Shown one piece after another: positions 1 to 64,000 of a stretch of 64,000 bases of DNA; positions within the stretch are counted from its first letter, which is position 1; each line of letters begins with the position of its first letter. The notes under the pieces are model-generated. The model ran no database searches. It saw nothing but the letters and a program-made list of their open reading frames with translations, and had not been told where the DNA came from. The stretch is taken from contig JANYJY010000033.1 of assembly GCA_025358295.1 (NCBI GenBank), positions 1-64,000 of the forward strand, given 5' to 3'. The translations under genes and the position numbers were made by a program. The DNA is from Gammaproteobacteria bacterium. Its GTDB lineage: Bacteria; Pseudomonadota; Gammaproteobacteria; Steroidobacterales; Steroidobacteraceae.

Positions 1-166
1 AGCGGTGGAGTTGCCGGAGGGGACGGAAATGGTGATGCCCGGTGACAACATCAAGATTGTGGTGGAGCTGATCGCGCCGATCGCGATGGAGCAGGGCCTG
101 CGCTTTGCGATCCGCGAAGGCGGAAAAACCGTCGGTGCAGGCGTCGTTGCGAAGGTGATTGCGTAA
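1..166 (+). CDS. tuf: Elongation factor Tu, C-terminal end (partial)
   Basis: The first bases encode the last 54 residues of EF-Tu in frame 2, ending with TAA at 164-166. The segment reads as the C-terminal beta-barrel of the GTPase that delivers aminoacyl-tRNA to the ribosome; MPGDNIKI and the ending [13 protein letters not shown] are typical of the family. The start lies outside the window. It is followed after 7 bases by tRNA-Trp and then secE, the usual order for a proteobacterial tuf copy. Confidence 0.95.
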
Positions 167-173
167 CATTTAC

Positions 174-249
174 AGGGCAGTAGCTCAATTGGCAGAGCGG
201 CGGTCTCCAAAACCGCAGGTTGGGGGTTCGATTCCCTCCTGCCCTGCCA
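174..249 (+). tRNA. tRNA-Trp (CCA anticodon)
   Basis: A 76-base cloverleaf is visible. The acceptor stem pairs AGGGCAG (174-180) with CTGCCCT (239-245), followed by discriminator G and an encoded CCA (247-249). The anticodon loop CTCCAAA carries anticodon CCA, which reads UGG. The T loop GGTTCGATTCC is standard. Its position between tuf and secE is conserved in many gammaproteobacteria, so co-transcription with tuf is likely. Confidence 0.97.
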
Positions 250-287
250 GTCGTAGCTAGGTCCTGTAGGTCAACGCTGAAGTAAAT

Positions 288-668
288 ATGGCAGAAGTGC
301 AAACACCTGCGGGCGCGTCGGCAAAAGATACCGTGCTGATGTTGCTGTCGATCCTCGTGCTCATGGCCGGGATCGTCGCGTTCTACTGGTTCGATGAGCA
401 GTCGCTGCCGATTCGGGTGGCGATGGTGATTGTCGGGCTTGCGGCCGCACTCGGAATGGCGTGGTTCAGCTGGTACGGCCGCGAGTTCTGGCAGTTTGCG
501 CTGGCTGCACGCATAGAGTTGCGCAAGGTAGTATGGCCGGAGCGCGAAGAGACGATCAAGACCACGTACGTCGTGTTTGGTTTTGCCGTTTTGATGGGTC
601 TGTTTTTTTGGCTGCTCGATATGTGTCTTACGTATCTGACGCGGCTTTTGGGCGGTCAAACCGGCTGA
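288..668 (+). CDS. secE: Preprotein translocase subunit SecE
   Basis: This 126-residue inner-membrane protein is the small essential SecE subunit that clamps SecY in the Sec translocon. It has the long gammaproteobacterial form with three membrane segments, at roughly residues 17-35, 42-60 and 95-118. The conserved cytoplasmic stretch [13 protein letters not shown] sits just before the last segment and is the family signature. Only 16 bases separate it from nusG, so the two genes form one operon. Confidence 0.97.
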
Positions 669-684
669 CGAATTCGGAGCTTCT

Positions 685-1218
685 ATGTCCCTGCGATGGT
701 ATGTGGTGCATGCGTATTCGAACTTCGAGCATAAGGTCTCCGAGTCGCTCAAAGAGCGGGTAAAGCGCGCCGGCTTGGAAGCCAAGTTCGGCGAAATTTT
801 GGTGCCTACCGAGGAAGTGGTGGAAATGCGCGACGGCCAGAAGCGCAAGTCGGACCGCAAGTTCTTCCCGGGCTATGTGCTCGTGCAGATGGAAATGGAC
901 GAAGACACCTGGCACTTGGTCAAAGAGGTGCCGAAGGTATTGGGCTTCATCGGCGGCACCAGCGACAAGCCGGCCGCCATCACCGACAAGGAAGCCATGT
1001 CGATTCTGCGCCGCGTAGAAGAGGGTGTGGACAAGCCGAAGCCAAAGGTGCTGTTCGAGCCTGGCGAAGTGGTGCGTGTGACCGACGGTCCGTTCAACGA
1101 TTTCAACGGCGTGGTCGAGTCCGTAAATTACGAAAAGAACCGGCTGCAGGTGGCGGTGCAGATCCTGGGGCGCTCGACGCCCGTGGAATTGGATTTCTCG
1201 CAAGTCGAGAAAGGTTGA
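685..1218 (+). CDS. nusG: Transcription termination/antitermination protein NusG
   Basis: The 177-residue protein has an N-terminal NGN domain (starts [14 protein letters not shown]) that binds the RNA polymerase clamp, and a C-terminal KOW domain ([16 protein letters not shown], about residues 127-142) that contacts Rho or ribosomal S10. Length and motifs match the standard enzyme with no insertion. NusG suppresses pausing and couples transcription to translation. It is the second gene of the secE-nusG unit and lies upstream of rplK. Confidence 0.97.
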
Positions 1219-1236
1219 TTTGTCTTAAATCGGGGA

Positions 1237-1253
1237 GTCGCTCGCAAGGCGAC
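1237..1253 (+). promoter_or_regulatory. Hairpin in the rplK leader, possible L1 autoregulation site
   Basis: GTCGC (1237-1241) pairs with GCGAC (1249-1253) around a 7-base loop, 25 bases before the rplK start. In many bacteria ribosomal protein L1 represses its own rplKA mRNA by binding a structured leader at this place. The assignment is by position only; the match to a known L1-binding consensus could not be tested. Confidence 0.35.
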
Positions 1254-1277
1254 GTTTGCACCCACAGGAGTTAAGCG

Positions 1278-1709
1278 ATGGCGAAGAAAGTCACGGGCTA
1301 TATCAAGCTGCAGATTCCTGCAGGCCAAGCCAACCCGAGTCCGCCGGTGGGTCCTGCCTTGGGCCAACAGGGCGTGAACATCATGGAATTCTGCAAAGCA
1401 TTCAATGCGCAGACTCAGGCCTTGGAAAAAGGATTACCGACCCCAGTAGTGATCACGGTATACAGCGACCGCAGCTTTACCTTCATCATGAAGACGCCGC
1501 CGGCGTCCGTGTTGATTGCCAAGGCCTTGGGCCTGTCCAAGGGCAGCCCGACACCGAACACCGCCAAGGTGGGCAAAATCTCGCGCAAGCAGCTCGAGGA
1601 CATTGCCAAGGTGAAAATGCCGGATTTGACCGCCAGCGACTTAGATGCCGCCGTACGCACCATCGCGGGCAGTGCCCGCAGCATGGGCGTCGACGTGGAA
1701 GGAGTGTGA
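1278..1709 (+). CDS. rplK: 50S ribosomal protein L11
   Basis: The 143-residue L11 binds the GTPase-associated region of 23S rRNA and supports factor-dependent GTP hydrolysis and the stringent response. The start [20 protein letters not shown] and the [19 protein letters not shown] block are diagnostic, and the length is standard. The ribosome binding site ACAGGAG lies at a normal distance upstream. The next gene, rplA, starts 2 bases after the stop. Confidence 0.98.
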
Positions 1710-1710
1710 C

Positions 1711-2409
1711 ATGCCAGCCGTAGCCAAACGAACCAAGACTTGGAAAGACAAGCTGCCGCCGGGCAAGTCGTATTCCATCGACGAGGCCTTGAAGCTCGTC
1801 AAGGAATTCGCCACTGCGAAGTTCAATGAATCCGTGGACGTATCCGTCAACCTGGGCGTGGATGCAACCAAGTCGGATCAGCAGGTCCGCGGTTCCACCG
1901 TCATGCCGCATGGCACCGGGAAAACCGTGCGCGTCGCCGTGTTCACCCAGGGCAAGAACGCCGACGCCGCTAGGGCGGCCGGCGCGGATATCGTGGGTTT
2001 CGAAGATCTGGCCGAAAAGGTCAAGGCCGGACAGATGGATTTCGACGTGGTCATTGCCAGCCCCGATGCGATGCGCATCGTCGGCCAATTGGGCCAGATT
2101 TTGGGTCCCCGCGGCCTGATGCCGAATCCTAAAGTCGGCACCGTGACGCCGAACGTGGCGGAAGCCGTGAAGAATGCCAAGTCAGGCCAAGTCCGATATC
2201 GCACCGACAAGGCCGGCATCATTCATGCCCAAATCGGCCGCGCCAATTTCGAGCCGACCGCGCTCAAGGAAAACCTCCTCGCGCTGGTGGCGGATCTGCA
2301 GAAGATCAAGCCGGCGACGTCGAAGGGCATCTACTTAAAGAAGCTCACCCTGTCCTCGACCATGGGCCCAGGGGTCCCCGTCGATCAGAGCAGCTTGGGC
2401 TTGGGCTAA
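1711..2409 (+). CDS. rplA: 50S ribosomal protein L1
   Basis: This encodes a 232-residue L1, the protein of the mobile L1 stalk that helps tRNA leave the E site. The ATG at 1711 was chosen, not an in-frame upstream codon inside rplK, because it gives the normal N-terminus ([11 protein letters not shown]) and follows the GGAG at 1700-1703. Motifs [11 protein letters not shown] and [12 protein letters not shown] are typical. The protein probably also represses the rplKA mRNA. Confidence 0.97.
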
Positions 2410-2650
2410 ACGACTTATTTTGAATTGATGGAGGGCTGCGTGCGACCTAAAAAGTCGAACGCAACCACCGTCGAAGACCGCAGGCGGGCTGCAAAGAGCC
2501 CTTAAAGATTGAGGCCTGCGCAGATGGTGGGACCCGAATCAGGAATTTCCTGGTGAAGGTCGCACCAACGAGTACGAAGTCGTACTCAAGGGTGGGTATG
2601 AGCGACGACGCTCTTACCTGGTGTGTGACGCTTCTTTCCGGGGGACCTAT
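2410..2650 (+). promoter_or_regulatory. Ribosomal protein L10 leader region of rplJL-rpoBC
   Basis: A 241-base non-coding stretch separates rplA from rplJ and is rich in complementary segments. It includes GGTGGGACCC followed downstream by GGTGAAGGTCGCACC, the kind of kinked helices that make up the L10 leader bound by L10-(L12)4. In well-studied proteobacteria this leader both carries a promoter and shuts off rplJL translation when L10 is in excess. The call rests on position and visible partial pairing; a covariance-model search would settle it. Confidence 0.7.
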
Positions 2651-3199
2651 ATGGCACTCAAGTTAGAAGAGAAGAAAGTCGTGGTGGCAGAAGTCAACGC
2701 GGTCGCGGCGAAAGCCCTGTCCGTTGTGGGCGCAGAGAACCGTGGCTTGACCGTGACGCAAATGACCGACCTGCGCGCCAAGGCGCGCAAGGAAGGCGTG
2801 TATTTGCGGATCGTCAAGAACACGCTCGCGCGCAAGGCCGTTGCCGGCACCGCTTTCGAGTGCATTTCTCCGGCGCTGAAAGGACCTATTGTCCTTGCAT
2901 TCTCCAACGATGATCCGGGCGCGGCCGCGCGGATCGTCAAGGCGTTTGCGAAGGACAACGACAAATTGGTAACGACAATCGTGTCTTTGGGCGGGCAACT
3001 GTTCAAGGCCGATGCTCTCGAGCGCGTGGCTTCATTGCCGACGCGCGCGCAAGCGCTGTCGAAACTATTGGGTGTGCTGCAGGCGCCGATAGCAAAGTTC
3101 GTTGGTACGTTGGCTGCTCCCAACTCGAAGTTGGTGCGGACGCTGGCTGCTGTTCTTGAAGCCAAGAAGAGCGGTGGGCACGAAGCGGTGGCGAATTAA
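2651..3199 (+). CDS. rplJ: 50S ribosomal protein L10
   Basis: L10 (182 residues) anchors the L7/L12 stalk on 23S rRNA. The start MALKLEEKKVVVAEVNAVA at 2651 follows the purine-rich GGGGGA at 2640-2645; the in-frame extension upstream lies in the leader and is not family-like. The TVTQMTDLRAKARK block and the helical C-terminal stalk-binding tail (LAAVLEAKKSG) are present. It is co-transcribed with rplL. Confidence 0.97.
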   Translation: MALKLEEKKVVVAEVNAVAAKALSVVGAENRGLTVTQMTDLRAKARKEGVYLRIVKNTLARKAVAGTAFECISPALKGPIVLAFSNDDPGAAARIVKAFAKDNDKLVTTIVSLGGQLFKADALERVASLPTRAQALSKLLGVLQAPIAKFVGTLAAPNSKLVRTLAAVLEAKKSGGHEAVAN

Positions 3200-3208
3200 A
3201 CCTGATTC

Positions 3209-3225
3209 GGGGTCGTAAAGACCCC
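3209..3225 (+). promoter_or_regulatory. Hairpin between rplJ and rplL
   Basis: GGGGTC (3209-3214) pairs perfectly with GACCCC (3220-3225) around the loop GTAAA. No T-run follows, so it is not a normal terminator. It lies 9 bases after the rplJ stop and 20 bases before rplL. It may be a processing or mRNA-stability element that helps raise L12 output above L10. Confidence 0.5.
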
Positions 3226-3245
3226 ATATTAATTTGGAGATGATC

Positions 3246-3629
3246 ATGGCTGTTACTAAAGACGAAATCCTCGACGCAATTTCCAAGATGTCCGTCATGG
3301 AAGTGGTCGAGCTGATTTCCGACATGGAAAAGAAGTTCAACGTGACTGCGGCTGCCCCTGTGGCGGCTGCCGCTGCGGGTGGCGGTGGCGGTGCGGCGGC
3401 TCCGGCGGCGGAAGTGCAGACCGAGTTCACCGTGACCATGACCGAGTTCGGCGCCAATAAAGTGGGCGTCATCAAGGTCATTCGCGAAATCACGGGCCTG
3501 GGCTTGAAGGAAGCGAAGGACCTGGTTGAGGGTGCGCCTTCGACCGTCAAGGAAGGCATTCCGAAGGCGGATGCCGACGCGATCAAGAAGAAGCTCGAGG
3601 ATGCCGGCGCCAAGGCTGCCATCAAGTAG
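3246..3629 (+). CDS. rplL: 50S ribosomal protein L7/L12
   Basis: The 127-residue stalk protein, present in four or six copies per ribosome, recruits translation factors. The N-terminal dimerisation region ([20 protein letters not shown]), an Ala/Gly-rich hinge at about residues 37-55, and the C-terminal factor-binding domain ([20 protein letters not shown]) are all present. ATG at 3246 was chosen over the in-frame TTG and ATG just upstream because GGAG (3236-3239) is correctly spaced for it. Confidence 0.98.
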
Positions 3630-3676
3630 TGATTATTGTCGATACGCGCAGTTCGATGGTTGCCGTGAGATTCGCG

Positions 3677-3728
3677 GCAGCTATCGGCTGCGCCTTTGAT
3701 TTGGATTTAGGGCGGGGCCGCTGCGGCC
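3677..3728 (+). promoter_or_regulatory. Two hairpins in the rplL-rpoB intergenic region
   Basis: Two inverted repeats sit in the 140-base gap: GCAGC/GCTGC (3677-3681 with 3687-3691) and the perfect GGCCGC-T-GCGGCC (3716-3728). In Escherichia coli the equivalent gap holds an attenuator and an RNase III site that lower rpoBC relative to rplJL. A similar role is inferred here from position. No T-run follows either hairpin. Confidence 0.5.
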
Positions 3729-3769
3729 TCGTTAAGTAGTTGGCGCGAAGCGCCTAAGGATTACCGCAC

Positions 3770-6700
3770 ATGGCCTATTCGTTCACCGAAAAGAAACGCA
3801 TCCGGAAGAACTTTGGTAAGCGACCGAGCATCCTCGGCACGCCGTACCTGCTGGCGATCCAATTGGATTCGTACCGGCGATTCTTGCAGGCGGATGTCGC
3901 GGAGTCCAAGCGCGACGAAATCGGCTTGCACGCCGCTTTCGACAGCGTGTTCCCCATTTCCAGTTATTCCGGCAATGCCACGCTCGAGTACGTGAGCTAT
4001 CGCCTGGGCGAACCCGTGTTCGACGTCAAGGAATGCCAGTTGCGCGGTTTGACGTACGCCGCACCGCTGCGTGTGAAAGTGCGCCTCGTCGTGCTCGACA
4101 AGGAAGCCAGCGGCGCCAAGAAGCCCGTCAAAGACGTTCGTGAACAAGAGGTGTACTTGGGTGAGCTGCCGCTCATGACCGATAACGGCACCTTCATCAT
4201 CAACGGCACCGAACGCGTCATCGTGTCCCAGTTGCATCGCAGCCCCGGCGTGTTCTTCGATCACGACCGCGGCAAGACCCATTCGTCGGGCAAGCTGTTG
4301 TTTTCCGCCCGCATCATTCCGTATCGCGGCTCCTGGTTGGACTTCGAGTTCGATCCGAAGGATTGCGTGTTCGCGCGCATCGACCGCCGCCGTAAATTGC
4401 CCGTCACCATCATCCTGCGCGCCTTGGGATTCACCGAGGAGCAGGTGCTGGATATTTTCTTCGAGAAGAACGTGTTTCATCTCTCGAAGAAGGAAATCGA
4501 ATTCGAAGTCATCCCGCAGCGCTTGCGCGGCGAGACCGCCGCATTCGAAATCCGCGTCGGCAAGAAGATCATCGTCGAGGAAGGCCGCCGCATCACTGCG
4601 CGCCATGTGAAAGAACTGGAGGAAGCGGGCGTCAAGCGCCTGCCGGTGCCGACTGAATACATGCAGGGCAAGGTCCTGTCGCACGACATCGTCAACACCG
4701 AGACCGGCGAGATCTTGGCGAAGGCCAACGAAATCCTCACGGTCCCGACCGTGGCCAAGCTGATCGAAAGCGGCATCACCGAGATCCGCACGCTGTACGT
4801 CAACGATCTGGACCGCGGCCCATATATTTCGGACACCCTGCGAATCGATCCGACCAAGACGCGCCTCGAGGCGTTGGTCGAAATCTATCGCATGATGCGT
4901 CCCGGCGAGCCGCCGACCAAGGACGCTGCCGAGAACCTGTTCCAGAACCTGTTCTTCAACGGCGAGCGCTACGATCTGTCGCCGGTCGGGCGCATGAAAT
5001 TCAACCGCCGTGTGGGTCGTGAGGAAATCACGGGCTCCGGTGTGTTGAGCAAAGAAGACATCATCGAGGTCATGAAGACCTTGATCGACATCCGCAATGG
5101 CAACGGCCACGTGGACGATATCGATCACTTGGGCAATCGCCGCGTGCGCAGCGTCGGTGAAATGGCCGAGAACGCCTTCCGCATCGGCTTGGTGCGCGTC
5201 GAGCGCGCCGTGAAGGAGCGCCTGACCATCGCCGAGAGCGAGCCGATCATGCCCCAGGAAATGATCAACGCGAAGCCGGTCGCGGCCGCAGTGAAGGAAT
5301 TTTTCGGTTCCTCGCAGCTGTCGCAGTTCATGGACCAGAACAATCCGCTGTCGGAAGTCACGCACAAGCGCCGCGTCTCAGCCTTGGGCCCAGGCGGCCT
5401 GACGCGCGAGCGAGCGGGATTCGAAGTACGCGACGTGCATCCGACGCACTATGGCCGGGTATGCCCGATCGAAACGCCGGAAGGTCCGAACATCGGCTTG
5501 ATCAATTCGCTGGCCGTGTACGCACGCACCAACGATTACGGGTTCTTGGAGACTCCGTATCGCCGCGTCGCGAACGGCAAGGTCACCGATAAGATCGATT
5601 ACCTGTCGGCCATCGAAGAAGGCCAGTATGTGATCGCCCAGGCGAACGCCACCCTGAATGAAAAGGGAGAGTTCACCGATGACCTGATTTCCTGCCGTAC
5701 GCAAAACGAATTTACCCTGTCGTCCCCCGACAAGATCGACTTCATGGACGTGTCCCCGAAGCAGATCGTCTCTGTGGCCGCATCCTTGATTCCGTTCTTG
5801 GAGCACGACGACGCGAACCGGGCCCTCATGGGCTCGAACATGCAGCGCCAGGCGGTCCCCACCCTGCGTTCGGAAACTCCGCTCGTTGGCACGGGCATGG
5901 AGCGCGCGGTCGCCATCGATTCCGGCGTCACCGTGGTGGCACGGCGCGGCGGCAGCGTGGATTCCGTCGATGCCTCGCGCATCGTGGTGCGGGTGAACGA
6001 CGATGAAACGACCGCCGGTGAACCCGGTGTCGACATCTATTCGCTCACCAAGTACACGCGTTCCAACCAGAACACCTGCATCAACCAGCGTCCGCTGGTG
6101 AAGGCGGGCGATGCGATCAAGCGCGGCGACGTGTTGGCCGACGGCCCGTCGACGGATTTGGGCGAGCTCGCGCTCGGCCAGAACCTGCTGGTCGCCTTCA
6201 TGCCGTGGAACGGCTACAACTTCGAAGACTCCATCTTGATCTCCGAGCGCGTGGTTGAGGAAGACCGCTTCACGACCATTCATATCGAAGAGCTCACTTG
6301 CGTCGCTCGCGACACCAAGCTGGGGCCCGAGGAAATCACCGCCGACATCCCCAATGTGGGGGATTCTGCCCTGGCCAAGTTGGATGAAGCGGGCATTGCA
6401 TTCATCGGCGCTGAAGTGCGCGCGGGCGACATTCTGGTGGGCAAGGTCACGCCGAAGGGTGAGACCCAGCTGACGCCGGAAGAGAAGCTGTTGCGAGCCA
6501 TCTTCGGCGAGAAGGCCTCGGACGTGAAAGACACGTCGCTGCGCGTGCCCCCGGGCATGGACGGCACGGTGATCGACGTGCGCGTGTTTACGCGCGACGG
6601 CGTCGAGAAGGATTCGCGCGCCCTGGCAATCGAAAAGTCCGAACTCGAGCGGGTCCGCAAGGACTTGGCCGATCAACAGCGCATTTTGGAAGACGACTTG

Positions 6701-7852
6701 TTCCAGCGCGTTCGCGGCATGATCGAAGGCAAGGTTGCAGAAGCAGGACCCAAGAAAATCAAAGGCGGAACGCAGATCGATGATGCGTATCTGGCCGATC
6801 TGCCGCGCGAGCAGTGGTTCGAGATCCGCTTCAAGGACGAGGACACGAATGCGCAGCTGGAGACGGTTTCCGAGCGTCTGAAGGGCCAGCGCAAGGCCTT
6901 CGAAAAGCGCTTTGAAGAAAAGCGCGCGAAGATCACGGCAGGCGACGATCTGGCGCCGGGCGTGCTCAAGATGGTCAAGGTGTACCTGGCGGTGAAGCGC
7001 CGCGTACAGCCCGGCGACAAGATGGCCGGCCGTCACGGCAACAAGGGCGTGATTTCCTCCATCGTTCCGGTGGAAGACATGCCGTACATGGCCGACGGTA
7101 CGCCGGTGGATATCGTGCTGAACCCGTTGGGCGTACCCTCACGTATGAACATCGGTCAGATTCTGGAAACCCACTTGGGGTGGGCTGCCAAGGGCTTGGG
7201 CGCCAAGATCGGCAAGATGCTGGAAGCCCAGCATGCGGTCGTGGAATTGCGCAAGTTCCTGAACCAGGTCTACAACGAGACCGGTGGCCAGAAGGAAGAC
7301 ATCAAGTCCATGAGCGATGCTGAAGTCATCGAGCTTGCCAGCAATTTGAAAAAGGGCGTGCCGATGGCGACCCCGGTGTTCGACGGCGCGAGCGAAGAGG
7401 AGATCAAGAATCTTCTCGCACTTGCGGATTTACCGACCTCGGGTCAGACCACTCTGCACGACGGACGTACCGGCGAGCAGTTCGAGCGGCCTGTCACCGT
7501 GGGTTACATGTACATGCTGAAGTTGAACCACTTGGTCGACGACAAGATGCATGCGCGTTCCACGGGACCGTACAGCTTGGTCACGCAGCAACCTCTGGGC
7601 GGCAAGGCGCAGTTCGGTGGTCAGCGCTTCGGCGAAATGGAAGTGTGGGCGCTCGAGGCGTATGGCGCCGCGTACACCTTGCAGGAAATGCTCACGGTCA
7701 AGTCGGACGATGTCAACGGTCGTACGCAGATGTACAAGGCGATTGTCGACGGCAACCACGAAATGAAAGCCGGCATGCCGGAATCGTTCAATGTGCTGGT
7801 GAAGGAGATCAGATCCTTGGCCATCAACATCGAACTAGAGAGCGAGGCTTAA
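3770..7852 (+). CDS. rpoB: DNA-directed RNA polymerase subunit beta
   Basis: The full-length 1,360-residue beta subunit starts [18 protein letters not shown] and ends in a normal C-terminus. The rifampicin pocket ([16 protein letters not shown] followed by [13 protein letters not shown]) carries the wild-type residue types at the usual resistance positions, so a rifampicin-sensitive enzyme is predicted. [14 protein letters not shown]-type active-site sequence (here [14 protein letters not shown]) is intact. AAGGA precedes the start. rpoC begins 4 bases downstream. Confidence 0.99.
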
Positions 7853-7856
7853 AGAT

Positions 7857-12068
<4,212 letters not shown>

Positions 12069-12095
12069 AATAATAATAAGCATCTGAAAGATATG

Positions 12096-12128
12096 GCCCC
12101 GGACTCGCAAGAGTTCGGGGCTTTTTTT
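12096..12128 (+). terminator. Intrinsic terminator after rpoC
   Basis: An 11-base-pair stem (12096-12106 with 12111-12121, one G-U pair) closes on a GCAA tetraloop and runs straight into seven T residues. This is a textbook Rho-independent terminator 27 bases after the rpoC stop, and it ends the ribosomal-protein/RNA-polymerase transcription unit. Confidence 0.95.
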
Positions 12129-12304
12129 ATTCAGGAGGGGTGTTACTACGAAGCTGATCAACAAGAGCTTACATATTAAAGATTGAGTTGTTAGATACCT
12201 CGGTTGGACTTGAGGTCGCGAAGCACTGCGCGATCCGGCTTCTCGAGTAGAGGATCCTCTAGGATCCCTTAAAGCGGGTGCTGCTGATACAAATCGGGCT
12301 CTCG

Positions 12305-12448
12305 TTAAATCGCCTCGAGGCGCGTAGCGGTCGACGTCATTCCCGCAAAGATGGCGTCTGCCAAGTCCCGCGGGAATTGCGCGGGCAGGGACCCTTTGAC
12401 CCGAGCGATCACCTCGGTGGTTTGCTTGGACGTTGACAGTGCGCGGAT
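12305..12448 (-). pseudogene. HipA-like C-terminal fragment
   Basis: About 47 codons downstream of the agmatinase-family gene, in another frame, end with SLPAQFPRDLADAIFAGM and TRLEAI. This pattern (LP, FP, then an amphipathic helix ending in RL) resembles the C-terminus of HipA-type serine/threonine kinase toxins. Nothing else of a hipA gene is present: the reading frame upstream is a shadow of the neighbouring gene, and no hipB is seen. It is read as a deletion remnant. Homology is judged by eye and is tentative. Confidence 0.45.
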
Positions 12449-12449
12449 G

Positions 12450-13400
12450 CTACTGGCGTCGGCTGCTTCGGCGCCGGCCGCACAAATACGTCCACACCAG
12501 TGTCGCCGCGGCATTGCTGGTGAGATCGGCGTGATCGTAGGCCGGCGCGACCTCGCATAGATCCATGCCGATCCAATCAAGATCGTGCAGCTCTTCCAGG
12601 AGCGTCATCACCTGTGCGGTCGATAGTCCGCCCGGCTCTGGAGTCCCGGTTCCCGGCGCGAAGGCGGGATCGAGGCAGTCGATATCCAACGAAAGATACA
12701 CGGGCGCTCGAGCAGCCGAGGTCAGCAGTGCGCGCACGGCCGTGCAGATATCACCGAGTTGCGAGGCGCTCGTGAGTCCGCGCAGGTCTCTGCCCGTGTA
12801 AATCAGACCGCCACGCTGGCTGACGTACTCGCGTACGTCCTTTTGCGCCGGTGAGCGAATTCCAAATTGCACGGTCAATGAGGGATCAACCAAGCCCTCG
12901 ATGATTGCTTCGCGCAACCAGGTTCCGTGTCCGGAGGGCTCTCCGGCATGATCGGGCCAGGTATCGCAATGGGCATCGAAGTGCACCAGCGCCAGCGGTC
13001 GGCCGTGCCGCGCCCGGTAGGCGCGCAGCAGCGGCAGAGTGATCGAGTGATCGCCTCCCAACCAGACCATGTGATGGCTGGCAATCAGCGCCGCCGCCTG
13101 GGGTTCGAGCGCCGCGCGCATCGCCGCTAAAGAGGTGTTGGGCAGCGCCAGATCGCCGATGTCGGCAACCGACGATCCGGCGGTGACATTGAACAGGGGG
13201 TGCTCGCCGTCGCACAGCATGTGGCTGGCTCGCCGGATGGCGAAGGGTCCGAACCTCGAACCGGGGCGATTCGTGGTCGCACCATCCCAGGCGATTCCGG
13301 CGACCACTGTTCCGGCGTGTGGTCGTCCCGTCAGATGCGGAGCGCCTAAAAACCCGGGGTTGGCCGTCGATGTCAAAAAGGCGAATTCATGGTCGGTCAT
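12450..13400 (-). CDS. speB: Agmatinase-family ureohydrolase
   Basis: This 316-residue enzyme of the arginase/agmatinase fold hydrolyses a guanidino compound to urea and an amine. The binuclear manganese ligands are visible: GGDHSITLPLL, HFDAHCDTW and SLDIDCLDPAFAPGTGTPEPGG, the last being the SpeB-type signature. Agmatine is the likeliest substrate, but guanidinobutyrate or another guanidino acid cannot be excluded. No good ribosome binding site precedes the ATG. It lies 77 bases downstream of the epimerase-like gene on the same strand. Its C-terminal tail (CGRRRSSRRQ) is unusual and abuts a HipA-like remnant. Confidence 0.85.
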   Translation of the reverse strand: MTDHEFAFLTSTANPGFLGAPHLTGRPHAGTVVAGIAWDGATTNRPGSRFGPFAIRRASHMLCDGEHPLFNVTAGSSVADIGDLALPNTSLAAMRAALEPQAAALIASHHMVWLGGDHSITLPLLRAYRARHGRPLALVHFDAHCDTWPDHAGEPSGHGTWLREAIIEGLVDPSLTVQFGIRSPAQKDVREYVSQRGGLIYTGRDLRGLTSASQLGDICTAVRALLTSAARAPVYLSLDIDCLDPAFAPGTGTPEPGGLSTAQVMTLLEELHDLDWIGMDLCEVAPAYDHADLTSNAAATLVWTYLCGRRRSSRRQ

Positions 13401-13477
13401 GGTGATTGCTTTGATTTATGTTCCCACTACATTATGGCCGCAGGGTCCGGCACCGCGCGAATTTACGAGATGCGGTG

Positions 13478-14368
13478 TTAAGCATTCACCAAAGTAAGAG
13501 TCATGGCGCTGGAAAACTCCCCGCCTGCCGCAACCGCAAACACGCCCGGCTTGTCCATGAAGTCGCCGGAGTATCCTTGCGGATCCGTGACGCCGTGCCA
13601 GGGCTCAATGCAGATAAATTCTGCTCCTGGTTTGGTCCATAGGCCGAGATAGGGTGCATCGGGAAAGTCGACTCGAATGCGTGGCCCGGCCGTCGCGCCG
13701 TATACGACGTACCGGCTCTTGATCTGATCCAAGATCAGAACATCGTCTTGGAACAGGGCATCTCGTAGTTCGAGACGCCGATTGGCAATGGGCGTGGGGA
13801 AACGCTCCGGCATGAGCAGGCCGCGGGAGTCGATGCGCCGAACCGGGGCCGGCTCGTCGGTTTCGAACTCAATGGCATGCGAGGAGCGCAATTGCCCAAA
13901 GGGCAGGGGCCAACGTAGCGCCGGGTGGTAACCGACGCTGGCATACAGTGATGTATCGCCCCGATTGCGTACGGTGGTGGTTATCCCCAGCGCGGCCCCG
14001 GCGATCTCGAATTTCACCGCCAGTTCAAAACGGAAGGGGTACACCTTGAGGCTGGCCTCGTCGGCCCGCAACACAAATATCGCGCTCGATGACGTCGACT
14101 CCTGAAGCGAGAACGCTCTGCCCCGCGCAAATCCATGCCGTGAAAGCTCGTAGGTAGTCGAGCCCAATCGATATTGACCACCGGCCAGCGCTCCCACGAT
14201 GGGGAAGAGTATGGGCGCACGGCCATTCCACACCTCAGGATCACCGCTCCATAGCAGGTCGCGACCCTCACCATCCTTGAGGCTCGATAATTGTGCGCCG
14301 AGAGGATCGATCTCTGCGGACAGATCGCCGGAACTCAGGCGTACCCAGGAAAGTGATTGCTCTGGCAT
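13478..14368 (-). CDS. Aldose 1-epimerase family protein (LacX-like)
   Basis: The 296-residue protein has the galactose-mutarotase-like beta-sandwich: early LGAQLSSLKD and ILFPIVGAL blocks, a histidine in RHGFARGRAF, YHPALRWPL in mid-protein, and a C-terminal EPWHGVTDPQGYSGDF. Such proteins interconvert sugar anomers, or in the YeaD/LacX groups act on sugars of unknown identity. No signal peptide is visible, so it is probably cytoplasmic. It is divergent from hutD across a 54-base gap and probably forms a unit with the downstream agmatinase-family gene. Confidence 0.8.
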   Translation of the reverse strand: MPEQSLSWVRLSSGDLSAEIDPLGAQLSSLKDGEGRDLLWSGDPEVWNGRAPILFPIVGALAGGQYRLGSTTYELSRHGFARGRAFSLQESTSSSAIFVLRADEASLKVYPFRFELAVKFEIAGAALGITTTVRNRGDTSLYASVGYHPALRWPLPFGQLRSSHAIEFETDEPAPVRRIDSRGLLMPERFPTPIANRRLELRDALFQDDVLILDQIKSRYVVYGATAGPRIRVDFPDAPYLGLWTKPGAEFICIEPWHGVTDPQGYSGDFMDKPGVFAVAAGGEFSSAMTLTLVNA

Positions 14369-14422
14369 GTTCGACCGCAGTTTGCACGAGTCTGAAATAA
14401 GTAGCGATCATCGATATAGAAT

Positions 14423-15034
14423 GTGGGAGTGCCGACTCCCAAGATCCAAATCATCCGCAGAAATGCCTTCAAGACCACGCCTTGGAAGAACGGCGGCGGC
14501 GTCACTCACGAAGCTATCCGTGTGCCGGAAAGCGGCGACCCGTTTCGCTGGCGGGTGAGTGTGGCGCATATCGATGCGCCGGGTCCTTTCTCGGAATTTC
14601 CCCAGCACAATCGCAAAATGGTGTTGTTGAAGGGCGCGGGAATAGACCTGCGCTTCGCCGATGGAACGCACAAAGTACTGAAAAAAATCGGTGATTTGGC
14701 GGAGTTCGACGGGGCGGTCGCCACGCACTGCGAATTGTCGAATGGTCCCTGCGTGGACTTGAATCTCATGGTGCTGAAGTCGGACGGTGTCTCGGTGCGG
14801 GTCGAGCGCTTCATCGAAGCAACTGCGTTCAATGTGGCGCGCATCGAGACGTTGATCGTCTTCGCCATCGATCGTCGGGTGAACTTGACCGTCACCGGCG
14901 GCAAACCCGTGGCTCTCGAGCCCTGGGATATGGCGGTGCTGTCTCACTGCAGCGGCAAGCTGCAACGGCTCGAATCGGCCAATAAGTCCGGATCGACCTC
15001 GGTATTCCTGGCGACGCTAAAATTTGTGAGTTGA
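14423..15034 (+). CDS. hutD: HutD/Ves family cupin
   Basis: The roughly 200-residue protein carries the HutD signature TPWKNGGGVTHEAI near the N-terminus and RWRVSVAHIDAPGPFSEFP, typical of this bicupin family. HutD is usually linked to histidine utilisation, where it is thought to limit toxic pathway flux. Here it lies about 29 kb from the hut operon, inside the arginine/proline module. The start is GTG at 14423 or GTG at 14429; neither has a strong ribosome binding site. Its 3' end overlaps the end of the convergent lrp-like gene by 18 bases. Confidence 0.85.
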   Translation: MGVPTPKIQIIRRNAFKTTPWKNGGGVTHEAIRVPESGDPFRWRVSVAHIDAPGPFSEFPQHNRKMVLLKGAGIDLRFADGTHKVLKKIGDLAEFDGAVATHCELSNGPCVDLNLMVLKSDGVSVRVERFIEATAFNVARIETLIVFAIDRRVNLTVTGGKPVALEPWDMAVLSHCSGKLQRLESANKSGSTSVFLATLKFVS

Positions 15035-15439
15035 GAGCAGCAGGCTGGTTTCGGTGTTGGAGATCCCGTCGATGAGACGAATCCGGCTCAAGACTCGATC
15101 AACCGCTTCCAGGCTGTCGGTCTTGAGTTCTGCGACGATGTCCCAACGACCGTTAGTGGTGTGCAGGGCGCAGACCGCGGGGTCGCCGCGCAGACTCTTC
15201 AATACCTCGTCGGTTCGATTGCCTTCCACCGCCACAGTCATCAGGGCTCGTATGCGCTGATCCTCGTCTTGCGGTTTGAGCTTGACCGTGTACCCAACGA
15301 TGGTGCGGTCCTTCTCCAGCCGTGCGAGACGGTTTTGCACCGTGCCGCGAGCGACCTGCAGAGTCTTCGCCAAAGACGCCACGGATAGGCGGGCGTTATC
15401 GCGTAATAACGAGAGGAGCCGGCGGTCGGTTGCGTCCAT
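15017..15439 (-). CDS. Lrp/AsnC family transcriptional regulator
   Basis: The 140-residue protein has an N-terminal helix-turn-helix (MDATDRRLLSLLRDNARLSV...LAKTLQVARGTVQNRLARLE) and a C-terminal RAM/ligand-binding domain. ATG at 15439 was chosen because GGAG stands 7 bases upstream; an upstream in-frame start gives an atypical leader. It is divergent from ornithine cyclodeaminase, so it probably controls the ocd-arginase-putA operon in response to an amino acid such as arginine, ornithine or proline, and may repress itself from the shared 149-base region. Confidence 0.92.
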   Translation of the reverse strand: MDATDRRLLSLLRDNARLSVASLAKTLQVARGTVQNRLARLEKDRTIVGYTVKLKPQDEDQRIRALMTVAVEGNRTDEVLKSLRGDPAVCALHTTNGRWDIVAELKTDSLEAVDRVLSRIRLIDGISNTETSLLLSTHKF

Positions 15440-15461
15440 GGAGTATCTCCGTGAAGGGCAA

Positions 15462-15528
15462 GATATTGTGCAAAACGTCAAAAATCCCTGACGATATTGC
15501 CAGAATACCTCGCTTTTTGATCAATATT
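15462..15528. promoter_or_regulatory. Repeated GATATTG motifs, candidate Lrp-family operator
   Basis: GATATTG occurs at 15462-15468 and again at 15493-15499, exactly 31 bases apart (about three helical turns). An inverted relative, CAATATT, lies at 15522-15528. All sit in the divergent promoter region between the Lrp-type regulator and ornithine cyclodeaminase. Helically phased half-sites fit the wrapped binding of Lrp octamers. The assignment is inference from spacing and location. Confidence 0.5.
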
Positions 15529-15588
15529 CTGTCTTTTCATTGGCTCGCTACACCCCGACACTTACCATTGGCTGTTGTGGGGGAAGAC

Positions 15589-16653
15589 ATGGTCGATTAC
15601 ATAGGCACCGCGCGCCTGCGCGAACTTCTGTCCCGAATCGGGCCTGCGCGCTTTATTGAAGAGCTGGCCGGCGAGATTGAGGCTGATTACAAGCGTTGGA
15701 ATGAATTCGAGAAATCAGCTCGGCTGGCCAGCCATTCCTCCGTCGGCGTCATCGAGCTCATGCCCACCAGCGACGGCAAGCTGTACTCGTTCAAATACGT
15801 CAACGGTCATCCGAAGAACACGGCGAGAGGATTGCTGACCGTCACCGCCTTCGGCGTGCTGGCGGATGTGGCCACGGGCTATCCCCTACTGCTGTCGGAG
15901 ATGACCTTCGTCACCGCCTTGCGAACCGCGGCGATCTCTGCACTGGCGGCGAAGCATATGGCGCGGCCCGACAGCCGGGCGATGGCAATCATCGGCAACG
16001 GCGCCCAAAGCGAATTTCAGGCCATCGCCTTCCAACGCATCGTGGGCATTCGCGAACTGCGGCTGTTTGATACCGACGCTCGCGCCACGACCAAGCTAAT
16101 TCGCAATCTGACGCGCCTGCAAATTCCCGATCTCAACGTGGTGCGCTGCGCATCCACGGCGGAAGCCGTGCGCGGCGCCGATATTGTGACCACGGTGACG
16201 GCCGATAAGTGCAACGCCACCATACTCACGCCGGACATGATCCAACCCGGCATGCACATTAATGCCGTGGGCGGCGACTGCCCCGGCAAGACGGAATTGC
16301 ACGTGGATATTCTGCACATGAAGGATGTGCATATCGTGGTTGAGTTCGAACCCCAGGCGCGCATCGAGGGCGAGATTCAGCATCTCGGCGGCGAGGGTCA
16401 GGTCACCGAACTTGCGGACGTCCTACTGGGCAAACAGCCGGCGCGAATGAACGACCGCGATATCACCCTATTCGATTCGGTGGGATTTGCTCTCAATGAT
16501 TTCTCGGCGCTGCGCTATTTGCAGCGCTTGAACGCTGAGCAGCCCGACGGCGGGCAGCGCATCGACCTCATTCCCGAAGTCGAAGACCCGAAGGACTTGT
16601 TCGGCGGGCTGGCGCAGGAGCGGGCGAATGCACGCCGCCGGAAGATTGCATGA
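15589..16653 (+). CDS. ocd: Ornithine cyclodeaminase
   Basis: This 354-residue member of the OCD/mu-crystallin family converts L-ornithine to L-proline and ammonia with bound NAD. The Rossmann motif IIGNGAQSEFQAIAF, the TALRTAAISALAAKH block and INAVGGDCPGKTEL are diagnostic of true ornithine cyclodeaminases. ATG at 15589 follows GGGGGAAGAC; the longer in-frame extension upstream lies in the promoter region. The gene overlaps arginase by ATGA, so the ornithine made by arginase can pass directly to this enzyme. Confidence 0.93.
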   Translation: MVDYIGTARLRELLSRIGPARFIEELAGEIEADYKRWNEFEKSARLASHSSVGVIELMPTSDGKLYSFKYVNGHPKNTARGLLTVTAFGVLADVATGYPLLLSEMTFVTALRTAAISALAAKHMARPDSRAMAIIGNGAQSEFQAIAFQRIVGIRELRLFDTDARATTKLIRNLTRLQIPDLNVVRCASTAEAVRGADIVTTVTADKCNATILTPDMIQPGMHINAVGGDCPGKTELHVDILHMKDVHIVVEFEPQARIEGEIQHLGGEGQVTELADVLLGKQPARMNDRDITLFDSVGFALNDFSALRYLQRLNAEQPDGGQRIDLIPEVEDPKDLFGGLAQERANARRRKIA

Positions 16654-17609
16654 TGACCATCGCGGGCCGCGCCGCCAGTCTCATCGGCGCGCCGACGGAC
16701 ATCGGTGCCAGCGATCGCGGCGCCTCCATGGGTCCCGAGGCATTACGGGTGGCCGGCATCCACGCAGCGCTGTCTGAGCGTGGGCTCGACGTGGTGGATT
16801 GCGGCAATGTCAGCGGACCACCGAATCCCGGGTTGAAGAGGGTGGACGGCTATCGAAATCTCGAGCAGGTGACGGCGTGGAACCACGAAGTTCATGACGC
16901 CGTGTATCGTGAATTGCGCGAACTTCGCCTGCCGATATTGATGGGCGGCGATCACTGCTTGAGCATAGGCTCGATCTCTGCAGTGGCCCGCCATTGCCGC
17001 GACACCGGCAAGTCGCTGCGCGTGCTGTGGCTGGATGCCCATACGGACTTCAATACTCGCGAGCTGAGCCCAAGCGGCAGCTTGCACGGCATGCCCGTGT
17101 CCTGCCTGTGCGGCTTCGGTCCTCGTGAGCTTTTGCAGATTGGCGGGGTGACTCCCGCGATCAGCCCGAGCTGGGTGCGCCAGGTGGGCATTCGCAGCGT
17201 CGATACAGGCGAGCGGCGTTTCGTGCACGAGCAGGATCTCGACGTCTTCGACATGCGCTGCATCGATGAAATGGGCATGAGGCGGGTGATGGAACTCGCA
17301 CTCAAAGACATGGACGCAGATACGCATCTGCATGTGAGTTTTGATGTTGATTTTCTCGATCCGGAGATCGCGCCAGGCGTGGGTACGACGGTGCCGGGCG
17401 GCCTGGGCTATCGGGAGGCCCAGTTGTGTATGGAAATGATTGCCGATACCGGCCTGCTTGCCTCGCTGGACATCATGGAACTGAACCCTGCGCTGGACGT
17501 GCGCAATAAAACGGCGGTGCTCGCCGTGGATCTGGTCGAGTCGCTGTTTGGTAAGAGCACATTGATGCGCAAACCGCTGGCAATTCAGGGCGCTCTTATC
17601 GATACTTGA
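16650..17609 (+). CDS. rocF: Arginase
   Basis: The 319-residue enzyme hydrolyses arginine to ornithine and urea at a binuclear manganese centre. Metal-binding motifs are complete: GGDHCLSIGSI, WLDAHTDFNT and SFDVDFLDPEIAPGVGTTVPGG; the last is the arginase form and differs from the agmatinase-like protein at 12450. Translation is coupled to ocd through an ATGA overlap. No urease genes are in the window. It supplies ornithine for the cyclodeaminase and so feeds PutA. Confidence 0.94.
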   Translation: MMTIAGRAASLIGAPTDIGASDRGASMGPEALRVAGIHAALSERGLDVVDCGNVSGPPNPGLKRVDGYRNLEQVTAWNHEVHDAVYRELRELRLPILMGGDHCLSIGSISAVARHCRDTGKSLRVLWLDAHTDFNTRELSPSGSLHGMPVSCLCGFGPRELLQIGGVTPAISPSWVRQVGIRSVDTGERRFVHEQDLDVFDMRCIDEMGMRRVMELALKDMDADTHLHVSFDVDFLDPEIAPGVGTTVPGGLGYREAQLCMEMIADTGLLASLDIMELNPALDVRNKTAVLAVDLVESLFGKSTLMRKPLAIQGALIDT

Positions 17610-17636
17610 AAAGCAGATTTCCTATAAGGATTAGCC

Positions 17637-20600
17637 ATGGCTGCCCATCTAGACCAACCCCCGTACTCTGACTCGCCGGAGGCATTGCGCCAGGCGATCA
17701 GGGAGCATGGCGAGTGGCCGGAGGATAAGGCGGTGACGCGCCTGCTGCATGCGCTGGAGCTCACCGGCGGCGCCCGTCATCGGGCCGTGGCAACGGCGAT
17801 GAAACTCGTCGATGGTGCGCGTGCTCGACGGGAAGAGCGGCCGTTTCTCGATGCCTTCCTGCAGGAATTCGGCTTGTCGAATCAAGAAGGCATTGCCCTC
17901 ATGTGCATTGCCGAGGCATTGCTGCGCATTCCCGACGATGCCACGGCCGATCGGCTGATCGCGGAGAAGCTGGCCACGGGCGATTGGTCGTCCCACTCGG
18001 GCAAGTCCGAATCCTTGTTCGTCAATGCCTCGACCTGGGGACTCATGCTCACCGGCGGCATTCTCGAGCTGGATCCCACGATTAAAACCGATACCACGGG
18101 CTGGATGCGAAAGCTCACCCGCAAAGCGGGCGAACCCTTGGTGCGCTTGGCCGTGCGCCGCGCCATGCGCATCATAGGCGGTGAATTCGTGGTGGGCCGC
18201 AGCATCGAAGAAGCCCTGGCGCGCAGCGCGCGCGACGCGGATGTCGGGCTGTGTTCCTTCGACATGCTGGGGGAGGGTGCGAGAACCCAGGAGGATGCGC
18301 ATCGCTATCTCGCCTCCTATGAACATGCCATCGATGTCATCGGCGCTGCGGCCGCCGGCCGTCCGGCCGAAGACGCCTCGAGCATTTCGATTAAATTATC
18401 GGCACTCGAATCCCGCTACACCCTGCTGCAGCATGATCGGGTAATGCAGCGCTTGGTTCCGCTGGTTGCGCAATTGGTGCGCAGAGCGGCCAACCTCGGC
18501 ATTCAACTCACCATCGATGCCGAGGAAGCAGATCGGCTGGACCTGTCGTTGGACGTGATCGAGGCCCTGGCCAAAGATCCGTCCACCCGTCACTGGCCGG
18601 GTCTGGGACTGGCCGTGCAGGCGTATGGCAAGCGCACTTTGGAAGTCATCGACTGGGTCGCCGCGACGGCGCGCAGCTGCGGCCGACGCATGACGGTGCG
18701 TTTGGTGAAGGGTGCCTACTGGGATTCGGAGATCAAGCGGGCGCAGGAACGCGGCCTCGACGGTTATCCGGTTTACACCCGCAAGGTCACGACCGATGTC
18801 TCGTACTTGGCCTGTGTGGGCCGCCTGTTCAGCCATGCGGATGTGATCTATTCGCAGTTCGCCACTCACAATGCGCACAGCATTGCGTCGGTGCTGGAAC
18901 TTGCGCCGCCCGGCGTAGACTATGAATTCCAGCGACTGCACGGCATGGGTCGGCTGTTGTACGCCGAAGCAGAGCGGCAAATTCCAAAATTCCCGCGCGT
19001 GCGCATCTACGCGCCCGTGGGCGAGCACAAGGATTTACTGGCTTATCTGGTGCGGCGCCTATTGGAAAACGGCGCCAATACGTCGTTCGTCAATCGCTTC
19101 ATGGATGAAGAGGTGTCGGTGGCCGAGATTGTCCGCGATCCCGTCGCGGAGCTCGAGCGCTTGGAGACCTACGCGCATCCGCGGCTGCCCGTGCCCGGTG
19201 CGCTGTATTCCGACAGGCGCAATTCTCGCGGGATCGATCTGGGTAATCCGCCGGAAATCGCGACCTTGCGCGAGGAGCTGCTGGCCCGCCGGCACACCGC
19301 ATTGGTTGCCGGGCCTATCGTCAATGGAAAACTCCTGCCGGGAATACTGCATCCGGTCACCAATCCCGCCGATCGGCGCGACCAGGTGGGCAGCTCGCGT
19401 GACGCGACTCCCGATGAAATAGTAATGGCATTCGATGCCGCTGCTGCGGCCCAACCGCAATGGAATTTGCAGGGTGGCGAGGCGCGTGCGAATGCGCTCG
19501 ACAAGGTGTCCGACCTGCTTGAAGCGAGACGCGCCGATTATCACGATCTGTTGGTGCGGGAAGCTGGCAAGACTCTGTCGGATGCCATTGCCGAGGTTCG
19601 CGAGGCCGTGGATTTCTGCCGCTATTACGCCGTGCAGGCGCGGCGGCAATTCACAACGCCGCAGCGGATGGACGGGCCCACCGGCGAATTGAATGAATTG
19701 TCTTTGCATGGACGCGGTGTGTTCGCTTGCATCAGTCCGTGGAATTTCCCGCTGGCGATTTTCGCCGGTCAGGTCACGGCTGCGCTGGCGGCCGGCAACA
19801 GCGTCGTGGCAAAGCCTGCGGAGCCGACACCGTTGATTGCGGCGCGCTTCGTTAACTTGCTGCACGAAGCCGGTGTTCCCTCACAAGCGCTGCACCTGGT
19901 GCCGGCGCGTGGGCGCCTGTTCGGCGAGGTAGCGTTCGCGCATGCCGCCTTGGCGGGAGTGGCGATGACCGGATCCACGGCGACCGCGCTCACCATCAAC
20001 CGCAGCCTGGCGGCACGCGACGGGGCCATCGTGCCGTTGATCGCGGAAACCGGCGGCTTGAACGCCATGATCGTGGATTCCACCGCCCTGCCTGAGCAGG
20101 TGGTCGATGATGTGGTGAGTTCGGCCTTCATGAGCGCTGGCCAGCGCTGCTCGGCGCTGCGGCTGCTGTTCCTGCAAGATGACATTGCCGATCAGGTATT
20201 GGACATGATTGCCGGCGCGATGGACGAACTGGTCATCGGCGATCCATCGGATCTGCGCACGGATGTGGGGCCGGTAATCACGCCCACTGCGGCTGATGGC
20301 CTGGCGCAGCATGTCGCGCGCATGCGCAAAGAGGCGCGAATCGTCAAGGTCTGTGCTCTCAATGCGGCGCATGCCAACGGCAGCTTCTTCGCGCCGCATC
20401 TGATCGAACTGAAATCCGCCGCGCAGCTGACGCGCGAGGAATTCGGTCCCATACTGCATGTCGTGCGCTATCGTTCTACCGACATAGTCGCGGTGCTGCA
20501 GTCGATTCGTTCCAGTCAGTACGGTTTGACCCTGGGAGTTCAGACGCGATTGGAGTCCTTCTGGCGGCAGGTGTTCGAGCACACCGCCATCGGCAACACC

Positions 20601-20786
20601 TATGTGAATCGCAATATGATCGGCGCGGTGGTTGGGGTTCAGCCCTTCGGCGGCACCGGACTCTCGGGCACAGGTCCCAAAGCGGGCGGCCCGCACTATC
20701 TTTCCCGCTTCGCCAACGAGCGGACACTGACGGTGAACACGACGGCGACGGGCGGCAACGCCGCTCTCCTCAACCTTGGCGGCTGA
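17637..20786 (+). CDS. putA: Bifunctional proline dehydrogenase / glutamate-semialdehyde dehydrogenase PutA
   Basis: The 1,049-residue protein oxidises proline to glutamate. The FAD-dependent proline dehydrogenase barrel spans roughly residues 180-480 (MTVRLVKGAYWD, GYPVYTRK, FATHNAHS). The NAD-dependent aldehyde dehydrogenase follows (ISPWNFPLAIF, then AETGGLNAMIV, then catalytic Cys in SAGQRCSALRLL). There is no N-terminal ribbon-helix-helix domain, so this PutA is not its own repressor; the nearby Lrp-type regulator is the likely controller. The start is preceded by AAGGAT. It lies 27 bases after arginase. Confidence 0.96.
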   Translation: MAAHLDQPPYSDSPEALRQAIREHGEWPEDKAVTRLLHALELTGGARHRAVATAMKLVDGARARREERPFLDAFLQEFGLSNQEGIALMCIAEALLRIPDDATADRLIAEKLATGDWSSHSGKSESLFVNASTWGLMLTGGILELDPTIKTDTTGWMRKLTRKAGEPLVRLAVRRAMRIIGGEFVVGRSIEEALARSARDADVGLCSFDMLGEGARTQEDAHRYLASYEHAIDVIGAAAAGRPAEDASSISIKLSALESRYTLLQHDRVMQRLVPLVAQLVRRAANLGIQLTIDAEEADRLDLSLDVIEALAKDPSTRHWPGLGLAVQAYGKRTLEVIDWVAATARSCGRRMTVRLVKGAYWDSEIKRAQERGLDGYPVYTRKVTTDVSYLACVGRLFSHADVIYSQFATHNAHSIASVLELAPPGVDYEFQRLHGMGRLLYAEAERQIPKFPRVRIYAPVGEHKDLLAYLVRRLLENGANTSFVNRFMDEEVSVAEIVRDPVAELERLETYAHPRLPVPGALYSDRRNSRGIDLGNPPEIATLREELLARRHTALVAGPIVNGKLLPGILHPVTNPADRRDQVGSSRDATPDEIVMAFDAAAAAQPQWNLQGGEARANALDKVSDLLEARRADYHDLLVREAGKTLSDAIAEVREAVDFCRYYAVQARRQFTTPQRMDGPTGELNELSLHGRGVFACISPWNFPLAIFAGQVTAALAAGNSVVAKPAEPTPLIAARFVNLLHEAGVPSQALHLVPARGRLFGEVAFAHAALAGVAMTGSTATALTINRSLAARDGAIVPLIAETGGLNAMIVDSTALPEQVVDDVVSSAFMSAGQRCSALRLLFLQDDIADQVLDMIAGAMDELVIGDPSDLRTDVGPVITPTAADGLAQHVARMRKEARIVKVCALNAAHANGSFFAPHLIELKSAAQLTREEFGPILHVVRYRSTDIVAVLQSIRSSQYGLTLGVQTRLESFWRQVFEHTAIGNTYVNRNMIGAVVGVQPFGGTGLSGTGPKAGGPHYLSRFANERTLTVNTTATGGNAALLNLGG

Positions 20787-20807
20787 GATTCAACCCTGGG
20801 TGTCCAG

Positions 20808-22394
20808 GTGAAGCGGTTTTCCTATCTACGCCTCGTCCCGGGCGACGTGAATGGTTTCTTGGGGCTGGTGGTCGACAATCTGTCTGTGTTGGCTCTGCTC
20901 GCCGCCGTTCTGATCGGCGGCTTCGGCATTCCGGCCCCCATCGTGTTCGGCCGCATGTTTCCGGGAACTGCCTTGGGCGTGTTGGTGGGAGATCTGGTCT
21001 ACACCTGGCTGGCACTGCGGCTGGCGCGCCGCACGGGCCGCAACGACGTCACCGCCATGCCGTTTGGTTTGGATACGCCCTCGACCATTGGCATGGTGCT
21101 CTTGGTGCTGGGGCCGGCATTCCTGAAGTTCCGCGCCGCCGGCCTGGATCCCATGTCGGCGGGACTCGAGACTTGGTATCTCGGCATGGCCGCGACCGCC
21201 ATCATGGGGCTGCTGAAATTCGTCATGGCCTTTGGCGGCAGAACCTTGCGACGCCTGGTGCCGCAGGCGGGATTGCTGGGTTCCCTGGCGGGAATTGCAT
21301 TGATGTTGATCGGCTTCTTTCCCATGATCGAATTGCTGCAGGTGCCCATCGTGGGATTCCTCACCTTGGGACTAGTGCTGTATGCCCTGGTCGCCAAGGG
21401 CGCGGTGCCGGGTGGTTTGCCCGGAGTGCTGTTCGCGGTGTTCGTCGGAACCGTCGCCTATTACGCTCTGGGACATTGGGGCGTGGCCGGGATGAGCATT
21501 GCCTCACCGACGCTGCCGACTCTGCGACTCGCTTTTCCTCATTTTGATCCCCGAATCGCGCATGGTTTTGCGGGCGTCGCGGCCACCCTGCCGCTGATCG
21601 TTCCCTTTGCATTATTGACGGTGATCGGCGGGGTCAATAACACGGAAAGCGCGCGAGTCGCCGGCGATGAGTACGACGTCAGGAGCATTCTGCTGGCCGA
21701 AGCCGCGGCGACGCTGTTGGCGGGACTCGCGGGCGGCGTCGCACAGACGACTCCCTACATCGGCCACCCCGCGTACAAACAAATGGGCGCGCGCGCCGGC
21801 TATACCTTGCTCACGGGATTATTTATCGGTTTGGGCGGCATGTTCGGCTACTTGTCGAATCTGATCGAATTGATTCCTCTGGCGGTGCTGGCGCCGGTGC
21901 TCGTGTTCCTGTCATTGAATATCACCGTGCAGGCATTCAGCGCCGTGCCCCTGCGCCATGCACCGGCGGTGGCCATCAGTTTCTTTCCATCGATTGCGCG
22001 CCTGCTGACCATTGAACTCAGCGATTCGAAGTTCATTGCACCCGAGCGTTTCGCGCAGCTGATGGGTGCGGCCGAGCACGGCCTGCCTGCCTTGGCGGTG
22101 ATCGTTGCTCTGGGCAACGGCTTCATCATCACCGCCACCCTATGGGCGGCGTTCGTCGTGGAAATGACAGAGCGCCGGCTGCGGGCCGCCGCCGCCTACC
22201 TCGTGGCCGGAGGCGTGCTGTGTTGCTTCGGGATCATTCACTCCGTGCGTGCCGACGGCAGCGCCTATGCGCTATGGGAGCTCCACGGGGTGGCGCGCAG
22301 TGTCGCCGGCCAGTTCTGCATCGCCTACTTCGTTCTGGCCGGGGCCATGTGGTTGCTGTCTCTGCGCTCGCCCGAGGCCGGACAGTCTCGCTAA
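20808..22394 (+). CDS. NCS2-like (xanthine/uracil permease-related) membrane transporter
   Basis: The 528-residue protein has about 12-14 hydrophobic segments with the SLC23/SLC26-like arrangement. Signature-like stretches include PGDVNGFLGLVVDNLSVLAL at the start, ARRTGRNDVTAMPFGLDTPS and GGVNNTESARVAGDEYD. The substrate cannot be read from sequence; its place directly behind arginase and putA suggests an amino-acid-related or nitrogenous compound, which is inference. It starts with GTG, 21 bases after putA, and has no strong ribosome binding site. Part of its 3' end is copied at 35020-35178. Confidence 0.65.
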   Translation: MKRFSYLRLVPGDVNGFLGLVVDNLSVLALLAAVLIGGFGIPAPIVFGRMFPGTALGVLVGDLVYTWLALRLARRTGRNDVTAMPFGLDTPSTIGMVLLVLGPAFLKFRAAGLDPMSAGLETWYLGMAATAIMGLLKFVMAFGGRTLRRLVPQAGLLGSLAGIALMLIGFFPMIELLQVPIVGFLTLGLVLYALVAKGAVPGGLPGVLFAVFVGTVAYYALGHWGVAGMSIASPTLPTLRLAFPHFDPRIAHGFAGVAATLPLIVPFALLTVIGGVNNTESARVAGDEYDVRSILLAEAAATLLAGLAGGVAQTTPYIGHPAYKQMGARAGYTLLTGLFIGLGGMFGYLSNLIELIPLAVLAPVLVFLSLNITVQAFSAVPLRHAPAVAISFFPSIARLLTIELSDSKFIAPERFAQLMGAAEHGLPALAVIVALGNGFIITATLWAAFVVEMTERRLRAAAAYLVAGGVLCCFGIIHSVRADGSAYALWELHGVARSVAGQFCIAYFVLAGAMWLLSLRSPEAGQSR

Positions 22395-22409
22395 CGGAGA
22401 CTATCCGGC
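22379..22409 (+). terminator. Hairpin at the permease stop codon
   Basis: The end of the permease gene forms a hairpin: ACAGTCTC (22382-22389) faces GAGACTAT (22397-22404) and the outer bases extend the stem, with one mismatch. The TAA stop lies in the loop region. No T-run follows, so this is a weak or Rho-assisted terminator at best. The same hairpin survives in the rearranged copy near 35086, with the mismatch at a different position. Confidence 0.4.
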
Positions 22410-22504
22410 CATAGCCTTCGCTCAATCCCTGCTTGCGCCGGCAGTCTCGGCCAGGCGCGTCGGCTTCTCGGAGTGGTTGGGGGTTGATTCTTCACTCATT
22501 GACG

Positions 22505-25500
22505 TCAGTCGCGGAGCCCAAGGGTGACGATGCAAGTATGTTCAAGGCCGTCGTCCGCGAGCGCAATTGCCTCCGCACGGGTGCCGTCCACCGATAGTGA
22601 CTTGACGCCACGCGAGACTTTATCGGGATTGAGAACAGTAATCCGGTAGCGCGAGGAGTGATGAGTGTAAGTGATTTCAAATTCCTCCCAGGCCTTGGGA
22701 ATGCAGGGATCGACAACGAGCCGGGAGCCGCGTACGCGGACTCCCAGGATTGCTTCGACAGCCGTGCGGTACATCCAAGCGGCGGACCCGGTATACCATG
22801 TCCAACCGCCCCGACCCCGGTGGGTGGGCGCCGTATAGACATCGGCGCAGGCCACATAGGGCTCGACCCGGTAGCGATGAATACCGGAACGGCTGCCATG
22901 GTTGATGGGGTTCAGCAGCGCGAATAGTTCGCCGGCTCGATCGCCGTCTCCCAGTAACGCAAACGCCAAGACCGTCCACAAGGCCGCGTGGGTGTACTGG
23001 CCACCGTTCTCGCGTAAGCCTTTCGGATACGCCATCACATAGCCAGGATCATGCTCGGCCCGATTGAAGGGCGGCGTAAACAGCTGGATGAGTCCATCAC
23101 TGCGATTCACGAGCTGGCGGTCGACCGCGGCCATGGCGCGAGTGGAACGAATCGGGTCCGCGGCTCCTGAAATGACGGCCCATGATTGGGCGATGGAATC
23201 GATCAGACATTCCTCGCTCGATATGGATCCGAGGGGTGTGCCGTCGTCGAAGTAGCCACGGCGATACCAGTCGCCATCCCAGGCCTCGCGCTCCGCTGCC
23301 CTTTGGAGCGCAAACGCGTGCTTACGCCACCGCGTGGCGGCGTCGGAGTCACCGCGCTGCTCGGCTAGGGGCGCGAATCGAATCAGAGTGGCGTGCAGGA
23401 ACCAGGCCATCCAGACGCTCTCGCCTCGGCCTTGGGCACCCACGCGGTTCATGCCATCGTTCCAGTCGCCCGTTCCAAACAGCGGCAGCCCGTGTGAGCC
23501 GACGCCAAGGCTTGAGTCCAGCGCGAGAACACAGTGTTGATAGAGGGTGGCCATGGCGCCCGCCGCGGGCGTCCAGCAGCGCTCATCCACCCCGTCGGCC
23601 AGGGGTTCACCCACGAGAAATGGCACGGACTCGTCCAAGATCGCCGAATCCTCGGTGACATCCAAGTAGTGAGAGAGCACATACGGCAGCCAGAGACGAT
23701 CATCCGCGATTCGGGTTTTGACGCCCAAACCCGAGGTCGCCAGCCACCAATGCTGAACATCGCCCTCCGGGAATTGTCGTCCTGCCGCGCGCAATAGATG
23801 CTCTCTCGCGAGGGCGGGCATGGCTACACACAGGGCCATGACATCCTGGAGTTGATCGCGAAATCCATAAGCGCCACTTGATTGATAGAACGCTGCCCGG
23901 GCCCACACTCGGCAGGCGAGTGTCTGGTAGAGCAGCCAACCATTGAGCAACACATCCATGGAGCGGTCCGCGGTTTTGACTTGGATGACCCCCAGCACGC
24001 GCTGCCAGCTATCGGTGACTTGGCTAAGGATGGCATCCAAATCCGCGGCACGGTAACGTTGGATTAGGGCGGCGGCTTCCATGGTAGAACTTGCCACCCC
24101 CAGGAGCAGAATGAGGGTTTTTTCCTCCCCCGGCTGTAGCTCAATCTGGGTTTGCAGGGCGCCACAGGGATCGAACCCGCCGCCCACGCGACCCGAGAGA
24201 GGATCCGAGGATAGGAGAGCGGCGGGTTCGGCGAGCGTGCCGTGCCTGCCGAGAAACTCCAGTCGATCACCGCTCATGCTTTGCTGTGCCCCGCCGAGGT
24301 CAAGAAAGGCGACTTGGCCCTGATATTCCGCGGCGTTCCAGGGATTACGGGCTAACAGGGCGCCGGTCGCGGGTTCCACAGCCGTCACGAGAAAGGGCGC
24401 GGTCCTGCTGCGGCGATGGCCCAGTACCCACTCCAGGTAGTGGGTTACGGTTAATTTCCGCGCACTCCCCGAGTGGTTGGTGAGCGTGAGTCGGCCGATT
24501 TTCACCGAGTCCGCCAGCGGGACAAATTGGAGTAACTGCGCCGCGATGCCGTGAGATTCGTGTGCGAAGCTACTGTAGCCAAATCCATGTCGCGTGACAT
24601 ACGATCCGGATGTGTGTCGAATGGGCTGCGGCGATACACTCCACAGTGCGCCGCTCTCGGCATCGCGCAGGTAGACCACCTCCGCCGGAGCATTGCTGAC
24701 CGGATCGTTGGACCATGGCGTGAGTTGATTTTGCTGGGCATTCAATGACCAGGTGCTTCCCGTACCGTCCGCGCTGGTCATGAACCCGAACTGGGGATTG
24801 GCAATGACATTGCTCCAAGGTGCCGGTGTCCATTGATTTTCATCCAGTACGATCACGTATTCCTGGGCGCCCGCACAAAACCCGCCCTGGCCGTTGAAGA
24901 ACTCAAGGGACGGCAGGGGAGGTGACCTTTGGGCCCTACTCTCTCCTTCGGGGACGTCACGCGGCGACGGCGCCAGGGGTGGTTCGCGGACTCGGGCGAG
25001 CTGATCGTTGAGCGTCCCACGCCGTGCTGCAAACACGGCGCGCGCCGCCACCAGCAGCAATTTCAGGATTTCTGGGCGCAACGAATCGGCGCGCAGCAAG
25101 AAAATCCCTCCGCGGGCGCCGCCCTCGACCTCGGGCGCGGACTGCGCGCCGCGGATGGCGGCATCAAGAGCCAGTTGTAAAGGCGACGCATAGGAGGGCG
25201 GTAGGTCATTGAGGATGATCAGATCGACGGCGAGGCCTTTGAGTCGCCAGTATTCATGCGCCCGCAAAAGATCGTTCACGATTTTCAAATCATGCTCGTC
25301 ATCGATTCTCACCAGAACAATGGGCAGATCTCCCGATAGGCCGAGCGGCCACACACTGGATTGGCCCAGGTGGTTGTTCTCCAGAATTTCACGGGGCGCT
25401 CTTAAGGATGCATCGGAGTAGATCACGCGATTTGCAAGCCGCTGGAATGTTTGGGCCTCGCTAAAATCGATTCCCAAGTAGCGCAGCTGCACTTGCGCTT

Positions 25501-28500
25501 GGGTCCAGGCGAGCGTTTTCGCTCGTTCAAATGCACCCTTGTCACGATGTTTTGCCGCCAGCGCACACGCCTGCGCCCGACTGGGTGCAACAATGGTCCA
25601 AAATGCCACGCGCGCGGTGTCGCCCGGGGCAATGCGAACGCGTCGTCGCAGCGACAGAATCGGATCGAGCACCGTTCCCACGGAGCCTGAAAGCGGCCTC
25701 GCTTCCATGATCGAGACAGCGTTGCGCAGTTCACGACCGCGGCCGAGAAATTTCCCGCGGTCTGTTTCCACTTGGAGCGTTCCCAGTGCTTCCCCTTCCA
25801 GTGCGCTGACATGGGCGACCCACAACTCGGGATCGGCCGGGTCGCGACGCCGGCGCGTGGCGAGCAAGGCGCCGGTGCTTTCGTCGAACTCCGTTTGTAC
25901 AAACAACTTGGAGAATGCGGGATGGGCCGCATCCGCGTCGGGCGGCGCGAGAACGACTTCCGCATAGGTAGTGATCTCCAATTCTCGAAACCGCCTGCCT
26001 TCATTGGTGATGGTCACGCGCCGCACCTCGGCATTGTCTTCCGAGGACACCACCAGATCCATGCTCGTGAGCAGCGTGCCGTCGCGACGTATAATCTCGG
26101 CGCGATCCTCAAAAAATTCGACTTGGTACGAGTCGGCTTCTTTACCGCTGGGCTGATGGCCCACAGACCATACATCGCCATTGGCCACATCTCGAAGGAA
26201 CACATAGCTGCCGCGGGCATCGCAGGTTGGATCTTCGTGCCAGCGAGTTACTGCGATGTTTTTATACCGACTGTATCCCGACCCGGCGGCCGTCAACATC
26301 ACTGAATAGGTGCCATTCGAGAGCAAGTGCGTGCGCGGGGTGGCGTGATTGACCCCGCTATACTGACGCGGCGCGGCTGTGGATATTTCGCGCGGCGCCG
26401 GCGCGGAAATGATATCCACCTCGGTACGGGAAAAATCCAGCTCGCGCGGCAACTTCTCCTGTAGGAGCAATTCCGTCGCTTGGATGAGAGGATCACTGTG
26501 AAAATAGGTGCGAATATTGCCGTCTTGCAAGATGTTCGCAATCGACACCAACATCATGCCCTGGTGATGGGCCATATAGGCCCGCACCGCCACCGACGTC
26601 TCACCGTGCGGAACGCGAGACGGGGTGAAATCGAGCGCGTCATACCACCCGAAGTGCCCGCGAGCATCCAGGGCTTGCAAGCGCCGGAAATTATGCAGAG
26701 CCGATTTCGCATCAATCATCGCGGCAAGGCCGGTGGCGTAGGGTGCAACGACCGCTTCGTCCGCAAGTCCACGTTGTAGTCCGAGCCCCGGAACGCCAAA
26801 ACTGGAGTATTGATAGGTAAATTCGCGATCCCGGGCATTGAATGCTGATTCGGAGACGCCCCAGGGTATGCGTCTGTCCTTGCCGTACTCGATCTGGCGC
26901 TTGACGATCATGCGTGCCGTTTCTCCGAGCACGCTTCCCTCCGGCTCGCGCATGACCAGGATGGGCATCAAGTATTCGAACATGGATCCTGACCAGGAGA
27001 CCAGCGCAGAACTGCGGTCCACCGGCGTCAGGCGCCGCCCCAGACGGAACCAATGGCGGACCGGCAGGTCTCCCTTGGCAATCGCCACGAAACTGGCGAG
27101 ACGCGCCTCGGATGCCAGCAGATCGTAACAACTGGGGTCCTGTGCCCGGTCGGCGAGGCGAAATCCGATCGACAGCAGTTGACGGTCCGGCTGCAACAGG
27201 AAGTCAAATTCCATTCCCAGCGCCATGGTTCGGGCACGCCGCTCCAGAAGTAGCAGGCGGTCCCTGAGCATCGGCTTTTCTAAGCGCGCTGTATGCGTAT
27301 CGAGCGGGCTCTGCCAATGGCGGCATGCGCCGCCAAGCGCCAGCAAGTGGCCGCACAAATTTCCACTATCAACCGTTGAGATGTACTTCGGGTCCAGCGG
27401 TCTTAAGTCGTGGGTGTCATACCAGTTGTAGCAATGACCGCGGAATTTCTCTAGTTTGTCCAAGGTGTCAAAAGTCGCTTCGAGCCGGTCCAGGGCGGCT
27501 TCCAGGGTGAGCCAGCCGAAGTCATGGGCCGCGACCACGGACAGCAGGTAGAGCCCTATATTGGTGGGCGAGGTGCGGTGGGCCACAATCGGAGCGGGAG
27601 TTTCTTGAAAATTGTCGGGCGGCAGAGAGTGATGTTCCGCCGTCACATAGGTATCAAAATATTTCCAGGTCTCTCGGGCCATGGATTCAAAGGTTTGCCG
27701 CTCGGCAATCGACAAGGCTTGCTTCGGAAGCGGTGCCGAACGGGCACTAATTCGCCGCGCAATCGCCGGCGCGATCAACCACCCGACCAGCCAGGGCGCA
27801 GTGTCCCAGGGAATTTCGCCTGTGACCGCCAAAATAGCGAGCGTCGCACCTATCCCCAGCAACCAGCCTCCCGACATGCGGCCCACGAGACGGACCGCAC
27901 TTTTCTTCGCTTGTGCGCTGGTCGTCCACTCCAGTAGATGACGCCGCGAAACGGCCAACCGATACAGCGTCCTCGCGATGGCATCGCCCGCCATCCAGGC
28001 CTGATCCGCGAGAAATATCAGCCGCAATCCGACCAACGATCCGGCCTGCAGCAACTCGTTGCGGGCGAGTCGACGCGCACCGCCATGGCGCAGATTGAAA
28101 GCTCGTGGAAGCCATGCGGTCAGCCAGGGCAGGAGTACCGGCACACTGATCGCAGCCAAGAAAAAGGCAGTCCATGCCACCGGCGCGCCCATCAGTGCGC
28201 ACAGGGCCGCACCCAGAGCAATCGCAGGGGCGATCAAGGAGCGACGCAGGTTGTCAATCATTTTCCAACGAGCTAGTCCGGTCAGCGAGCCATCACTCAG
28301 TATCCAGGGTAGAAGTTGCCAGTCGCCGCGCGTCCAGCGATGCTGGCGTGCGCTCGCCACCTCGTAACGCGCGGGGTATTCCTCCACGACTTCCACATCG
28401 GAAGCGAGACCGCAACGCGCGAAACTGCCCTCAAAAAGATCGTGGCTGAGCATTTTGCCTTCGGGTACGCGGCGATCGAGCGAGGCCTCGAAAGCGTCGA

Positions 28501-30697
28501 CATCGTAAATACCTTTGCCACTGTAGGAGCCTTCTGCGAAGAGGTCTTGATATGCATCCGACACCGCAAACGCATAAGGATCCATGCCACTTGGGCCGGA
28601 TGAGACACGCTGGAAGAAAGTACCCTCGGAGTCTGTCGGCAGCGCGGGCGTCACCCGCGGTTGCAGGATGCCGTATCCCGATGTCACGCGCCCACGCTGC
28701 CGGTCGAAGACAGGGTGATTCAATGGATGGGCCATCTTGCCGATAAGCGTATATGCGGCGCCGCGCGGCAAGCGGGTGTCCGCGTCCAAGGTAATGACGT
28801 ATCGAACATCCATGGATAGCGCACCGCACCGGCCACCGAGTTCCATAAAACTCGTATCAGTCGCTCCGCGAAGCAGTCTATTGAGCTCGTGCAGCTTGCC
28901 ACGCTTTCGCTCCCATCCCATCCAGCACCCTTCCGATTCATTCCAACGACGGCGACGGTGCAGAAGCAGGAAGCGGCTTTCATTGAGCTGCGCCTGCACT
29001 TGGTTCAACCGCGCGATTCCCGCCTCGGCCACGGCCAGCAGTGCCGTATCCTCCGCGGCGTGTTCGGTGTTCGAGTCACTCCAATCGGAGAGCAGTGCGA
29101 ACTGAATGTAGCCGTCGGAGGTTGCCAAATAGTGCACTTCGAGATTTCGCAGATTCTCCTCGATCTCGGCTGCCGTGGTGAGGAGAATGGGCACCACCAT
29201 CAGCGTGCGCAGTTCCGCCGGCACCCCCGCTTTGAGATCGAGTGCCGGCAAAGCAGCAGGGCGGCACAGGTGGGTGACCGATAAATTAACGATGGCAATT
29301 CCCACATCCGTTGCCGCCAGCAGCGCCGCTCCGATGAGGAGCGCCATCCAACCGGCGCCGGCGGTCAGGGGGGCCTCCATCAGGCACAACGCGGTGAACG
29401 CAGCGGCGAGCGCGAAAACTAGTGTTGCATATCCGGCCACCCCCAATTGCGAGATCGCCCGGACCGCTCGCTCGCGCCAAGAGGCGCGGTATCCCAGCTG
29501 CCTCTCCAATTCCCGCCTGCCATCGCCAATGAGATAGCATCCCGGCTCTCGCGGTGGAGGACTCGACGTCGCACCTCCGGTAGTGGGGCCCGCACTGACG
29601 CGGCGCGCCGTATCCAACGCCCGATGCGTGACCTCCAACTCGGTGTGGGACGAGCGCCTAGCCAACTCTTCGACAGCATGTCGGTACAGGTCGCGGGTGG
29701 CGAAGTCGAATGTTCCATACTGGCTCTGCGAACGCAGGAGTGCATCGACGGTGCTGACGCTTTCGAAAAACTGCGCCCAATCCACGGAGGATATTAGGCG
29801 AAGACTGGTGATGATGTTGCGCACGCTGACGTTGACGGCCCCTTGACGCTGATGCTCGCCGTGTACGAGTTCGTCGGCATTCAGCCCCTGGGCCGCCAAT
29901 GTCTGGTGCAGCCACGCGAGTGCCGGCGTCACCGCCCTGTCATGGTCCCTGAGTCTACGTAACAATTGCGCCGCGAACGCGCGCGGCATGGGCGTGGGGG
30001 TGACGTTTCCGCCCTGGCCTTCGGTGGGGAAGCCCTGAGTGACCCACTGATCGGCGAGGGCGTCCGCCTGCGCCCGCTGCGATAGTCGTGCCACTATACC
30101 GAGCGCGAGTTGGCTCAAATTGTCTATCAGTACCACTCGTAGCGTAATCGCAATGGCCCACAGTTCACCGATGGTCAACGGCCGTATTCGTTGATACGCC
30201 TGGCAATATCGATACAGAGTCTCAGATTCAAAGAGATTGTCGGTGTGGTCAATCAGCCCGACCACAATGCCATACACTCTCGGGTAGCCTAGTAGGACTG
30301 CGTTGGAGAGTTTAGGGAGCTGTGCGTAAAACCCCGAAGGCAGATCGCGCTTGATGGCCTTGATATGCTCGTCGATGATATAAAAATTATCGATGAGCCA
30401 CGCTGCGGCAGGAGTGATCGAGTCTCCGTGACGGAGGCCGCCGACCAGGGCTTGATAGGAGGCATTGAGCGCCTCGGCATTGGATCGCAGGCGACGGGTG
30501 AGGGAGACACCGGCATTGCGGAACGGAAACACCTCCTGCGTCTTCGCCAAGTTCTCTGCGAATGCCTCAAGACGCTCGACACTTAGAATCTCAGGAGGCG
30601 CTGCCTCTTGGCCGGCAAAATCCGCCTGTGATTGCAGTTCAGCGGCGAGCATGGGCATGGGCAGCGGTATAGGCACGTGCGGCGAGACGAATCGCAT
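22505..30697 (-). CDS. ndvB: Cyclic beta-1,2-glucan synthase-like protein (NdvB/ChvB family)
   Basis: This giant of about 2,730 residues has the architecture of cyclic beta-1,2-glucan synthases. Membrane segments at about 420-480 precede a glycosyltransferase core with DADTRLP (about residue 636) and RQHRW (about 787). More membrane segments follow, then a glucoamylase-like domain (WSGSMFEYLMP, about 1236), two GH94-type beta-sandwich regions, and a GH94 catalytic-like barrel with DWNDGMN (about 2411). The product would be periplasmic glucan for osmoadaptation, envelope function or host contact. The start is uncertain: ATG at 30697 or 30658/30652, all overlapping the preceding gene, none with a clear ribosome binding site. 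It is the last gene of a four-gene operon. Confidence 0.88.
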   Translation of the reverse strand: MRFVSPHVPIPLPMPMLAAELQSQADFAGQEAAPPEILSVERLEAFAENLAKTQEVFPFRNAGVSLTRRLRSNAEALNASYQALVGGLRHGDSITPAAAWLIDNFYIIDEHIKAIKRDLPSGFYAQLPKLSNAVLLGYPRVYGIVVGLIDHTDNLFESETLYRYCQAYQRIRPLTIGELWAIAITLRVVLIDNLSQLALGIVARLSQRAQADALADQWVTQGFPTEGQGGNVTPTPMPRAFAAQLLRRLRDHDRAVTPALAWLHQTLAAQGLNADELVHGEHQRQGAVNVSVRNIITSLRLISSVDWAQFFESVSTVDALLRSQSQYGTFDFATRDLYRHAVEELARRSSHTELEVTHRALDTARRVSAGPTTGGATSSPPPREPGCYLIGDGRRELERQLGYRASWRERAVRAISQLGVAGYATLVFALAAAFTALCLMEAPLTAGAGWMALLIGAALLAATDVGIAIVNLSVTHLCRPAALPALDLKAGVPAELRTLMVVPILLTTAAEIEENLRNLEVHYLATSDGYIQFALLSDWSDSNTEHAAEDTALLAVAEAGIARLNQVQAQLNESRFLLLHRRRRWNESEGCWMGWERKRGKLHELNRLLRGATDTSFMELGGRCGALSMDVRYVITLDADTRLPRGAAYTLIGKMAHPLNHPVFDRQRGRVTSGYGILQPRVTPALPTDSEGTFFQRVSSGPSGMDPYAFAVSDAYQDLFAEGSYSGKGIYDVDAFEASLDRRVPEGKMLSHDLFEGSFARCGLASDVEVVEEYPARYEVASARQHRWTRGDWQLLPWILSDGSLTGLARWKMIDNLRRSLIAPAIALGAALCALMGAPVAWTAFFLAAISVPVLLPWLTAWLPRAFNLRHGGARRLARNELLQAGSLVGLRLIFLADQAWMAGDAIARTLYRLAVSRRHLLEWTTSAQAKKSAVRLVGRMSGGWLLGIGATLAILAVTGEIPWDTAPWLVGWLIAPAIARRISARSAPLPKQALSIAERQTFESMARETWKYFDTYVTAEHHSLPPDNFQETPAPIVAHRTSPTNIGLYLLSVVAAHDFGWLTLEAALDRLEATFDTLDKLEKFRGHCYNWYDTHDLRPLDPKYISTVDSGNLCGHLLALGGACRHWQSPLDTHTARLEKPMLRDRLLLLERRARTMALGMEFDFLLQPDRQLLSIGFRLADRAQDPSCYDLLASEARLASFVAIAKGDLPVRHWFRLGRRLTPVDRSSALVSWSGSMFEYLMPILVMREPEGSVLGETARMIVKRQIEYGKDRRIPWGVSESAFNARDREFTYQYSSFGVPGLGLQRGLADEAVVAPYATGLAAMIDAKSALHNFRRLQALDARGHFGWYDALDFTPSRVPHGETSVAVRAYMAHHQGMMLVSIANILQDGNIRTYFHSDPLIQATELLLQEKLPRELDFSRTEVDIISAPAPREISTAAPRQYSGVNHATPRTHLLSNGTYSVMLTAAGSGYSRYKNIAVTRWHEDPTCDARGSYVFLRDVANGDVWSVGHQPSGKEADSYQVEFFEDRAEIIRRDGTLLTSMDLVVSSEDNAEVRRVTITNEGRRFRELEITTYAEVVLAPPDADAAHPAFSKLFVQTEFDESTGALLATRRRRDPADPELWVAHVSALEGEALGTLQVETDRGKFLGRGRELRNAVSIMEARPLSGSVGTVLDPILSLRRRVRIAPGDTARVAFWTIVAPSRAQACALAAKHRDKGAFERAKTLAWTQAQVQLRYLGIDFSEAQTFQRLANRVIYSDASLRAPREILENNHLGQSSVWPLGLSGDLPIVLVRIDDEHDLKIVNDLLRAHEYWRLKGLAVDLIILNDLPPSYASPLQLALDAAIRGAQSAPEVEGGARGGIFLLRADSLRPEILKLLLVAARAVFAARRGTLNDQLARVREPPLAPSPRDVPEGESRAQRSPPLPSLEFFNGQGGFCAGAQEYVIVLDENQWTPAPWSNVIANPQFGFMTSADGTGSTWSLNAQQNQLTPWSNDPVSNAPAEVVYLRDAESGALWSVSPQPIRHTSGSYVTRHGFGYSSFAHESHGIAAQLLQFVPLADSVKIGRLTLTNHSGSARKLTVTHYLEWVLGHRRSRTAPFLVTAVEPATGALLARNPWNAAEYQGQVAFLDLGGAQQSMSGDRLEFLGRHGTLAEPAALLSSDPLSGRVGGGFDPCGALQTQIELQPGEEKTLILLLGVASSTMEAAALIQRYRAADLDAILSQVTDSWQRVLGVIQVKTADRSMDVLLNGWLLYQTLACRVWARAAFYQSSGAYGFRDQLQDVMALCVAMPALAREHLLRAAGRQFPEGDVQHWWLATSGLGVKTRIADDRLWLPYVLSHYLDVTEDSAILDESVPFLVGEPLADGVDERCWTPAAGAMATLYQHCVLALDSSLGVGSHGLPLFGTGDWNDGMNRVGAQGRGESVWMAWFLHATLIRFAPLAEQRGDSDAATRWRKHAFALQRAAEREAWDGDWYRRGYFDDGTPLGSISSEECLIDSIAQSWAVISGAADPIRSTRAMAAVDRQLVNRSDGLIQLFTPPFNRAEHDPGYVMAYPKGLRENGGQYTHAALWTVLAFALLGDGDRAGELFALLNPINHGSRSGIHRYRVEPYVACADVYTAPTHRGRGGWTWYTGSAAWMYRTAVEAILGVRVRGSRLVVDPCIPKAWEEFEITYTHHSSRYRITVLNPDKVSRGVKSLSVDGTRAEAIALADDGLEHTCIVTLGLRD

Positions 30698-32111
30698 CGG
30701 ATTGGCTGGGGTAGGTATGCTTGATCTGGGCAAGGGCGCGCATACCCACCTTGGCGTGCATGATAATGGCCATTTCGTTGATCATTTCACTGGCGCGTGA
30801 GGCGACGATCGAGGCTCCAATGATTTGATCGGTACCCGCCCGAACATGAATCTTCAAGAACCCCTCGTCTCGTCCATCGGTGATGGCACGATCCACGTCC
30901 TGCATAAGTATGGTGTAGGTGTGCACAGGAATGGATTGCCGATGGGCGTCCCAGATGTGCATGCCGATGTGCGCGATTTCAGGATCGCAGTAGGTGCATC
31001 GAGGAGCGACAATTGCGTAGTGGGACATTTCGGCCTGGAGTAAGGCATTGCGGACCGCGATTTCCGCCGAGGCTTCGGCGACATTGACGAACCGGTGACG
31101 CATGCATACATCGCCCGCGGCATATACCGCTGGATTACTGGTCCGCAGGAAATCATCCGTCTCTATTCTGCCGTCGGCGTGCCGAACCACTCCCGCGGCG
31201 GCGATCTGTAGAGCGGAGGAATTGCCGCGGCGTCCCACGCTGACTAGGATCTCATCCACGGCCAGAGTATAACGATCGCCTGCACTCTCGGCGTCAATCA
31301 GCTTTTCCGAGTTTTCGCGGCGGACGGCCGCGATGGTGGTATTCAGCCGAATTTCCACTCCGGAGCGGGCCAAAGAGAGCGACAGGAGTTCGGCGGCGTC
31401 TCGTTCCTCACACGGCAGGAATTTAGGCTGATCCTGCAAGATGGTGACACGCGATCCGAAGTGGGCGAAGGCTTGCGCCATCTCACAACCCAAGGGACCG
31501 CCGCCGATAATGGCCAACCGACGGGGTAGACGGTCGAGTTGGAATAGTGCTGTGCTCGTTAAGTATCCGGTAGATTGCAGACCGGGAATATCGGCGCCCA
31601 TGGGACTGGACCCCGTCGCAATCAGCGCTTTGGTGAAATGCAGATTCAGCGCCTGTACTTGGATGAGACTGGGTCCGGCAAATTCAGCCTGTCCAAAAAA
31701 TACGTCAATGCCCATGTCGGTCAAACGAGCAGCCGAATACCGCTCGGCGATTCGGCCGCGGATGGCACGCATACGCTGCATCACCGCTCGGAAGTCGGCC
31801 GGCGGAGGGACGCAGGGAGGGCCGCCACAGCGCTGGCTGTTGGCAATCGCCTCGTAGGCGCGGCCGCTCCGCACCAGCACTTTCGAGGGAATGGAACCCG
31901 CATTTAAAGAATTGCCCCCGAGTTCGGCACGCTCGATGAGCGCGACACGGTGGCCTGATTGGGCAGCTAGTAGGGCCGCAGACTGCCCCGCGGGACCGCC
32001 TCCGATGACGACGAGATCGTACCGGGGTTGCGGCGCTGGATTCGCCCAGCGGGGTGGTCGAACTCGGTGCAGATAGTCATCCGAGTCTGGCAATTCGGCA
32101 TGCGGGATCAT
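30639..32111 (-). CDS. FAD-dependent disulfide-reductase-like protein lacking redox cysteines
   Basis: The 490-residue protein is a class I pyridine-nucleotide disulfide oxidoreductase relative close to MerA-like enzymes. It has the FAD site VVIGGGPAGQSAALLAA, the NAD(P)H site AIIGGGPLGCEMAQAF, the second FAD site VYAAGDVC, and a C-terminal dimerisation domain with HTYPSQSD, in place of the usual H-P-T-x-E type pair. The redox motif reads GGNSLNAGSIPSK: Ser68 and Ser73 replace both active-site cysteines. It therefore cannot run normal dithiol chemistry but could still be a flavin-dependent dehydrogenase. The start at 32109-32111 overlaps the stop of the glucoamylase-like gene (ATGA). Confidence 0.88.
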   Translation of the reverse strand: MIPHAELPDSDDYLHRVRPPRWANPAPQPRYDLVVIGGGPAGQSAALLAAQSGHRVALIERAELGGNSLNAGSIPSKVLVRSGRAYEAIANSQRCGGPPCVPPPADFRAVMQRMRAIRGRIAERYSAARLTDMGIDVFFGQAEFAGPSLIQVQALNLHFTKALIATGSSPMGADIPGLQSTGYLTSTALFQLDRLPRRLAIIGGGPLGCEMAQAFAHFGSRVTILQDQPKFLPCEERDAAELLSLSLARSGVEIRLNTTIAAVRRENSEKLIDAESAGDRYTLAVDEILVSVGRRGNSSALQIAAAGVVRHADGRIETDDFLRTSNPAVYAAGDVCMRHRFVNVAEASAEIAVRNALLQAEMSHYAIVAPRCTYCDPEIAHIGMHIWDAHRQSIPVHTYTILMQDVDRAITDGRDEGFLKIHVRAGTDQIIGASIVASRASEMINEMAIIMHAKVGMRALAQIKHTYPSQSDAIRLAARAYTAAHAHARR

Positions 32112-33406
32112 GGATTTAACCAGCCCCCCTGAAAACCCGCGGCTTGAAGTCCGGCGCGTAGGACTGAGGACTGGCCCGCCAACTTCCAAATGAGGCCCGA
32201 GCGGAAATTCTCAATCATCATAACAAGCAGACCTTGATCCAGTCCGTACCAACCCTCGGACAGCCACGGCGAGCCCTGAACCACGACACTCGGGTTAAAT
32301 CCGCTCACAAACCGCTCGTGCACGCACACCTGCGGATAGCGTGCCAGTAGGTGGCGGGTTCCCATCAACGCTGCGGCCGGAGCAAAGGGCAGCGCGGCCA
32401 ACATGGCCCACGGGCAGAGCGTACCGTCGTCCGGACCAAACGGCGCACCGCGTGCCATGTAACCGAAGTGGCGTTGATCGCGAGGAGACAAGGCCGTCGC
32501 ATTGGCGGGCCCGTCGCCGGCGCTGATGCCCCACAGCGTGCGCGAGTAGCCGGTAAATCCCCGCGGGTTTCGCGCGGCGTATTCTCGCTGAACTGCAATA
32601 GCACTTTGGGTGTTTTGGAAGTAATCGCTCTGCACTTGACGCATAAAAGGGTCGCGTATCTGTCTGAAGTCTATCCACGCATGGGAAAATAAATGCGTGA
32701 ACAGGGGGCCCGAGTAGAGTGTGTCAATCCCCAATAGGTTTTCCCATTGGTAGGTCGCCGTCCAGTTCGTAAAGCACGTCGGCGGAAGGAGATTCGCGGA
32801 GGATCCCATGGCGAGCACATAGAGTAGGGTCGCCTCGTTATATCCTTCCCATCCGTAGTGCAGGAATCCTGTTTCAGGCTTCCATCCTTGGGCCAGGGTG
32901 TCGCCTCCATTTAACGCCCACGGCCATTCGACTCTGTCGACAAGGCCGCTGGCGAGCCGGCGGATGTGCGACTCCCGCGCCTCACCGTCGAAGTACGCCG
33001 CCGCCGTCAGCGCTCCTGCCAGGAGCAACGCCGTGTCGATGAGCGACAACTCACAGCCCCAAACACGGCGGCCGGTGTGCATATCTAGAAAATGATAATA
33101 GAAGCCGCGATAGCCGCTGGAATTTGGACGCCCCCCCTGATCGCTGTCCCAAAAGAACTGCAAGGTCTTTAAAATCAGGGTCGCGGCCTCATCACGCGTG
33201 ATCCAACCGCGTTCTACGGCGATGGGATAACAGGACAATGCAAAACCCACCACCGCAATACTGCAGGGGGAAGCGGGCCGCGACGTGTCGGCTATCAAAC
33301 CGCTACTATCCTGCCGGTAGTCTAGAAAATACCCGAAGGCGGCCTGCTGCAGCCGGTCGATGAGCAGCTCATCGGCTATATCATCGGCCGCCTCTGGGGC
33401 CGACAT
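32108..33406 (-). CDS. Glucoamylase-like glycoside hydrolase family protein
   Basis: The 432-residue protein resembles the glucoamylase-like domain (PF10091 type) that also occurs inside NdvB. Motifs include AAFGYFLDYRQDSSGLIADTS, YRGFYYHFLDMHTGRR, WPWALNGGDTLAQGWKPETG, YGWEGYNEATLLYVLA and GLDQGLLVMMIENFRSGLIW. No signal peptide is evident, so a cytoplasmic or atypically exported protein is likely. It probably trims or remodels the glucan made by the downstream synthase. Its ATG overlaps the receiver gene stop (TAATG) and its stop overlaps the flavoprotein start, so the genes are tightly coupled. Confidence 0.85.
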   Translation of the reverse strand: MSAPEAADDIADELLIDRLQQAAFGYFLDYRQDSSGLIADTSRPASPCSIAVVGFALSCYPIAVERGWITRDEAATLILKTLQFFWDSDQGGRPNSSGYRGFYYHFLDMHTGRRVWGCELSLIDTALLLAGALTAAAYFDGEARESHIRRLASGLVDRVEWPWALNGGDTLAQGWKPETGFLHYGWEGYNEATLLYVLAMGSSANLLPPTCFTNWTATYQWENLLGIDTLYSGPLFTHLFSHAWIDFRQIRDPFMRQVQSDYFQNTQSAIAVQREYAARNPRGFTGYSRTLWGISAGDGPANATALSPRDQRHFGYMARGAPFGPDDGTLCPWAMLAALPFAPAAALMGTRHLLARYPQVCVHERFVSGFNPSVVVQGSPWLSEGWYGLDQGLLVMMIENFRSGLIWKLAGQSSVLRAGLQAAGFQGGWLNP

Positions 33407-33801
33407 TAATGTATGGAACCCGCGCGTGCGCCATCAGACAGAATTTCGCGAAGAATATCGGGGAACCGTTGCACATCACGCGCTTTGTCTAAAAAATATC
33501 GCGCGCCCAGAGAAATAGCTTTCTGTTCATAGGGAGCGGAATCATGGTTAGTCAGAACAATAACGCAGGGCTTTTGCTGAAGGTTGCCGAGCGCATGCAG
33601 AACGCCAAATCCTGATCCCTGTTTCAATTGCAGATCCAGCACCACCACGTCGATATGCCGCTTGCGAATCTCGATCAGGGCGCTCGCCTCCGAATCAACC
33701 GCTTTGATCAAGTCGATTTGCGGGAAATCGGCAATCGTCTCGGTCAAGTGGTTCGCAAGCACTGCAGAATCTTCTACGAGGAGTAACTTGACCGCGCGCA
33801 T
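33406..33801 (-). CDS. Stand-alone receiver-domain response regulator
   Basis: The 131-residue protein is a single CheY-like receiver domain: acidic pocket residues E10 and D11, phospho-acceptor Asp56 in VVVLDLQLKQGSG, a Thr/Asn switch area (VLTNHD), and Lys in FLDKARD. No DNA-binding or enzymatic output domain follows. It is the first gene of the operon with the glucoamylase-like, flavoprotein and glucan-synthase genes and overlaps the next gene by one base. No partner histidine kinase is adjacent. The ribosome binding site is poor. Confidence 0.9.
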   Translation of the reverse strand: MRAVKLLLVEDSAVLANHLTETIADFPQIDLIKAVDSEASALIEIRKRHIDVVVLDLQLKQGSGFGVLHALGNLQQKPCVIVLTNHDSAPYEQKAISLGARYFLDKARDVQRFPDILREILSDGARAGSIH

Positions 33802-34254
33802 GGCTACAACGAATGGCCGTTTGCAGGGCTCATCGCGAGAAAACTCAATAGCAGTCTATGGTTCATGATGTCGGCACTCGTGTTTGAGGCAGGTCGTTTG
33901 ACAGGAATCGAACATACGCGCTTCGATCTGATCCCACGAAATCTCACCGTGAGATATCCCTTAAAAAAGCCAAAACGTAAAAACCGATAAATCTACCGTG
34001 CTTGTGCTGTACATTTTTGACGCGATTCGACAATTTAAGTAGTCGTTCATTCCCCCGCTCGTGCGTACGATATTTCCTACAGACAGGTATATTCCGACGC
34101 GAGTGCTACGGAGTTTGATCGAACATTGTTCGAATGTGCCTTGTCAGCCAATGCCTACGGTTCAACAGGGGATAACCTTGTTTCGAAGGTCCGCTTTTTT
34201 GAGCTCAAATGCCAGCCTGGGTTACTGACTGGATTGGCTTCGTAGGGGAAAGGC
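33802..34254. promoter_or_regulatory. 453-base AT-rich divergent intergenic region with two palindromes
   Basis: No gene is visible in this gap between the receiver operon (minus) and the Ku remnant (plus). It is clearly more AT-rich than its surroundings, especially 33955-34060. It contains two perfect 15-base palindromes: ATCTCAC-C-GTGAGAT at 33941-33955 and TCGAACA-T-TGTTCGA at 34119-34133. Either could be an operator. No confident promoter could be chosen by eye. Confidence 0.5.
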
Positions 34255-34897
34255 ATGTCGCGGGCTTTGTGGAAGGGCGCAATTTCCTTCGGTTTGATAT
34301 ACGTACCGGTGGAGCTGCACACCGCGTCGAAGGACAATGCCTTGCCGATCCGTATGCTTGACAGTCGCGATTTTGCCACCGTGGGCTATCAGCGCGTCAA
34401 CAAAAGGACTGGCAAAGTCGTCGATTGGTCGCATATCGTCAAGGGCTATGAGTACAAGAAGGGCGATTTTGTAGCGCTCGCAGATGCGGATTTTAAGCAT
34501 GCCAACGTGAAGGCGTCCGAGACCATTGCGATCGATACCTTTTGCAATGTCTCTGGAATACCTACGATGTACTATGAAAAACCGTATTACCTAACCCCTT
34601 CGAAAGGCGGCGAAAAAGTATATGCGCTGCCGCGCAAGGTCCGCGAGGAGACTCACAAGGTCGCGGTTGCAACCTAGCGGCAACATCTTTGCGCGATCAC
34701 GCCGCAGAAAAATGCGTTGATGTTGCTGACTCTGCGATTTGCAGACGAAGTGCTGCCCGCAACGGAACACCTGTCGACCGCCAAGATCAGCGCGGCGGAA
34801 TTGGCCATGTCTCATGGCGGCCCTCAAGGCTAGCCTGGGCAAATCGCCGCAGCCTAAGGCGGGGCATGGCGCCGGCAAGGGGCGCAAGATCGCCTGA
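34255..34897 (+). pseudogene. ku: Broken Ku (non-homologous end joining) gene
   Basis: The start MSRALWKGAISFGLIYVPVEL is an intact Ku N-terminus with a good ribosome binding site (GGGGAAAGGC). Ku similarity runs to a TAG stop at 34675-34677 and then resumes in the same frame with RQHLCAITPQKNALMLLTLRF and ADEVLPATEHL. A large internal deletion and frame change follow, and a Ku-like basic tail (MAALKASLGKSPQPKAGHG) ends with TGA at 34895-34897. Ku binds DNA ends and recruits LigD; this copy cannot make a full protein. No ligD is seen in the window. The first 140 residues could still be translated as a fragment. Confidence 0.88.
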
Positions 34898-35019
34898 GGA
34901 GTCAGTCGCCGCATCGCGAATGGCTCCGCTATGCGCACTGATTCAGGAATCGCGGCACCGTAAAGATCTATTTAGCATTCAGAGAGGCTTGCAAGGCGAA
35001 GCGGAGCATCAAACATAGA

Positions 35020-35178
35020 GGTACCCATCGTGGGATTTCTCACCTTGGGACTTGCTGTGTGCCCTGGTCGCCGAGGGCGCGGTAACGGACAGTCCCGCTA
35101 ACGGAGACTGTCCGGCCATAACCTCGGCTCAATCCCTGCTTGCGCCGGCAGTCTCGGCCAGGCGGGACGGTTTCTCGG
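35020..35178 (+). repeat. Rearranged partial copy of the permease 3' end
   Basis: Two blocks match the permease locus at roughly 90% identity: 35020-35083 matches 21341-21406, and 35086-35178 matches 22379-22471. The blocks are in the same order, but about 970 bases between them are missing. The copy retains the terminal codons, the TAA and the hairpin, and the non-coding flank after the gene. It is a duplicated and internally deleted relic lying between the Ku remnant and the UrcA-like gene. Confidence 0.9.
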
Positions 35179-35512
35179 CGCTGACTCCCAATTTTTCACG
35201 GTAGTAGGCCGTGAGCTTCGGCATATTGACCGCAATGATGGCGCGAGCGATCGAGTTCTGAGCGCATTCGCGACTGAGGCTCACCGATTTCAACTGCAAC
35301 GAGCTGTAGGACTCGCACACCTCGTGCGCGGCGGTTCTGATGCGCAAGTACAGCACTTCGACGCCGCGGCTTTGCCTCAAGTCGAGGTCGCCGAATTTCA
35401 CGATGCGCTGACTCAGCGTATCGCCGGCTGCCGCGGCCGGAGCACTCATGGTACTCGGCGATCCCGCCAGGGCCGCCGACAAGGCCAAACAACGTAGAGT
35501 CTTCAATTTCAT
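35129..35512 (-). CDS. UrcA family secreted protein
   Basis: The 127-residue protein has a signal peptide (MKLKTLRCLALSAALAGS...SAPAAAA) and the UrcA pattern: IVKFGDLDLRQSRGVEVLYLRIRTAAHEVC, a second cysteine in SRECAQ, and ARAIIAVNMPKLTAYY. UrcA proteins are small periplasmic proteins of unknown function. CAGGAGAAT precedes ATG 35512. Its last roughly 16 codons lie inside the relocated permease flank on the antisense strand, so the C-terminal tail is probably an acquired sequence. DUF4242 lies 17 bases upstream on the same strand. Confidence 0.8.
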   Translation of the reverse strand: MKLKTLRCLALSAALAGSPSTMSAPAAAAGDTLSQRIVKFGDLDLRQSRGVEVLYLRIRTAAHEVCESYSSLQLKSVSLSRECAQNSIARAIIAVNMPKLTAYYREKLGVSAEKPSRLAETAGASRD

Positions 35513-35529
35513 TCTCCTGATTGATAAAT

Positions 35530-35802
35530 TCATCTGTAAAAATAGGGATCGAGAAGTTGCACCTCGTGGATACTGGTCACCGGCAACTTGCTGCGATCTG
35601 CCGCGCGGCGAATCGCCTCGGGAGTGGGCCCCTCGTAGATGCAGAAGGTGCGCTTTTTGTCCGTGCTCACGTAGGAGCTGATCCAGGTAACACCCTCCTG
35701 CAGATTGTTCTCCGCCACGGTTCGGCAAACCTGCGCGCCGGCGGCGTCCACTGAAATTTTCAGGCCGTCGGAAAATGTCCTTTCGATGAGATAACGAGGC
35801 AT
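35530..35802 (-). CDS. DUF4242 domain protein
   Basis: The 90-residue protein starts MPRYLIERTFSDGLKI and has WISSYVSTDKKRTFCIYEGPTPEAIRRAA, the pattern of the DUF4242 ferredoxin-like family; one characterised relative, SCO4226, is described as a nickel-binding protein. A role in metal binding here would be inference. An AGGAAATC stretch precedes the start; the longer in-frame extension upstream is not family-like. It is probably co-transcribed with the UrcA-like gene. Confidence 0.8.
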   Translation of the reverse strand: MPRYLIERTFSDGLKISVDAAGAQVCRTVAENNLQEGVTWISSYVSTDKKRTFCIYEGPTPEAIRRAADRSKLPVTSIHEVQLLDPYFYR

Positions 35803-36008
35803 GTTTGATTTCCTGCTTGTCGGCCGGGTGATTCCGGTGAGTGCACAGTCAAGGTTCCCAGGGCCGGTGGCTAATCGGGAAAGCTCCCTATTTCTTGTGC
35901 CGCACCTACCCATTTAGTGCGTCGCAAAGCCGACGTGCCGGCCCCCGATTGCGCGGCGGCGCCACAGTCCGGAACTTAAGCTGGGTGGTGGAGGGGGAGC
36001 GCCGGTCA

Positions 36009-38353
36009 ATGAAGCTGTTGGAACGGGATTTGTACTTGGATGCGCTCGGCGCCGGACTTACCGCCGTCTCGGGCGGGCCGGGGTCCATCGCGCTGGTGTG
36101 CGGCGAGGCGGGCATTGGTAAGAGTTCCTTGATTCGCGAGTTCTTGGAGGCACAGGGTCCCACCGTTCGCGTTCTCTGGGGAGGATGCGAGGCGCTGTTC
36201 ACTCCGCGCCCCCTCGCTCCGCTGTATGACATGGCCCGTCAGGCGGGAGAGGAGTTCCGCTGCAAAATTGCCGACGCGACCACCCGCGACGCCATTTTCA
36301 ACGCGACCGTCGATTATCTGGTACGGAGTTCCACCGTGACCGTCGTGGTCTTCGAGGACATTCACTGGGCGGACGAAGCCACTCTAGATCTGCTCAAATT
36401 CGTTGGCAGGCGCCTGAAATTTCTCAAGGTCATGCTGATCGCGTCCTACCGTGACGATGAGGTAGGTCCCCATCACCCTCTACGTTCGGTCATCGGCGAC
36501 CTTCCGTCGGGATGCATGCGCCGCCTGTTGCTGCCGCCGCTGACGGCGGCTGCCGTCGCCGCCCTGGCGGAAAGCGCTGGGCGACCGGCCGACGGATTGT
36601 TCGAAGCGACCAGCGGCAACCCTTTCTTTGTGACCGAGGCGCTCGCGGTATCTGCACAGAACGTGCCCGCAACCGTGCGCGACGCCGTGCTCGCCAGAAT
36701 CTCACGGCTATCCGCCGATGCACGCGAGATCGCCAATCTGGTGTCCGCCGTTCCCGGCAAAGCGGAAAAATGGTTGCTGCAGAGCATCGTCACCGTCAGC
36801 GGATCAGCAATGGAGGGATGTCTGGGCGCGGGCATGCTGGCCCGCGCCGATCACTTCATTGCGTTCAGACACGAACTTGCGTGGCGCGCCGTGGAGGAGA
36901 ATCTGGTATTGCCGCAGCAGCAGGCGCTGCACGCCCGAATCCTGGCTGCGCTGCTCGAGGCCGGCGCACCCGAGGTGCCGGTGGCTCGGCTGGTCCATCA
37001 TGCGACAGGGCCGGCGACAGCGCCGCGGTGTTGCGCTTTGCTCCGGCGGCGGCCGAGCGCGCGTCCTGTCTCGGCGCACATCGAGAGGCCGCGGCACATT
37101 TTGCCGCGGCGATTGCACACGCCGGCGCGATTTCCGCGGAGATAAAGGCGGATTTTCTGGCCCGAGCTTCATGCGAATATTATTTGACCGATCAAATGGA
37201 GGAAGCGATCACGGCGCGAGAGGAATCTTTGGGGTTGTGCCAATCCACGGGCAATAGGATCAAGGAAGGCGACGCGCTGCGATGGTTGTCGCGGCTGCTG
37301 TGGTTCGGCGGAAACAAGTATGCCGCAGATAAGTACGCGGCCGAGGCAATCGCCGTGCTGGAGGCTTCGGGAGCCAGCCGCGAATTGGCGAACGCTGACC
37401 GCTATATAAACGAAGGAATCGTTTATTGCGAGGAGCGCGATCTGGGGTCTTGGGCGACATACATGTCCGCGCTGCGCGCAGAAAATCTGCTGCTGCAAGG
37501 TGATTGGCAGCAAGCAACGAACGTCGCAGAGGCTATTTTGCGGCACCCCAGGATCGCGCCGGTGACCCGGATACCGGCGCTCATAGTCCTGGCGCGCGCA
37601 CGATCCTGGCGCGGCGATCCCAGAGTGGAATCCACGTTGAACGAGGCCTACGCGCTCGCCAAGATGACGGGTGAACTTCAGAGGCTGGGTCCCATTGCGC
37701 TAGCGCGTGCAGAGTTTGCCTGGTTGAACGGCAATCCGGCGGGGCTCGCCGCCGACGAGTTGGAACGGTGCTATGCACAGGCCGAAAAGCACGCGGATCA
37801 ATGGATGCGGGGCGAGCTTGCATTCTGGCTGAGCCGCCTTGATCGGCTCAAGAGTGTTCCAGACCGGATCGCCGCACCTTTTGCATTGCAGATCTCAGGG
37901 GACTGGCGCGGCGCGGCCACGGCATGGAAAGCGCTTGGCTGTCCCTACGAGGAGGCCATTGCGCTTGCCGAGACCCGCGAAGAAGGCGATGTCAGGACTG
38001 CCTTGGCGATATTCGAACGCCTCGGGACGGGCCCGATGAGCAATCGCGCACGGCGCAGCATCCGCGCCACCGGCATACGCAAAATTCCCCTCGGCGCCCA
38101 AGCCCGGACCAGGAACAATCCGCACGGACTCACCAATCGAGAGCTTCATGTTCTGTCGCTATTGGCCGAAGGCCGGCGCAATGCTGAAATTGCGCGGCGC
38201 CTGTTCGTCGCTGACAAAACCGTGGATCATCATGTGTCCGCCATCCTCGCGAAACTGAATGTCTGTTCGCGCGGCGAGGCGGCTGCCATAGCCAATCAAT
38301 TGGGATTACGGCCGGCCGCATCGCAGAGCGCGCCGGCCAAGCGCCAGCAATAA
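36009..38353 (+). pseudogene. Frameshifted ATPase-LuxR family transcriptional regulator
   Basis: This was a regulator of about 780 residues. The first part has Walker A GEAGIGKSSLI and Walker B VVVFEDIHWADEA in an AAA/NACHT-like ATPase domain. The second part has TPR-like helices and a C-terminal LuxR helix-turn-helix (LTNRELHVLSLLAEGRRNAEIA). A single-base loss near 37007-37012 (ACAGGG then CCGGCG) separates the halves; restoring one base rejoins HHATG with AGDSAAVLRF. Everything else is intact, so the lesion is recent or a sequencing error. The start is ATG 36009 after GGAGGGGGA. Confidence 0.88.
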
Positions 38354-38411
38354 TGATCGTCCAACGGATCTTAGAAATGAGCCGCAGCCTTGGCTTGCAG
38401 CTCCCGCATCG

Positions 38412-39935
38412 CTACCGTTGAGGAGGGCCTGGCACCTTACCGGGTACCTTACCGGGGACCGCCTCGACAAGCAGCGCCAGCGCCTTGTGCAAATCCTGGG
38501 TGCCCACGGCATTGCCCTTGAAATGCCCCAGCCGCACGACCACCAAATCGTGCGACGGGATGATCATGGTGGATTGGCCGCCTGCGCCCGCCATGTAGTA
38601 CGAGTCCTTCGGCACCGGAATGGCGCCATCGCCGTTGATCCAGAAAAAACCGCCGTAAATTGGCCTGCCATCGGCGACCCATGCCGGCGCGAGAGTGCTC
38701 ACGAACTTGGTATAGCCTGGCGGCAATATCCTTTTTCCATCCCACATGCCGTCCTGAAGATACAGATTGCCCAGTCGAGCCCAGTCGCGCGCGCAGGCCA
38801 GATCGTAGCCCTGAGTGAGCAAGTCGCCGAAGGGATCGGTTTCGATCACCATGCTGCGCACACCGATTTTGTCGAACAATGCATGTTGCGGGAATGAGGC
38901 GTAGTTCTCACCGCGTTTCTCGACTGCAAGGCGCACCAAGTAATTGACGAGAACCGGGTCGGTGTTGCGGTAGCGGCCGACGCTGTTCGGCGGCCATTCC
39001 AAGGGGCGCGTCGCGGCATAGTGGAAGGAATTGACGCCTCCCGTGTACAGGTAGAGATGGTCGGTATACGGCCCGGCAGGGTCATATTCCGGATCGTATT
39101 GGGCACGGATGCGCAGGCCGCTCGACATGCGCAGCAGGTCGGCGATGCGAATCTTGGCGCGTGGATCGTTCGGCGCTTGCCACTCGGGGATGGGTGCGGG
39201 TTGCCATAGATCGTACACACCCTGCTGGATGAGCACTCCCATGAACGCCGCTGTGACGCTTTTTCCCATGGACCAACTCTCCAGCTGCGTCCGCGCCGTG
39301 ATGCCCGCAGCATAGCGCTCGCCGATGATGCGGCCTCGCCAGGTCACGACGACCGCGGCTGTCATCCCGTCGGGCGATGCGAAGGCCGAATCCAGAGCCC
39401 GATCGATTTTACGGCCATCGATTTCCGGCGGCAGGCCGTTCGGAATCTTGTCGCCGGTGGGCCAGGCCTGGCTCGCCGCATCGGGAAGGGCGGATGTGAT
39501 CGATTGCGGAGTGAAGGCCAGGTGGTCTACGCCGACGGGGAAAGTCACGCACCCTTGGTCGCCCACAAACTTCGCGATGCGCACCGGTCCGCCGGGAACG
39601 GCGACGCTGACCGTCTTTGCGGCGCGATCGACCACAGGCTTACCGAGTTTTGCGCGCTCGACATAAGGCGCGGTGAAGTAGCCGACGTTCTCGGCGGCGA
39701 AGTCCGGATCCAAACCGGTGATGAACACTGCATTGCACATGATCTGCGCGAAACCGGCGGCATGATGTTGCAGAGGATTGCCCGGCGGTGGCACATAGGG
39801 GGTTGGAAGTTCCAAGTTCTTGGCGCGGGTGAGCATGGCTGCATGGGCTGTGGCATCGGCTGCTGACACACCTGCACTCCCAAGCGCCTGAATTCCCAGC
39901 ACGAGCGCATACATCATTTGTCGATCAATCGGCAC
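38412..39935 (-). CDS. Serine hydrolase of the beta-lactamase (class C) family
   Basis: The roughly 507-residue protein has an N-terminal signal-like segment, then a penicillin-binding-protein/beta-lactamase fold. It shows the SxxK motif in SWSMGKSV, YRN in GRYRNTDP as the YxN element, and GAGGQSTMIIP in place of the KTG box, as in esterase-like serine hydrolases. Targets could be peptidoglycan peptides, esters or D-amino-acid amides. GTG 39935 was chosen because GGGAGT precedes it; ATG at 39917 or 39914 is an alternative. It is divergent from nagQ and shares its control region. Confidence 0.8.
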   Translation of the reverse strand: MPIDRQMMYALVLGIQALGSAGVSAADATAHAAMLTRAKNLELPTPYVPPPGNPLQHHAAGFAQIMCNAVFITGLDPDFAAENVGYFTAPYVERAKLGKPVVDRAAKTVSVAVPGGPVRIAKFVGDQGCVTFPVGVDHLAFTPQSITSALPDAASQAWPTGDKIPNGLPPEIDGRKIDRALDSAFASPDGMTAAVVVTWRGRIIGERYAAGITARTQLESWSMGKSVTAAFMGVLIQQGVYDLWQPAPIPEWQAPNDPRAKIRIADLLRMSSGLRIRAQYDPEYDPAGPYTDHLYLYTGGVNSFHYAATRPLEWPPNSVGRYRNTDPVLVNYLVRLAVEKRGENYASFPQHALFDKIGVRSMVIETDPFGDLLTQGYDLACARDWARLGNLYLQDGMWDGKRILPPGYTKFVSTLAPAWVADGRPIYGGFFWINGDGAIPVPKDSYYMAGAGGQSTMIIPSHDLVVVRLGHFKGNAVGTQDLHKALALLVEAVPGKVPGKVPGPPQR

Positions 39936-40244
39936 GCAATTACTCCCTTGGGGATCGCCGAATCCCGTCGTCCGGCGACTTGTCTTTCGGACAGAGTATT
40001 GAGCATACCGCGTCGCAGCGTCGACGCCTCCTGCGACGCGGCTGGGTATCGACACCAATGAATACCCAATGTAATACCAATATTTAGAATATTTTCGGAA
40101 TGGGAAATTGTCGGGGTGTATTTCGCAAATATCTATAATAAACAATGAGTTTCTATCTACTGATAGCGGTCGTTGTGTCAAAAATGGTATTTGTTTGGTA
40201 TTATTCTATGCACGAATCAAGTACTAGATGAGCCCTTCAACCAG
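39936..40244. promoter_or_regulatory. Divergent nagQ control region with TGGTATT repeats
   Basis: TGGTATT occurs at 40185-40191 and 40196-40202, 11 bases apart. On the other strand it is at 40073-40079, with a one-mismatch copy at 40061-40067. A plausible sigma-70 promoter for nagQ is TTGTGT (40173-40178), a 17-base spacer, and TGGTAT (40196-40201), so the repeats overlap the promoter. GntR-type NagQ regulators are natural candidates to bind. The region is AT-rich, and no gene is seen in it. Confidence 0.6.
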
Positions 40245-40988
40245 ATGACATCGCTCGCCAAGACACTCGGCCCGCTCGATGGCCGCGGCAATCTGCCGTT
40301 GTATCAGGAACTGCAGCGGATGCTTCGCAAGGCCATCTCCAGCCGAGTATTGGGCCAAGATGACGCGCTGCCCTCGGAACGTGATCTCGCGACGGATTTC
40401 GCGGTGTCGCGCATCACCGTACGAAAGGCGCTCGACGGGCTGGTGGCGGACGGCTTATTGGTGCGGCGACAAGGCGCCGGTAACTTCGTGTCGGCCAGAG
40501 TCGATAAGAACTTCTCCAAGCTGACCTCATTTTCAGAGGATATGCGCTCTCGCGGGCGCACGCCCGGCAGCGTTTGGCTGAAACGTGCCACCGGCACGGT
40601 GACGCCCGAAGAGGCGCTCGCCCTGCGTTTGAGTCCCGGTACGCCGGTGTACCGCTTCAATCGAATTCGCTGCGCCGATGGTGCACCGATGGCGCTGGAG
40701 TGCGCGACCATCGTCGCCACCGCGCTGCCCTCGATCGAGGCGGTGGACACATCGCTCTATGAGGCGCTGGATCTCGCCGGTAAGCGCCCGGTGCGCGCAC
40801 TGCAGAGGCTGCGCGCGCTGCTGCTGACAGCCGAGCAAGCGCAATTGCTCAAGGCCAAGACCGGCGATGCAGGCCTGCTGGTCGAACGCTTGGGTTCATT
40901 GTCGGACGGCCGGGCGATCGAGTTTTCACAATCGTACTACCGCGGGGATATCTATGACTTCGTTGCTGAATTGAGCGCTTCAACATGA
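40245..40988 (+). CDS. nagQ: GntR/HutC-type regulator of amino-sugar use
   Basis: The 247-residue protein has a winged helix-turn-helix (LPLYQELQRMLRKAI, LPSERDLATDFAVSRITVRKAL) and a UTRA ligand-binding domain ending in QSYYRGDIYDFVAEL. ATG 40245 gives the normal short leader. It overlaps nagB2 (ATGA) and sits ahead of nagA, so it is most likely the amino-sugar regulator NagQ that senses a phosphorylated amino sugar. It probably represses its own operon and the divergent serine hydrolase through the TGGTATT sites; that part is inference. Confidence 0.85.
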   Translation: MTSLAKTLGPLDGRGNLPLYQELQRMLRKAISSRVLGQDDALPSERDLATDFAVSRITVRKALDGLVADGLLVRRQGAGNFVSARVDKNFSKLTSFSEDMRSRGRTPGSVWLKRATGTVTPEEALALRLSPGTPVYRFNRIRCADGAPMALECATIVATALPSIEAVDTSLYEALDLAGKRPVRALQRLRALLLTAEQAQLLKAKTGDAGLLVERLGSLSDGRAIEFSQSYYRGDIYDFVAELSAST

Positions 40989-42055
40989 GTGCATTGGCTG
41001 CAATTCAGGTTGAGGGCACGCATATGTTCCGGGAGGCTGCCTGCGCATCGGATGCGGTGCGGGCGCAATTGCAATACGACACGGCTGCCATCGCCGCGAT
41101 TGGCGCAGAGGTGCGACGTCTCGCACCGCGCGCAGTCATTACTTGCGCGCGCGGCAGCTCGGATCATGCTGCCACTTATGCCAAGTATTTGATCGAGACT
41201 CGCGCCGGGGTTTTGACCGCATCGGCCGCGCCGTCGGTCAGCTCGGTCTACGGCGTCTCACAAGATCTTCGCGGCTGTCTGTTCATTGCGATTTCGCAGT
41301 CTGGACGCAGCCCAGATCTGCTGGCCTCTGTCGCATCGGCAAAGTCTGCGGGAGCCACAGTACTCGCGCTGTGCAACAGCCCCGATGCGCCGCTGGTTTC
41401 GGCCGCGGACCTGGTCATCCAATTGCGGGCCGGCGTCGAAACCAGTGTGGCAGCCACGAAGTCCTATCTCGCCACGCTGGCCGCACTGATCCGACTGATC
41501 GCAGCGTGGACCCAGGATACGGCGCTCGAATCGGCCGTCGAGAACCTGCCTGTGCAGATGGATCAAACCTGGGCGCTCGATTGGTCGGCGGCGCTGCCGC
41601 CGCTGCGATTGGCCGAGCATCTCTACGTGGTGGGGCGGGGCCTCGGGCTCGGCGCCGCGCAGGAAGCCGCATTGAAATGCAAGGAAACCTGTGGCCTGCA
41701 CGCCGAGGCCTTCAGCAGCGCGGAACTGCGCCATGGTCCCTACACGTTGCTGGGGGAGGGTTTTCCCGCATTGCTGTTCGCGCAGCGCGACGCCACGGCC
41801 AGTGGGGTTGAAGCATTGGCCTGCGAACTGTCGCGCCGTGGCGTTGCCGTCATGATTGCCGGTTTGCAGGATGCGCAAGCGCAGGACGCACGCAGCGCCG
41901 GAGCCATCGTACTGCCCAGCATTGCGACGACGGCGGAAGTGGCGCCGATTCTGCTGGTGCAAAGCGCCTACCGGCTGATAGCCACGCTCGCGGTCCGGCG
42001 CGGCTTTGATCCCGATCGACCGGCGCATTTGCGCAAGGTTACCGAGACGGTGTGA
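40985..42055 (+). CDS. nagB2: Glucosamine-6-phosphate deaminase, SIS-domain type (NagB-II)
   Basis: The 356-residue protein has two SIS domains related to the isomerase half of GlmS, without the glutaminase half. Phosphosugar-binding stretches ARGSSDHAATYAKYL, AISQSGRSPDLL and ETSVAATKSYLATLA are visible, and the C-terminal part contains AEAFSSAELRHGP. Such proteins convert glucosamine-6-phosphate to fructose-6-phosphate and ammonia in species lacking classical NagB. The position between nagQ and nagA supports this. Both joints are overlapping start/stop codons. Confidence 0.88.
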   Translation: MSALAAIQVEGTHMFREAACASDAVRAQLQYDTAAIAAIGAEVRRLAPRAVITCARGSSDHAATYAKYLIETRAGVLTASAAPSVSSVYGVSQDLRGCLFIAISQSGRSPDLLASVASAKSAGATVLALCNSPDAPLVSAADLVIQLRAGVETSVAATKSYLATLAALIRLIAAWTQDTALESAVENLPVQMDQTWALDWSAALPPLRLAEHLYVVGRGLGLGAAQEAALKCKETCGLHAEAFSSAELRHGPYTLLGEGFPALLFAQRDATASGVEALACELSRRGVAVMIAGLQDAQAQDARSAGAIVLPSIATTAEVAPILLVQSAYRLIATLAVRRGFDPDRPAHLRKVTETV

Positions 42056-43194
42056 TGCGCACCGCGCTGGTGAACGGCCGGCTGCTCAGCGGTGAAGTCA
42101 TCGTGAGCGGCAAAACCCTGTTGCTGGCGGGGAGCCGTATCGAGGCGCTGGTCGATCCGGGCGATTCGCGTTGCCGAGACGCGGCCGTCGTGGATCTTCA
42201 GGGGCAGCTCTTGCTGCCCGGATTCATCGATGTGCAAGTCAACGGCGGCGGAGGCGTACTGTTCAACGATGACCCCAGTTTAGAGTCGATCCGCGCCATC
42301 GGCGCCGTGCACCGATGTTTCGGGACCACGGGCTTTTTACCCACGCTGATCAGCGATGATCTCGCCACCATCGGCCGCGCGATCGCTGCGGTACAGTCTG
42401 CCCTCGACGCCGGCATGCCGGGAGTCCTCGGCATTCACATCGAGGGTCCGTTCCTCAACTGGGCGCGACGGGGCGTGCATGATTCCAAACATCTGCGGTC
42501 GCTCGATGCGAATTCGGTGGCGGTGCTCCGCGGGCTGCGCGGCGGTCGGACGGTGCTGACGCTGGCGCCCGAGATGACCACGCTGGATATCATCGCCAAG
42601 CTTGCCGCCGACGGAATTCTCGTCTGCGCGGGACACAGCGACGCCGGTTTTGAGCTGACTACGGCGGCTATCGCGCACGGAGTGCGTGGCTTCACGCATT
42701 TGTTCAACGCCATGGCGCGCCTCGAGGCGCGCGCGCCGGGGATCGTCGGTGCGGCGCTGTACGATACCGGCACCTGGTGTGGAATCATCGTCGATGGCCA
42801 CCACGTCGATCCGGTGATGCTCAAGCTCGCGCTGCGCTGCAAGCCGCACAATCGTTTCATGTTGGTGACGGACGCAATGCCCGCCGTGGGCTCCTCTGCA
42901 TCGAGCTTCATGCTGCAGGGCAGGACGATTCGAGTCGTGGACGGCGTATGCCGCGACGAGAGCGGCGGGCTAGCCGGAACGGCCCTCGACATGGCTGCGG
43001 CGGTACGCAACGCGGTCTCGTTGTTAGGTCTGGACATCGTCGAGGCCGCGCGCATGGCCGGCGAATATCCCGCGGAGTTTCTCGGGCTGGATCGGGAGCT
43101 CGGCCGCATCGCGCCGGGCTATCGGGCCAATCTGGTGCTCTTGGACGGCGATCTGCGCGTGCGAAAAACCTGGATTGAGGGAGCGGCGAGCTGA
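42055..43194 (+). CDS. nagA: N-acetylglucosamine-6-phosphate deacetylase
   Basis: The 379-residue amidohydrolase removes acetate from GlcNAc-6-phosphate. Family motifs are present: LLLPGFIDVQVNGGGGVLFN, HIEGPFLNWARRGVHD, CAGHSDAGFE, THLFNAMARLEARAPG, IIVDGHHVDP and the catalytic Asp in LVTDAMPAVG. The start is ATG 42055, overlapping the nagB2 stop by one base; GTG 42052 is an alternative. No GlcNAc kinase, transporter or chitinase is in the window, so those functions must be encoded elsewhere. Confidence 0.94.
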   Translation: MRTALVNGRLLSGEVIVSGKTLLLAGSRIEALVDPGDSRCRDAAVVDLQGQLLLPGFIDVQVNGGGGVLFNDDPSLESIRAIGAVHRCFGTTGFLPTLISDDLATIGRAIAAVQSALDAGMPGVLGIHIEGPFLNWARRGVHDSKHLRSLDANSVAVLRGLRGGRTVLTLAPEMTTLDIIAKLAADGILVCAGHSDAGFELTTAAIAHGVRGFTHLFNAMARLEARAPGIVGAALYDTGTWCGIIVDGHHVDPVMLKLALRCKPHNRFMLVTDAMPAVGSSASSFMLQGRTIRVVDGVCRDESGGLAGTALDMAAAVRNAVSLLGLDIVEAARMAGEYPAEFLGLDRELGRIAPGYRANLVLLDGDLRVRKTWIEGAAS

Positions 43195-43195
43195 T

Positions 43196-43792
43196 TCAAG
43201 GACGCGGCGCTTTTTCCGCCTTCGGCACTCTGATGGGAGTCAGCGCATCGAACAAGCTGATATCGGGATGCTTGGCGCAAATCGCGAGCAGTCCGGTTTC
43301 AAACGCGTGCACGCCCTCAGCGTCGAATAGATGACTGCCGGCTCTCGCCACGGAGAAGCCGAACAACCACATCATGATGGTATTCGCGCTCTCCGGATCG
43401 GTGCGCTCGAACTGGATGTGCTTCGACGCGAAAGACGCGCATTCAACCTTGTCGATGTCCATGGGCTTCTTGGACTCCGGCTTGACGATGGCCAGCGCCG
43501 CCAACAGGGTTTCCGTGGGATTGCTTTTGCACTCATTGTCGAGCGCGAATCCGAAAGGCGCGAGTGCGTCCGGATACATGACATGCGTCCCGGATTTTGC
43601 AACGGCATATCCAAACAGCCACATGACCGTGTTGAGCGAGTCCGCGGTCGTACTGGTGGCGGCCGCCGGCAGCACGTCGTTTTCGTATTTTTCACAGGTG
43701 AGCGTGGCGAGATTCAGCGCAGCGGCACGGCTCACGCAGGGAAGGAGACAAATACCCATGGCAAGGGCGGTAATGAATTTCATAGACGCCAT
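43196..43792 (-). CDS. Tandem HdeA-like periplasmic protein
   Basis: The 198-residue protein starts with a signal peptide (MKFITALAMGICLLPCVSRAAA) and contains two similar domains. Domain 1 runs LTCEKYENDV...TVMWLFGYAVAKSGTHV...DNECKSNPTETLLAAL; domain 2 runs VECASFASKH...TIMMWLFGFSVARAGSHL...LAICAKHPDISLFDAL. Each has the two cysteines and the W-L-x-G-Y/F core of HdeA/HdeB acid-stress chaperones, which are normally single-domain. GAGG precedes ATG 43792. It converges with nagA. The repeat relationship is clear by eye; the HdeA assignment is moderately sure. Confidence 0.7.
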   Translation of the reverse strand: MASMKFITALAMGICLLPCVSRAAALNLATLTCEKYENDVLPAAATSTTADSLNTVMWLFGYAVAKSGTHVMYPDALAPFGFALDNECKSNPTETLLAALAIVKPESKKPMDIDKVECASFASKHIQFERTDPESANTIMMWLFGFSVARAGSHLFDAEGVHAFETGLLAICAKHPDISLFDALTPIRVPKAEKAPRP

Positions 43793-43926
43793 GCTACCTC
43801 GTCATGATCGGGCAACAAAGCAATAGGGCCGTTGCCGGGTGTGGATCTGACGCTGTGGCTGTAATTTTTTTGGCTGCGGGGCGATACTTAGCCGCAGCAG
43901 TCCCTTTAGGCAAAGGAAAATCAGCC

Positions 43927-44241
43927 ATGATCAAAGTAAGCGTGATGTACCCGAATACTCCGGGCAGCCGATTTGACCACATTTATTACCGCGACAAGCA
44001 CATGCCCATGGTCAAGGCCAAGATGGGTGCAAGCTGCAAGTACTACACGGTCGATAAGGGGCTTGCGGGCGGCACCCCCGGGGCGCCCGCGACCTATGTG
44101 GGCATGTGCCACATTTTTTGCGATTCGGTGGAATCTTTCCAGGCGGGCTTCGGGCCCAACGTGAAGGAGATACTGGCGGATATCCCGAACTACACCGATT
44201 TGTCGCCCGTGATTCAGATCAGCGAAGTGGTGGTGGGCTAG
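43927..44241 (+). CDS. EthD domain protein
   Basis: The 104-residue protein starts MIKVSVMYPNTPGSRFDHIYYRDKHMPMV, the typical EthD dimeric alpha/beta-barrel signature (YY-x-x-KHMP), and ends in an ADIPNYTD-type segment. EthD-family proteins accompany oxidative degradation of ethers and other compounds, but most members have no known role. ATG 43927 has AAAGGAAAA upstream. It is divergent from the HdeA-like gene across 134 bases and convergent with hutG. Confidence 0.85.
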   Translation: MIKVSVMYPNTPGSRFDHIYYRDKHMPMVKAKMGASCKYYTVDKGLAGGTPGAPATYVGMCHIFCDSVESFQAGFGPNVKEILADIPNYTDLSPVIQISEVVVG

Positions 44242-44261
44242 GATCAGGGATCGCGCCGACG

Positions 44262-45050
44262 TCACGCCCTGGCGAGGTCGGTGAGCAACTCGCGGAGCAA
44301 CAGGCTGAGCGGCCGCGCGTGCGCTGCGGCGAACGTCGGCACGCGAATCTCGGCAAGGTAGGCCCGTTGTGCGATTTCCAATTGCACCGCTTCAACGTGC
44401 GCCGCGGGATTTCCGTAATGGCGAGTGATGTAGCCCCCTTTGAAGCGGCCGTCCACCACGAAGGAGAAGCGCTGTTGCGCGCTCAACGTAGCGACGATGC
44501 GATCCAACAGAGCGGGCGAACAGCTGCGGCCGGCGGCGGTGCCGACATTGAGGTCGGGCAACCGGCCGTCGAATAGTCCGGGCACCTGCGACAGTATCGA
44601 ATGGGCATCCCATAGGATGCAGCGCCCGTGTCGCTGTGCGATCTCACTCGTCAGTGATGCCAATTTCTGGTGATAGGGGCGCCAATAGGTATTCAACCGC
44701 GCGGCGATTTCCGCGGGCGTCGGATTCTCTCCGTCTTTGTACAGGGCCTCCCCGTCGAATGTTTCGGTGGGACACACCGTGGTCTCTCGCTGGCCCGGGT
44801 AGAGCGGCGCGCCATTCGGCGGCCGGTTCAAGTCAACGACGTAGCGAGTGTGAGTTGCGCTGACGACGGACGCGCCGATGTCGCGACAGAAATCGTACAG
44901 TTCCGGCACAAACCAGTCGGTGTCGGGCAGATCGAGCACCTCGGGTCGCAGGCGGGCCGCCAGATCGCTCGGAATGTACGTGCCCGAATGCGGGAAGCTG
45001 ATCACCAGCGGACCGTCACCGGGAAGGTGCTCGACAATGGGCCGGCTCAA
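44262..45050 (-). CDS. hutG: N-formylglutamate deformylase
   Basis: The 262-residue enzyme performs the last step of the five-step histidine pathway, releasing formate and glutamate. It has [12 protein letters not shown], a conserved [29 protein letters not shown] and a metal-site histidine in [11 protein letters not shown]. It begins with TTG at 45050, overlapping the hutH stop by four bases, so translation depends on coupling. It is the last gene of the hutC-U-H-G transcript, and its presence together with HutF defines the formylglutamate route. Confidence 0.93.
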
Positions 45051-46585
45051 GCAGCAGACCGCGACGGCAATATCCGTTTCACCAGCGGTGAGAATCGGCC
45101 CGTCTTGACCCAGGACTGCGCTGCTTGAATGTCAGGCGAAAAATACCGATCGACGTCGTAGAATGGGACATCGCCGCGAATGACGGCGTGAACCTGTTCG
45201 AGCGTGACCGAAGATTTTGCAGGTCGATGAAAGTCGATTCCTTGGGCCGCAGCCAGAAGCTCTATACCGATCACGGCGGCCGCATTGTCGACCATGGCGC
45301 CCAAGCGGCGCGCACCATGAGTCGCCATGCTGACATGGTCTTCTTGATTCGCGGAGGTTGGAATGGAGTCCACGCTGCAGGGCGTGGCGATGGTCTTGTT
45401 CTCGGACACCAGGGCGGCGGCGGTGACTTGCGCAATCATGAATCCGGAATTCACGCCGCTGTTCTCGACGAGAAAGGCGGGCAGTCCGCTCATTTTCGGA
45501 TCGACCAGGACGGCCACCCGCCGCTCGGCGAGGCTGCCGATTTCTGCGATCGCGAGTGCCAAGGTGTCGGCCGCAAAGGCGACCGGTTCGGCATGAAAGT
45601 TCCCGCCGGACAGCACGTCGCCGGCCTCGGTAAACAACAGCGGATTGTCGGTGACGGCATTGGCCTCGATGCTGAGCGTGACGCTGCATTGGCGAATCAG
45701 GTCCAAGCAGGCGCCCATCACCTGGGGCTGGCAGCGGAAGGAATACGGATCCTGTACGCGTGTGCAATCGAGGTGCGAGGCGCGGATGACGCTGCCCGCG
45801 ATGAGGTCGCGGTATTCGCGCGCCACGTCGATTTGCCCGGGTTGGCCGCGCACTTCATGGATGCGTGCATCGAACGGAGAATCGCTGCCCTTGAGCGCGT
45901 CCACCGACATGGCGCCGGCAACGACGGCGGCGGCGAACACATCTTCGGCTCCGAACAGCCCCGCCAGTGCGAGCGCCGTGGATACCTGGGTGCCGTTGAT
46001 GAGGGCCAGGCCCTCCTTGGCGCGTAGCTTCAGCGGCTCGAGCCCGGCCAGCGCCAATCCTTCGGCAGCGGGCAGCACCTTGCCACGCACCCGCACCTGA
46101 CCGATGCCCAGCAATATGGTGCTCAGATGCGCCAGGGGTGCCAAATCTCCGGATGCCCCCACCGAGCCCTGGGCCGGGATAAGCGGATACACCTCATGCT
46201 CGAGCAGTGCCAGCAAGGCGTCGATCACGGCCATGGTGATTCCCGAGTGTCCGCGGGCCAGCGCGTTTATTTTAAGGACAAGAATCAGGCGAACCACGGC
46301 GTCGGATAAGGGATCGCCCACGCCGGCCGCGTGCGAGAGCAGAAGATTGCGCTGTAGCAGCTCGAGCTGCTCTGTCGGTATGCGCGTTTGAGCCAACAAT
46401 CCAAAACCTGTATTGATGCCGTACGCGGCGTCGCCGGTCGCGATGATCTTGTCCACCAAGGAACTCGCGACGGCGATGCGGCCGCGATCTTGGGCCGTGA
46501 GGTGCAGGGTGACCGGCTGCTCGTAGACTCGCCGCAACGTCGACAGCCCCAGCCCGCCGGCGCGCATCTCCAGCATTTGCGTCAT
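45047..46585 (-). CDS. hutH: Histidine ammonia-lyase
   Basis: The 512-residue lyase converts histidine to trans-urocanate and ammonia. The Ala-Ser-Gly triad that cyclises into the MIO electrophile is present in [15 protein letters not shown]. Other family blocks are [10 protein letters not shown] and [12 protein letters not shown]. The length is standard. Its start overlaps the hutU stop (TAATG), and the hutG TTG overlaps its stop, so hutU, hutH and hutG are tightly coupled. Confidence 0.97.
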
Positions 46586-48255
46586 TACGGCTGCCCGAGC
46601 ATTGGCAAGTTCAGGCCCTGTTCGCGCGCGCAGGCAATGGCGATTTCATAGCCGGCGTCGGCGTGACGCATGACTCCCGTGCCCGGATCATTCCAGAGCA
46701 CGCGGCGAACGCGTTTGGCCGCCGCCTGGCTGCCGTCGCAGACAATGACCACGCCGGAGTGTTGGGAGAAGCCCATGCCGACACCGCCGCCGTGATGGAT
46801 CGACACCCAGGTCGCGCCGCTGGCGGTATTCAACAGGGCATTGAGCAGCGGCCAGTCGGAGACCGCATCGGAGCCATCCTTCATTGCCTCGGTCTCGCGA
46901 TTCGGACTTGCCACCGACCCTGAGTCCAGATGATCGCGGCCGATCACGACGGGTGCGGAGAGCTCGCCGCTCCGGACCATCTCATTGAACGCCAGCCCCA
47001 ATCGGTGCCGCTGGCCCAGGCCCACCCAGCAGATGCGCGCCGGCAAGCCTTGAAAATGAATCTGTGAGCGCGCCATGTCGAGCCAGTGATGCAAGTGCGG
47101 ATCGTCCGGGATCAGCTCTTTGACCTTGGCGTCGGTTTTGTAGATGTCCTCCGGGTCGCCCGACAGCGCAGCCCAGCGGAACGGTCCCACGCCGCGGCAG
47201 AACAGCGGGCGAATATATTCGGGGACGAACCCCGGGATGTCGAATGCCTTCGCCACGCCCGCATCGAAGGCGACCTGACGGATATTGTTGCCGTAGTCGA
47301 ATACCGGCAGCCCCATGCGTTTGAAGAGCAGCAGGTACTCGACATGCTTGGCCATGGACCGCGACGCGGCGGCGGTGGTGCCTGCGGGGTCGCTGACGCG
47401 CCGCTCGTCCCACTGTTCCACGTTCCACCCCTGGGGCAGATAGCCATTGACCGGGTCATGCGCGGAAGTCTGGTCGGTCACTGCGTCCGGGCGGATGCCG
47501 CGTTCGTGCAGGGTGTGCAGCACATCGACGATATTGCCGAGCAGGGCGACAGAGATCGGCTTGGAGTTTTTCTTGGCGATGTCGAACAGGGCGAGCGCCT
47601 CGTCCAGAGTGCGCGCCTGCGCATCCACGTAGCCCGTTTCCAAGCGCTTATCGATGCGGCTTTGACGGCACTCCACCGCCAGCATGCTGAACCCCGCCAT
47701 GGTGGCGGCCAGCGGCTGCGCGCCGCCCATGCCGCCGAGACCCGCGGTTAGAATCCATTTGCCGCCGGGCTTGCCGCCAAAGTCGCGGCGGCCCATTTCG
47801 ACGAAGGTCTCGTAGGTGCCTTGAACGATGCCCTGGCTGCCGATGTAGATCCACGAGCCCGCGGTCATCTGGCCGTACATGGCGAGACCTTTGCGGTCGA
47901 GCTCATTGAAATGTTCCCAGGTCGCCCAGTGCGGCACGAGATTGGAATTCGCGATCAGCACTCGCGGCGCGTCGGCATGCGTGGGGAAAACGCCCACCGG
48001 TTTGCCAGACTGCACCAGTAGGGTCTCCTCTTCGGTCAGAACCTTCAGCGTCTCGACGATGCGGTCGTAGCAATTCCAATCGCGCGCCGCGCGCCCGATG
48101 CCGCCATACACCACGAGTTCCGCGGGATTCTCGGCGACCTCGGGATCCAGATTGTTCATCAACATGCGCAGCGGTGCTTCGGTCATCCACGAACGCGCGC
48201 TCAAGGTGTTGCCGCGCGCCGCGCGGATGACTCTGGGTTTCAATGGTGCGAGCAT
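46585..48255 (-). CDS. hutU: Urocanate hydratase
   Basis: The 556-residue NAD-dependent enzyme converts urocanate to imidazolonepropionate. Recognisable stretches include [65 protein letters not shown] and [20 protein letters not shown], all typical of HutU. The cysteine region [19 protein letters not shown] is intact. Length is normal. The gene is 11 bases downstream of hutC and overlaps hutH. Confidence 0.97.
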
Positions 48256-48266
48256 GATTGCATCCT

Positions 48267-48986
48267 TTAGGGGCGGAAACGCCCCGACATTTCGTAGCGG
48301 GTCCCGGGATAAAAAAGTTTGGCCACCGAGGCGATCTGCCCGGCGGTCCAGGTGCGGCGGATCACCAGCAGGCAGGGCTCGTCGCGCTTCATGGCCAGAA
48401 GCTTGCGCGTGCGCTCGTCCGGCATTGCCGCGCGCAGCTGGTGCTCGGCCTCTTGCAGAGGAGCGACCTTGACCAAGTAGTCGTAAGGCGTGGTTTGCGT
48501 GAAATCCACCTTCAAATAATCGGGCGCGAGCTTGGGTAGAACGTAGCGATCCTCGAGCTGAATGGGACGATCGTTCTCGAAGTGCACGATGACCGAGCAG
48601 TACAATTCACTGCGTGGTGCGATGCCGAAATCCTCGGCAAGGTCTGCCGCGGCGAGGATACGCTCGAGAGAAATGATTTCAGCGCGGTGCGCGTGGCCCC
48701 TGCGGCGGATCTCGTCCGCGATGCCGCGGATTTCCATGGGGTGGGCATGGGCATGCTGATCGGCAACAAAGCTGCCGACCCCGGCGATGCGCACCAGAAC
48801 GCCTTCGTCACGCAATTCTCGCAGCGCCCGATTGGCCGTCATGCGCGACACGCCGAAGGATTTGACGATGTCGTTTTCGGATGGGACCCGCGTCGAGGTG
48901 CCCCATTTGCCGGAACCGATATTGTCGAGGATGTGCCGTTTAACCTGCAGATACAGCGGCTGCAACGACACGGAGGCTTTGCTCAT
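48267..48986 (-). CDS. hutC: Histidine-utilisation repressor HutC
   Basis: The 239-residue GntR-family repressor has an N-terminal winged helix ([42 protein letters not shown]) and a UTRA domain that binds urocanate in characterised homologues. The C-terminus [10 protein letters not shown] matches HutC. It is the first gene of the hutC-U-H-G unit and has a palindromic operator inside its own promoter spacer, so autoregulation is very likely. A second copy of the motif lies between hutF and hutI. Confidence 0.95.
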
Positions 48987-48994
48987 GATGCCAA

Positions 48995-49023
48995 ATCTAA
49001 CCTGTATAGACAGGTACAGTCAA
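48995..49023 (-). promoter_or_regulatory. hutC-U-H-G promoter with HutC operator in the spacer
   Basis: Reading the minus strand, TTGACT (49018-49023), a 17-base spacer and TTAGAT (48995-49000) form a strong sigma-70 promoter. The spacer holds the inverted repeat ACCTGT-N4-ACAGGT (49000-49015). Bound HutC would block polymerase directly. The start codon of hutC follows 9 bases after the -10 element, so the leader must be very short. Confidence 0.8.
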
Positions 49024-49030
49024 CCGATTC

Positions 49031-50443
49031 CTATTCCGCCAGGGTCAGCCTTTGCATCAAGGCTGCAAAGCGCGGCTGCAGTTCCCCGTCGACCTCGTGG
49101 CGCCGGTCCTTGATGACCCATCGGCCGGCGACCATGACATCGCGGATGGCTGCATCGCCGCCGGCGAACAGGAGGTGGTCCAATGCGCGGTCCGGAGCCG
49201 CGCCCACCATGGAAGGATGCGCTGCATCGAGCACCAGCCAGTCTGCGCGGCGGCCCACTTCGATCGCGCCCGCCGGCTGGCCGATGGCCCGCGCCCCATG
49301 CTGCGCGGCGTCCCGCCACAAACGCGTACCCACATGCGGTTCGCCCTTGGTGGCGAGTACTGCGCGGCGCTTCTTGCGCAGCCGCGACTGATATTCGAGC
49401 CAGCGCAATTCTTCGGTGGGGCTTACCGTGGACTGACTGTCGGAGCCCACGCAGAGTCGGCCGCCGGCCTTGAGAAAGCGCGCTGTGTCAAAGAATCCGT
49501 CGCCTAGATTGGCCTCGGTGCTGATCGAGACACACACACTCGCCTGGGCGTCGGCGATGCCCTTGAGCTCCTTGGGAGTGGCGTGGGTGGCGTGCACCAG
49601 GCACCAGTATTGATCGAGCAAGCCCGTGTCGAGCAGCAATTCGATCGGGCGCCGTCCGGTCTCACGCACACAGGCCTTCACCTCGAGCTGCTGTTCCGCG
49701 ACGTGAATGTGTAGGGGCATGCCCGGGTCGATTTCTCTCAGGCGCAGCGCCACCCTCTGCAAATTCTCGAGGGGTACGGCGCGCAGGCTGTGAAATGCAA
49801 CTCCGGTGACCTGCAGCCTTGCGGCATCGCGATCGGCATTGCGCCGTGCGGCGCCTATCCGATCCTCGACCGCGCGCAGGAACTCATCGGTGTCGCAGGC
49901 GAAGCGAGCCTGTTCTGGATTCAACCGGCGGCCGCCAAAATCACTGGTCTGGTACAGGGTGGGTAGAAAGGTTAGGCCGATGCCCGCGGTCGACGCTGCT
50001 TGACCGATCGCGTCCCACAGTACATTGGCGCCTGCATAGGGCGCGCCGTTCGTTTGGCGGTGCAGATAGTGAAATTCCGCGACCGAGGTATAACCGCCCT
50101 TGAGCATCTCCACGAACAGCTGCGTCGCCAGGATTTGCAGATCGTCTGGCTCGATGCGATTCGCGAGCGCATACATGGCGTTGCGCCAGGTCCAGAAGCT
50201 GTCGCGCGCCGACAGGCGAAATTCGGTATTTCCCGCCATACCGCGCTGGAAGGCGTGGCTGTGGGCATTGGCCATGCCGGGCACGACGATGCCGGCGATG
50301 ACTTCGGCGCCGGCGACAGCCATCGAGCCATGTTCGGGTACGACATCGATTTGAGTGACAAATCCCTCGGCGGAGACGCTGACCAAAGCACCTGTCGTCC
50401 AGCCGTTCGACAAAAAAACATTGTGGAAATAATAGCGGCGCAT
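49031..50443 (-). CDS. hutF: Formimidoylglutamate deiminase
   Basis: The 470-residue amidohydrolase converts N-formimidoyl-L-glutamate to N-formylglutamate plus ammonia. Metal-site and family motifs are present: IVVPGMANAHSHAFQRGMAG, YTSVAEFHYLHRQTNGAPY, HIHVAEQQLEV, LVHATHA and GSDSQSTVSPTEELRWLEY. It faces hutI across 72 bases that contain a HutC-type site, and it lies just upstream of the hutC promoter on the same strand. It pairs functionally with HutG. Confidence 0.95.
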   Translation of the reverse strand: MRRYYFHNVFLSNGWTTGALVSVSAEGFVTQIDVVPEHGSMAVAGAEVIAGIVVPGMANAHSHAFQRGMAGNTEFRLSARDSFWTWRNAMYALANRIEPDDLQILATQLFVEMLKGGYTSVAEFHYLHRQTNGAPYAGANVLWDAIGQAASTAGIGLTFLPTLYQTSDFGGRRLNPEQARFACDTDEFLRAVEDRIGAARRNADRDAARLQVTGVAFHSLRAVPLENLQRVALRLREIDPGMPLHIHVAEQQLEVKACVRETGRRPIELLLDTGLLDQYWCLVHATHATPKELKGIADAQASVCVSISTEANLGDGFFDTARFLKAGGRLCVGSDSQSTVSPTEELRWLEYQSRLRKKRRAVLATKGEPHVGTRLWRDAAQHGARAIGQPAGAIEVGRRADWLVLDAAHPSMVGAAPDRALDHLLFAGGDAAIRDVMVAGRWVIKDRRHEVDGELQPRFAALMQRLTLAE

Positions 50444-50448
50444 CTTGA

Positions 50449-50477
50449 CTATACCTGTATAGGCAACCCCGGTTGCC
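50449..50477. promoter_or_regulatory. hutF/hutI divergent operator region
   Basis: CTATAC-CT-GTATAG (50449-50462) is a perfect inverted repeat. The stretch ACCTGTATAGGCA at 50453-50465 matches the hutC operator (ACCTGTATAGACA) at 12 of 13 positions, so HutC very probably binds here. A second perfect palindrome, GGCAACC-CC-GGTTGCC, occupies 50462-50477 right beside it and may bind another regulator. A possible hutI promoter is TGTATA (50456-50461) and TATCAT (50479-50484). Confidence 0.75.
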
Positions 50478-50515
50478 GTATCATACGTGCATCAACGAAG
50501 GACGGGCGAGCGGCA

Positions 50516-51760
50516 GTGCAAAATTCCTCGAGGCGGGACTGGGATCGGATTTGGGTTGGCGCAAATATTGCCACCATGGTCGCCGGTGCGGAAGCCTATG
50601 GCACCCATAAGAACGCCGCTCTCGCTGTCAAAGGCGAACGCATTGCATGGATTGGCTTCGCCGACGAGGGCGCGCGCGAAGGAGCTGCTCTCGGCATTCC
50701 CGTTCACGACGCCCGAGGTCTATGGCTGACTCCAGGATTGATCGATTGCCATACGCACTTGGTGTATGGCGGCCATCGGGTGGAGGAGTTCGAGAAGCGG
50801 CTATGCGGCGCCTCCTACGAGGACATCGCACGCGCCGGCGGCGGGATTCAATCGACCGTGCAGTCAACGCGCGAGGCCACTCATCAAGATCTGCGAGTAT
50901 CGGCGGCCATTCGCGCCCAACGGTTGATGTCCGAAGGGGTCACCACCATCGAAGTGAAGTCCGGTTACGGTCTCGAGCTCGCCGCCGAGAGACGCCTGCT
51001 CGAAGTGGCGCGCGATTTAGGCGCTGAATTGCCGGTGTCGATCCGGAAAACATTTCTCGGCCTGCATGCGCTGCCGCGGGAGTTCACCGCCGATCGCCAA
51101 GGCTTCGTGAATCAGGTCTGCGGTCCCTGGCTGGAATCATTGGTGGCCGAAAATCTCGTCGATGCCGTCGACGCCTTTTGCGAGAACATTGCGTTTACCG
51201 TGACAGAAACCGAGCAGCTATTGCGCGCTGCAAAACAGCTTGGATTGCCTGCTCATGTGCACGTGGGTCAATTGACCGACATGGGTGGAGCGGAATTGGC
51301 GGCAAAGTGGGGCGCGCTCTCGGCCGATCACCTGGAGTTTGTCAGCGTCGCCGGTGCGCGCGCGCTCGCGGCGGCGGGCACGGTAGCGGTGCTGCTGCCC
51401 ACCGCCTACTTTACATTACAACAGACCACCCCGCCGCCGGTGGCGCTGTTGCGGGAAGCGGGAGTGACGCTCGCGGTTGCCACCGACTCCAATCCCGGTA
51501 CTTCGCCCTGCACGTCCCTACTGCTCGCGCTCAGCATGGCCTGTACGCTGTTCGGATTGACTCCGGAAGAGGCATTGAGCGGCGCTACGCGCAATGCCGC
51601 TCGCGCTCTTGGCGCATCGCAGGACATCGGCACGCTTGAAGTGGGCAAGCGCGCTGATTTTGCGCTATGGCGAATCGAGCGGCCGGCAGAGCTCTGCTAC
51701 GGCTTGGGTGCCAATCCCTGCGCCGGCGTGGTGTACGGCGGAAAAATTAGAGCGGCCTAG
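50516..51760 (+). CDS. hutI: Imidazolonepropionase
   Basis: The 414-residue amidohydrolase opens imidazolone-5-propionate to N-formimidoylglutamate. Motifs include LTPGLIDCHTHLVYGGHR, TTIEVKSGYGLE, AHVHVGQLTDMGGAELA, SADHLEFV and ATDSNPGTSPCTSLLLALSMA. GTG 50516 was chosen because it gives the usual N-terminal length with AAGGACGGG upstream; the frame stays open far upstream on the antisense strand of hutF but is not family-like there. It is the only hut gene of this cluster on the plus strand and completes the pathway. Confidence 0.94.
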   Translation: MQNSSRRDWDRIWVGANIATMVAGAEAYGTHKNAALAVKGERIAWIGFADEGAREGAALGIPVHDARGLWLTPGLIDCHTHLVYGGHRVEEFEKRLCGASYEDIARAGGGIQSTVQSTREATHQDLRVSAAIRAQRLMSEGVTTIEVKSGYGLELAAERRLLEVARDLGAELPVSIRKTFLGLHALPREFTADRQGFVNQVCGPWLESLVAENLVDAVDAFCENIAFTVTETEQLLRAAKQLGLPAHVHVGQLTDMGGAELAAKWGALSADHLEFVSVAGARALAAAGTVAVLLPTAYFTLQQTTPPPVALLREAGVTLAVATDSNPGTSPCTSLLLALSMACTLFGLTPEEALSGATRNAARALGASQDIGTLEVGKRADFALWRIERPAELCYGLGANPCAGVVYGGKIRAA

Positions 51761-51799
51761 AGCGACTTAGGTGTCACCGCCAGGAAATCGCATTTGATT

Positions 51800-52720
51800 T
51801 CAACAGCCCAGGGCGTTGTGTAGTGAGGCTATATGATGCCGGGCGATTTCTAGGATCGGGGTGCCGTTGTCCGCGTTGAGGCCGATACGTTGGGCCGACC
51901 AGACCGCGCCATAGTCGACGATTTGCGGCGTAGCGGTGTTCAATGCTTCTGCGAGCACAATACTCGCAATTAAGACATCCGATAAATCCGCGTCGCCTTT
52001 GTGTTGACGGTCGTGATTGCCTTGCTCTGCCACTGCCTCACATATCTCCGGCGCAAAGCTCCAGTTTTCCAGGACCGCCTTGCCTATCGATGCGTGCCAA
52101 CCGGAAACCAAATCCCGAAAAGATTCCTCGCCACCTATGGTGGGTGATTCGATCACGGCTCGGACCATGATGTACAGGCGTCCGATGCCGTGCAAAAGAC
52201 CGGTCAAGAAGGCCTCGTCAGGATTTACCTTGGTTCGTCGGGCGACGACCTGGCTGACTGAGGCGACGGAGATGCATTGGTGCCACAAGGCGTTCATGGG
52301 CAGCACCATACTGCGTAGTGAATGTTCGTCCTTCATTTGTTGGATGGCAAAAGCGACGGCAGCGCTCTGCACCATCCGATAGCCCAAACGCGTGATTGCG
52401 GAACGCAGATCCGCCAGCGGCTTACCTGATAGATTGAACGCGCTGGAATTGGCGGTTTGCAGCACGCGAGCTGCTAATCGCGGTTCCGCGCCGACGATGG
52501 TGACCGTTTGTTCGGGAGTTGTGGCGGGGTCAGCCAAAGCCTTACGAATTTGAATCACTACTTTTGGAAAACACGGCAAATCGACCGTGCCCGTAGATAG
52601 CTCTGCTGCAAGCCGGCGCAAAAACTCCAGCGCTGCACCGCGCGCCTCGGCTGTTGTCACATTATCGGCGTAGGCAGAAGGCTCCTTTCCGTAGCTAGGG
52701 GCCGCAAAGGCGCTTGCCAT
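51800..52720 (-). CDS. HDOD domain protein
   Basis: The 306-residue protein is dominated by an HDOD domain: LPCFPKVVIQIRKALADP, ARVLQTANSSAFNL, AITRLGYRMVQSAAVAFAI, and GLLHGIGRLYIM, where the metal-binding Asp of the HD motif is replaced, as usual in HDOD. Such proteins act as non-catalytic signalling scaffolds in motility, chemotaxis and biofilm control. ATG 52720 follows GGAG. A sigma-28-like promoter lies about 90 bases upstream. A truncated paralogue lies at 54057. Confidence 0.9.
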   Translation of the reverse strand: MASAFAAPSYGKEPSAYADNVTTAEARGAALEFLRRLAAELSTGTVDLPCFPKVVIQIRKALADPATTPEQTVTIVGAEPRLAARVLQTANSSAFNLSGKPLADLRSAITRLGYRMVQSAAVAFAIQQMKDEHSLRSMVLPMNALWHQCISVASVSQVVARRTKVNPDEAFLTGLLHGIGRLYIMVRAVIESPTIGGEESFRDLVSGWHASIGKAVLENWSFAPEICEAVAEQGNHDRQHKGDADLSDVLIASIVLAEALNTATPQIVDYGAVWSAQRIGLNADNGTPILEIARHHIASLHNALGC

Positions 52721-53090
52721 ACTCAGTGCTCTCCAAAGACAATCGTGGCGACTCTCAAGCAGGCATGTTTGCAATGTGCTGCGGCCAAATCGGGGTTTGG
52801 GCTTCATAAGGTGACGGCGACTTGTGATTAAGCTTTAGCCCTAATGACTGTGCTTCGCGGGCCTCGCGCGCGATTTTGGTGATACCGGTCACATATCCGA
52901 TGAGTGTATCTATCGAGTCCAATGCGCATGGATGCGCTGCAATTGAGCGGTATTTCGATGTGCTGACTATGTGAACCGTACCCATCGCTTGAAACAGAAA
53001 ATGTGCAATATGGGGCTGCGGCATGAGCAGTAAAGTTGCTCTCAATGACCGGTTGCCGGAGAGGATGACGTACGAGACGGAGATGCGAAG
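52721..53090. other. Intergenic region between HDOD gene and cheY
   Basis: The 370-base divergent gap contains the sigma-28-like promoter of the HDOD gene (52811-52837). A TAAAGTTG at 53031-53038 resembles a sigma-28 -35 element facing cheY but lacks a matching -10 at the right distance. A minus-strand open frame (52755-53045) has only a TTG start, no ribosome binding site and no recognisable motif, so it is not called as a gene. Confidence 0.5.
52811..52837 (-). promoter_or_regulatory. Sigma-28 (FliA) type promoter of the HDOD gene
   Basis: On the minus strand TAAAGCTT (52830-52837) is followed after exactly 11 bases by GCCGTCAC (52811-52818). The FliA consensus is TAAAGTTT-N11-GCCGATAA; this site matches 7 of 8 and 5 of 8 positions. 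It lies 90 bases before the HDOD start. Confidence 0.6.
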
Positions 53091-53453
53091 ATGGCCAGAC
53101 TGATACTCACTGTCGATGATTCCCCGTCGATTCGTCTAATGATGCAATTGACGCTCACGGGCGAAGGGTACGAAGTAAAGCAGACGAGCGACGGCGTCGA
53201 AGCATTGGAATTTGCCCGCAGCCATAGCGCGGACCTGGTACTGACCGACATCAATATGCCCCGCATGGATGGCCTCACATTGATCCGCGAATTGCGCTTA
53301 CTGCCGGCCTATAAATGCGTTCCAATGCTGGTGCTTACCACCGAGTCGGCTAAGGACAAAAAGCTGCAGGGAAAGGAGGCGGGGGCGACCGGCTGGCTCG
53401 TGAAGCCGTTCAATACTCAACAGCTGATAGCGACGATCAATCGAGTCTTGTAA
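53091..53453 (+). CDS. cheY: CheY-type chemotaxis response regulator
   Basis: The 120-residue single receiver domain has acidic residues D9 and D10, phospho-acceptor Asp53 in LVLTDINMPRMDG, a switch Thr in VLTTES, and Lys in WLVKPFN. The closeness to CheY and the lack of an output domain suggest that it signals to the flagellar switch or another chemotaxis partner. It lies 30 bases ahead of a CheZ-like gene and between two HDOD paralogues. Two bases separate GGAGATGCGAAG from the ATG, giving a normal ribosome binding site. Confidence 0.92.
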   Translation: MARLILTVDDSPSIRLMMQLTLTGEGYEVKQTSDGVEALEFARSHSADLVLTDINMPRMDGLTLIRELRLLPAYKCVPMLVLTTESAKDKKLQGKEAGATGWLVKPFNTQQLIATINRVL

Positions 53454-53483
53454 AGGCCGCGGTGGCATCGGGAACTAACTGAT

Positions 53484-54032
53484 ATGAACAAAATAGTGAG
53501 TGAAGCTGGCACTTTGCCCCCCCAGCAGATCGAAAACCTGGTTTCGATGCTAGGCATCATTTCGGCGCAAATAGAGTCCGCGCTGCACGAGACTGACGCT
53601 CCCGCAGCGATTCTTGTCGAGGCGGCGCACTCCATGAGTACTGCGACTCAGACAATTGCGCGTTGCCTCTTCGATTTCTCGGGTTCGCCGGCAAGAGTAT
53701 TTCAGGATCTCATGGTCCTGCACGATGACATGCACATTCGATCGAGCAAGGCGGCGACGGCCATCCAGTTCCACGACCGCTTGGTGCAATGCCTCACTCA
53801 TGTCTGTTCCAGCCTGACGCAGCTTACGCAGTTCATGGCGGCCGACAGCATGCCGAAGTCGGAGGTGCAGTGGAACGAGCTGCGGCAACGGGTCCGTGAA
53901 ATCCACAGCATGGAGCAAGAACGCGCTCTGTTCGATGATCTGGCCGGCAATGCGTCTTCGACTGGCAGGGCCGCGACCGGGTCTAAGCGGCCGGCAAGCT
54001 CCAACGGCGCGGGTGAGGTGGAGCTCTTCTAG
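53484..54032 (+). CDS. Candidate CheZ-like CheY phosphatase
   Basis: The 182-residue helical protein has no clear annotated family by eye, but it contains AIQFHDRLVQCLTHV at about residues 93-107. Its Asp98-x-x-x-Gln102 spacing copies the D-x-x-x-Q of the CheZ active site (QDLTGQ in Escherichia coli CheZ). An acidic LFDDLAG stretch and the hydrophobic C-terminus GEVELF recall the tethered CheY-binding tail of CheZ. It directly follows cheY, and no canonical cheZ was found in the window. The function is inferred from the motif and its neighbour. Confidence 0.55.
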   Translation: MNKIVSEAGTLPPQQIENLVSMLGIISAQIESALHETDAPAAILVEAAHSMSTATQTIARCLFDFSGSPARVFQDLMVLHDDMHIRSSKAATAIQFHDRLVQCLTHVCSSLTQLTQFMAADSMPKSEVQWNELRQRVREIHSMEQERALFDDLAGNASSTGRAATGSKRPASSNGAGEVELF

Positions 54033-54056
54033 CATGCGACGTCGCCGGCAGGTGAA

Positions 54057-54620
54057 TCAGCATCCCAACGCGCCTTGCAGAGATTCGAGCTGATATTCAG
54101 TATGAGTCAAAATAGTGACGCAATCTTCCGCCGATAGACCGATGGTGGCGAAGGCGTCGATGCCGGCGATGTCCAGCACGCGCGGGTTAGGCAACTTCAA
54201 GGCCTCGCCCAAGACGATGCTGGCCACCGGGATGTCCGTCAGATCGACCTCGCGCTTGCGTTTGCGATCCCGCTCTGCCTCGGCCTGGTTGCCGACGGCC
54301 GCGGCCATTTCTTCGGCGAATCCCCAGTTCTCGAGGACCGACTTTCCGATGGACGGGTGCCACCCAGAGACCAAATCCATGAAAGACTCGCGGTCGTTGA
54401 AGGCATCGGGCTTTCCCACTGCTCGAACCATGAAGTATAGGCGGCCAATACCGTGCAGCAATCCTGTCAGGAAGGCTTCATCGGGGCTGATCTGGGTACG
54501 GCGGGCCACAACCTGACTGATGGATGCCACGGCGATGCTTCGCTGCCACAACGCGGCCAGAGGCGTTCGCGATGGAACGCAGACTGCTCTCGTCCTTCAC
54601 TGGAGCGCTGCCGCCCTGGC
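54057..54620 (-). pseudogene. Truncated HDOD gene, paralogue of the one at 51800
   Basis: The C-terminal part (54057-54551) is an intact HDOD half with SIAVASISQVVARRTQISPDEAFLTGLLHGIGRLY, closely matching the 51800-52720 protein up to the shared ALGC end. Upstream the match continues only as KDESSLRSIA in a shifted frame (54592-54600 and onward), and the N-terminal half is missing. It is thus a decayed duplicate on the same strand. The two copies bracket cheY and the CheZ-like gene. Confidence 0.85.
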
Positions 54621-54814
54621 GTCATTTGAGACGGCGGGATTCGCAGGTGCCATAGATCGTTGTCCGGACTTATAAGTAGGTGCAACCGGAATGATCGACA
54701 CAATATATCGCTCCAAGCGGCTTGATTTTCGATCGCAGCGCGTTATGGAAGCGTGCCGCGGCCCCGTAGCACAATAAACCTTCGGCAGAAACACTCAAAA
54801 TGTCAGGACATACC

Positions 54815-57427
54815 TCAATGCTGGCTCCCTGTGTGCCGACGCGCGCCCGGGAGCGTGCGGTTGACCGGCTCGGTCTTGCGAGCCTCCGCCTTCGGCCCTG
54901 TAGATACGGATCGGCTATTTAAAGCGACGGCACCAGTAGCGCCAATCTGGTACTTATCCATGGCTTCGGTCAGCGCATTGGTCTGGGTCAGAAGGGCGGT
55001 CGCCACCGCGGCGTCGTGATCGACCAGAACCGCATTCTTGCCGGTCATCTCGTCGATTTTTGCGATTGCGCTATTGATCTCGCCGATGCCGGCACTTTGC
55101 TCGCGGGTAGCAGCCGCGATTTCCGCCACAATTTTGTTGACGCTTTGCGCCGCACGGACGATTTCCTGAAGCATGTCGCCGGACTGATCGACAAGCTTTG
55201 CGCCTTCGCTCACTTTGTTTACGCTGTCATTGATCAATGTCTTGATCTCCTTGGCAGCCTGAGCGGAACGGCCCGCAAGGCTGCGGACCTCGGCGGCCAC
55301 CACGGCAAAGCCGCGACCTTGCTCGCCGGCGCGGGCGGCTTCCACGGCCGCGTTCAATGCCAGCAGATTGGTCTGAAAGGCAATCTCGTCAATGACCCCG
55401 ATGATGTCAGCGATCTTGTGACTGGAGGCGTTGATTTGATGCATGGCGGTGATCGCCGAAGAAACCACCACGCCGCCGTTTTCAGCACGATTGCGTGCGG
55501 AGGTCGCGAGTTCGTCGGCATGGGCGGCGTTTACCGCGGACTGACGCACGGTGGCGGTCAATTCTTCCAGCGCGGCGCCCGTCTCCTGCAGAGCAGAAGA
55601 CTGGGCCTCAGTGCGCCCCGATAATTCCGCGTTGCCCTTTGATATGTCATCGGCGCTGGAACGAACCGCGACTACCGCGTCCTTGATGGTGCTCACAACC
55701 GTGGAAAGATTGTCGAGCAGCTCATTCAGCCCACCCGCGAGATTGGCATGAAAGCCGATCTTACCCTCCACAGGCAGGCGTGCCTGCAGATTGCCGCGTA
55801 AGGCTTCTGCGACGACGAACTTCACTTCGTTCTCGACCGCGACGCCGTTGGTTCGATCCCGCCATTCAAGCACCGTGCCGAGGCGGGCGCCGGCGGCATC
55901 TACGATGGGGGTGGCATTCAACACCAGGGTATGGCCGCCCAGAGTAAGCATCTCGCTCTGAGAATCGCGCAATCGGTCGAGCACGGCTCTGTCCAAAAAT
56001 TGCACGGGCTTGAAAATATCGATGGAGGCGCCGACCAAGCCCGTATCGGAGAATTGTGGCAAATCGCGCTGAATGTCGCGCCGCAGCTGTGCGAAAGTCG
56101 TTTTAGCGGTCTCGTTGGCGTAGACGATTTTATGTTTCTCATCCACTACCAAGACAATCGTGCCGGCATTGTCGAGGGCTTGACGAACGCGCGTATTTTC
56201 CGCGAGCAACCGCCGGTCCGCTTCGATGCGCACGCTCAGGGCGTTTTGCATTTTGTCCAATGAGCGAAGTACTTGCCCGGCCTCGTCGGCACTGTCCACT
56301 TTGATCTGATTGTCGTAGTGGCCCGCCTCGATCGCCGCAAAGGTCGAGACCGCGCGCCGCATCGAGCGCGTCAAGCCGCGGGTGAAGTAACCAGCCAGCA
56401 GAATGGCTGCGATCACCATGGCGGCTACGAATGTCAGCGCTAGATTGCGTTCGAATCGCTCGGCCGCGAGCCGCTTTGCGGAGCGGCTGCTCACCTGCTC
56501 CATCAGAAGCTCGTGTAGCGCCGTCAGCTTGGTCTCGAAAGAGGCACCTTGCTCCATGACTTCTTGGGAGGCCACGCCGACCGGCCGACGCGTCAAGATG
56601 TTCGAGGCGACCCAGTGCTGGTATCCAATGAACGCGTCCTCGCTCGCATGCAACGCATCGTTGGCTTGTTTCATTCGAGCGCCGAATTCGCTATCTCGGG
56701 TTCGAGTCGCCCATTCGTCGAGCGAATCAAGCTTCCAATGGACATTGTCCATCAAGAAGCGAATGTTCGCGGAAATGGCATTTATCTTGGCTTCTTGCTC
56801 CTGAGTGACCGAGAGCATTTGCGCTGCGACGGGCGCAGCGGCCGCCCGTAGAGCGCCGAATTCAAAGGACAGACGCGGTATTTCCAGTACGGCCAGATCC
56901 TGCAGATAATATTGCTGCAGGTCACCGTCGCGATCCAGATGATGAGTTTCCCCGATGAGACGAACGAGTTTGGTCAGTTTTGCGGATAACGAGTCGTGGC
57001 GTTGAGCTGAGGCTTCCGGAGTGAGCTTCGGCCAGTTCCTCGCCAAGCTGGCCCAATCCACCTTGATTTCCTGCCACAGCAAGCGCTCGGGAGAGCCTTC
57101 CTGGCCGTACTTATCCTCGGACTTATCCTGCAAAGCGATGCTGGCCTCCAACCTGGCCGCTGCCTCCTGTATTTTTCTGTCGAAATACGAGGTATTGGCT
57201 TCACCCGCCAATAACGTCGCTGTGAATGAGGCATGCGCGGCAAGGGCGCGCCCGGCTTCCTTGAGGCCTTCGAAGTAGTGCAGCCCATCGTCCGCAGACT
57301 GATGTTCTTTGATTTGCACCGATAGGCCGGCCGCGTATTCGACGCTGACATAACTCAGGGGCAACAAAAGCACGATCACGATAATCGCGAGTTTGTGCGC
57401 CATCTTCATCCGTGCCGCAATATTCAT
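54815..57427 (-). CDS. Methyl-accepting chemotaxis protein with PAS domain
   Basis: The 870-residue receptor has membrane segment 1 at about residues 10-33, a helical periplasmic domain of about 300 residues, and membrane segment 2 near 340. A HAMP region and a PAS-like domain ([22 protein letters not shown]) follow. The cytoplasmic signalling hairpin contains the conserved tip [23 protein letters not shown]. No C-terminal CheR-tethering pentapeptide is present. ATG 57427 was preferred over an in-frame GTG at 57439 that would overlap the GGAG. A good sigma-28 promoter precedes it. Confidence 0.95.
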
Positions 57428-57516
57428 TGTGATACCCACTCCAAGGCATGCAGGATCCGACCATCAACGGCGCGCCTCATACTCGCATCCGTGGCGGCGC
57501 AGTTGTCTCCCGCAAT

Positions 57517-57543
57517 ATGTCGACCGAACGTGCGCAAACTTTA
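57517..57543 (-). promoter_or_regulatory. Sigma-28 (FliA) type promoter of the receptor
   Basis: The minus strand reads TAAAGTTT (57536-57543), exactly 11 bases, then GTCGACAT (57517-57524). The -35 is a perfect match to the FliA consensus and the -10 matches at 5 of 8 positions. It lies 90 bases before the receptor start. Confidence 0.75.
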
Positions 57544-57667
57544 CGAGGGTACCCACGGCGAGGAGCCGAAATGCGTGATCTGCGCGCGATCGGATATTCG
57601 CGCCTGGGGCGTCGCGAGCCGCTAGTGTGATGCATGTCACAAAAATCGTGTCCGCATGCCCAAGGGC

Positions 57668-57694
57668 TAAATCTAGGGTCCTTTGCGCCGATAC
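57668..57694 (+). promoter_or_regulatory. Sigma-28 (FliA) type promoter of the small secreted protein
   Basis: TAAATCTA (57668-57675), exactly 11 bases, then GCCGATAC (57687-57694). The -10 matches the FliA consensus at 7 of 8 positions and the -35 at 5 of 8, including the TAAA core. The start codon of the next gene is 48 bases downstream. Confidence 0.65.
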
Positions 57695-57741
57695 CCCTCA
57701 TGCGTGCATGACGTACGCGCGAACGGCCTTTCGGAGCTCCC

Positions 57742-58053
57742 ATGCGCAGAACCATTACTTGTTCTATATTCGCGACGATTGTCGGCCTGTGCGCCGGCCC
57801 TTGTTTGGCCGATTCCTGTAACGGCCCCCCCGCGCCCACGAATTTCCCCGAGCCGACGACGGCCACCGAACAAGACATTCTTGCAGCCCAGCAGTCCGTC
57901 AAGCAGTATTTGAACGACATGGAATCGGCGTTGAAGTGCATCGACGCGAAGCACAACAACGTCGCGCACGATAGCGCGGTCGACGACATGCAAAAGACGG
58001 CTGCAAAATTCAACAGCGTGTTGCGCGCCTTCAAGGCTCGGCAAAAAGCCTAA
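57742..58053 (+). CDS. Small secreted protein of unknown function in the chemotaxis island
   Basis: The 103-residue product has a clear signal peptide (MRRTITCSIFATIVGLCAGPCLA), two cysteines in the mature part (DSCNGPP and LKCIDAKH), a proline-rich N-terminus and a charged helical remainder ending KARQKA. I do not recognise the family. GGAG precedes the ATG. Its sigma-28-like promoter and its position between a receptor and an HDOD gene suggest a link to motility; this is inference. Confidence 0.75.
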   Translation: MRRTITCSIFATIVGLCAGPCLADSCNGPPAPTNFPEPTTATEQDILAAQQSVKQYLNDMESALKCIDAKHNNVAHDSAVDDMQKTAAKFNSVLRAFKARQKA

Positions 58054-58118
58054 ATCAGCAGCCGATACCGCGGAATTGTGCTTCGCGGTGTCGACATGTT
58101 GAGCCAGAGGTGTACGGC

Positions 58119-59021
58119 GTGAGTAAAGTCGATTGGACTCCGGAAACCTTGGTTGCCAACATCCAAGATTTGGTGACATTGCCTGAGGTCGCACTGCGAA
58201 TTGCCAGCATGGTGGATGATCCTACTTCGTCCGCCGCAGACATTGGGCGCGAGATCTGCAACGACGCGGCGCTCACGGCGCGATTGCTGCGCGTCGCAAA
58301 CAGCCCCATCTTCGGACAGCATGGGAAAATAGCGACAGTCAACCGTGCGATAGCAGTGCTCGGAGTGCGCCAGGTACGCGACCTGACCGTCGGTATTACG
58401 GCGATCCGAACATTCGACGGCATAGGCAACGATTTGGTGTCGATGGAATCATTTTGGCGGCAAAGCGTGCTATGCGCCCTGGCCGCCGGCCATATTGCCG
58501 CGCGTCGCGAGAAAGGGCGTACCGATTCGCTCTTCGTTGCCGGCCTTCTCCATGACATAGGACAACTGGTGTTGTTCAACCGTGCTCCTGAACTTGCGCG
58601 CCAAGCCCTGCTGATGTCGATATACGCGGCTGACGATCGCGGGCTATGGTCCTGCGAACGCGAGCTGATGGGGTTCGATCACGGCATTATCGGTGTGAGG
58701 CTCGCGCAGAAATGGGGACTGCCTCGCGTGTTGCAGGAATGCATCCAGTTTCATCACCGGCCCGCCGAAGCCGAAGAATACCCTGTCGAAGTGGCGATCA
58801 TTCACGTTGCGAATACGGTTGCGGTGCTCGCGGAAATAGGCAGCACCGATGTGGGCGACGGGCCGGCAATATCCTCGATGGCATTGCGCATGCTCAAGCT
58901 GGACCAAGGCACTCTGGCCGAAATCGTATTGGAGACGCAGGAATCGGCGCAGGGGCTGATACCTGCCCTGACCGGCGCGCCAATGGCGATGCCCGCGCGT
59001 GCTGCGGTACGCGAGTTGTAG
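58119..59021 (+). CDS. HDOD domain protein
   Basis: The 300-residue protein contains LVTLPEVALRIASMVDDP, ARLLRVANSPIFG, AIAVLGVRQVRDLTVGITAI and GLLHDIGQLVLF; unlike the paralogue at 51800 it keeps the HD pair. GTG 58119 was chosen because AGAGG lies 8 bases upstream; GTG 58110 is the alternative. A GCCGATAC at 58061-58068 is a good sigma-28 -10, but its -35 region is poor. It lies upstream of cheA and is divergent in sequence from the other HDOD pair. Confidence 0.88.
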   Translation: MSKVDWTPETLVANIQDLVTLPEVALRIASMVDDPTSSAADIGREICNDAALTARLLRVANSPIFGQHGKIATVNRAIAVLGVRQVRDLTVGITAIRTFDGIGNDLVSMESFWRQSVLCALAAGHIAARREKGRTDSLFVAGLLHDIGQLVLFNRAPELARQALLMSIYAADDRGLWSCERELMGFDHGIIGVRLAQKWGLPRVLQECIQFHHRPAEAEEYPVEVAIIHVANTVAVLAEIGSTDVGDGPAISSMALRMLKLDQGTLAEIVLETQESAQGLIPALTGAPMAMPARAAVREL

Positions 59022-59081
59022 CGCCAATGTTCAGTTTTGCCGTGGCGGCCTGCGAAACACCGCGATTGGCGGCACGGCACG

Positions 59082-59108
59082 TCAAGTTTACGAGTCTCGT
59101 GTCGATAA
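59082..59108 (+). promoter_or_regulatory. Sigma-28 (FliA) type promoter of cheA
   Basis: TCAAGTTT (59082-59089), exactly 11 bases, then GTCGATAA (59101-59108). Each element matches the FliA consensus at 7 of 8 positions. The cheA start is 68 bases downstream. This is the best site of its kind in the window and probably drives cheA-cheW-STAS-cheR-cheD-cheB. Confidence 0.82.
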
Positions 59109-59175
59109 TCTTGCGCTAGAGCCCGCAATGCGCGGAAGACGGACACGCCAGAATCATGTGCCGAAGGAATCGAGC

Positions 59176-61224
59176 ATGAGCTTTGATCGAGAAATGTTGG
59201 AAATCCTCAAAGTCTTCTTCCAGGAGTGCCGAGAGGCTCTGGACGCGATGGAGTCGGGTCTGCTGACTCTCGATGCGTCTGCTGACGATGAAAGCATCAA
59301 CACGATTTTCCGCGCCGCTCATTCCATCAAAGGCGGCGCCGCAACTTTTGGGTTCGCGGAGGTTGCCGCCTTTACGCACGGCGTTGAAACGATGCTGGAT
59401 GGAATGCGTAATCGCTCGCGGCCGATCACCGCCGAGTCGATTCAGATACTGCTGCAGTCTTGCGACTGCATGCGCGAAATGATGATGGCGACGGAAACCG
59501 AACAGCCGTTGGATCAAGCTCGCATCGCGAGACTGGACGCGGACATCCGGCAAATCCTCGGCGAGCCGGCTGAGCCCAAGCCGGCATTGGAACTGCCCGC
59601 ACCGACCGACTCTATGAACTTCGCGCAGACCGATGGCTGGCGAATTTCCTTCGAGCCCGTCAGCGACTTACTACGCTTGCGCAACGAGCCGACACGCATG
59701 TTCGGCGAACTCCAGCGTTTGGGAACATTTGTCGCACACGCCGACGCTGCCCGGTTGCCCGCGCTCGAGGCCCTGGACCCGCAGTGCTGCTATCTTTCCT
59801 GGAACCTTGAAATCACGGGGCAGATTCCGCGGGCCGCTCTCGACGACATTTTCGACTGGGTAGACCCCCGTTGCCGGCTCGAGTTTACGGCCACCGGGAA
59901 TCCCGGCATCGTCCCTCCGATCCTGTCGCCGCCCGAAATAGATAAAATAGCCTCGCTTATCGCGGCTTCGCAGAATACGGAGCGGGGCGCGGCGCCGGCC
60001 ACGGCTGCGCACAAGGCGAATGCCGAGTCGGGGTCAATCCGGGTCGCCACCGAAAAACTCGATAACATCATCAATTTGGTGGGCGAGTTGCTCATTACCC
60101 AATCGATGCTTTGCGGCTTCGCCGAGGGAAGCGGTCCCAATGAACCGGATCGACTGCGTCGAGCACTATCGCAACTGGCGCGCAACACGCGCGAGCTGCA
60201 GGAAAGTGTCATGCAGATACGCATGCTGCCGATTAGCTTTGCGTTCAACCGCTTTCCGCGCATCGTGCACGACCTGTCCCGCAAGCTGGGAAAAAAAGTT
60301 GAAATCAAGCTCATCGGGGAAGGCACCGAGCTGGATAAGACCGTCCTCGAGAAGATCAGCGATCCACTCGTGCACCTGGTTCGTAACGCCCTCGATCACG
60401 GTTTGGAGACTCCTGAAAAGCGTCTCGCGGCCGGCAAGCAGGAGTGCGGCACTCTGCAACTGGCCGCGTTTCATGAGGGCGGCAACATCATCATCGAAGT
60501 GCGCGACGACGGCGCCGGCCTCAACAAAGCAAAGATTCTGCAAAAGGCGCGCGAACGCGGGCTGATATCCCCGGATCAAGAGCTGACGGAGGAACAGATC
60601 CACAACCTAATATTCATGCCGGGTTTCTCCACGGCCGATCAGATCAGCGACGTTTCCGGTCGCGGCGTCGGTATGGACGTGGTTCGCCGCAACATAGTCG
60701 ACTTGGGTGGCCATGTTCAGATATTTGGCAGGGAAGGTCGCGGCAGCACCATTCGTATCCGCCTACCGCTCACGCTTGCGATCCTCGACGGACAGCTGGT
60801 CCGAGTCGGTAAGGAAACCTACATCATATCGCTGCTCTCGATCGTCGAGACCATTCAACTCGGTGCTGAACACTTGAACACGCGGGTGGGACACGCCGAA
60901 GTATTTCGGTTGCGGGAGGAGTACTTGCCGGTGGTCAAACTGTGTGATCAGTTCGGCATCGAGCCGGACAGCAACTGCACCGCAGACGGCTTGTTGGTTG
61001 TTGTCGAAGCGGATGGTAAACGCGTCGGCCTTTTGGTGGACGATTTGCTTGCGCAGCAGCAAGTCGTCATTAAGAGTCTGGAGGCGAATTTCAAGTCCGT
61101 TGCGGGCATTGCCGGCGCCACAATTCTTGGCGACGGAACGGTAGCCCTCATCATCGACGTGCCAGACCTGATCCACTCGAACGCCGAGCAACGGCGCGGA
61201 TCGGCGATCCCGCAGGCAGCTTGA
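59176..61224 (+). CDS. cheA: Chemotaxis histidine kinase CheA
   Basis: The 682-residue kinase has an N-terminal HPt domain with phospho-accepting His49 in AAHSIKGGA. A P2-like regulatory domain spans roughly residues 150-245, followed by a dimerisation region and the ATPase domain (N box with His400 in HLVRNALDHGLE, DDGAGLN at about 444, GRGVGMDVV) and a C-terminal CheW-like domain. ATG 59176 was chosen because GAAGGAA precedes it; longer in-frame starts are upstream of the promoter. It phosphorylates CheY and CheB. Confidence 0.97.
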   Translation: MSFDREMLEILKVFFQECREALDAMESGLLTLDASADDESINTIFRAAHSIKGGAATFGFAEVAAFTHGVETMLDGMRNRSRPITAESIQILLQSCDCMREMMMATETEQPLDQARIARLDADIRQILGEPAEPKPALELPAPTDSMNFAQTDGWRISFEPVSDLLRLRNEPTRMFGELQRLGTFVAHADAARLPALEALDPQCCYLSWNLEITGQIPRAALDDIFDWVDPRCRLEFTATGNPGIVPPILSPPEIDKIASLIAASQNTERGAAPATAAHKANAESGSIRVATEKLDNIINLVGELLITQSMLCGFAEGSGPNEPDRLRRALSQLARNTRELQESVMQIRMLPISFAFNRFPRIVHDLSRKLGKKVEIKLIGEGTELDKTVLEKISDPLVHLVRNALDHGLETPEKRLAAGKQECGTLQLAAFHEGGNIIIEVRDDGAGLNKAKILQKARERGLISPDQELTEEQIHNLIFMPGFSTADQISDVSGRGVGMDVVRRNIVDLGGHVQIFGREGRGSTIRIRLPLTLAILDGQLVRVGKETYIISLLSIVETIQLGAEHLNTRVGHAEVFRLREEYLPVVKLCDQFGIEPDSNCTADGLLVVVEADGKRVGLLVDDLLAQQQVVIKSLEANFKSVAGIAGATILGDGTVALIIDVPDLIHSNAEQRRGSAIPQAA

Positions 61225-61292
61225 CGCATGGCGCGGTCGGCATCATGGATAAGGCGGGTTAGAAGGCGACAGGCCTCGGAGGAATTCAGATT

Positions 61293-61838
61293 ATGAGCAA
61301 CGCAATCACGGCGAACCCAACCGCGGAAAGCGCGACGCGGGCCGCCGACGCCAAGTCCGCCGCGGGCAGCAGCGAGCAATACCTGACGTTCATGCTCGAT
61401 GGTGAGGAATACGGCGTCGATATCCTGCGGGTGCAGGAAATCAAGGGCTGGGACAAGGTGACGCGCATACCCCGTACCCCGGACTATGTCCTGGGGGTGA
61501 TCAACCTGCGCGGTTCGGTGGTGCCCATTCTCGATCTTCGGCGACGATTTGGTCTGGAGACCATTGCGTTCGGTCCAACGACCGTGGTCATCGTCGTGCG
61601 CGTGGCCGGCGGGCACGACGGACGTACGGTTGGCATGGTTGTCGATGCGGTTTCTGATGTCTATCACGTTAATTTGGCCGATTCCAAACCGCCTCCCGAC
61701 GTCTGCGGCAGCGTCGATACGGTCTTCGTCAAGGCATTGGCGACGGTGGAAGAAAAGATGCTGATTCTGCTCGACATTGATCGGCTCATCGTCCACAGCC
61801 TCGCAGACGATCTGTTGCCCGGCACGGAGGCCGCATGA
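61293..61838 (+). CDS. cheW: Chemotaxis coupling protein CheW
   Basis: The 181-residue adaptor links receptors to CheA. The core has YLTFMLDGEEYGVDILRVQEI, DYVLGVINLRGSVVPILDLR and VGMVVDAVSDV, all standard CheW blocks. A roughly 28-residue Ala/Ser-rich N-terminal extension precedes the core. It is 68 bases after cheA and overlaps the STAS gene by ATGA. Confidence 0.96.
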   Translation: MSNAITANPTAESATRAADAKSAAGSSEQYLTFMLDGEEYGVDILRVQEIKGWDKVTRIPRTPDYVLGVINLRGSVVPILDLRRRFGLETIAFGPTTVVIVVRVAGGHDGRTVGMVVDAVSDVYHVNLADSKPPPDVCGSVDTVFVKALATVEEKMLILLDIDRLIVHSLADDLLPGTEAA

Positions 61839-62161
61839 CCAAAAGGAAAGCGCTGCGTGCGACGCCGGCAGCGCGCGTCGAACTCGACGCACGACTGACC
61901 ATCGTGCAGGCCGCCGACTTGCACCGTACCCTGACGACGCGCCTCGCGAACGGGGGTCCGCTGACGATCGACGGCAGCCACGTGGAAGATATCGATACAT
62001 CCATATTGCAGTTGCTCACGAGCCTGTGGCAGACGAGTGCGGCGCGCGGCGTGTCCTGTACGTGGTGCGGCGTGTCTGCCGTTCTGCGCCAGAGAGCAGT
62101 CCTGATCGGCGTGGCGGAGATGCTGCAGCTGGCGGATCCCGAATCCGCGCGAAGTCAGTAA
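61835..62161 (+). CDS. STAS domain protein in the chemotaxis operon
   Basis: The 108-residue protein is a single STAS domain: ARLTIVQAADLHRTL at the start and HVEDIDTSILQLLTSLWQTSAARG, where the Ser of DTS is the usual phospho-site position in anti-sigma-factor antagonists. STAS proteins appear in some chemotaxis operons with unknown roles. It is translationally coupled to cheW. No partner anti-sigma kinase is nearby, so CheA or an unlinked kinase might act on it; that is inference. Confidence 0.85.
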   Translation: MTKRKALRATPAARVELDARLTIVQAADLHRTLTTRLANGGPLTIDGSHVEDIDTSILQLLTSLWQTSAARGVSCTWCGVSAVLRQRAVLIGVAEMLQLADPESARSQ

Positions 62162-62203
62162 TGCCGCAATCAGGGAAGCGAATATCTTGAAGCAAGCTAC
62201 CCA

Positions 62204-63039
62204 ATGATTTCGCCCGCCAGCCATGAATTCGAACTGACCGACCGCGAATTCGACCGTTTACGCGTGCTGGTGCGAGAGCATACGGGAATTTCATTGTCCG
62301 ATGGCAAGCGTGAGCTCGTCTACGGACGGCTTGCCCGGCGCTTGCGCAGGCTTAAGTTGACATCGTTCGCTGAGTATTGTGCGCTGGTGGAAGGCAGGCC
62401 GGCGGAAGAAACGCAGGAATTGATCAATGCAATCACGACCAATCTGACACATTTTTTTCGGGAGAACTATCACTTCGAACAGCTCGCCACGGAAGTCTTG
62501 CCGCAGTTGGAGCGGGAACGCTCCAGCACACGACGCATGCGCCTTTGGTCGGCGGGTTGCTCCACGGGTGAAGAGGCGTACTCAATGGCCATAGTCATGC
62601 GCGAGGCGCTGGCGCACCTGCTTGGCTGGGATATCAAACTTCTTGCCACGGATATCGACTCGAAGGTGGTGGCGACCGCCGCCGCGGGTATCTACGGTGC
62701 AGACCGGCTTAGCAGCGTCGGGGCGGAGAGAGTGAGACGATGGTTCCCGCCGGTTGCAGGGCGGCCCGATAGCAGCGCGGCCTCCGATGAACTCAAGTCG
62801 TTGATCACGTTTAGGCAACTGAACCTGTTTGGGCCGTGGCCCATGAAGGGGCCGTTTGACGTCATTTTTTGTCGTAACGTGGTCATTTACTTCGACAGGG
62901 ACACGCAACGCACGCTCTTTGATCGCATGGCCGATCTGCAGGAACCGGGCGGCTGGCTGTTCATTGGCCATTCGGAGAATCTGTTTAACGTCACCCAGCG
63001 CTACCGGCTCGTCGGCCGGACTGTCTACCGGAGGGTGGA

Positions 63040-63043
<4 letters not shown>
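62204..63043 (+). CDS. cheR: Chemotaxis methyltransferase CheR
   Basis: The 279-residue enzyme methylates receptor glutamates with S-adenosylmethionine. It has the N-terminal helical domain (FDRLRVLVREHTGISLSDGKR) and SAM-binding motif RLWSAGCSTGEEAYSMAI. DVIFCRNVVIYFD and LFIGHSENLF are also present. The length is standard. It overlaps cheD through GTGA. Confidence 0.97.

Positions 63044-64000
<957 letters not shown>

Follow-up and report, generated by a model that had tools for sequence, protein, structure and literature searches.

On the reverse strand of a 64,000-nucleotide stretch of DNA from a soil bacterium of the Steroidobacteraceae (hereafter the window), four overlapping genes encode, in this order, a lone receiver (REC), a GH144-like candidate glucanase (GLA), a flavoprotein lacking a redox disulfide (FLV), and a cyclic β-1,2-glucan synthase (CGS) of the NdvB family. 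In our estimate there is an even chance that this operon is an intracellular β-1,2-glucan synthesis-and-turnover unit under phospho-signal control. A sequence-only reading of the same DNA had proposed a dedicated, signal-controlled system for glucan synthesis or modification, a proposal that gains from the clustering of GLA with CGS genes and from the proximity of receivers to NdvB genes in relatives, but not from conservation of gene order. Synthesis combined with turnover, linked to UDP-glucose and pentose-phosphate genes, is the better reading.

The positions and overlaps of the four genes agree with those first described (Table 1). REC and GLA share a single base, GLA and FLV share four (ATGA), and the start of NdvB also lies within the preceding gene, as had been claimed, the overlap with FLV being 14 to 20 bases if NdvB begins at an ATG. 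No terminator-like site was found at the gene junctions, and the five present in positions 22000–34400 compare with a chance expectation of 10.3; the promoter scan was uninformative, with three promoter-like sites found against 4.7 expected by chance. Pentose-phosphate genes were not seen adjoining the operon in the window.

Table 1 Features of the four-gene operon and of the domains of its glucan synthase
Feature	Position	Strand	Remarks
REC	33801-33406	-	131 aa; Pfam Response_reg, 61.7 bits
GLA	33406-32108	-	432 aa; PF10091, 236 bits
FLV	32111-30639	-	490 aa; better start is ATG at 32111; PRK06370-kind FAD/NAD(P)-type flavoprotein
NdvB	30733-22505	-	mechanical start TTG at 30733; ATG at 30658 or 30652 likelier
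NdvB N-terminal and GT84/membrane part	27734..30493	-	approximately residues 81-1000, from alignment with Cgs
NdvB cyclization domain, GH189	26432..27721	-	residues 1005-1434
NdvB GH94 phosphorylase part	22742..24826	-	residues 1970-2664; Pfam PF06165/PF17167

The glucan synthase and the candidate glucanase

Enzymes of the CGS family are known to build glucan, to cyclize it, and to carry out GH94 phosphorolysis. The window NdvB aligns with Agrobacterium tumefaciens Cgs (PDB 8RF9/8RF0) at 2366 bits over query residues 81–1147 and 1155–2716. Its Tyr720, the predicted glycosylation primer, aligns with Y694 of A. tumefaciens Cgs, in which the primer Tyr is described in the available text of PMC10901819, and E1209 and E1295 align with the acid/base E1356 and the nucleophile E1442 of TiCGS, respectively (GH189 assignments from the available text of PMC10834661). 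According to the available text on Cgs, every soluble domain is cytoplasmic and the primer chamber is open to the cytoplasm (PMC10901819). NdvB would make and cyclize glucan from UDP-glucose at the cytoplasmic face, and its GH94 part may phosphorolyze the product. No chvA-type exporter (NdvA/ChvA) scored above the cut-off in this genome. In Sinorhizobium, export of cyclic glucan is reportedly controlled by FeuP/FeuQ.

The best solved relative of GLA is XcSGL (XCC2207; PDB 8XUL, 337 bits), a Xanthomonas GH144 endo-β-1,2-glucanase of narrow specificity as described in the available text of PMC12102758, with 41.7% identity across 415 aligned positions. The AlphaFold2 model of GLA (pLDDT 83.5, falling below 50 in a weak stretch at residues 169–187) is a single (α/α)6 barrel nearest to XcSGL and CpSGL; the top nine chains all belong to these two, a Parabacteroides β-1,2-glucanase, or three entries named "putative glucoamylase." E191, F236, and Y316 of GLA correspond to E239, F286, and Y367 of XcSGL, the E, F, and Y described for the clan (PMC12102758, available text), and D124, at the place of CpSGL E142, is the base candidate. 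GLA had been read as a free copy of the glucoamylase-like fold inside NdvB, and here a common fold stands while close kinship does not: GLA resembles the GH189 domain 8WY1 at TM 0.71 with 13% identity, as compared to TM 0.88 to the GH144 structure 8XUL, and BLASTP detects no significant similarity between GLA and NdvB (E 0.17). A copy of the GH189 domain is thus ruled out, GH144 being far closer. The clan-level likeness of fold would also suit a catalytically idle GLA, acting as a chaperone or regulatory relative of the cyclase domain, an explanation made barely credible by the closeness to GH144 and by retention of both the catalytic acid E191 and the base candidate D124 in all 81 rows of the GLA alignment.

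Judged by N-terminal hydrophobicity, no export signal is visible in the window GLA. Over the first 35 residues, no 9-residue window in any of the 81 GLA rows exceeds 1.76 on the Kyte-Doolittle scale with manually chosen start codons, as compared to peaks of 2.02–3.02 in four XcSGL-type relatives (L195–L198; 40–43% identity), for which all candidate starts were scored, so that the two tests differ. The hydrophobic stretches of these four resemble signal or lipoprotein peptides; L191 and L200 too reach 2.02, from internal starts. XcSGL itself was expressed minus a predicted signal peptide, according to the available text of PMC12102758. On the basis of this difference in N-terminal hydrophobicity, we take GLA-type proteins to fall into two putative kinds, one exported and without a CGS nearby, the other cytosolic and often accompanied by one. 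From its fold, its catalytic residues, and the absence of a visible export signal, we infer that the window GLA is a candidate cytosolic β-1,2-glucan hydrolase of GH144 type. One member of GH144 is exo-acting (PMC11842490, available text), so either endo or exo cutting is possible for GLA, which would cut unexported or reimported glucan to oligosaccharides.

Gene neighborhoods of GLA

Scanning genome contigs turned up 408 GLA relatives, the best 80 of which are loci L035–L114. Conservation of the four-gene order across genomes had been put forward as a check on the operon, and the window proved to be its only instance among these best 80 of 408 loci and the relatives examined, a comparison in which several loci end at contig edges and the nearest relative (L035) stops inside FLV, so that an NdvB gene may lie beyond. 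The order was accordingly dropped as a conserved unit. Co-occurrence beyond this genome, whose absence was to have counted against the proposal, holds in a looser form, as GLA and CGS genes cluster in several lineages in varied orders.

Besides the window, a CGS lies within approximately 5 kb of GLA in nine loci (L049, L051, L052, L054, L061, L199, L200, L201, and the Acidiphilium cryptum plasmid pACRY01). The first five are the cases among the best 80 of 408 in which the CGS near GLA includes the GT84 part: it is the divergent neighbor of GLA in L049, L051, and L052, is divergent with a GH39 gene between in L054, and in L061 (Pseudomonas sp. TH41) NdvB, GLA, and FLV lie on one strand. Fourteen further loci, including L075, which is cut by a contig end, lack the GT84 part but have GH94 sequence from the C-terminal half of NdvB, and L050 has the C-terminal end of a CGS alone, at a contig edge. 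An NdvB-family GH94 is thus found near GLA in 20 of the best 80 of 408 loci. If only the 50 loci flanked by 5 kb or more on each side are considered, the GH94 is found in 13 and the GT84 part in 3. On pACRY01, NdvB (8430 bp) is divergent from an SDR-GMC-GH39-GLA-FLV series.

Of 369 genomes sampled evenly across the class, nine contain GLA (E ≤ 1e-100), and a CGS lies within 4 kb in four of these (the window, L199, L200, and L201) and is absent from that distance in the other five (G270, G025, G192, G344, and G452). L199 has GLA-NdvB-HAD-pgm on one strand; in L200, GLA and NdvB are divergent, the latter being divided between two ORFs and followed by a Kup-like gene. The arrangement in L201 is galU-pgm-GLA-gnd-zwf-pgl-NdvB on one strand, with genes overlapping or nearly so. 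No further galU-to-NdvB operon was found in 14 genomes of the order to which L201 belongs, GLA occurring in 1 of the 14; this operon is therefore known from a single genome.

As single-linkage clustering of the neighborhoods merged some families (e.g., transketolase with glucose-6-phosphate dehydrogenase), neighbor counts were taken from direct searches with query proteins identified by NCBIfam. Near GLA in the best 80 of 408 loci, these gave gnd in 16, tkt in 13, pgm in 9, pgi in 7, and zwf in 6, with at least one of gnd, tkt, and zwf in 21 of the 80, up to approximately 11 kb away. Together with galU and pgm in L201, the pentose-phosphate genes near GLA suggest that the glucan both arises from glucose-1-phosphate and glucose-6-phosphate and is broken down to them again.

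Other neighbors are consistent with a different role, in which GLA and FLV form an independent sugar-oxidation or stress module whose substrate is not the CGS glucan and which came to lie before NdvB in the window through a chance fusion. No NdvB-family gene was found in the flanking sequence examined at 60 of the best 80 of 408 loci. GH39 is present in 20 of the 80, directly upstream of GLA in the 19 that were clustered, and SDR, gluconolactonase, and GMC oxidoreductase are often present. A set of SDR, GMC, DoxX, cupin, VOC, and SMP-30 genes accompanies GLA complete in L037 and L047, minus GMC in L056, and minus SDR in L059, and most of it recurs on two plasmids; this set keeps the sugar-oxidation explanation alive. 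Against it stand the nine other loci with a CGS close to GLA in varied orders, and L199 and L201, where GLA and NdvB share a strand without FLV. An oxidation module apart from the glucan is, on this evidence, unlikely, and glucan synthesis and turnover is preferred.

The flavoprotein and its pairing with GLA

FLV was modeled (pLDDT 87.1) as the two-domain FAD/NAD(P) fold of MerA and lipoamide dehydrogenase, its nearest solved relatives. The CxxxxC redox pair of flavoprotein disulfide reductases is absent: in the motif GGNSLNAGSIPSK, Ser68 and Ser73 occupy both redox-Cys positions, in keeping with the initial description of a flavoprotein without redox cysteines. Tyr467 replaces the catalytic His found in lipoamide dehydrogenase, a position likewise taken by Tyr in MerA, and no Cys occurs near the C terminus. 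Against the mercuric reductase model TIGR02053, FLV scores 354.6 bits, below the curated cut-off of 454.45; against NF004991 (PRK06370 FAD oxidoreductase) it scores 603.9 against a cut-off of 620, which the FLV proteins of L061 (748.3) and L077 (690.4) exceed.

The Ser-Ser pair, by which the flavoprotein was first named, is not a mark of the family. In an alignment of 67 FLV rows including the window, from which two fragments shorter than 350 aa (L053 and L105) were omitted, the pair is SS in 21 and CC in 32, the remainder being CG (9), RC (2), ST (1), SC (1), and SG (1); SS is characteristic of the clade to which the window belongs. A quick tree, for which those columns were retained, requires at least seven changes between CC and not-CC, six of them forced by well-supported branches. 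Because the pair varies in this way, with seven changes on the tree, a conserved function independent of the disulfide is likely; judged from the alignment, disulfide chemistry does not explain the conservation of FLV. Plasmid records annotate FLV as mercuric reductase, and its best solved relatives would fit a mercuric or other disulfide reductase without a role in glucan metabolism. Given the missing Cys pair, the pattern of pair states across the family, and the TIGR02053 score, mercuric reductase was rejected, and a disulfide reductase with no part in glucan metabolism is very improbable. FLV would instead act independently of thiols, as an FAD/NAD(P)H oxidoreductase, and might work with GLA; one could guess at a carbonyl or lactone sugar substrate, or at NAD(P)H balancing.

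Among the best 80 of 408 loci, FLV follows GLA in 68, and in 67 of the 77 that have at least 400 bases downstream. The ten without an FLV call are nine from Mesorhizobium and L111, in which a later direct search did find FLV. The FLV start lies exactly −11, −4, −1, or +2 from the GLA stop in 52 of the 68 (start codons chosen manually). GLA and FLV distances are correlated over 67 pairs (r = 0.896, shared species ancestry included; maximum of 1000 permutations, 0.219). Plasmid records with a match number 53 for GLA (E ≤ 1e-60) and six for FLV (E ≤ 1e-110), with GLA just 5′ of FLV in all six. In Mesorhizobium, the pair adjoins exopolysaccharide-type genes.

In the sample of 369 genomes, FLV is present in six (E ≤ 1e-150), and both genes occur only in G000: eight of the nine GLA genomes lack FLV, and five of the six FLV-profile matches lack GLA. 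Those five have 36–41% identity to FLV and lie in other contexts. As GLA and FLV are mostly apart in this sample, their pairing is a trait of one clade. On the same sample, the idea that each GLA requires FLV as its partner was rejected, the close clade alone having the pair. Some of the GLA-less FLV matches, as read from the sequence, adjoin a VTT-like membrane gene.

The receiver, the proposed cycle, and known systems

Response_reg is the sole Pfam family matched by REC, which has no output domain, as the sequence-only reading had noted. The phospho-site residues D11, D56, T84, and K106 are present, and the protein is a single-domain response regulator. Of 60 relatives, 13 encode a REC relative (E ≤ 1e-12) as well as an NdvB-family gene (E ≤ 1e-30). 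In nine of these genomes the two genes are no more than 6 kb apart (five full CGS and four GH94 only); in two of the four others (G013 and G014), the contig stops less than 2 kb from the receiver. When 150 genomes sampled from the family were searched with other cut-offs and with a relative's receiver as query, 18 had a receiver and an NdvB-family gene, on the same contig and within 10 kb in seven. The neighbors in such loci vary by genome and include a sigma-54 activator, a LuxR-type regulator, an OmpA/DUF4398 protein, a CHASE3-HisKA_3 kinase, and DUF883.

REC relatives occur in only two of the best 80 of 408 GLA loci, L049 (= G130) and L052. The former has NdvB, then GLA-FLV-LuxR regulator-REC, then the CHASE3 kinase, and the latter has the same order as far as its contig end. 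L142 (G007) contains NdvB, broken remnants of GLA and FLV, a regulator, a receiver, and a kinase; the regulator-receiver set occurs without NdvB in G018, G110, and, in part, G004. The window REC clusters with two receivers that are not near a CGS (support 96/90), so either its link to the CGS arose separately or long branches mislead the tree. Orthology of REC with the NdvB-linked receiver of relatives is not supported by the tree; the lone receivers that recur near NdvB-family genes along with a CHASE3 kinase belong to other receiver subfamilies.

Two of the roles that a lone receiver may play, hub and sink, are illustrated by MrrA and LovR in the available text of PMC5964349. With LovR as precedent, and with relatives in which the lone receiver shares its locus with the LuxR-type regulator and the CHASE3-HisKA_3 kinase, REC might be a mere phosphate sink or competitor for a kinase and regulator of these types, leaving the glucan enzymes untouched. 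In the window, however, REC overlaps GLA, and the only match to the CHASE3 kinase in the 64 kb is a 44%-identity scrap (E 0.87); we regard the sink as a serious contender, if on balance the less probable explanation. For direct control of the glucan enzymes the nearest precedent is in Myxococcus xanthus, where EpsW~P is reported to activate EpsZ by contact (PMC12802240, available text). By analogy, REC, phosphorylated by a kinase encoded elsewhere, may switch NdvB or GLA by direct contact. The oligosaccharides released by GLA would, judging from gene context in other genomes, feed glucose-1-phosphate, glucose-6-phosphate, and the pentose phosphate pathway, with flux directed back toward the precursors of synthesis. 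What the analysis shows is sequence, predicted fold, residues, and gene linkage; the activity and location of GLA, the flux direction, the function of FLV, and the action of REC are deduced from these.

A broader view is speculative, and we hold it rather doubtful as a whole: that in these bacteria cyclic β-1,2-glucan could be both an exported osmolyte and a turned-over internal glucose store, with CGS and a cytosolic GH144 hydrolase forming a cycle connected to GalU/Pgm and to oxidative pentose-phosphate metabolism, a lone receiver as its switch, and assistance from a family of flavoenzymes in which the redox disulfide was lost repeatedly. CGS glucans matter in symbiosis, infection, and osmotic adaptation, and the operon hints that cells make and recycle cyclic β-1,2-glucan under signal control. 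An enzyme of GH144 type that has no visible export signal, and whose gene is linked to those for CGS and the pentose phosphate pathway, makes glucan turnover directly testable, and FLV offers a thiol-independent activity to be found. An account of intracellular recycling of CGS glucan was not met in the portions of the literature available, and no title among the open-licence PMC entries listed concerned the GLA-FLV pair or operons of this kind. The parts belong to known families; what is new, as far as open-licence PMC listings show, is their combination, the GH144 type without a visible export signal and with links to CGS and pentose-phosphate genes, and a flavoprotein family that sheds its disulfide.

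GLA shares with XcSGL its fold, acid, base candidate, and clan residues, and differs in showing no sign of the signal peptide that is predicted for XcSGL in the available text, and in its place beside a CGS and FLV. FLV has the two-domain FAD/NAD(P) fold of PRK06370, MerA, and lipoamide dehydrogenase, but is without the Cys pair and the C-terminal Cys, and has Tyr at the place of His, as in MerA. REC and EpsW, as described in the available text, are both single-domain response regulators tied to polysaccharide synthesis; EpsZ, however, is a phosphoglycosyl transferase rather than a CGS, and binding by REC is proposed here by analogy. As compared to Cgs/ChvB of A. tumefaciens and NdvB of Sinorhizobium, the window NdvB is alike over nearly its full length and retains the primer Tyr, the GH189 catalytic pair, and the GH94 domain; in contrast to those systems, no chvA-type exporter is above the cut-off genome-wide, and ndvB shares its operon with GLA, FLV, and a receiver.

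Genes beside the window operon

Directly adjoining the four-gene operon is a Ku reading frame, which in the Pfam search covers positions 1–136 of the 190 in the PF02735 profile; the gene appears truncated or disrupted. Elsewhere in the window, a group of genes reads like a histidine-degradation (hut) set.

Features of the window and of related loci
Feature	Location	Strand	Basis or setting
Ku (PF02735) reading frame, 140 aa	window 34255-34677	+	Pfam match
Putative histidine-degradation (hut) set	window 44262-48255	-	sequence reading
GLA and FLV remnants, decayed	L142 15017-15680 (G007:C30)		between NdvB and the regulator/receiver/kinase set
NdvB-like synthase as two ORFs	L200 9508-17228 (G426)		
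GLA neighbourhood of Polaromonas plasmid pPNAP02	NC_008758.1 65415-84671 (L183)		

GH94-only, split and decayed components

At four loci (L139 in G000:C36, L143, L144 and L146), the position of full NdvB in relatives is occupied by a GH94-only protein of ∼1300 aa, similar to the C-terminal half of NdvB. Each of these loci also has a LuxR-type regulator and a lone receiver, with a CHASE3 kinase present at three. Putative trp genes, identified by sequence reading, adjoin the GH94-only protein. The two NdvB-like ORFs of L200 (1767 and 807 aa) overlap; after them comes a gene for a Kup-like potassium transporter, which scores below the curated cut-offs. The genome with GLA and FLV remnants (G007) also has an intact GH39-GLA-FLV set on a different contig (L172).

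Neighbourhoods in Mesorhizobium and Polaromonas

At Mesorhizobium loci within L063–L113, exopolysaccharide-type genes adjoin GLA-FLV or a solitary GLA, including putative sugar transferase and Wza-like genes assigned by reading the sequence; L066 has GT4 and Anp1/Gly_transf_sug glycosyltransferases as neighbours (Pfam). On pPNAP02, where FLV was found neither in the annotation nor by search, pgm, phosphoketolase, acetate kinase, tkt and gnd adjoin GLA.
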